Source: a virus. From it: a stretch of DNA of 25,074 nucleotides. The position numbers and the translations under genes were made by a program. The notes beneath the pieces were generated by a model. That model was not told the origin of the DNA. It was given only the letters and a program-made list of their open reading frames with translations, and did not search any database. Positions 1 to 25,074 of this stretch are shown here, in pieces (within the stretch, counting starts at the first letter, position 1; every line of letters starts with the position of its first letter). Where the stretch lies: positions 1 through 25,074 of the IMG/VR virus record IMGVR_UViG_3300036859_001058; one strand, written 5' to 3'.

Positions 1-231
1 ATGTTGACCACACTCGCTCATCGTTTTTGGCGCTTTTTTGATGGAGACTTTGAAGCAAGGATTGACCTGCAATGTGCCATGGCGCGACGCCTCCTTGACA
101 AGAAAGGCAATGCACGGATGGATGCCTTTCAGCAATGCCGCGATGAGATTAATGTACGAAGCTTTATATGCGCCATTGGGCTTCTCATCTCAATTGGAAT
201 GGTCATCGTGTTGATGATGCTGACGCGGTGA
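1..231 (+). CDS. Small membrane protein, unknown function (start possibly outside window)
   Basis: Encodes 76 residues if the ATG at base 1 is used; the true start may lie before the window. The first two thirds are charged and helical (basic and acidic residues mixed, with a cysteine in QCAMARR and another in QQCRDE). The last about 22 residues form one hydrophobic segment beginning SFICAIGLL and ending MMLTR, so this is probably a tail-anchored single-span membrane protein. I do not recognise a family. Its TGA shares one base with the ATG of the following methyltransferase (TGATG at 229-233), so it is probably the first visible gene of the sugar operon and translationally coupled to it. A role in anchoring the glycan enzymes to the membrane is only a guess. 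Confidence 0.5.
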   Translation: MLTTLAHRFWRFFDGDFEARIDLQCAMARRLLDKKGNARMDAFQQCRDEINVRSFICAIGLLISIGMVIVLMMLTR

Positions 232-788
232 TGGACCCGTTAGCTTACTACCGCGACCTCCTGGCGAAGTACGGGCCGACCTATCAGGCGGTGGATGCAG
301 GGAGCGAGTATACGCACGGGTTACGGCTAAAAATACTCAGCGAGATTATAAAAGAAGCAGGAGTGACAATCTTAGATGTGGGTTGTGGCCTTGGAGATTT
401 AGTGAATTACGCTGGCGCGGGCGGTACATATCGCGGCATTGATGTCATTCCTGAAATGATCGACGCGGCGCGGCTGAAATATCCTTGTTACAGCTTTGAG
501 GTTGGCGACATCGCGAACCCGAAGCCTGAATGGAAAGCCGATTATGTAGTAGCGAGCGGGCTGTTTCAGTTTCCCTGTCCTTGGCTCACCATTCTTTTGA
601 CCATGTATGGATTGTGTCGAAAAGGGGTAGCGGTGAATTTCCTGAGGCGTGGCGCGAAGGCTGAACTCACCGTCTCACTAGAGGGAGTCGCCTACGAAGC
701 TGAACAAATATCTCCCTACTTCACCATCCGCGCCGACTATCTGCCCAACGATTTCACGCTCTATTTGTGGAAGGAAAGGCCAACATGA
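231..788 (+). CDS. Class I SAM-dependent methyltransferase
   Basis: 185 residues from the ATG at 231, chosen because it overlaps the upstream stop as TGATG; an earlier in-frame start at 168 would lie deep inside the upstream gene. Motif I is ILDVGCGLG (residues 47-55), the glycine-rich SAM-binding loop of Rossmann-like methyltransferases. The acidic residue that normally binds the ribose follows in GIDVIPEMI (D71), and GDIANPKPEWKADYVVAS resembles motifs II and III. The substrate cannot be read from the sequence. Lying directly before a NeuB-like synthase and in the same operon as other sugar enzymes, it most likely methylates a sugar or a glycan end. The stop overlaps the next start as ATGA. 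Family assignment is firm; the substrate is inference. Confidence 0.85.
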   Translation: MDPLAYYRDLLAKYGPTYQAVDAGSEYTHGLRLKILSEIIKEAGVTILDVGCGLGDLVNYAGAGGTYRGIDVIPEMIDAARLKYPCYSFEVGDIANPKPEWKADYVVASGLFQFPCPWLTILLTMYGLCRKGVAVNFLRRGAKAELTVSLEGVAYEAEQISPYFTIRADYLPNDFTLYLWKERPT

Positions 789-1549
789 GAACCTGTTACA
801 TTATTGCCGAAGCTGGAAGCTGTCACGACGGCTCGCTGTCACGCGCTGTTACGTTAATCCAAATTGCGGCGGACGCAGGGGCCAACGCTGTAAAGTTTCA
901 GTATTGGTCAGACTCGCACGCCTTAGCCTTAGCGCGGCATGACGAGAATCTGGCCTCGTTTTACGAGCCATACCGCATGCTAAAAGGCTGGCTTGACCAC
1001 CTATCGGCAGAAGCCAAGCACCTCGGCTTGGACTTCCTCTGCACTTGCTATCTCACCCAGGACATTCCCACCATCGCGCCCTATGTGGACAGGTTCAAGA
1101 TCGCCTCGCCCGATGCGCTGAATGAGCCGTTCATTACCGCGCACCGGCGCTATGAAAAGGAAATTATCGTGAGCGTCGGGATGCTGACGGAACTGGAACT
1201 GTACGACGTGCCCACCGAATACACGCGGCTGCATTGTGTGTCGGCGTATCCATGCCCACTGGAGCAAGTGAACCTCGGAGCCATCCGGCAGTATGAGTTG
1301 GACGGCTTCTCTGATCACACCGGCGACCCCTGCATGGGAGCCTGGGCGTACTTGGCTGGAGCGAATGTGATCGAAGCGCATATTCGCGCTGACGATACGA
1401 AGAAAAGCAACCCCGACTATCCCCATGCCCTGTCGCCGACCTTGTTCAACGCCTATGTCGCCAACGTGCGACAGGCACAGGAAGCGTGGGGCAGTGGCGA
1501 CAAGGTGACGCAACCAGCGGAAGCGGCAACACGAAAGTACATGGCATGA
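785..1549 (+). CDS. NeuB-family sialic/pseudaminic acid synthase-like protein, without SAF domain
   Basis: 254 residues. Enzymes of this family condense phosphoenolpyruvate with a hexosamine to give a nine-carbon nonulosonic acid. Matching signatures, in order: IIAEAGSCHDG (residues 6-16), NAVKFQY (34-40), FKIAS (104-108), IIVSVGM (127-133), RLHCVSAYP (148-156), GFSDHT (174-179), NVIEAH (194-199) and ALSPTLF (215-221). H178 and H199 sit where the family has its metal-binding histidines. Typical family members have roughly 330-350 residues with a C-terminal antifreeze-like (SAF) domain that covers the active site; here the protein ends just after the TIM barrel. The start at 785 overlaps the methyltransferase stop as ATGA; the earlier start at 767 is less likely. 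Family membership is convincing, but with the missing domain the exact reaction is open. Confidence 0.82.
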   Translation: MRTCYIIAEAGSCHDGSLSRAVTLIQIAADAGANAVKFQYWSDSHALALARHDENLASFYEPYRMLKGWLDHLSAEAKHLGLDFLCTCYLTQDIPTIAPYVDRFKIASPDALNEPFITAHRRYEKEIIVSVGMLTELELYDVPTEYTRLHCVSAYPCPLEQVNLGAIRQYELDGFSDHTGDPCMGAWAYLAGANVIEAHIRADDTKKSNPDYPHALSPTLFNAYVANVRQAQEAWGSGDKVTQPAEAATRKYMA

Positions 1550-2544
1550 GGCTCCTAATTTCTGGCGGCACTGGCTCACTTGGCCTAGCGCTCACGCGGC
1601 ATTTCGTCGGCTCGGTGGAGCGGCTGGTGGTCTTTAGCCGCGACGAGCACAAGCAGGCGCGGATGCACGCGAGCTATCCAGATCATCCCGCCAACCTGCG
1701 CTTCCTGTTAGGCGATGTGCGGGATAGGGAAGCGTTGGTTCACACCATGCACGGCTGCGACACCGTGATTCATGCGGCGGCCCTCAAGCGCGTGGACAAC
1801 ATCTCCTGCCAGCCGATTGAGATTAAAAAGACCAATGTGGACGGGACGCAGAACGTGCTGGAAGCCGCACTGGAAGCAGGGGTCAAGAAGGTCCTGTTGG
1901 TGTCCACCGACAAGGCCGTGATGCCGGAGAACATCTACGGGGCGACCAAAATGATGGCCGAACAGTTGACCACGCAGTTTAATGCCATCAGCTATCCGCG
2001 AGGGATGCGCTGTAGCGTGGTGCGATTTGGGAATCTCTGGCATTCGCACGGCAGCGTGATTGATGTCTGGATGGAGGCAGCGCAGGCTGGCAAGGACTTG
2101 CCGATCACCGACCTCCAAATGACGCGCTTTGTCATGACGATGGGGCAGGCGTGTACCTTTATTGCGCAGGCCCTTGACGACATGGAGGGGGGGGAAATCT
2201 TTGTCCCGCAGTTGCCCACCATGCGGCTCGTGGACTTGGGTAAAGCCATTATTGCCGTGTACGCAACCGCCCCCTGTACCTTAGTGCCAATGGGCCTGCG
2301 CCCTGGTGGGGAAAAGGTGCATGAACGGATGCTCTCGGATGACGAGCCGAAACGGACGCTCACTTGTAAGAGCCGTTTTACTATTATGCCCTCTCATCGG
2401 ACATGGAGCGATGTGCCGTATCGAGAAGTAGGGATGATCCAAACATCCTTCCGTGCTATCGCTCCATTTACGAGCGAAGATGCGCCACGCCTCTCCATCG
2501 AAGAATTGGCCCTACTGCTCAAAACGGAGGTGCCGGAGCGATGA
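1546..2544 (+). CDS. UDP-sugar 4,6-dehydratase, PseB/CapE type (extended SDR)
   Basis: 332 residues from the ATG at 1546, which overlaps the previous stop as ATGA. N-terminal NAD(P) motif GGTGSLG (residues 7-13), then VVFSRDEHKQ (28-37) and HAAALKRV (76-83), both typical of the PseB/FlaA1/CapE group. The active-site stretch is STDKA followed by YGATK: T121, D122, K123, Y131 and K135 match the catalytic set of UDP-GlcNAc inverting 4,6-dehydratases. Such enzymes produce a 4-keto-6-deoxy sugar, the substrate of a PseC-type aminotransferase; the next gene is of that superfamily. Length is normal for the family. The exact sugar (towards pseudaminic acid, L-FucNAc or another) cannot be told. A run of eight G lies inside the gene (2187-2194). 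Confidence 0.88.
   Translation: MRLLISGGTGSLGLALTRHFVGSVERLVVFSRDEHKQARMHASYPDHPANLRFLLGDVRDREALVHTMHGCDTVIHAAALKRVDNISCQPIEIKKTNVDGTQNVLEAALEAGVKKVLLVSTDKAVMPENIYGATKMMAEQLTTQFNAISYPRGMRCSVVRFGNLWHSHGSVIDVWMEAAQAGKDLPITDLQMTRFVMTMGQACTFIAQALDDMEGGEIFVPQLPTMRLVDLGKAIIAVYATAPCTLVPMGLRPGGEKVHERMLSDDEPKRTLTCKSRFTIMPSHRTWSDVPYREVGMIQTSFRAIAPFTSEDAPRLSIEELALLLKTEVPER
2187..2194 (+). repeat. G8 homopolymer inside the sugar dehydratase gene
   Basis: Eight consecutive G span GAG GGG GGG GAA (Glu-Gly-Gly-Glu, near residues 214-217 of the dehydratase). In this sequence the reading frame is intact. Poly-G runs in surface-glycan genes can serve as slipped-strand phase switches. The run is also a common place for length errors, and a second run of eight G occurs on the coding strand of a virion gene (C8 on the plus strand at 7012-7019), so it is not specific to this gene. 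Confidence 0.35.
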
Positions 2545-3167
2545 CGGGCCGCGACGCCTTGACCAGCAGCCGCCAAGCCTTTGAGGTGGTGGATGCCTTT
2601 GAGCAGGCCGTGGCGCGGTACACCGGCGCGCCCTACTGCGTGGCGGTGGATAGCGGGTGTAATGCGCTCGTCCTGGTACTCGCTACAATGCGCGACACCT
2701 ATACAACGCTGTCATTGCCAGCCAAAACCTATGTTGGCGTAGCGATGGCAGTGGCGGCTGTCGGGATCACTATTGAATGGCGAGATCAAGAATGGTCTGG
2801 AGCTTATCAATTACTTCCCGCTCCTGTGTATGATTCGGCGCTCTGTTTTACTTCTGATATGTATCGAGCAGGAACATTCGTCTGCCTGTCCTTCCAAGCC
2901 TCCAAGCTGCTGCCCATAGGCCGTGGAGGGGCCATTCTCCATGATGATCCTGCGTTTGATAAATGGGCACGCCGCGCCCGCAACAATGGCCGTGCGGAAG
3001 GGGCGCTGTGCGGTAAGGAGCACGGCTTTCCTCACCTCGGCTGGAATATGTGGATGACGCCGCCGGACGCAGCGAGAGGGTTGTGGCTGCTGACCTACTA
3101 TCCTGAGCATATGCCCGACCAACCCAACGATTTTGACGACATCAGCGGAGAGGAGATTTTCAAATGA
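2541..3167 (+). CDS. DegT/DnrJ/EryC1-family PLP aminotransferase, short form
   Basis: 208 residues from the ATG at 2541 (ATGA overlap with the dehydratase stop). Family members transfer an amino group to nucleotide-linked keto sugars. Visible landmarks: AVDSGCNALVL (phosphate-binding SGT-A region), LPAKTYVGVAMAV, the cofactor-ring aspartate in PVYDSALCF, and LSFQASKLLPIGRGGA with the lysine expected to bind PLP. HLGWNMWMTPPDAARGL corresponds to the GxNxxM...AA.G motif. The protein stops about there, so the C-terminal small domain of the usual ~380-residue enzyme is missing. The order dehydratase then aminotransferase matches PseB-PseC. The core catalytic residues look complete, so this may be a true mini-enzyme or one that needs a partner. 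The stop overlaps the next start as ATGA. Confidence 0.78.
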   Translation: MTGRDALTSSRQAFEVVDAFEQAVARYTGAPYCVAVDSGCNALVLVLATMRDTYTTLSLPAKTYVGVAMAVAAVGITIEWRDQEWSGAYQLLPAPVYDSALCFTSDMYRAGTFVCLSFQASKLLPIGRGGAILHDDPAFDKWARRARNNGRAEGALCGKEHGFPHLGWNMWMTPPDAARGLWLLTYYPEHMPDQPNDFDDISGEEIFK

Positions 3168-3784
3168 ACGTTCTGATTGTGGCGGCGCACCCCGACGACG
3201 AGGTGCTGATGGCGGGGGGCACCCTGGCACGGCTGGCGCAGGAAGGGCATACCATCTATCTCGCCATTCTGGGCGTGCGCCATCTGCAAACCGAGGCGAA
3301 CGCCGTCGCAGCGTTGCTAGGAGCCAGCCGCCCCATGGTCACTCAGCTACCCGATCAACGCTTTGACAGCGTGGATTTGCTGGACATGACCAAACAAATT
3401 GAAACGGTCATCGTAGCGACGGCAGCCGAGGCCATCTACACCCACCACACCGCCGACCTCAATCTTGACCACGCCTTGACCGCGAGGGCTGTGCTGACGG
3501 CAACGCGCCCAAAACCGGGCTGTCCGGTCAAGGATGTCTATATGGGGGAGGTGCCATCCTGTACGGAGTGGGGGTTTAATTACCAATTCAAACCTAATGT
3601 GTTTGTAGACATTACCACCACGCTAAATACCAAGCTCAAGGCGATGACGCTCTATACAAGCGAAATGCGGCCCTTTCCACATCCACGCTCACCCGATATG
3701 CTCACGGCGAATGCTCACCATTGGGGGGCTGTGGCTGGGTGCGGCACGGCGGAAGCCTTTGAACTGGTGCGGAGCCTGCGATGA
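3164..3784 (+). CDS. PIG-L/LmbE-family N-deacetylase
   Basis: 206 residues. The N-terminus carries VAAHPDDEVLMAGG with the AHPDDE zinc motif (residues 8-13). The second metal motif is HHTADLNLDH (94-103), with H95, D98, D102 and H103 in the usual spacing. This zinc hydrolase family removes N-acetyl groups from GlcNAc-type sugars (GlcNAc-PI, mycothiol, bacillithiol and antibiotic pathways) and also from nucleotide or lipid-linked sugars. Length is normal or slightly short. Translation is coupled to the aminotransferase by an ATGA overlap at 3164-3167. In this cassette it probably deacetylates the amino sugar so that another acyl group can be put on, or it edits the product; the substrate is inference. 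Confidence 0.9.
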   Translation: MNVLIVAAHPDDEVLMAGGTLARLAQEGHTIYLAILGVRHLQTEANAVAALLGASRPMVTQLPDQRFDSVDLLDMTKQIETVIVATAAEAIYTHHTADLNLDHALTARAVLTATRPKPGCPVKDVYMGEVPSCTEWGFNYQFKPNVFVDITTTLNTKLKAMTLYTSEMRPFPHPRSPDMLTANAHHWGAVAGCGTAEAFELVRSLR

Positions 3785-4347
3785 ATTTGGAAGCATGGTG
3801 GAATACAAATATTAAAATTCCATTACCATGGGTTAGAACTTTGCCACCATCTTACTGGTTGGCACAAAAGATAGGTGATCCACATGGCAGTGACAAGTAC
3901 AAGGACTTGCAGCCGGAGAGTTATGCCATGTTCAAAGCCATACATCAGGTGGCCTCTCCTAAATCCTTCCTCTTTGATGTCGGCTGCCAAGGGGGGCGGC
4001 ATATGAAAGCCTTGCAGCGGCGTGGCTATGGGCACGTCACTGGGCTCGATGTGCGCCCTTGTCTCCATGCGCTGCAAGGCACCTTTGAGGCCGTGCTGCC
4101 GACGTTGCCAACCCACGCCTTTGATGTCGTGTTCACCTTCGGCATGACGATTGAACTGGTGCCGCCCTCGTTCCCTATCTGTCATCACATGGCGCGGATT
4201 GCGAAAAAAGCGGTGGTACTGATGGTGATCGAGAAGGGCGTCCCGTACCCGCGCCTCTATCAGCAGGAGTTTGCGCGGGAAGGCTTCACGCTCACTACAT
4301 ACAAGCCATGCGGAGGACACCACTTGTGGGTGTTTGAACGGCGATGA
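3781..4347 (+). CDS. Second class I SAM-dependent methyltransferase
   Basis: 188 residues, starting in an ATGA overlap with the deacetylase stop. Motif I is LFDVGCQGGRHMKAL (residues 64-78), and TGLDVRP (87-93) provides the acidic ribose-binding residue D90. AFDVVFTFGMTIEL matches the motif following strand 4. The N-terminal 60 residues, including DPHGSDKYKDL, may form a substrate-specific lid. It shares little beyond the fold motifs with the methyltransferase at 231-788, so I see two separate acquisitions rather than a recent duplication. It probably acts on the same glycan or its precursor; the substrate is unknown. Confidence 0.82.
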   Translation: MNLEAWWNTNIKIPLPWVRTLPPSYWLAQKIGDPHGSDKYKDLQPESYAMFKAIHQVASPKSFLFDVGCQGGRHMKALQRRGYGHVTGLDVRPCLHALQGTFEAVLPTLPTHAFDVVFTFGMTIELVPPSFPICHHMARIAKKAVVLMVIEKGVPYPRLYQQEFAREGFTLTTYKPCGGHHLWVFERR

Positions 4348-4988
4348 GGGACGTGCAGATCATACGCGGGGCGGTCAAAGCGATACCAACAATTCCTGTT
4401 CATACCGATACCCGTGGGCGCATTTACGATGATCTGTGGCCGCTGAATATCGCAGGCCGCTATTGCTCAAACTATGCGTGGCTCGTGGCTCACCATCTGA
4501 GACCACTCTATCCCAATGGTTGGAACGCCCATGATTCGATGATTCTAACCACCTCCCGCTATCCCTATTCTGGCCGCTGGCACCGGGACGCGCCGCCCTA
4601 CGAGGAGGATACGATTGTCTTACTCTGTCTGGATGGCTGGGACGAATTGGAATGGTGCGAGGATGCCTCGGCGGTGGCGGGTACGCGGCAACGGCCTCCG
4701 CATCCGCAACGGCATACCTTCGCCAACTTGTATCCTGGCGACCTCCTGCTCCTCCCCGCCTCCACCTGGCACCGGGGCCGTTGTTCGACGAACCGCATCA
4801 CCTACCACGTCAGGGTCGGTCCTAAAGGCCGCACTATGCCGGAATCGCCTCCTGACCGGCTGCCCCCCATGACGCTCAAACGGTTCGTCAAGCGCACTCT
4901 GTCCACCTTGAGCTACTATCTGCTACGGCTACCGGAGGACCATTGGCTGTGCGAGCGGTATAAATGGATCGTGCCGCGTTTTCGCTAA
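4344..4988 (+). CDS. Putative Fe(II)/2-oxoglutarate dioxygenase (phytanoyl-CoA hydroxylase-like)
   Basis: 214 residues, ATGA overlap with the previous stop. The assignment rests on an ordered set of residues. RWHRDAPPY gives H80-x-D82; about 60 residues later YPGDLLLLPASTWHRG gives H143 after a PGDLLLL strand; then NRITYHVRVG gives R151. This HxD...H...R order is that of the PhyH-type double-stranded beta-helix dioxygenases, with iron held by the two histidines and the aspartate and 2-oxoglutarate by the arginine. The last 45 residues are basic and helical. In phages and in glycan clusters such enzymes hydroxylate small molecules or nucleotides; here a sugar or lipid is likely. The match is a motif reading only, so confidence is moderate. 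Confidence 0.5.
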   Translation: MRDVQIIRGAVKAIPTIPVHTDTRGRIYDDLWPLNIAGRYCSNYAWLVAHHLRPLYPNGWNAHDSMILTTSRYPYSGRWHRDAPPYEEDTIVLLCLDGWDELEWCEDASAVAGTRQRPPHPQRHTFANLYPGDLLLLPASTWHRGRCSTNRITYHVRVGPKGRTMPESPPDRLPPMTLKRFVKRTLSTLSYYLLRLPEDHWLCERYKWIVPRFR

Positions 4989-5554
4989 CTTGGGGAGTAA
5001 AAGGACAGATTCGCGTTCTTTTGCTTACCGGCGCGCAGGGGCAACCGCCTGAAGATTTGCTCGACGCCGCACGGGACGCCTTCCAGAGCCCCTTAAACTT
5101 CGAGGTGCGGGTCAAACTCCATCCCGTCCACTACAACCCCACTGGGAGGCTTCTGGCGCGTCTGAGGGAAGAATTACGCCATCTGTTCCACATGGAACAG
5201 CCCTGGTGGTGGATGGTGGGGGTGTCGGCACCTGGCCGTTTTCCACCACATTGGACGTTTCTCAAGAGCCGTGGATGGAGAGATACAAGTTATATCAAGC
5301 ACTTGGAGTGGGCGGATATCATTGTCTACGATACCACGACCTTGGCAACTAAGGCTACCTGTCCGGTGCTGCACTGGATTGGCCGTGAGCGCATCTGGCG
5401 GTACAACCCTGCCAAGGCGCAGGAGGTGGGCGATCCGCTACGGCTGCGGTACGAAGCCTACCGGCTGGGCCGTGGGCCTGCCATGAAACGGGGGCTCGCG
5501 GTCTGGCGGCGGCGCAACGGGGCGATTATTTTGCGCGAGTACGGGGCGATCTAA
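4964..5554 (+). CDS. Half-length transferase resembling CDP-glycerol/capsule polysaccharide transferases
   Basis: 196 residues from the only in-frame ATG, which overlaps the dioxygenase gene by 25 bases, unlike the 4-base overlaps elsewhere. The recognisable protein begins around KGQIRVLLLTG, so a nearby non-ATG start is possible (GGGGAG lies at 4991-4996). VRVKLHP (residues 48-54) and WADIIVYDTTTLATKA (116-131) resemble the KlHP and DySS-type motifs in the C-terminal half of TagF-like glycerophosphotransferases and capsule synthesis proteins with a GT-B fold. Those enzymes are about twice as long, so the acceptor-binding N-terminal half is absent. It could move a sugar or glycerol phosphate to the cassette product. 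Its TAA overlaps the stop of the holin candidate on the other strand. Confidence 0.45.
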   Translation: MDRAAFSLTWGVKGQIRVLLLTGAQGQPPEDLLDAARDAFQSPLNFEVRVKLHPVHYNPTGRLLARLREELRHLFHMEQPWWWMVGVSAPGRFPPHWTFLKSRGWRDTSYIKHLEWADIIVYDTTTLATKATCPVLHWIGRERIWRYNPAKAQEVGDPLRLRYEAYRLGRGPAMKRGLAVWRRRNGAIILREYGAI

Positions 5555-5736
5555 GTACGTTTCTTGGCCTTGATTTCATCGCCCACCTTCACCACCGTCC
5601 GGCAGAGCATATACAGGCCGTTCGAGGCGGCGATGACCATGGTGGCCTTGTCCGGCGGCAGCGTGCTGACAAAGATCGTATAGCCCGTCACGAGCGCATT
5701 CACCCAAAATTCAGTTGTTTTCCATCCTGGCTTCAT
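5551..5736 (-). CDS. Small two-span membrane protein, holin candidate
   Basis: 61 residues. After the polar start MKPGWKTTEFW there are two hydrophobic stretches, about residues 13-26 (NALVTGYTIFVSTL) and 31-48 (ATMVIAASNGLYMLCRTV), ending in the basic tail DEIKAKKRT. Small size, two membrane spans, a charged C-terminus and a position two genes after an endolysin are typical for class II-like phage holins, which make holes in the inner membrane at lysis. AGGAGA lies just before the ATG, and the start overlaps the preceding stop as ATGA. It is the last gene of the late operon. No alternative function is suggested by the sequence. Confidence 0.6.
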   Translation of the reverse strand: MKPGWKTTEFWVNALVTGYTIFVSTLPPDKATMVIAASNGLYMLCRTVVKVGDEIKAKKRT

Positions 5737-5927
5737 GGTTGTCTCCTATCGAGTTGCTTCAGCCACTCAATGACCGAGCTATGCCGGTCGTCGTCCTGCT
5801 TGTTATGATCGTCCTTCCACTGTGACAGGCTGCGAATCGAGCCATTGATGGCATGGACGCCCTTAATCACCCACACCACCAAAAGAATCGTCACGCCCTG
5901 AGCAATCACCGCGAGATCAATCGTCAT
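5733..5927 (-). CDS. Single-span membrane protein with helical tail (lysis accessory candidate)
   Basis: 64 residues. One strong N-terminal membrane span (IAQGVTILLVVWVIKGV, about residues 8-24) is followed by a polar, likely helical domain rich in D, H, K and Q and ending EWLKQLDRRQP. The layout is like XhlA-type holin helpers or an inner-membrane spanin, but there is no lipoprotein partner gene and no diagnostic motif. It lies between the M15 endolysin and the holin candidate, with ATGA overlaps on both sides and GGAGG upstream of its ATG, so a lysis role is the natural reading. Confidence 0.5.
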   Translation of the reverse strand: MTIDLAVIAQGVTILLVVWVIKGVHAINGSIRSLSQWKDDHNKQDDDRHSSVIEWLKQLDRRQP

Positions 5928-6268
5928 GTCGCGCCTCCACTCTTCGAGTCGTGCTCAAGGTGTAGATGATCCTTCTCCAGCACGACATCGTAGGAAGGAC
6001 CAAGGCGTTCCGAGAGATCATCACGAATCATGGTGGCCTCGTCCGCTGTCATCAGCGGCGGCTCCCAGGTATGGCCCGTGCGAACGTCCAGCGCGGCGTC
6101 TTTGTAATGCAACGACCCCTTCATGTGCTTGCCGTCGTTGCCGCTCGTCACGACCACCGGAAACGCCTCGCCCATCACCTCGGCATACGCGGCCTGCGCC
6201 GCCTGGAGCATCCGGTCCATTTGCGGCGTGACCGTCAGCGTGATGCCAGTTTTGAGCGCCAGTCCCAT
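5924..6268 (-). CDS. M15-family peptidase, endolysin
   Basis: 114 residues from the ATG at 6268, which shares a base with the upstream stop (TAATG); a longer form starting at 6307 would run into the upstream gene. The zinc-peptidase pattern is clear: SGNDGKHMKGSLHYKDAALD contains H54-x6-D61, and VVLEKDHLHLEH contains E98-x-x-H101. These fit the metal ligands and catalytic glutamate of M15 L-Ala-D-Glu / D-Ala-D-Ala peptidases such as phage endolysins. It would cut the peptide cross-links of peptidoglycan. No signal peptide is seen, in line with release through a holin; the next two genes are small membrane proteins. Confidence 0.8.
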   Translation of the reverse strand: MGLALKTGITLTVTPQMDRMLQAAQAAYAEVMGEAFPVVVTSGNDGKHMKGSLHYKDAALDVRTGHTWEPPLMTADEATMIRDDLSERLGPSYDVVLEKDHLHLEHDSKSGGAT

Positions 6269-6684
6269 TAGTTGCTGCCCGTCACCTCGGCCTGCCGCAT
6301 ACTCCACACATCGAGCCGTCCATCCGTGACGTTGGAGAGCGTCGTAATCAAGGGACGGATGTAAAGCAGATAGGGCGTGCGTGTCCCTTGGAGCGTGGAT
6401 ACGGTATAAATCCCATCCGCCACAATCGAGCCCAGCACGACATTGTTATTGATATTCGTGATGCTCATGGCGACCCAGGACGGAGAGCCCACCGCCGCTA
6501 CGCCCAGGGTGCCCTGAATGCTGATGCCGTTGTTGGTTTCGGCCCCCGCATTCAACGTCAGGCCTTTCACCTGAAACGCGCAATACGCATGGCCGCCGAC
6601 GAACGTGGGCGACCCTGCAATCGTCGTACTGGTCGCAATGTTGAACAGGACTTGCTGTAAGCTGTAGGTCGCTAACGTGCCCAT
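6268..6684 (-). CDS. Beta-rich virion-associated protein, unknown function
   Basis: 138 residues, with GGAGGAG upstream of the ATG. The sequence is rich in S, T, G, N and V in short alternating stretches (GSPSWVAMSITNINNN, VVLGSIVADGIYTVST) and nearly free of charged residues until the end. This is typical of beta-sandwich virion surface proteins. I do not recognise a family. It lies at the end of the structural run, directly before the endolysin and after the ejection-protein candidates. It could be a decoration or tail appendage protein; it does not show the C-terminal signature of the three appendage paralogues. Confidence 0.55.
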   Translation of the reverse strand: MGTLATYSLQQVLFNIATSTTIAGSPTFVGGHAYCAFQVKGLTLNAGAETNNGISIQGTLGVAAVGSPSWVAMSITNINNNVVLGSIVADGIYTVSTLQGTRTPYLLYIRPLITTLSNVTDGRLDVWSMRQAEVTGSN

Positions 6685-6697
6685 CTCTCATCTCCTC

Positions 6698-8128
6698 CTA
6701 TGGTTGGTTCACAAACGCTCGTGGTAACTCGGTTGGTGGCCTGATTTCGTTGCTGGGTTGCGAGGGAGGAGCTTGTTTCTTGCCAGCGATAAACGCGCCC
6801 AATGCGCCTAGCGCATGCGGCGCAAATGACCCCGTGCGGTTATTGAACAGGGACGTAATAAGCTCTTTGCCGCCCGGCAATTTCCATGCTTGCCGCATGG
6901 TGCTCACAATATCGAGCACAGGGCCACCCGCCACGGCTCCTGCCATCCCAAGAGGCCCAAGGATGGCCGGACTGATGCCGGTTAATCCAGCGATAGCCGT
7001 TCCCCCCCCAGCACCGAGCAAGCCAGCGCGGAGCACTTCCTTTGAACCCTGTCCAGCATTTCTTGGAGGACTCAATCCAGGAATGGTATTGAGGAACTTA
7101 AAAAACTCAATCGTGTCGGTCTGCTCCGCTTTCGTAAAGGCTTGCGAGAAGAATTTACCCAATCTGCCGTCCTTATCCTGTAAGGCGTTCACCACCTTGT
7201 TCGGGCTGAACTTCTCTACCGTTTGTCCCGCGTTCAAGCGAAAGGCGTTGGCGATCTCGTCATTGATTTCCTTGAGCACAGATTCGCGCTTAAAGGCGCT
7301 GCGAGCCGCCGCCAGCGCAGGCACCTGCTCCAGATCGTCGCTCAGTGATGAAAACAGCTTGCCGAGCTTGTCCGCTTTCAAGCCGCCTTCACGCGCTGCC
7401 TGAGATTGCAGTTTCCCCACATCGGCCAATACTGCCTGGAGCCGCGCAGGACTGGCATTGAATGGTGGTTTCGTTAAGGTGTCTACGCCGGTTTCCTTGA
7501 GAATGGATTGCCAGGCTTTCCGCCCAGCCGGAGTCGCATTCGCCACTTCCATTTGAATCTGTTGGAGCATCGTGCGTGTCGAACTCAATGGTACGGTGAC
7601 ACCAGCCTTTGTCGCGTCGCTAAATAGTTGCTTCACATCCTGGCCTTTGCTCAACGAGGCGACCTTGCTCAACGCTTCCGTATGCGCCAACGGCTGCATC
7701 GTTTCCGCCGCCTTGGACAGCGGCACAAAGGGCTTAATCGCCCGCGCCACATTGCCCGCCACTTGGCCAGCGACCGGCAAGCCGCCAGACAGCGCATAGT
7801 CCAAGCCGGTCGGCTCGCTGATGCCCAAGAGTTTATTCAGGCCCGTGCCAATGATGCCGCCCGCGCCTGCCTCTAAAGGAATAAACGGCGCATTGGCTGG
7901 CCCTGCCAGCGCGGTTGCTGCGGCTGGCAACGCAATACTGCCAGCGGTCGGCAGAATAGACGGCTTGGCAAAGTCAAAGGCTCCTCGCGCCGCCTCAATC
8001 GCCTGTGGCGGAAAGGCAGCACGGGCAGCAGTCAGGCCGCCTTGCAATGAGGAGCGCGGCGCACGGGTCGCCTTGGCTTGGTCGGTTGGTGCCGCGCCTT
8101 CCACTACCGGATCGTCTTGCCAGCCCAT
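6698..8128 (-). CDS. Large internal virion (ejection) protein candidate
   Basis: 476 residues. Residues 50-130 are rich in Ala, Gly and Pro with weakly hydrophobic patches (AGSIALPAAATALAGPANAP, GGIIGTGLNKLLG). The centre, about 150-360, is charged and helical. A second glycine-rich hydrophobic stretch (GLLGAGGGTAIAGL, LGPLGMAGAVAGG) lies near 375-405. Such amphipathic, membrane-seeking composition in a big protein behind the tail genes is what podovirus ejection proteins look like (compare P22 gp16, gp20, gp7, which form a similar trio). No lysozyme or transglycosylase motif was seen. The start shares a base with the preceding stop (TAATG). The coding strand has a G8 run at 7012-7019. Confidence 0.5.
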   Translation of the reverse strand: MGWQDDPVVEGAAPTDQAKATRAPRSSLQGGLTAARAAFPPQAIEAARGAFDFAKPSILPTAGSIALPAAATALAGPANAPFIPLEAGAGGIIGTGLNKLLGISEPTGLDYALSGGLPVAGQVAGNVARAIKPFVPLSKAAETMQPLAHTEALSKVASLSKGQDVKQLFSDATKAGVTVPLSSTRTMLQQIQMEVANATPAGRKAWQSILKETGVDTLTKPPFNASPARLQAVLADVGKLQSQAAREGGLKADKLGKLFSSLSDDLEQVPALAAARSAFKRESVLKEINDEIANAFRLNAGQTVEKFSPNKVVNALQDKDGRLGKFFSQAFTKAEQTDTIEFFKFLNTIPGLSPPRNAGQGSKEVLRAGLLGAGGGTAIAGLTGISPAILGPLGMAGAVAGGPVLDIVSTMRQAWKLPGGKELITSLFNNRTGSFAPHALGALGAFIAGKKQAPPSQPSNEIRPPTELPRAFVNQP

Positions 8129-9513
8129 TATGGCTTTCTCCGTGTCGTGCCGTCAGGTGCCGTGTAGGTTTCTCCTGACTTGATTTTCGTGTAATCAAAG
8201 ATAGAGATGGTCGGGTCATACGGAAACTTCACCCCTCGCGTCACCGCGCCCAGCACTTCCTTATTGTGCAACTCCACCTTGCCGCGAATCACATCTGCAT
8301 AGGCGTCCAGCACAGCGGGGAGCGCGTTCGGATCGGTGCCGAGTTTGCCGAGCGATTCCATCATAATCTGCTGCTGCATTTGTGAAGGCTGCGCGTCCAT
8401 CTTCTTGAGGTTGTCCATAATGTTAAAGAAGATGCGCGAGCGTAATTCCTCCGCGTTCTTAATGCCCGCAATGTTGATGGATGTACCCAAGCGGTTGTTC
8501 AAAAACTTGGCCGCTTCGAGCAGCGTTTCCCCACCCGTGCCCATAAAACCCTTCGCTTTCGGCACCAAGGCTTTCGCCGCCTCAATGTTTTTGAGCAACA
8601 CGGGCGCTTGTTTCAGTTGGTCATACGTAGCCCGCGTGGACTTCATAAAGTCGCGTTGCGCTTCCTCGCTGGCAGGCAGGAAGGTATTGATATTCGTGAC
8701 GGTGCCCTTCGGATGCGTGGCCGTCTTGATGGCGTAATCCCGATAGAGGGCTTGGCCTTCCGGCCCTTTCGGATCAATGTTGGCCCGCTCCATCATGGCC
8801 GTAAACTTCGCCAATTCCTCATCCTTTTCCTTCGGCGTCCCCTTGCGAACGATCTCGCCCGTGAACGGCTGCATGATGTCCTTCTCCGGGTCCACCGCCT
8901 CCAGTTTGGTCGGGGCTTGGATGGCCGTGAGGAGCGACGCAATCTGTGGGTCAAACGGCGCTCCGGCCAGCCGTGGATTCTGGAGCAGGGCCGCTGACGA
9001 AGGCGGTAAGGGCGCACCGCCGAGGCGTGCCGGTTGCGCAGGTTGCGCGGGACTGATCGGCACCGTTTGCAGCATTGACAGGGGCGCACGCAGGGGCGCG
9101 GGCAGCCCTAACTCATTCGGGGCCGTAATCTCAGAAGCGGGGAGATTGAATGGCTGCCCGAATGGAGACTCAGCCTGCGCGGGTTGCGCGGGCGTTTCAC
9201 GCGAGAAGAGGTCGCCGAAGGTGGGCTGCGGCGGTTGCTGAGCCTTTTGTGCTTCGAGGGCCGCCTTAATCTTCTGTTCCTGTAAAAACGGCACCAAGGC
9301 TTCCTCTTGGCGCGTAATGAGGGCTTGTTCCTTTTTGGTATGGCCGAACATTGACCGCCGGAGTTGTGTCAGCACATCCGGCTCAGCAAAGCTGGGAATC
9401 TCGTGCTGCTGCGGCAGGAGCTTCTTGTCCGCCAGATGTTGCAGGATCGGACTGCTTTCAAAATGCGGAATCTGCTGTATTAACTGCTGGCGTTCTTCGG
9501 CTGAGAGTGGCAT
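8128..9513 (-). CDS. Helical virion protein, second ejection-protein candidate
   Basis: 461 residues. The first 90 are Gln/Glu/Lys-rich and helical (EERQQLIQQIP, ALEAQKAQQPPQP). About 90-200 is a Pro/Ala low-complexity linker with repeated PAQPAQPA-like units. From 200 on the protein is mostly charged helix (YDQLKQAPVLLKNIEAAKALVP, then MDAQPSQMQQQIM). No catalytic motif is visible. Size and position in the middle of a trio of 204, 461 and 476 residues recall the ejection proteins of P22-like phages. Both ends join the neighbours as TAATG. The role is inference from composition and order. Confidence 0.5.
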   Translation of the reverse strand: MPLSAEERQQLIQQIPHFESSPILQHLADKKLLPQQHEIPSFAEPDVLTQLRRSMFGHTKKEQALITRQEEALVPFLQEQKIKAALEAQKAQQPPQPTFGDLFSRETPAQPAQAESPFGQPFNLPASEITAPNELGLPAPLRAPLSMLQTVPISPAQPAQPARLGGAPLPPSSAALLQNPRLAGAPFDPQIASLLTAIQAPTKLEAVDPEKDIMQPFTGEIVRKGTPKEKDEELAKFTAMMERANIDPKGPEGQALYRDYAIKTATHPKGTVTNINTFLPASEEAQRDFMKSTRATYDQLKQAPVLLKNIEAAKALVPKAKGFMGTGGETLLEAAKFLNNRLGTSINIAGIKNAEELRSRIFFNIMDNLKKMDAQPSQMQQQIMMESLGKLGTDPNALPAVLDAYADVIRGKVELHNKEVLGAVTRGVKFPYDPTISIFDYTKIKSGETYTAPDGTTRRKP

Positions 9514-10127
9514 TAGCCCGTTCCTGTTGGTTTTGCTGGTGTAGGACTATACGCTGCCTGCACCCCAAAGCTGCTCGCCGACCCCACGCCCGTGCCGCCG
9601 CCCACGCCAAGAATGGTCTTGAGGAAGTCAATCATTTGGTTGATACTGGCTTGGGTGAGTTGCTCCGGCACCAGAAGCTTATTGAGAATGTTCTGTCCCG
9701 CAACGGGCATCGCAAACTGCGCGAACTGCGGGGCCACATGCTGCGCGGCTGATCCGGCAATATTCGCCACGGCGTTGGAATTGAGAAAGCCGCGTGCCGC
9801 CTGATTGCCGGAAAAGCGCGACAGAGCTTGCGTCACGGCTTGATTAAAGCCCGTGTCGTAGAGGTTCTGCTGCTCTTGGAACAGGCCGGAACTGGTCAGT
9901 CCTGGCAGTTGATAGCGGCTGATGGCTTCCGGCGAGAGCCGTGCCTTGAGGAAGGGATTGACAAAGTTGCCTGCCGTGTAGCTGCCGAGATTGCCGAGTT
10001 GAGCGCGAACGGCGGGCGACAGACCGCTCTCCTGGCTTTCCTGCTTCTCACTAGTTTCATACGCACCGCTGATGCCAAACAGCAACGGCGCATAGCCGAG
10101 GATGCTCCAATCTAGGAACTCAAACAT
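9513..10127 (-). CDS. Small virion protein, third ejection-protein candidate
   Basis: 204 residues from the ATG at 10127, preferred over a TTG at 10145 because AAGGAG lies 5 bases before the ATG. The N-terminus (FEFLDWSILGYAPLLFG) is hydrophobic. The middle is Gln/Asn/Ala-rich and helical (FSGNQAARGFLNSNAVANI, AAQHVAPQFAQFAMPV), and the end is a Gly/Ser/Pro-rich tail. The composition is like short podovirus internal proteins. It overlaps the end of the GNAT gene by 16 bases. No enzyme motif is present. Confidence 0.5.
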   Translation of the reverse strand: MFEFLDWSILGYAPLLFGISGAYETSEKQESQESGLSPAVRAQLGNLGSYTAGNFVNPFLKARLSPEAISRYQLPGLTSSGLFQEQQNLYDTGFNQAVTQALSRFSGNQAARGFLNSNAVANIAGSAAQHVAPQFAQFAMPVAGQNILNKLLVPEQLTQASINQMIDFLKTILGVGGGTGVGSASSFGVQAAYSPTPAKPTGTG

Positions 10128-10549
10128 GGTGTCTCCTTGCCCCAAAAGTCAAAGGTGGTGCGTTCCCCGTGCGCCGTGGGGGTGCCTCTGACACGCCCCA
10201 TCGCCCCCATTCGCGCCCCCCATTCCGTCGCCGTGCGCCAGAGCCGGTTCGCCAATCCTGTGCCGCGATACTCAGGCCGCACCGTCAGCGCCCATTCTTG
10301 CATATAGGGTACATCTGGCACAAAGCGATGGGTGAGGATTTCCACCCCGCACATGCCTGCCAAGATGCCCCGATCGTCCGCCACCCAGCAGCGATGCTGC
10401 GGCTGCTGCAAATAGCTCAGCACTTTCGCCTGTACATGATCGTAATTCGGCACAAAGGCGACGGCCTTCCATGGCGTCTCCTGCTTCATGCCCAATATCA
10501 GCATCACCACCCCATGCAGATCACCCAGCGTGGCTTCACGAATCACCAT
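10112..10549 (-). CDS. GNAT-family acetyltransferase
   Basis: 145 residues. Motif A of the GNAT fold is plain: EWALTVRPEYRGTGLANRLW, where RGTGLA (residues 95-100) is the acetyl-CoA pyrophosphate loop. The N-terminus MVIREATLGDL is the usual first strand and helix, and CWVADDRGILAGMCGVE fits strands 2-4. GNATs occur now and then inside the structural gene runs of phages; their substrates are mostly unknown. Here it lies between an appendage protein and an ejection candidate, sharing a base with the upstream stop (TGATG). It might modify a virion protein, a host protein or a sugar amine made by the phage cassette; nothing in the sequence decides. Confidence 0.8.
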   Translation of the reverse strand: MVIREATLGDLHGVVMLILGMKQETPWKAVAFVPNYDHVQAKVLSYLQQPQHRCWVADDRGILAGMCGVEILTHRFVPDVPYMQEWALTVRPEYRGTGLANRLWRTATEWGARMGAMGRVRGTPTAHGERTTFDFWGKETPCLSS

Positions 10550-11265
10550 CAGTTCGCCACCTCGTAGACCGTCAAGGAGGAGGTGAGGGAACCGTTAAAG
10601 AGAGCGCCAGAACCCCTGCCATTAAGTTGAAAATTATTAGTTTGAGAAGCAAAGCGAATCGCATAACTCGTGGTCGCCGTCGAAACGGTGGTGGCCTGCC
10701 AGAGAAAGGAGCCCGCGTTATTATTTGGAGTTACTCCACCATCTTGACACCAAAGACTGTAGACCGATATAGCTGAAGTTGATCCAGCGAGAAATAAAGC
10801 AGCAAACACAGACTCTTCGCCACTCTGCATAGTCCCGTTATAATCAATCCTCGCATAGACTCTATTCGTGCTTGCTTGCGGTTTAATGTTTACCAAGAGC
10901 GAATCGCCGAAGCTCGTACCTTGCGTAGAAAGAAATGGATTGTTGCTAAGAGTCACGTTCGCTGAACTCGTTGTGACTCCCGTTAAGGCCGCTGACACCA
11001 TCTGCACTAACTGTCCTGAGCTTTTCGCTGTCGGGATGGAGGCGGAGGCCGCAATTAAATCCACCACGGTCTGGCTGGCCGCATTGATACGGGCTCGCAC
11101 GCTGGCATGGGAGCCACGCGGAAGCCGCCCCATCTCGGTTTCTACCGCAATCAGCGCAAGGCCCAGGCCCCCTGGATGCGCTGCAATCACGGTATTCGTC
11201 ACCGCCGAAATCGTATCCAGCGCGGCGGGATAACTGGTCGTGCCTTGCGTGGTCAGATTGCCCAT
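10549..11265 (-). CDS. Virion appendage protein, paralogue A
   Basis: 238 residues. The N-terminal region (GTTSYPAALDTISAVTNTV, then LALIAVETEMG) is of the YP..LDT...AVE.E.G type found at the start of many tail-fibre, head-fibre and other phage appendage proteins, where it is thought to anchor to the virion. The C-terminal ~150 residues (LVQMVSAALTGVTT, GTSFGDSLLVNIKP, GSFLWQATTVSTATT, ending LTVYEVAN) are shared with the proteins at 11268-11984 and 13660-14226. It is Ser/Thr/Gly-rich and beta-like. Likely a fibre or decoration subunit, possibly receptor-binding. Part of the gene (about 10620-10960) is more AT-rich than its paralogues. Confidence 0.6.
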   Translation of the reverse strand: MGNLTTQGTTSYPAALDTISAVTNTVIAAHPGGLGLALIAVETEMGRLPRGSHASVRARINAASQTVVDLIAASASIPTAKSSGQLVQMVSAALTGVTTSSANVTLSNNPFLSTQGTSFGDSLLVNIKPQASTNRVYARIDYNGTMQSGEESVFAALFLAGSTSAISVYSLWCQDGGVTPNNNAGSFLWQATTVSTATTSYAIRFASQTNNFQLNGRGSGALFNGSLTSSLTVYEVAN

Positions 11266-11267
11266 CG

Positions 11268-11984
11268 TTAGTTCTGCACCTCATAGACCGCCAGGGTGGA
11301 CACCAGTGAATTATTAAACAATGCTTGCCTGGCAATCCCGTTAATAGTGGCTGTGCCGCTGGAGGCACCGTAGGCGAAGCGAATGAGATAGGCGGTCGTG
11401 GCCGCCGAGACGGTCGTGGCCTGCCACAGGAAGCTGCCCGCATTGACCGCAGTACTTGAACCCACAGCACACGCAGTAATCGCGGACGTGGAGCCGGCGA
11501 GAAACAGTCCCGCCACAACGGTGGCCGTGCCAGCCGCCTGAAAGGTGAGCAGCGCGTAGACATCGTTCAGCACCGACGTGGGCTTGATATTGACCAGCAG
11601 CGAGTCGCCGAAGCTCGTGCCCATGGTGGAGGCAAAGGGATTGTTGGCGATGGAAATGGTGGCAAACGGCCCCGTGGTCGTGACGCCCGTAATCGAGGCG
11701 GCGAGATATTGCACCAAGTCGCCGCTGCGCTTGTTCGTGATCGTGGCGGAGGCTGCCGTGAGATCGGTAATGCTCGTATCCAGCGTATCGAGCCGCGTCT
11801 TGACATCCGTATAGGCCCCTGCCGGGTCGGTGCCGAGTTCCGTTTCCACCGCAATGACCGCGTTCGCAGGGCCGTTGTAATTGGGCGAGACAATCTCGCT
11901 GCCGCTGCTGCCATCCGTCAGCGTGGTCGCCGTGTCCAGCGTGGTCGGGTAATCGCTCGTGCCCGTTGTAATAATGTCGGCCAT
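11268..11984 (-). CDS. Virion appendage protein, paralogue B
   Basis: 238 residues, the same length as paralogue A, from which it is separated by two bases. The N-terminus has GTSDYPTTLDTATTL and NAVIAVETELG, then a short helical stretch (DVKTRLDTLDTSITDLTAAS). The C-terminal domain repeats the family landmarks GTSFGDSLLVNIKP, LFLAGSTSAIT, GSFLWQATTVSAATT and the ending LAVYEVQN. Identity with paralogue A is high in patches even at DNA level (for example around cgccgaagctcgt), pointing to tandem duplication. Probably a fibre or surface appendage; no enzymatic motif seen. Confidence 0.6.
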   Translation of the reverse strand: MADIITTGTSDYPTTLDTATTLTDGSSGSEIVSPNYNGPANAVIAVETELGTDPAGAYTDVKTRLDTLDTSITDLTAASATITNKRSGDLVQYLAASITGVTTTGPFATISIANNPFASTMGTSFGDSLLVNIKPTSVLNDVYALLTFQAAGTATVVAGLFLAGSTSAITACAVGSSTAVNAGSFLWQATTVSAATTAYLIRFAYGASSGTATINGIARQALFNNSLVSTLAVYEVQN

Positions 11985-11992
11985 ACGTGCTC

Positions 11993-13660
11993 CTAACTGA
12001 CCGGGATCGTCCGTCTGACCTGGACCTGGGGTAATATATTATTCAGCACAAAGTTCCCGTTCGTGTGGCGAATCTGCACCTGAATCGCGTCCCCGAACAT
12101 GGCCTCCGTGCTTTGTGACGCCACGTCGGTTTGCCCGATGCTCTGCCCCACCGTCGCCCCATAGGTAAAGCCGCCGTTATACGTCACGCTCGTCCCATAG
12201 CGGTTCGTAGTAAAGGCCGTGCCGTCAATCTTGGTAATCGTCAGCAAGTCCACCGCATTGCCGTGCAAATCCTTGAGCGTCACCGTCGCGTTTTCAATGC
12301 TCCCGCTCGCGTCAAAGCGCACCAACGGCATCCACTTGTCGTAGGACGGCGCGCCAAAGTCGTGATAGGTGGTGCGAAAGTCCGCTTCCACATCCTGTGA
12401 TACGCTGCCGATGCGGTCGGTAAACACCCCGGACGGATTGAGCGTATAGACATACAGCCCCACCGTGGTATCCCCTTCGCAGCCCCGTAGGGCATCGGCA
12501 TCGCTGCCAGATGATTCCACCCACACTTCAGAGAGCGATTGCCCCGTGTGCGGCCCCGACCAGGACAGCTTCGCCAAATCCGCCAGCGCGGGGACCGCTT
12601 GCAGTTGGCGCACATCCAGCCAGTATTGCACGGTGCTGTAGCCGTTGCTCCCGACCGGCAGATAGAGCTTGAGCTTGCGGTCGTGATAGCGCATCCGCAC
12701 CTGCCCCAACTGGCTCCGGTTAACATCGTTCGTGCCGTCAATGTCCGTGCGGTTGGAAAACAGCTTATCGGCGATCAGCTTCGGCACGGACGAGTCAAAC
12801 GACAGCCACGCCACGTTTGCGTCCTGCGTAAACCAAAACGTCCCCACCCCCGGCACCGTCACCAAGGAAAACGGGGAGCGCGTGCCCATGCGCGGCGACA
12901 GCAGCACCAATGCAGCGTCCCACGTCAACGGCGGCGTGGCGGCGGCCACATTATCGCCAAAATCGTTTCCCACCAGCGCCGTCAGCGAGGATTCCTGAAA
13001 AATCAGGAGTTGCGCCTGCGGGTTGTTGTAATTCCCTGTCAGCGAGTGCAAATGCAGCGCCGTGGGCGGCCCCGTGCCCCCGCTGGGCCGATACACGGCC
13101 CAGGTCGAGCTATTCGGCGACCACACGGCGTCCGTGCGTGGATTGGTACTCCACACGCCATCGCCCTGAATCGCAAAGAGGCGATCCAGAAACGGCACGG
13201 CCATCGTGGGCGAGGAGGGAATGTTTACCCCTGTCACCGTGGCAAACGCCTGCCCTGCCGAAATGGAACAAAGCGTGTTGGACTTATTACATAGATACGT
13301 CGTGTCCGTAATGCTCCAGTTCGCAAAGTGCGTGTCCTGGTCGGAGGTCAAGGTAAACGTGACGGTGCCCAAGGCTCCTGCATCGCTCACCGTCATGACC
13401 TTAGTGGAAAAGGCGACGAGGCGAAAGGCGGAGGCGGTCTGCGGATAGACTCGTGTGCCCCCGCGCCCGCGAAAGGCCCCCTGGCTCACCGTGGTCAAGG
13501 CCGACGAGCCGGTGCGCTTGCGCGTGCCCCCATCGTAGAAGCAGTTGCCAATCCTCTCCGCTTCGCCTGGCTTCAAATCCTCAAGCGAATCGCGCAGGTT
13601 CACCCCAAACACGGGATCACGGTACTGCGCGATCTTGTCAGGCAGGCGGTTGCGGAGCAT
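11993..13660 (-). CDS. Podovirus tail nozzle/stabilisation-type protein candidate
   Basis: 555 residues. The N-terminus (MLRNRLPDKIAQYRDPVFGVNLRD, with SLEDLKPGEAERIGNCFYDGG after it) suits a protein that sits on the adaptor ring. The bulk is beta-rich with repeating blade-like units and regularly placed Trp and Asp: FLDRLFAIQGDGVWSTNP, FWFTQDANVAWLSFD, KLKLYLPVGSNGYSTVQYW. This recalls the propeller-like tail nozzle of short-tailed phages (T7 gp12 or P22 gp10 type). It lies close to the adaptor candidate, as expected. I found no tail-spike hydrolase motif. The role is inferred from composition, size and order. Confidence 0.55.
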   Translation of the reverse strand: MLRNRLPDKIAQYRDPVFGVNLRDSLEDLKPGEAERIGNCFYDGGTRKRTGSSALTTVSQGAFRGRGGTRVYPQTASAFRLVAFSTKVMTVSDAGALGTVTFTLTSDQDTHFANWSITDTTYLCNKSNTLCSISAGQAFATVTGVNIPSSPTMAVPFLDRLFAIQGDGVWSTNPRTDAVWSPNSSTWAVYRPSGGTGPPTALHLHSLTGNYNNPQAQLLIFQESSLTALVGNDFGDNVAAATPPLTWDAALVLLSPRMGTRSPFSLVTVPGVGTFWFTQDANVAWLSFDSSVPKLIADKLFSNRTDIDGTNDVNRSQLGQVRMRYHDRKLKLYLPVGSNGYSTVQYWLDVRQLQAVPALADLAKLSWSGPHTGQSLSEVWVESSGSDADALRGCEGDTTVGLYVYTLNPSGVFTDRIGSVSQDVEADFRTTYHDFGAPSYDKWMPLVRFDASGSIENATVTLKDLHGNAVDLLTITKIDGTAFTTNRYGTSVTYNGGFTYGATVGQSIGQTDVASQSTEAMFGDAIQVQIRHTNGNFVLNNILPQVQVRRTIPVS

Positions 13661-14226
13661 TAGTTTTGCACCTCCGCGACGGTCAGCGCGGATACCACGC
13701 TATTGCCAAACTTGCCCGCGCCCCCCTCGCCATTCAGCGTCGTCGTGCCCGCGCCTGGCCCTCCCACATTCAGCGCATAGGTGGTGCTGGCCGCGCTCAC
13801 CGTCGTGGCCTGCCAGAGAAACGTGACGGGTTGCATGATGCCCGCTGCCGCCGCCTGATTCTTGCAGCCCGTCACGGCGGAGGACGACCCCGCGACGAAC
13901 AAGCCCACCAAGACCTGGGTACTGCCGCTATTGGCCCCAATGAGGTTGCCCCACACATAGACCTGATTCAGCGCGGAGGTGGGCTTCATGGTGACGCTCA
14001 ACCCTAACCGGCCCCCTTCCGCCGCCAGAATCGGCGTATTGTCGTCGGGAATGATGCCGTTCGTCGTCGTAAAGCCCGTCACCTGTGTCGTCACCATCTG
14101 CACCAGCGCCCCGCTCAAATACGGCAATTCCGACGCCGGTACCTTGCCATCGCTGCCCAAACTAGCCGCGCCCAAGGCCACCCCCACATAATTCATGAGC
14201 GTGCGGTAGAACGGCTCGCTTCTCAT
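13660..14226 (-). CDS. Virion appendage protein, paralogue C
   Basis: 188 residues from the ATG at 14226, which overlaps the adaptor stop as ATGA; a start at 14292 would give an extra Gly/Trp-rich tail lying inside the adaptor gene. The C-terminal domain matches paralogues A and B (LVQMVTTQVTGFTTT, VTMKPTSALNQVYV, LFVAGSSSAVTGC, FLWQATTVSAASTTY, ending LTVAEVQN). The YP..LDT anchor of A and B is absent; instead the N-terminus is MRSEPFYRTLMNYVGVALG. So the same outer domain appears to be used with a different attachment part. It lies between adaptor and nozzle genes, which suggests a place close to the tail vertex. Confidence 0.55.
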   Translation of the reverse strand: MRSEPFYRTLMNYVGVALGAASLGSDGKVPASELPYLSGALVQMVTTQVTGFTTTNGIIPDDNTPILAAEGGRLGLSVTMKPTSALNQVYVWGNLIGANSGSTQVLVGLFVAGSSSAVTGCKNQAAAAGIMQPVTFLWQATTVSAASTTYALNVGGPGAGTTTLNGEGGAGKFGNSVVSALTVAEVQN

Positions 14227-15068
14227 CGGTGCCGCTCCACCTGCCCATACGTGGGATTCGCCGCCCCATACTTCAGCTTCATCGCCTCCCACTTCTGCAT
14301 CTCAATCGGGTAGCGATCATCGTCAAACAGCAGCATCGTCTGCACCTTAATGCCCTGCTTCACCAACGACACGCGCTGCTTGAGCCACGCGAGAAACCGC
14401 GCCCCCACTTCGTCCATCATCGTGAGATTCGGCGTATAGCTCATGAGGATGGGATAGATTTTATCCGGTGGGGGCTCCACCGTCAGCGTGCCCCCGATCA
14501 GCCGATACACCGACGGGCGGTACTTGCGCACCACTGGGAGCGTGTCCCCATAGCGCGTCAGCGTCCACGACCACTGGGCAATGAGATAGTCCGTAGTGCT
14601 GTCCGGCGTGGTGGCCCAGGCGTGCGTCAGCGACACAATCTTGGTCGCGTTCGTGTTGTCCGTGATTTGGTTGTACTGGCCGGAGCCAGTGCCCGCCAGC
14701 AGAAAGAGGTAATCGCCGATGTAGGTGTCGTCAGCGGCGCTATCCGCCGCGTCCAGCGTGAGCGCCTGCGTATTGCCGGTCTGCGCCCGCCCCCGCCAGC
14801 CGTCCCCGCCATCAAAGACCGTCAGCGTGCCTTCATGGTCAAAGTCAGGCGGCAGGGCAAATGCGCTGGTGCCCGTCGTCACCAGCACCACCGTTTCCGT
14901 CACTAAAAATAAATCTACCCTAGACGCATCCCACAATTCTGTTTTGACATCTTGAAACCCACGCGCCTGCATATTCGACACTTGGCCAAACGAAACATTC
15001 AAAATGCCCGCGCTGATCATCGCTGCACTAATCGTGGATGTAACTGTTGGGGTGCTTGGAATCGCCAC
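14223..15068 (-). CDS. Head-tail adaptor / tail-tube A-like protein candidate
   Basis: 281 residues, GTG start (an in-frame stop lies shortly upstream, and only a weak GAG is found as ribosome site). Landmarks: N-terminal helices, SAFALPPDFDHEGTLTVFDGG, a beta insertion of about 90 residues (DDTYIGDYLFLLAGTGSGQY), then YRLIGGTLTVEPPPDKIYPILMSY. The C-terminus is helical (ARFLAWLKQRVSLVKQG, DDDRYPIEMQKWEAMK). A strand motif of the type ALP.DF followed by a helical C-terminus is common in podovirus adaptors (T7 gp11 / P22 gp4-like). Position before the nozzle gene agrees. The HNH gene begins only 35 bases upstream, on the other strand. Confidence 0.55.
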   Translation of the reverse strand: MAIPSTPTVTSTISAAMISAGILNVSFGQVSNMQARGFQDVKTELWDASRVDLFLVTETVVLVTTGTSAFALPPDFDHEGTLTVFDGGDGWRGRAQTGNTQALTLDAADSAADDTYIGDYLFLLAGTGSGQYNQITDNTNATKIVSLTHAWATTPDSTTDYLIAQWSWTLTRYGDTLPVVRKYRPSVYRLIGGTLTVEPPPDKIYPILMSYTPNLTMMDEVGARFLAWLKQRVSLVKQGIKVQTMLLFDDDRYPIEMQKWEAMKLKYGAANPTYGQVERHR

Positions 15069-15103
15069 TTGACTATGATCTCAAAAAATGATACATATCA
15101 TAT
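15069..15103 (+). promoter_or_regulatory. Possible promoter for the plus-strand HNH gene
   Basis: TTGACT (15069-15074) is one base off the consensus -35 box. With a 17-base spacer the -10 position reads TACATA (15092-15097), a weak match, which would put the transcript start at or next to the ATG at 15104. TATCAT (15096-15101) is a better -10 but at a spacer of 21. No Shine-Dalgarno sequence precedes the ATG, so a leaderless message is possible. This is a reading of consensus boxes only. Confidence 0.25.
15088..15101. repeat. Short inverted repeat ATGATA-CA-TATCAT
   Basis: A perfect 6-base inverted repeat with a 2-base centre lies between the adaptor start and the HNH start, overlapping the possible -10 box. 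It could be an operator-like site or a chance AT-rich palindrome; no second copy was noticed. Confidence 0.3.
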
Positions 15104-15679
15104 ATGGCTAAATGCATTGATATGACTTCATTGAGTGATAGAAATCGCACTTCATGTCGAGCATATTATTACAAGAATCGTCAACGTATAATAGAAACCG
15201 CACGAGAACGGTATGCCAAACTAACAGTCCGAGAAAAACTAGCCCATAATAATCGGCGTAAAGAACTAGAGGCAATCCGTTGGAAAAATCCGACCTATAG
15301 GAAACGATGGCGGGAATATAGGAAGAAGTACGCTCAGGAACATCGCGAGAAATTACGATTATATAGTATTGCAGGCAGACAACGATTAAAGAAACTTGTT
15401 TTCGATGCTTATGGAGGGCCATCGTGTCGATGCTGCGGAGAATCATGCTTGGCATTCCTCGCCATCGATCACATCAACGGAGGTGGACGTAAGCATCAAA
15501 TCGAGTTAGGATCACGCGCCAGATTATATACATGGCTCAAGATGAACAAATTCCCTAAAGGTTTCCAAGTTCTCTGCCACAACTGCAATCACGCCAAGCA
15601 CTTCTATAAAATCTGTCCTCATCAAGCTATGAAACATGACGGAGAGATAAGCCCTCCGCCACGTCATAGCCGACCTTAG
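15104..15679 (+). CDS. HNH homing endonuclease (opposite strand to late operon)
   Basis: 191 residues. The C-terminal nuclease part has CRCCGE (residues 108-113), AIDHINGGGRKH with D122-H123, and GFQVLCHNCNHAKHF with C158, C161 and H163. This is the HNH layout with a zinc-binding cysteine set. The first 100 residues are strongly basic and contain repeated aromatic/basic units (YYKNRQR, YRKRWREYRKKY) that look like DNA-binding repeats of free-standing homing endonucleases. The gene is clearly richer in A and T than its neighbours, a sign of horizontal arrival. It lies antisense inside the minus-strand late operon, between a virion gene and the adaptor gene, and its TAG overlaps the TAA of the virion gene on the other strand. 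Confidence 0.85.
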   Translation: MAKCIDMTSLSDRNRTSCRAYYYKNRQRIIETARERYAKLTVREKLAHNNRRKELEAIRWKNPTYRKRWREYRKKYAQEHREKLRLYSIAGRQRLKKLVFDAYGGPSCRCCGESCLAFLAIDHINGGGRKHQIELGSRARLYTWLKMNKFPKGFQVLCHNCNHAKHFYKICPHQAMKHDGEISPPPRHSRP

Positions 15680-16395
15680 AAGTCAGAGCCCGCGCCGATT
15701 TCCTGGAATCCCAGGTTGCTTTCGAGTTTCCGCCCTTCGCGCCGTGAGCCGTCTCCAAACGTGCGCCGAGGGGTGTACTCCACGTCCATGCCAAGCCAGA
15801 ACAGCGGCAGACTCGCAATGGCCCAATTCGTGGACACCACCTGGATCGTCAGATGCAGCATCTCCGTGTTGTCCAGCATCGTTTGATTGGCCGCCAACCC
15901 CGTGGCCATCGGCGCAATCGCCCCACGGCCCGTGAGGTTATAGTCCAGGCCAGTCTGCGCCGTGGACCCTGAATTGGTGCTGGCCGGTATCTGCGTCTGA
16001 ATGGCCGAGGTCGGACTGACCGCTCTCAGCGAACTGGCGGAACTGAGCGTGGCGTAATACTGGTTGAACGACACAGTGGGTGTCGTGCCTCCCACCTGCG
16101 CCGTCCAGTGGTAGCGAAAGTAGATGGGCCAGTTCTTGTCCATGCAGGACGGTACGCGCCACAGATGGTCAATCTGGGTCGTGGTGGCCGCCAACCGAAT
16201 CCCGCCCACCCTGGAACTCGGCAATTGACTGAAGCTAGGGGAGCCGACGCTCCACCCGACAGACAGCGTGCCGGGGGCAAAGATCGCCGTCTGGCTCGCC
16301 ACGTTCTTGACCACATCCCAGGCTGAAATCCACTCCTTCGCAAGGAGGTTGTCAATCTGATAGTCTCGCAGCGTGTACGGTCCTGGTGTCGCCAT
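15676..16395 (-). CDS. Virion protein of unknown function, head or head-tail region
   Basis: 239 residues with GGAGGG upstream of the ATG. Segments such as GTLSVGWSVGSPSF, WPIYFRYHWTAQVGG, MLHLTIQVVSTNW and LFWLGMDVEYTPRR alternate polar and hydrophobic residues, indicating a beta-rich fold. The C-terminus is charged (GDGSRREGRKLESN). I recognise no family. Its place between the capsid group and the adaptor gene suggests a vertex, head-closure or decoration protein. The stop overlaps the end of the antisense HNH gene, so the message passes over that gene before reaching the adaptor. Confidence 0.6.
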   Translation of the reverse strand: MATPGPYTLRDYQIDNLLAKEWISAWDVVKNVASQTAIFAPGTLSVGWSVGSPSFSQLPSSRVGGIRLAATTTQIDHLWRVPSCMDKNWPIYFRYHWTAQVGGTTPTVSFNQYYATLSSASSLRAVSPTSAIQTQIPASTNSGSTAQTGLDYNLTGRGAIAPMATGLAANQTMLDNTEMLHLTIQVVSTNWAIASLPLFWLGMDVEYTPRRTFGDGSRREGRKLESNLGFQEIGAGSDF

Positions 16396-16421
16396 GCCTT
16401 AGTCCCTCCTTCCAGGAGCGG

Positions 16422-16784
16422 TTAGCGATAGCACAGGCCGTAGTAGGTCTGGCCACTCCCATTGTTGATAATCGTGTTGGTGCCGATCAGCAGCCCAATC
16501 ACCGTGGACGTCGTCCCGACATTCGCCGTCGCATCGCCGGACCCGTCCAGAATGTCCAGCACGCCGCCGGTCGTAATCAACTGCTCCGTGGGACTGACCG
16601 TGTTAAAGGCCACGCCAAAGCCCAGCCCACGCGTCCATTCCCACGAAATGGTGGTGGCCTTAAAGCTCACATGCGTCGGGACAAACCCAATCGCCAGCGG
16701 CAACGTGGCCCCCGACCCCACATAGTTAAACGGCACGGGCGAATTGGCGATGGTGAGTGTGGCAAACCCTGTTCCGTTCGGCAT
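16422..16784 (-). CDS. Small beta-rich virion protein, decoration candidate
   Basis: 120 residues, nearly uncharged and rich in G, T, S, N and I: FATLTIANSPVPFNYVG, SGATLPLAIGFVPTHVSFKA, TSTVIGLLIGTNTIINNGSG. Such a profile is usual for capsid decoration or fibre-like surface proteins. It follows the gene at 16785-17138 directly and sits three genes after the major capsid protein. No known family is recognised, and it does not show the FLWQATTV signature of the appendage paralogues. Confidence 0.55.
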   Translation of the reverse strand: MPNGTGFATLTIANSPVPFNYVGSGATLPLAIGFVPTHVSFKATTISWEWTRGLGFGVAFNTVSPTEQLITTGGVLDILDGSGDATANVGTTSTVIGLLIGTNTIINNGSGQTYYGLCYR

Positions 16785-17138
16785 TTACTTGCCCTCCTTA
16801 ATCAGGTCCAGTTCGTAGTTGGGGAGCGTGTCGTACTTGACGTACCCGGAGCCGCCCCGCCCGTTCGGATTGGCGCGTGGCGCACGCTCGGCCTTTTCCA
16901 TATCCGGCACAACAGACCGGCTCTGCGCGTCCACAAACACCTGGTACACTTCTCTCGGCACGCGGTTGCGCTTGCCGAACTCCACTTCAAAGTCGTGCCC
17001 GTTGATCGTCACGGTTTGCACGGGCGTCCCTTTCCCTGGAATCGGCACGCCCAGGTAACTGCGGCCTAGAAAGAACTCCACCATGTTGTCCGCATCCATG
17101 CTGGGCTTGGGATGCACTTTCATTGGGTTACTGCCCAT
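16785..17138 (-). CDS. Small head-module protein, unknown function
   Basis: 117 residues from the ATG at 17138, which has GAGGAGG a few bases upstream; a second ATG five codons later is possible. The N-terminal part contains FFLGRSYLGVPIPGKG and VQTVTINGHDFEVEFGKRNRVP, which read as short strands with a basic loop. The C-terminal third is Gly/Arg/Pro-rich and flexible. No family recognised. Its gene overlaps the end of the preceding one by 11 bases and lies right after the capsid gene group, so a capsid-associated function is likely. Confidence 0.55.
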   Translation of the reverse strand: MGSNPMKVHPKPSMDADNMVEFFLGRSYLGVPIPGKGTPVQTVTINGHDFEVEFGKRNRVPREVYQVFVDAQSRSVVPDMEKAERAPRANPNGRGGSGYVKYDTLPNYELDLIKEGK

Positions 17139-17397
17139 ATTTATTTCCTCCTCGGCGATAGCCTTTGTATTCGGTGTAGAGATCGTCCCTCTGTTTCATC
17201 GCCTCGCGGTCGTAGGCGATTTCGATGTGCGGGGAATGAATCTTGGTGCCCGCCCGATGGCTCGGCAGACCATTTCCTAACTGCTCCGCAAAGCGCTCTG
17301 CCTCCGCCTTCTCACGGCCACGGAGAATGGGGTGCCCGTCTTGCAGCACCATCCATTTCTCCGGCAATTGCCGCCCTGAATATTCAGTGATCGCCAT
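17128..17397 (-). CDS. Small protein downstream of major capsid gene, unknown function
   Basis: 89 residues, starting three bases after the capsid stop; no strong ribosome site is seen, so it may depend on reinitiation. The sequence is polar and charged: LPEKWMVLQDGHPILRG, then the helix REKAEAERFAEQLG, then IEIAYDREAMKQRDDLY. It ends in a basic, tyrosine-rich tail (EYKGYRRGGNKYGQ). No known domain is recognised. Possibly an adaptor or accessory head protein. Confidence 0.5.
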   Translation of the reverse strand: MAITEYSGRQLPEKWMVLQDGHPILRGREKAEAERFAEQLGNGLPSHRAGTKIHSPHIEIAYDREAMKQRDDLYTEYKGYRRGGNKYGQ

Positions 17398-17400
17398 GGC

Positions 17401-18432
17401 CTACAGCGATACCGCACACTCGATCCGGCCACCCCACGACTGGTTCGTGATGAGCCGTGCGCTGGTCGTAATCCATCCTGCCGTACCCACCTGGTTCAAC
17501 GGATCAGCCGTGCCCGCGCTGCCCCTCGGCTTCATGATCGTACCCGTGGATTCCCCGTCCAGCGGGACTTCCGTAAAGAACTCCTCGCCGAACGTCAACA
17601 CGGTATGCACGTCCACCGTGCCAGCGGTGTTCGTGACCAGTGTGGACGAGGCCCCGCCGCTCGCAAAGATTTTCGCCCCCGCGCTCAGACTGTCCGCGTC
17701 CGGTGCCAAAAAGAACACCAGGTTCTTGTACCGGCCCACTTCATCGTCAAAGGTCATGCCTGACTTGGAGGCCCCATAGGTGCCGTAGGGCTGCCAGTTG
17801 CTCACGTTCTGAATGTCGTTGTAGATGCGCGGCGAGATGATGGACGGATACCCTGCCATCGCGGGGCGCGTGCCTTGCCCCGCCATCGCCGCGCTGCCCT
17901 TCATCATCATCCGCGCTCCACTTTCAATGAGCCCGCGAATGTGCCGGTCCAGGTCGTTCCCGTCAATGATCGTATTCAGTCCCGCTCGCGTGGTGCCGTT
18001 GGAATAGGTGATGTTACTGGTGCCAGCCACCGCCACGTCGCGGTTCACAGAATCCATGGTGTAGCCAGCCTGCTTGCCGAGCTTTTCCACCGCCACGTTC
18101 AGCACTTCGTCCTGCACCGTCTTTTCGGCAAAGTCCGTCACGGCTACAAAATCGCCGTTCTGTTGGAGCACCGCCGAGAAGTCGGTGTTCACGAGGCTCT
18201 TGCCGGCCGGCGGCTCGCCTTCCGTCAAGGCCCCCAGCGCCTGGGCAAAGTACGCATACCGGCGCAGAATGATGGTCTGGCCGCTGCGCTTGCTCAACCC
18301 GCGCTTGGAGGACCAGCGCGAGTGAAACAGGTAATACTCGCTGTTCATCAGCAGCAGGCGGTCGTAGTACGACTGGGTGGGATCAATCCCACTGGTCGTG
18401 GTGTTGAAATTCGAGGCTTGCATGGTCGGCAT
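17401..18432 (-). CDS. Major capsid protein, N4-gp56 family
   Basis: 343 residues; forms the capsid shell. Landmarks of the N4-gp56 group: an N-terminal stretch with YYDRLLLMNSEYYLFHSRWS, then KRSGQTIILRRYAYF (about residues 49-63), LTEGEPPAGKSL, and LQQNGDFVAVTDFAEKTVQDEV. The C-terminal half carries the P-domain-like part with VHTVLTFGEEFFTEVPL and the glycine-rich end WGGRIECAVSL. Length fits HK97-fold capsid proteins of this kind without a long delta domain. GGAGAG precedes the ATG. It follows the scaffold gene closely (12-base gap), as in most podoviruses. Confidence 0.88.
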   Translation of the reverse strand: MPTMQASNFNTTTSGIDPTQSYYDRLLLMNSEYYLFHSRWSSKRGLSKRSGQTIILRRYAYFAQALGALTEGEPPAGKSLVNTDFSAVLQQNGDFVAVTDFAEKTVQDEVLNVAVEKLGKQAGYTMDSVNRDVAVAGTSNITYSNGTTRAGLNTIIDGNDLDRHIRGLIESGARMMMKGSAAMAGQGTRPAMAGYPSIISPRIYNDIQNVSNWQPYGTYGASKSGMTFDDEVGRYKNLVFFLAPDADSLSAGAKIFASGGASSTLVTNTAGTVDVHTVLTFGEEFFTEVPLDGESTGTIMKPRGSAGTADPLNQVGTAGWITTSARLITNQSWGGRIECAVSL

Positions 18433-18444
18433 GTGGTAACTCTC

Positions 18445-19281
18445 CTATCGACCGACGCCCATGGCTTTCCGACGCGATGCGAACTCGTCGTTCGACATCG
18501 TGGACCAGTCTGGGGCCGGAGATGCGTTGGTGTTTGCGGCACCACTGCCAGCGGCCGCCGCCCCCTTGAGTGCCTGATTGAGATTCTGCGTGGCGGTCGC
18601 GGCGGCGGCGGCGTCGCTTGTCGTCAGCTTGCTGCTCCGCAGCAGCGCAATCGCCGTCGCGGAGGCACGGGTAAATTCGTCATCCGGCTTACCCGCCGCA
18701 ATCATTTGGTTGTAGATCGCCACGGCATCGTTGAACACGGGCTTGCCTTCCTGAAGGTCGCCCGCGTACTTGTTGAAGATCGGCGCGACCTCAGACCGGA
18801 GGCGCTCATAGGCGCTCGTATGCGATGTTTTGGTGGCGAACTGGCTGAATTCCACTTCCCGCAATTTGGCGTCGATCAACGTCACCTGATGCGCCGCCTC
18901 CTTCGCCGCTTGCGTATTGCCGCTCGCCGCCGCGTCAAATGCTTCACTCAGACGCTGTTCCTTTAAGGACTCCCAATGCTGTTTCGTATAGCCCGCAAAG
19001 GGGTCCGTGGCGGCTGGTGTGACGGGTCGTTTTTCAAGTTCCGCAATGCGCTGGGCCATGCGCGTGCCTTCTGCCGCTTCGCGCAGATAGGCTTCCTCCA
19101 GAATCTCCGGTGCTTTGTACTTATTGGCCCACAACTTCTCTGGCGCGGGCGCGGTTGCCGCTTCAGCAGCGGGCGCGGCGGGCGTCTCTAACGGGAGCGC
19201 GGTCTGTGCGGGGACGGCCTGGGGCGCGGGTTGTCCGGCATCTGCCGCCGGAGCCGCTGGCAGGGTTGCGTCGTCTGGCAT
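18445..19281 (-). CDS. Scaffold-like capsid assembly protein
   Basis: 278 residues. The first 60 are an Ala/Pro/Gln-rich low-complexity stretch (PAAPAADAGQPAPQAVPAQT). The middle is helical and charged (YLREAAEGTRMAQRIAELEKRP; QHWESLKEQRLSEAFDAA; EAAHQVTLIDAKLREVEF). The end is again Ala/Gly-rich followed by the short basic tail SRRKAMGVGR, which may bind the capsid protein as scaffold C-termini do. It sits immediately upstream of the capsid gene. There is no protease motif. The start has a full AAGGAGG ribosome site six bases upstream. Assigned from composition and gene order. Confidence 0.7.
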   Translation of the reverse strand: MPDDATLPAAPAADAGQPAPQAVPAQTALPLETPAAPAAEAATAPAPEKLWANKYKAPEILEEAYLREAAEGTRMAQRIAELEKRPVTPAATDPFAGYTKQHWESLKEQRLSEAFDAAASGNTQAAKEAAHQVTLIDAKLREVEFSQFATKTSHTSAYERLRSEVAPIFNKYAGDLQEGKPVFNDAVAIYNQMIAAGKPDDEFTRASATAIALLRSSKLTTSDAAAAATATQNLNQALKGAAAAGSGAANTNASPAPDWSTMSNDEFASRRKAMGVGR

Positions 19282-19287
19282 ATCAAA

Positions 19288-19294
19288 CCTCCTT
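19288..19294 (-). promoter_or_regulatory. Strong ribosome binding site of scaffold gene
   Basis: Reads AAGGAGG on the minus strand with a 6-base gap to the ATG at 19281, the strongest Shine-Dalgarno match noticed in the window. It begins only about seven bases after the T-run of the terminator hairpin at 19301-19339, so the two signals are closely linked. Confidence 0.75.
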
Positions 19295-19300
19295 GGTGAA

Positions 19301-19339
19301 TAAAAAAAGGGCCGCCAAGTTGTTACACTTAGCGGCCCT
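19301..19339 (-). terminator. Intrinsic terminator hairpin upstream of scaffold gene
   Basis: On the minus strand an 8-base GC-rich stem (AGGGCCGC with GCGGCCCT; 19332-19339 and 19308-19315) is extended by one mismatch and four further pairs (AAGT/ACTT) around a 6-base loop. It is followed at once by seven T (19302-19308). This is the textbook rho-independent form. In the plus direction no T-run follows, so it acts only on late-operon transcripts. It lies in the 87-base gap between the zinc-ribbon gene and the scaffold gene. Confidence 0.8.
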
Positions 19340-19368
19340 CACGGGGACACTCGACTGTAAAAACGGGT

Positions 19369-19602
19369 CTAGCGGATTGCTAGGCCAAAGCCCTCATAGG
19401 TGCGTCCGTCAAACGTGCGGCTGACCGACGCCGCCGTGGTAATGACAAAGGTTTCCTTCTGGTCGGTGCGGAATTTGGTCTTGCATCGGCATTGCACCAC
19501 CACAAAGGAGTCGCCCGTCAACCACGCATCCACATGCCGCTGCCGACATGTCGGACAGCGCACTTGTAACATAGTGAAATTATGGTTGTCAAGCAGATTC
19601 AT
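19369..19602 (-). CDS. Small zinc-ribbon protein
   Basis: 77 residues. Four cysteines in two pairs, RCPTCRQRH (C16, C19) and VVQCRCK (C38, C40), make a likely zinc ribbon; the rest is short strands (SFVVVQC, TFVITTAAS) and a polar end. The ATG at 19602 overlaps the HNH stop as ATGA and has GAAGG upstream; a second ATG at codon 11 lacks such a site. The role is unknown. Its position between portal and scaffold and before a terminator suggests it closes the terminase-portal block. Confidence 0.65.
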   Translation of the reverse strand: MNLLDNHNFTMLQVRCPTCRQRHVDAWLTGDSFVVVQCRCKTKFRTDQKETFVITTAASVSRTFDGRTYEGFGLAIR

Positions 19603-20192
19603 CTGGCAGCCTTCTGCTTAATCAATCCAAGCCAAACATGATATGGTTTAGACCCCTTACTAGTATTGCAAGATCGGCAGCAAATTAGTATATTGCCAAC
19701 CGTATGAGTACCACCTAGAACCAATGGTTCTTTATGATCCAAACACCTATTTTTGTCTGTTAATAGACGCCCACAGTATGGACATTCAAGAGTCGTTTCA
19801 ATGAAATTTGAGATTACTTGCTTTGTCACCGAGCCGTCATCTGTTGACGACTTCTGGCATCTATACCGATGCCATCGAGCTATCCTTTCTGCCTTGTTTT
19901 TAGCGTACCAAATTCTATCTCTGAGTCGTGCCCGTTCTTTATTAGTATGTCGCCATTTTCTGTTCAAAGCGTTTACTTCGTCTATATTTATTTTAAACAA
20001 TTCTCTCCTTCTTGCAAGAAGGCACTCCCGATTCTTCCTTTTCCAAATTGCCTGATAAGTGCGCTGGTAATCTCTTGTTTTATCTCTATTCTCACGACCC
20101 CATTTAGCCTGATAAGCGCGTACCTTTTCTATATTATTTTTTCTCCATTCGCGCATATAGAGTTTATGCGCCTCTCTTTCTTTATCGGTCAT
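19599..20192 (-). CDS. HNH homing endonuclease within late operon
   Basis: 197 residues. The nuclease core is LECPYCGRLLTDKNRC (CPYC at 137-140), LDHKEPLVLGG (D152-H153), VGNILICCRSCNTSKG (N167, C172, C175). The first 110 residues are very basic, with repeated W/Y-plus-basic units (YMREWRKNN, YQAKWGRENR, YQAIWKRKNR) like the DNA-binding part of other free-standing HNH enzymes. The gene is much more AT-rich than portal and scaffold genes. It is in the operon direction and fitted with ATGA overlaps on both sides, between portal and zinc-ribbon genes. The core differs from the HNH gene at 15104-15679, so they are different subfamilies. Confidence 0.85.
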   Translation of the reverse strand: MTDKEREAHKLYMREWRKNNIEKVRAYQAKWGRENRDKTRDYQRTYQAIWKRKNRECLLARRRELFKINIDEVNALNRKWRHTNKERARLRDRIWYAKNKAERIARWHRYRCQKSSTDDGSVTKQVISNFIETTLECPYCGRLLTDKNRCLDHKEPLVLGGTHTVGNILICCRSCNTSKGSKPYHVWLGLIKQKAAR

Positions 20193-22231
20193 GAACGATT
20201 TACACCATCAGGATTTGCAGTCTGCCCCTGGCCCGCCCCCACCACCTTGGCCAGCGCCTCGTTAGGCGGCTGCATCCCTTGCTTGGCAATCGCGGCCTTG
20301 ATCGTGTCCTTGTACGGCGCGTCGCTGCTCTCGATAATGACATCCGGCGGCACCGGGATACCTATCGCCGCCATCTGCGTCAGTTGGGAAAAGATGGCGG
20401 ACCGCGCCGACGGCGCATGGTCCTGGAACTCCACCACCACGTCAAAGTCCACATCCTTGATGCGCTTGAGCTTCTCATAGACCACCATAGGGTCTTGCTT
20501 CACCTGCTCAAGCCCCAACAGCCCCATCTGCTGTTCCATGCGCTGCTCGTCCCCGATGATCCGGTTCATCTTCGCCACGCTGTAGAACTGCTGGATGCGC
20601 CGGATCAGCAGGTCACCAAAATACTTTTGCGAGGCTTGCCAGTTCATCAGCAGCGACGCCACGCCGACCAAGCCGCCCGATTGCCGCGACTGAATGGCCC
20701 GCCCACTCACCGTCTTTTGCGTGGTCTGACCCAACAGTTCCGCATTAATGCCGGTGATCCGCATAATGGCTTCCAGCATCGTGTTCACCATCACCAAATC
20801 TTCCTGCGCGATAGGAGGCGGGGGAATGTAGTCTGGAATCTTCGCTGCGTATTCCCCGACAAACCCCGCCTTCGCCACCTTGACCGCCAGTTTGTTGATG
20901 TCGGTATGCTCCCCTTTCAGCACCCAGAGCATCCCCTTGGGGCCGCGCACCAACTTGTCCTGCGCGGTCGAGAGATACCAATTCACGTTGCGCTGCGGGT
21001 CTTTGATGTCCCGCCACACACCCTTGATACTGAGAAAGTCATCGGTGTCCTGATAGGGCACGAAATAGACGAACGGACTGCGCCAATCAGGAATCACGTC
21101 GCCAGTCGCCGCGTCCACCGTCCCGTAGGGCGACTTCTGATCGTCCAATTCCTCCCACGCGACGTTATGCGACATCCGCATCGTGGTCGTTGGGCGCGTC
21201 ACAATCTCAAAGTCCTTGGTCGCCGCCGCGCCCACTTGCGCCTTGAGATTATCCAGCACTTGCACGGCCTCGTCCGGCGTGGCAAAGGTCTGGATTTGGC
21301 CGGACGGCGCAATCAAGGCGGTTTGGGAGTCGGCGGTCTGGATGGAGAAGTTGGCGGCAGCCGCTTGTCCCGCTGTGTCGTAGATCGCTTGCAGCTTGGC
21401 CTCCGCTTCCTTTTCGCTCCCCATGCGCTCATATTCCTGCGTCTGATGATTCGCCAGTAAGACGACCTCCACGGGCTTGCGATAGAAGTACCGCACAATC
21501 CGTACCTGCTGCGTCTCTTTGTTGTAAAACACCTGGCGCACCTGCATCGGCACGCCGGTCTGTGCATCCGTCCCAGCCAGCCACTCCGTCCCAAAGGTCG
21601 GCGTGAGGATGCCCTTGTGGTTCGGCCATTTACGATGGGCCTCGTCCAGCGACATCCAATACATCATGTAGAAGAAGTCGCTGTCGTTGCGGTCGTAGCG
21701 GCGCGCAAACGGCGAATAGCCAAAGCTGTTTTCGGAGAGCACTTGAAAATCAATCTCGCCCTCTACGAGATCGTCGGTGTAATCGAAATTGAGGCAGGTA
21801 TAGAGCGCGGAATGCCCCCCAATCGCGCCCTTTCGGAAATGCCGGTGCAGTTGCGCGTCCCCTTCGCCCACGTCCATGGCATAGCGCCCCAAGGCCGTCG
21901 AGAGCCGCCCGATCTGCTCGTCCTCGGTGCCGCGTGGGAAATAGCGCAGGTCTTTACGCCGCTCACTCTCATAGCCCGCGAGAAAGTTGATGACCGCGCC
22001 GCCGACGTTAAACGATTCCACAGGGCGCTTGTCTTTATTGAGGGCTGCCACATCCTCATCTTTCCACTGCGCCGTGCCGCCGCGATTAAACTTGAAATCC
22101 TCGTCGATTTCGAGGCGCAGGGGCGCGGAGGTGTTGAGAAAGTTGAGCACGTTGCCGCGAAACGTCTGGTGATTGGCGTTCGCGGAGACTTGCTGCGCCT
22201 TGGTGCGCGTGCCTGTTTTGACGCGGCCCAT
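20189..22231 (-). CDS. Portal protein, P22 gp1-like
   Basis: 680 residues; forms the dodecameric DNA entry ring at the capsid vertex. Indicators: an N-terminal KRPVESFNVGGAVINFLAGYE (about residues 67-87) like the RP..FN.I...V..V.G..E/Q region of P22-type portals, then ERRKDLRYFPRG, GAIGGHSALYTC and YSPFARRYDRNDSDFFY. PFVYFVPYQDTDDFLSIKGVWRDIKDPQ follows, and QTTQKTVSGRAIQSRQSGG lies near 510-530, matching the S-G-A-I-..RQ motif of the family. The length is typical for this large portal class. It starts three bases after the terminase stop and ends in an ATGA overlap with the HNH gene. Confidence 0.88.
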   Translation of the reverse strand: MGRVKTGTRTKAQQVSANANHQTFRGNVLNFLNTSAPLRLEIDEDFKFNRGGTAQWKDEDVAALNKDKRPVESFNVGGAVINFLAGYESERRKDLRYFPRGTEDEQIGRLSTALGRYAMDVGEGDAQLHRHFRKGAIGGHSALYTCLNFDYTDDLVEGEIDFQVLSENSFGYSPFARRYDRNDSDFFYMMYWMSLDEAHRKWPNHKGILTPTFGTEWLAGTDAQTGVPMQVRQVFYNKETQQVRIVRYFYRKPVEVVLLANHQTQEYERMGSEKEAEAKLQAIYDTAGQAAAANFSIQTADSQTALIAPSGQIQTFATPDEAVQVLDNLKAQVGAAATKDFEIVTRPTTTMRMSHNVAWEELDDQKSPYGTVDAATGDVIPDWRSPFVYFVPYQDTDDFLSIKGVWRDIKDPQRNVNWYLSTAQDKLVRGPKGMLWVLKGEHTDINKLAVKVAKAGFVGEYAAKIPDYIPPPPIAQEDLVMVNTMLEAIMRITGINAELLGQTTQKTVSGRAIQSRQSGGLVGVASLLMNWQASQKYFGDLLIRRIQQFYSVAKMNRIIGDEQRMEQQMGLLGLEQVKQDPMVVYEKLKRIKDVDFDVVVEFQDHAPSARSAIFSQLTQMAAIGIPVPPDVIIESSDAPYKDTIKAAIAKQGMQPPNEALAKVVGAGQGQTANPDGVNRS

Positions 22232-22234
22232 GTC

Positions 22235-23719
22235 CTACACCCCCATCCAACTGCCCGCGCCGACCGGCTCCTGGGCCAGCGGGTTATAGGTTTTCCGATT
22301 GCGCCGCCACTGCTCAATCGGCGTCAGCAACTCCTCAATGACGATCACCGGCTGCTGGGGGCGCGTGAGCAAGAAGTAACTCAGGGCGTCCATGTGGTGG
22401 TCCTGGTGATCCATCGGCATATCCGGCTCGTTGCGCTGCACCAGGCCGCGTCCCTTCTTCCAGCGATAGCCCAGCATTTCGTTGATGAAGTGCGTACAGG
22501 ACGCGGCGGCAAACAGGCGCGGCGACCCGGATTGTCCCGTGATCGGGTGCGTGCGGTTGGGGTCAATGGCGAGATGTTCGAGGACGCGGTTGATGCCCGC
22601 CCGCTTGTCCTTTTGTCCAGGAATCGGATAGATGCCGTTCGTTTGATACTCGTCCGCGATGGAATAGACGTGCGGGCCGTTCACCTGGTCTTTGGCCCAA
22701 CAATGGGCGTCCAGGTAAGTGACAACGATAGGCACCTGTAAGGCGGCACGCTTCGCCTTAATGATTTGAGCGTGGTATGCAACAGACTTTCCGCCTCCTT
22801 CGTAATGCTCGTCGAGGAGAAATACATTGCCCGATTCATCGACAGCGTACCAACCCACTGCCGTTGGGTTTTGAATACCGTGGTCGATGGTTTCGTACAC
22901 TTTCCAGTGCGGCTTGAGCGTGATGTGTTCAAGGACATGCGTGTCAACCGCGAACGTCGGGTAGATGCGTCCTTCAAAGACATCCCAACTCCCTTCTAAG
23001 TAGCGTTTAACCGCCTCCGGCGGAAAAATGGCTTCCATCGCCTTGATGTATTCATCCTGCACAAAGCCCGCCGCACGCCCGTCATACGTCGTCGCCATGT
23101 AGAGTTGATACGTGTCCTTTTTCTCCGGCGAGTCAGGGTGAAAATAGCGCCACAGCCAATGGGAGCGCCCTTCGGGATTGAACGTCGCCAAGCCATAAGT
23201 GGGAGCATAAATGATATTGCCATCCGTATCCTTGATCGGCTCCCCATCGGGCTTGAGCATGGGAGTCTGCTTGCGGAGCCGCCCCACCAGCGCGTTCCAG
23301 CGTTGCTCCTCCACTTCCTCCGCCTGGTCGATCCAGAACCAGCCCAGGTTCGGCCCCACCAAGTCCTCTTTAAGATCGCCATAGAGGATTTCGCTCCCGC
23401 CGTACTGCGGCGCAAATTTAATAAACCCTTGTTGATCGTTCCGTTTGCCTCCGTTCTTCGGGTCGATCATTTGCGGTGGGCAGATACGGAAAAATTCAGT
23501 CATTGTGGACTGCCTTAATTCTTTGCCGTCCCACCTCCCAATGAACCCTCGATTATTTGGAATGAGATATGAATAGAGAATGGCATCCACGCACCCCGCC
23601 GTGGTCTTGCCGTTCGCATAGCCCCCACCATAGGCGCGAAAGCGGTATTCATGGTCGCCCATGAACGCCGTTTGCGTCGGCAACTTGGTGAGATCGAGCG
23701 ACCCTTGGCCGATCTCCAA
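22235..23719 (-). CDS. Terminase large subunit
   Basis: 494 residues as counted from a TTG at 23719; packages DNA into the head. ATPase: Walker A GGGYANGKTT (31-40), Walker B LGWFWIDQAEE (125-135), coupling-type ATFNPEG (179-185). Nuclease: YETIDHGIQNPTAVGW (D279), VVTYLDAH (D337) and DHQDHHMDALSYF (D440, D444) fit the RNase H-like metal site. The Walker B aspartate is followed by Q instead of the usual E. No in-frame ATG exists before codon 20, and codons upstream of the TTG still look coding back to a stop at 23759-23761. The start is therefore uncertain (TTG 23719, CTG 23749, or an ATG lost by a one-base change at about 23754). Confidence 0.9.
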   Translation of the reverse strand: MEIGQGSLDLTKLPTQTAFMGDHEYRFRAYGGGYANGKTTAGCVDAILYSYLIPNNRGFIGRWDGKELRQSTMTEFFRICPPQMIDPKNGGKRNDQQGFIKFAPQYGGSEILYGDLKEDLVGPNLGWFWIDQAEEVEEQRWNALVGRLRKQTPMLKPDGEPIKDTDGNIIYAPTYGLATFNPEGRSHWLWRYFHPDSPEKKDTYQLYMATTYDGRAAGFVQDEYIKAMEAIFPPEAVKRYLEGSWDVFEGRIYPTFAVDTHVLEHITLKPHWKVYETIDHGIQNPTAVGWYAVDESGNVFLLDEHYEGGGKSVAYHAQIIKAKRAALQVPIVVTYLDAHCWAKDQVNGPHVYSIADEYQTNGIYPIPGQKDKRAGINRVLEHLAIDPNRTHPITGQSGSPRLFAAASCTHFINEMLGYRWKKGRGLVQRNEPDMPMDHQDHHMDALSYFLLTRPQQPVIVIEELLTPIEQWRRNRKTYNPLAQEPVGAGSWMGV

Positions 23720-23764
23720 GTGCTGGAGCGTGTCTTTGGGGACCTTCAGGTCATGGGGTCACGC

Positions 23765-23938
23765 TCACGGCGTTGGCTCCTTCGTGTGTTTGGCGGCATA
23801 CACCGACCGCCGAATGGGTGATTTCAGTATCTCATCCATCTCCGCCACCTTCTTTTCCAGCGCCGCAATCCGCTCTTCCTTCACGAGCAAATCCCGTTCA
23901 TGAATGCGAATCGTTTGGATGATTTCGCCTTGGTTCAT
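23765..23938 (-). CDS. Small coiled-coil protein upstream of terminase
   Basis: 57 residues from the ATG at 23938, which overlaps the aminotransferase stop as ATGA; longer starts would run inside that gene. The sequence is almost one amphipathic helix with heptad hydrophobics (EIIQTIRIHERDLLVKEE, RIAALEKKVAEMDEILKSP) and a basic end (RRSVYAAKHTK). It could be a reduced small-terminase-like or other oligomeric partner, based only on its place before the large subunit. No helix-turn-helix is visible, so I do not call it TerS. Confidence 0.55.
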   Translation of the reverse strand: MNQGEIIQTIRIHERDLLVKEERIAALEKKVAEMDEILKSPIRRSVYAAKHTKEPTP

Positions 23939-25074
23939 GTGACCTCCTTCACGGCGGCGGCCACGGTCTGCGCCAACCGCAGGATGTCGGGCTCCGTCCA
24001 CCGAGCGGAGACTTGGAGCGCCACACTGCGCCGCAAAAGATCGCCGCTGATGGTCAACGTGTTGGCCTGCTGGCCGAGCAGATGGCCCCACTCGCCCGCA
24101 TAATGCCAATTCAGCGCATCCGGCAGGTTTTTGAGCGCGATGTGGTCCTGTTCAAAGAGCCGTCGTGCCACCTGCTGCGCCTGCGGCTCGGTCTCCAAGA
24201 AAAAGACGACCGCATCGCCAAGGTCCCCGGACTCGTCAGGCACCGTGCGAAAGCGCAGCGATGGAAGGGCCTGCCGCAGCGCCGCTTTGAGCGCCGCCTT
24301 GTGCGCCCGATGCACCTTCAGGCTCGCCTCCACTTTGCGGAGTTGCGCTAGCCCCACCGCCGCTTGAAACGCCCCCAGACGAAAGTTAAAGCCGGGGCGC
24401 GTATGGGTGTCCTGTCCACGGGACGGCGCGGCGGGGTTGCTGTCGTGGCCGTGGTCTGCATAGGCGCGTGCGCGATGCAACACCGCCGGATCGCGGGCGA
24501 CTACCATCCCCCCTTCCCCTGTCGTGAGCAACTTACTGTAGGAAAAGCTGAAGCAACCCACGTCGCCCAGCGTGCCGAGCGTCCGCCCACGCCAGGTGCC
24601 GGAGAAGGCTTGCGCCGTATCTTCCAACACGAATAGACGATAGTATTGCGCGATAGCCATAATCTCACTCATCCGCGCCGCTACGCCTAACATATGCACC
24701 GGCAGAATCACCTTCGTCTTGTCGGTGATCTTCTTCCTGAGGTCCAGCGGGTCCATGTTCAACGTGTCGTCAATGTCCGCAATGATCGGCGTGGCCCCAC
24801 ACTCCACAATGGCCTCGACCGTCGCGACAAACGTATGGGCCTGCGTGATGACCTCATCGCCGCGCCTCACGCCCAAGGCGGTGAGCCCGACCTTGAGCGC
24901 CGCCGAGCCGGAGGAGACCGACACCGCCTCCTCCATCCCAAGGTGCGCCGCCACCGCCTGCTCAAACTCGCGCACCTTGGCCTTGTTCGTAAAGAGGTGC
25001 CCTTGGGGGGCCAATTCAAACACATCCATCACGGCCCGCCGCTCCTCCATGCCAATCAATTCCCATCCTGGCAT
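23935..25074 (-). CDS. Full-length DegT/DnrJ/EryC1-family sugar aminotransferase (may start outside window)
   Basis: 379 residues or more; the visible ATG is the last codon of the window. PLP-dependent enzyme that aminates nucleotide keto sugars. Landmarks: start PGWELIGMEER, SVSSGSAALKVGL (phosphate loop), TFVATVEAIVECGATPI, LPVHMLG (126-130 region), VLEDTAQAF with the ring-stacking/anchoring D152, FSFSYSKLLTTGEGG with PLP lysine K181, and GFNFRLGAFQAAVGLAQL. The C-terminal domain is complete, in contrast to the short homologue at 2541-3167. It is coupled by ATGA to the coiled-coil gene leading into the terminase, so sugar metabolism and DNA packaging genes share a transcript. Confidence 0.88.
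   Translation of the reverse strand: MPGWELIGMEERRAVMDVFELAPQGHLFTNKAKVREFEQAVAAHLGMEEAVSVSSGSAALKVGLTALGVRRGDEVITQAHTFVATVEAIVECGATPIIADIDDTLNMDPLDLRKKITDKTKVILPVHMLGVAARMSEIMAIAQYYRLFVLEDTAQAFSGTWRGRTLGTLGDVGCFSFSYSKLLTTGEGGMVVARDPAVLHRARAYADHGHDSNPAAPSRGQDTHTRPGFNFRLGAFQAAVGLAQLRKVEASLKVHRAHKAALKAALRQALPSLRFRTVPDESGDLGDAVVFFLETEPQAQQVARRLFEQDHIALKNLPDALNWHYAGEWGHLLGQQANTLTISGDLLRRSVALQVSARWTEPDILRLAQTVAAAVKEVT

Follow-up and report, generated by a model that had tools for sequence, protein, structure and literature searches.

Bacteria make pseudaminic acid (Pse) by the pathway PseB-PseC-PseH-PseG-PseI-PseF. Sugar genes are known in general in phages, and acidic surface sugars can serve as phage receptors. 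General nucleotide-sugar auxiliary genes have been reported in phages (e.g. PMC10980836), and the epaA/epaB genes of Acinetobacter baumannii prophages encode enzymes that act on pseudaminic acid and were shown to alter the host capsule (PMC12053666). Searches of the open-access literature, judged mostly by title and abstract, turned up neither a phage-encoded Pse pathway nor a half-size DegT or biochemical work on one.

The window analysed here, the whole stretch of 25,074 nucleotides, is a linear 25-kb phage fragment carrying terminase, portal and capsid genes; TerL, portal and major head protein were identified by PHROGs, bearing out the phage context given in an earlier note on this DNA. 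Eight consecutive ORFs, all on the plus strand, form an operon at 231-5554, just as that note had described, and this cassette converges with the minus-strand late operon, meeting its 3' end. Six of the junctions are 4-base ATGA overlaps (785-788, 1546-1549, 2541-2544, 3164-3167, 3781-3784 and 4344-4347) and the last is a 25-base overlap (4964-4988). The earlier count of seven genes joined by overlaps of 1-4 bases stands only when an upstream plus-strand ORF (1-231) is included, linked to the first cassette gene by a 1-base overlap (TGATG, 229-233). This short ORF lies at the contig edge, may be truncated, and has no Pfam match and no significant PHROG match. When NeuB, the last gene and the portal were each scanned singly against viral contigs, and NeuB against genome contigs, nothing matched: within that range the phage has no near kin.

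Pfam and NCBIfam recover most of the enzymes first listed for the cassette, namely NeuB, PseB, DegT, PIG-L and two methyltransferases, with the oxygenase weak. The operon opens with a SAM-dependent methyltransferase, MT1 (231-788; Methyltransf_25, 1.4e-8). The PseB-type UDP-GlcNAc 4,6-dehydratase (1546-2544, 332 aa; PF02719, 2.2e-77) matches 2gn4 (FlaA1/PseB) at 1.1e-60, keeps the active-site motif STDKA...YGATK intact and fits the dehydratase expected in a pseudaminic acid pathway; against TIGR03589 it scores 295 bits (4e-88), below the equivalog cut-off of 407.75. The PIG-L/LmbE-type N-deacetylase (3164-3784; PF02585, 4.7e-18; phrog_11796, 2e-26) has both the HPDDE motif and the downstream zinc/catalytic histidines of its family, and its motifs HPDDE and THHTADLNLDH are conserved with locus L006 (alignment A3). 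A second methyltransferase, MT6 (3781-4347; Methyltransf_11, 1.3e-4), weakly resembles a pseudaminic-acid-associated methylase (TIGR03587, 0.0042) and matches the Pse-methylase of locus L111 by phmmer (3e-4). The next product (4344-4988) is a candidate JmjC/2OG-Fe(II)-type oxygenase, a weak assignment from a sub-threshold JmjC_2 match (0.0026) and an HxD plus distal His seen by eye; it has no solved relative, and none was found in the phage-record search. The last gene (4964-5554), formerly called a transferase, does not keep that name: nothing in Pfam, PHROGs, NCBIfam or the phage records matches it, a glycosyltransferase half-domain was discerned by eye only, and single-sequence structure prediction gave no usable model (pLDDT 32). 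We therefore list it as a protein without recognisable family.

The NeuB-family nonulosonic acid synthase (785-1549, 254 aa) is a barrel matched by PF03102 over residues 1-241 (2.3e-37), and its closest solved match is the pseudaminic acid synthase 8h2c (5.2e-18). Residues E9, K37, K105, S176, H178, E197, H199 and D211 are invariant in alignment A1, and the protein fits the PseI/NeuB-type synthase expected in a pseudaminic acid pathway; among NCBIfam models NeuB_NnaB (138 bits) outscores PseI (103 bits), both under cut-off. It stops after the barrel, with no Pfam match to the C-terminal SAF domain, and is thus a minimal form that had been overlooked. SAF is absent from 73/132 phage NeuBs scored and present (PF08666) in the NeuB of locus L110 and the second NeuB of locus L007.

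Also overlooked was the most unusual part of the cassette, a half-size, phage-type aminotransferase (mini-DegT, 2541-3167). This DegT/PseC-type PLP protein is matched by PF01041 in two pieces (4.8e-18) and has 208 aa, against ~370 expected for a DegT. The DegT core and lysine of a PseC-type enzyme are present, but the C-terminal small domain and ~45 large-domain residues of solved relatives are absent, and with them the complete two-domain fold (~360-400 aa) of DegT/DnrJ/EryC1/StrS aminotransferases. The PLP lysine and pyridine-binding aspartate of that family are retained: K122, which aligns with K186 of GDP-perosamine synthase, and D98 are kept in 22/22 aligned mini-DegTs and in 75/75 further sequences. 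The predicted fold is a confident truncated DegT (pLDDT 92.1, pTM 0.89), whose best solved Foldseek neighbours are sugar aminotransferases (TMq about 0.6-0.74, TMt only ~0.4). Mini-DegTs form one phage clade with 100/100 support that spans >580 viral loci; the window's member deviates from the clade in places (SGC for SCT, NGR for D/EGR). Almost all occurrences of the protein are viral, and the cellular genomes searched are nearly devoid of it, with 0/298 occurrences in other genomes of the same phylum (Pseudomonadota; proteobacterial) and none in the plasmids searched. A frameshift or pseudogene was rejected as the origin of the short DegT, its length, catalytic residues and C-terminal end being conserved across the supported clade and the PIG-L start sitting in a 4-base overlap. 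If it is active as such, at ~200 residues it would be, to our knowledge, the smallest fold-type-I sugar aminotransferase.

The gene-neighbourhood search that had been suggested found the same gene set in many viral contigs, and independent contigs from phages repeat the PseB/mini-DegT/NeuB combination next to terminase genes. Sixteen phage loci (about 14 distinct, L111, L112 and L235 being near-copies) share the order PseB-miniDegT-NeuA-AmidT-HisF-NeuB, read as PseB-miniDegT-PseF-WbuX-HisF-PseI; TerL falls within the fetched stretch in 5/16. The mini-DegT is the only DegT found in these ordered cassettes, where it occupies the PseC position. In the sister cassette L110, curated cut-offs are exceeded by PseI (365 > 340 bits), Pse-methylase (155 > 112) and WbuX (232 > 203), and PseF comes near (177 vs 206), which indicates that this cassette is pseudaminic-type with acetamidino modification. 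The closest relative is L007, where a mini-DegT, PseB, MT1 (37% identity) and CMP-sugar synthetase lie beside TerL and where the closest NeuB was found (45%).

In our judgement the operon probably encodes a phage route to an acidic amino sugar of the pseudaminic (nonulosonic) type, which would modify host-surface or virion glycans. The placing of mini-DegTs inside glycosyltransferase clusters in two cultured phages agrees with this. The earlier nucleotide-sugar/nonulosonic-acid reading gains support from the intact catalytic motifs, the recurrent gene set and the above-cut-off scores in related phage cassettes. The pathway class is well supported; substrates, reaction order, final sugar and purpose we infer, and the exact sugar is not fixed because PseB and NeuB score under their equivalog cut-offs. 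DNA hypermodification was set aside, NeuB, PseB and DegT pointing to nucleotide sugars. In the proposed series, PseB would convert UDP-GlcNAc to a 4-keto-6-deoxy sugar, which would be aminated at C4 by the mini-DegT or by a full-length DegT found at the opposite end of the contig; PIG-L would strip an N-acetyl group, leaving a place for another substituent, and NeuB would join the freed six-carbon sugar to phosphoenolpyruvate. The two methyltransferases, and perhaps the oxygenase, would decorate the product. CMP activation would come from the host or from a cytidylyltransferase gene past the contig ends, and host or off-contig glycosyltransferases would probably use the activated sugar to alter glycans, either on the infected cell's surface, where competing phages are the most likely target, or on the virion.

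The activating enzyme PseF/NeuA and the UDP-releasing hydrolase PseG had been reported as not seen, and indeed neither is found among the cassette products by Pfam or NCBIfam, nor PseF/NeuA by a local NeuA model; the record is an incomplete linear virus fragment, so these absences are uninformative. A CMP-sugar synthetase is present, within the ~10 kb fetched per locus, in 89/105 viral NeuB loci including L007, and its absence here is thus probably due to the record being a fragment; the gene may lie off-contig, the fragment ends being the simplest explanation. No GNAT adjoins the cassette; one within the late operon (10112-10549, minus strand; PF00583, 1.3e-11) is a possible source of the N-acetylation step.

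The mini-DegT might instead be a regulator that binds PLP or sugar, or else a decayed remnant, with amination left to the full-length DegT. Its missing domain and residues would fit, and the window does carry, upstream of TerL, a PseC/LegC-like full-length DegT outside the mini-DegT clade (23935-25074, minus strand, cut by the contig end; PF01041, 7.4e-82; TIGR04181, 2.2e-59). We regard this as unlikely, given the invariant lysine and aspartate, the lack of any full-length DegT within reach in 24/26 loci with a mini-DegT, and its PseC position in near-complete Pse cassettes. It is a serious though still tentative possibility that phages evolved the ~200-residue DegT to serve as PseC in a compact pathway to pseudaminic acid that is specific to viruses, spreading as a terminase-side cassette and rewriting the acidic sugars of host surface or virion.

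Quite unlikely, in our estimate, is that the cassette makes a decorated nucleotide-linked amino-deoxy hexose destined for a glycan on the phage's own virion or tail, with NeuB acting on another aldose or in a side branch. No CMP-sugar synthetase is visible in the window, many PseB + PIG-L + DegT loci are without NeuB, and the mini-DegTs of two cultured phages (Flavobacterium phage immuto and Synechococcus phage S-SCSM2R) sit inside clusters of hexose glycosyltransferases with no NeuB annotated in the region; yet NeuB here is intact, 4-base overlaps tie it closely to MT1 and PseB, and the synthetase usually accompanies viral NeuBs. A bacterial surface-sugar cluster, acquired as a recent moron or by misassembly and without phage function, is very improbable. 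Host clusters for O-antigen or flagellin glycosylation typically contain these enzyme families, and the contig is metagenomic, but cassette GC (0.52-0.59) is similar to that of the phage part, sugar genes are present at both ends of the fragment, and joining of a host O-antigen locus by assembly error is made unlikely by the recurrence of PseB/mini-DegT/NeuB beside terminases and the near-confinement of the mini-DegT to viruses.

If real, a near-complete phage-borne pathway of the Pse type would give small phages direct control over acidic surface sugars, and the mini-DegT would redefine the minimum size of a PLP sugar aminotransferase. The distribution of the mini-DegT, widespread among viruses but almost missing from the bacterial genomes searched, points to virus-specific surface-sugar synthesis, which is directly testable in the two cultured phages.

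With the bacterial pseudaminic acid pathway the cassette shares a PseB-type dehydratase, DegT aminotransferase, NeuB/PseI-type synthase and Pse-methylase-like gene, and its sister phage cassettes share also PseF, WbuX and HisF/WbuZ; it differs in its phage setting, half-size aminotransferase, SAF-less NeuB and added PIG-L deacetylase, and this fragment shows no PseF, no PseG and no PseH adjacent to the cassette. Relative to GDP-perosamine synthase, ArnB and WbpE, the mini-DegT keeps the core of the PLP fold together with the catalytic lysine and the cofactor aspartate, but has ~200 aa against 359-445 aa for the solved DegT relatives and lacks the C-terminal domain and a middle segment. The sugar cluster of Cyanophage AG-345-L05 (MH319754, locus L004) is likewise in a phage and has a SAF-less NeuB (272 aa), directly preceded by a full-length DegT and with a CMP-sugar synthetase-like gene upstream; it differs in its large Kyanoviridae genome, many glycosyltransferases and full-length DegT, no mini-DegT being found. 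The epaA/epaB enzymes reportedly convert host-made Pse to 8-epi-Pse (PMC12053666), whereas the cassette proposed here would build its sugar from UDP-GlcNAc.

ORF calling on the window, which covers the whole of the linear virus record (25,074 bases), places eight genes on the plus strand at 231-5554, in agreement with the earlier note. That note also described overlaps of 1-4 bases, which is correct for six junctions with 4-base ATGA overlaps and for the single base that the first cassette gene shares with the short contig-edge ORF before it, but not for the final junction, a 25-base overlap. A late operon on the minus strand, including TerL, portal and major head protein (PHROGs), takes up the remainder of the window; its capsid and terminase are only ~22-30% identical to their nearest phage relatives. 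A second DegT, full-length in type, lies upstream of TerL and is truncated by the opposite contig end, so that sugar genes occur at both ends of the contig; a search of the window for terminal repeats of at least 40 bases gave none.

The late region has further features of its own: (i) A GNAT acetyltransferase in the structural operon (10112-10549, minus strand; PF00583, 1.3e-11) might act on virion proteins or provide an N-acetylation step. (ii) Three paralogous proteins with common repeats (10549-11265, 11268-11984 and 13660-14292, minus strand; 75% and 62% DNA identity to the first copy over 71 bases) are probably tail or fibre-like virion proteins; the one of the three that was tested had no family match. 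(iii) Two HNH-like ORFs, at 15104-15679 (plus strand, by eye only) and 19599-20192 (minus strand; HNH_5, 1.1e-7), are inserted in the late region and look like mobile homing-type endonucleases, because both sit in local GC dips (0.49-0.52).

Pfam, PHROGs and NCBIfam support the families first read from the sequence for six cassette products, namely two methyltransferases (the first and sixth genes) and, between them, NeuB, the PseB-type dehydratase, the DegT aminotransferase and the PIG-L deacetylase. The seventh product stays an oxygenase candidate through a weak JmjC-type match, while the eighth, previously called a transferase, matches nothing in the three collections. The window NeuB is without the C-terminal SAF domain and keeps E9, K37, K105, S176, H178, E197, H199 and D211, as do two phage homologues; among these are the residues for catalysis and metal binding in NeuB/SiaC. 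The solved structure that matches this NeuB best, 8h2c, is that of a pseudaminic acid synthase. In PseB the STDKA...YGATK motif known from 2gn4 is intact, and PIG-L has kept its HPDDE and DxNxDH motifs.

The cassette DegT (2541-3167, plus strand) has 208 residues; its family match falls into two pieces, and both the C-terminal domain and some 45 mid-protein residues are missing. Among 22 aligned mini-DegTs (~195-230 aa), D98 and K122, which aligns with the lysine of GDP-perosamine synthase, are invariant, and the SF, GG and GR motifs and the C-terminal end are shared. An AlphaFold model built with this alignment (pLDDT 92.1, pTM 0.89) finds DegT sugar aminotransferases on top in a Foldseek search of the PDB, where the matches span most of the query and only ~40% of the target. 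In a tree of 77 DegT proteins every mini form falls in a single clade (support 100/100), where two nominally longer rows are ORFs with upstream extensions. A profile scan confirmed at least 586 relatives in viral contigs, and the lysine, aspartate and glycine motifs occur in 75/75 further sequences. One large subgroup (loci L166-L178, 8001-8600) ends in G-Y-R/K-D-L instead of DYPDLS, often with no PseB nearby.

The other enzymes recur as well, with at least 531 NeuB relatives confirmed in viral contigs by a profile of three NeuBs, and 84 PseB relatives. The SAF region is absent from 73 of 132 scored phage NeuBs, short and long tails being clearly separated. With ~10 kb fetched on either side, a pooled ORF search found a NeuA-like cytidylyltransferase in 89/105 NeuB loci. 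The locus with the closest NeuB, L007, carries mini-DegT, PseB, SAF-less NeuB and MT1 methyltransferase (42%, 42%, 45% and 37% identical to the window), a SAF-bearing second NeuB and a cytidylyltransferase, directly preceding TerL and portal. Its second NeuB (9298-10350) directly follows the SAF-less one and may be a non-catalytic partner, since several usual NeuB motifs are changed, by eye.

The order PseB - mini-DegT - NeuA - (Pse-methylase) - WbuX amidotransferase - HisF - (GNAT) - NeuB is common to 16 loci, about 14 of them distinct, and TerL is also present in the fetched stretch of five. These are not one phage counted many times, because they have diverged to about 64-74% mutual DNA identity over partial stretches. 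In the sister cassette L110, the NCBIfam models for PseI, Pse-methylase and WbuX score above cut-offs, PseF comes close to its own, and the HisF protein most resembles the WbuZ/AglZ-HisF2 type of acetamidino modification; on these matches such phages carry a near-complete pseudaminic acid pathway, with the mini form as its only DegT. The PseF-type cytidylyltransferases of these phage cassettes are short too, ~190 aa (L110 12331-12909, L096 2747-3331), which suggests that several pathway enzymes are compacted.

Outside viral contigs, mini-DegT was found in none of 72,556 plasmids. A sensitive profile, applied to the one phylum of the Thiobacillaceae MAG G001, matched among its 299 genomes only G001, on a viral-looking contig. 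A single-peptide scan of genome contigs gave two, L164 (from G001) and L165 (from a Sulfuricaulis MAG), and is alone no proof of absence, since the peptide is present in only 18 of 83 mini-DegT matches. L164 repeats the PseB-miniDegT-NeuA-methylase run of those cassettes amid phage-like genes, and L165 has terminase-like and portal-like proteins, read by eye. The L165 cassette (mini-DegT, radical SAM protein, WbuX, PseB and a UDP-GlcNAc 2-epimerase-type protein) is, judging from its genes, a different sugar route with the same mini-DegT. Two cultured phages, Flavobacterium phage immuto and Synechococcus phage S-SCSM2R, carry mini-DegT, both within a glycosyltransferase cluster.

The best reading of the window cassette, from sequence, is a divergent version of a phage pathway for a pseudaminic-type (nonulosonic) sugar; which exact sugar it makes is not settled by the window PseB and NeuB, whose scores fall short of the equivalog cut-offs. 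Mini-DegT would aminate the PseB product, and PIG-L and the methyltransferases would decorate the sugar. No PseG was recognised among the products of the cassette in the window, which is an incomplete fragment, and CMP-sugar activation may be encoded off-contig or by the host. No assay of any mini-DegT was found in the literature searched. The sugar would change the host surface, in competition, or the virion. Phages do act on pseudaminic acid, as is shown by prophage enzymes that change this sugar in the A. baumannii capsule (PMC12053666).
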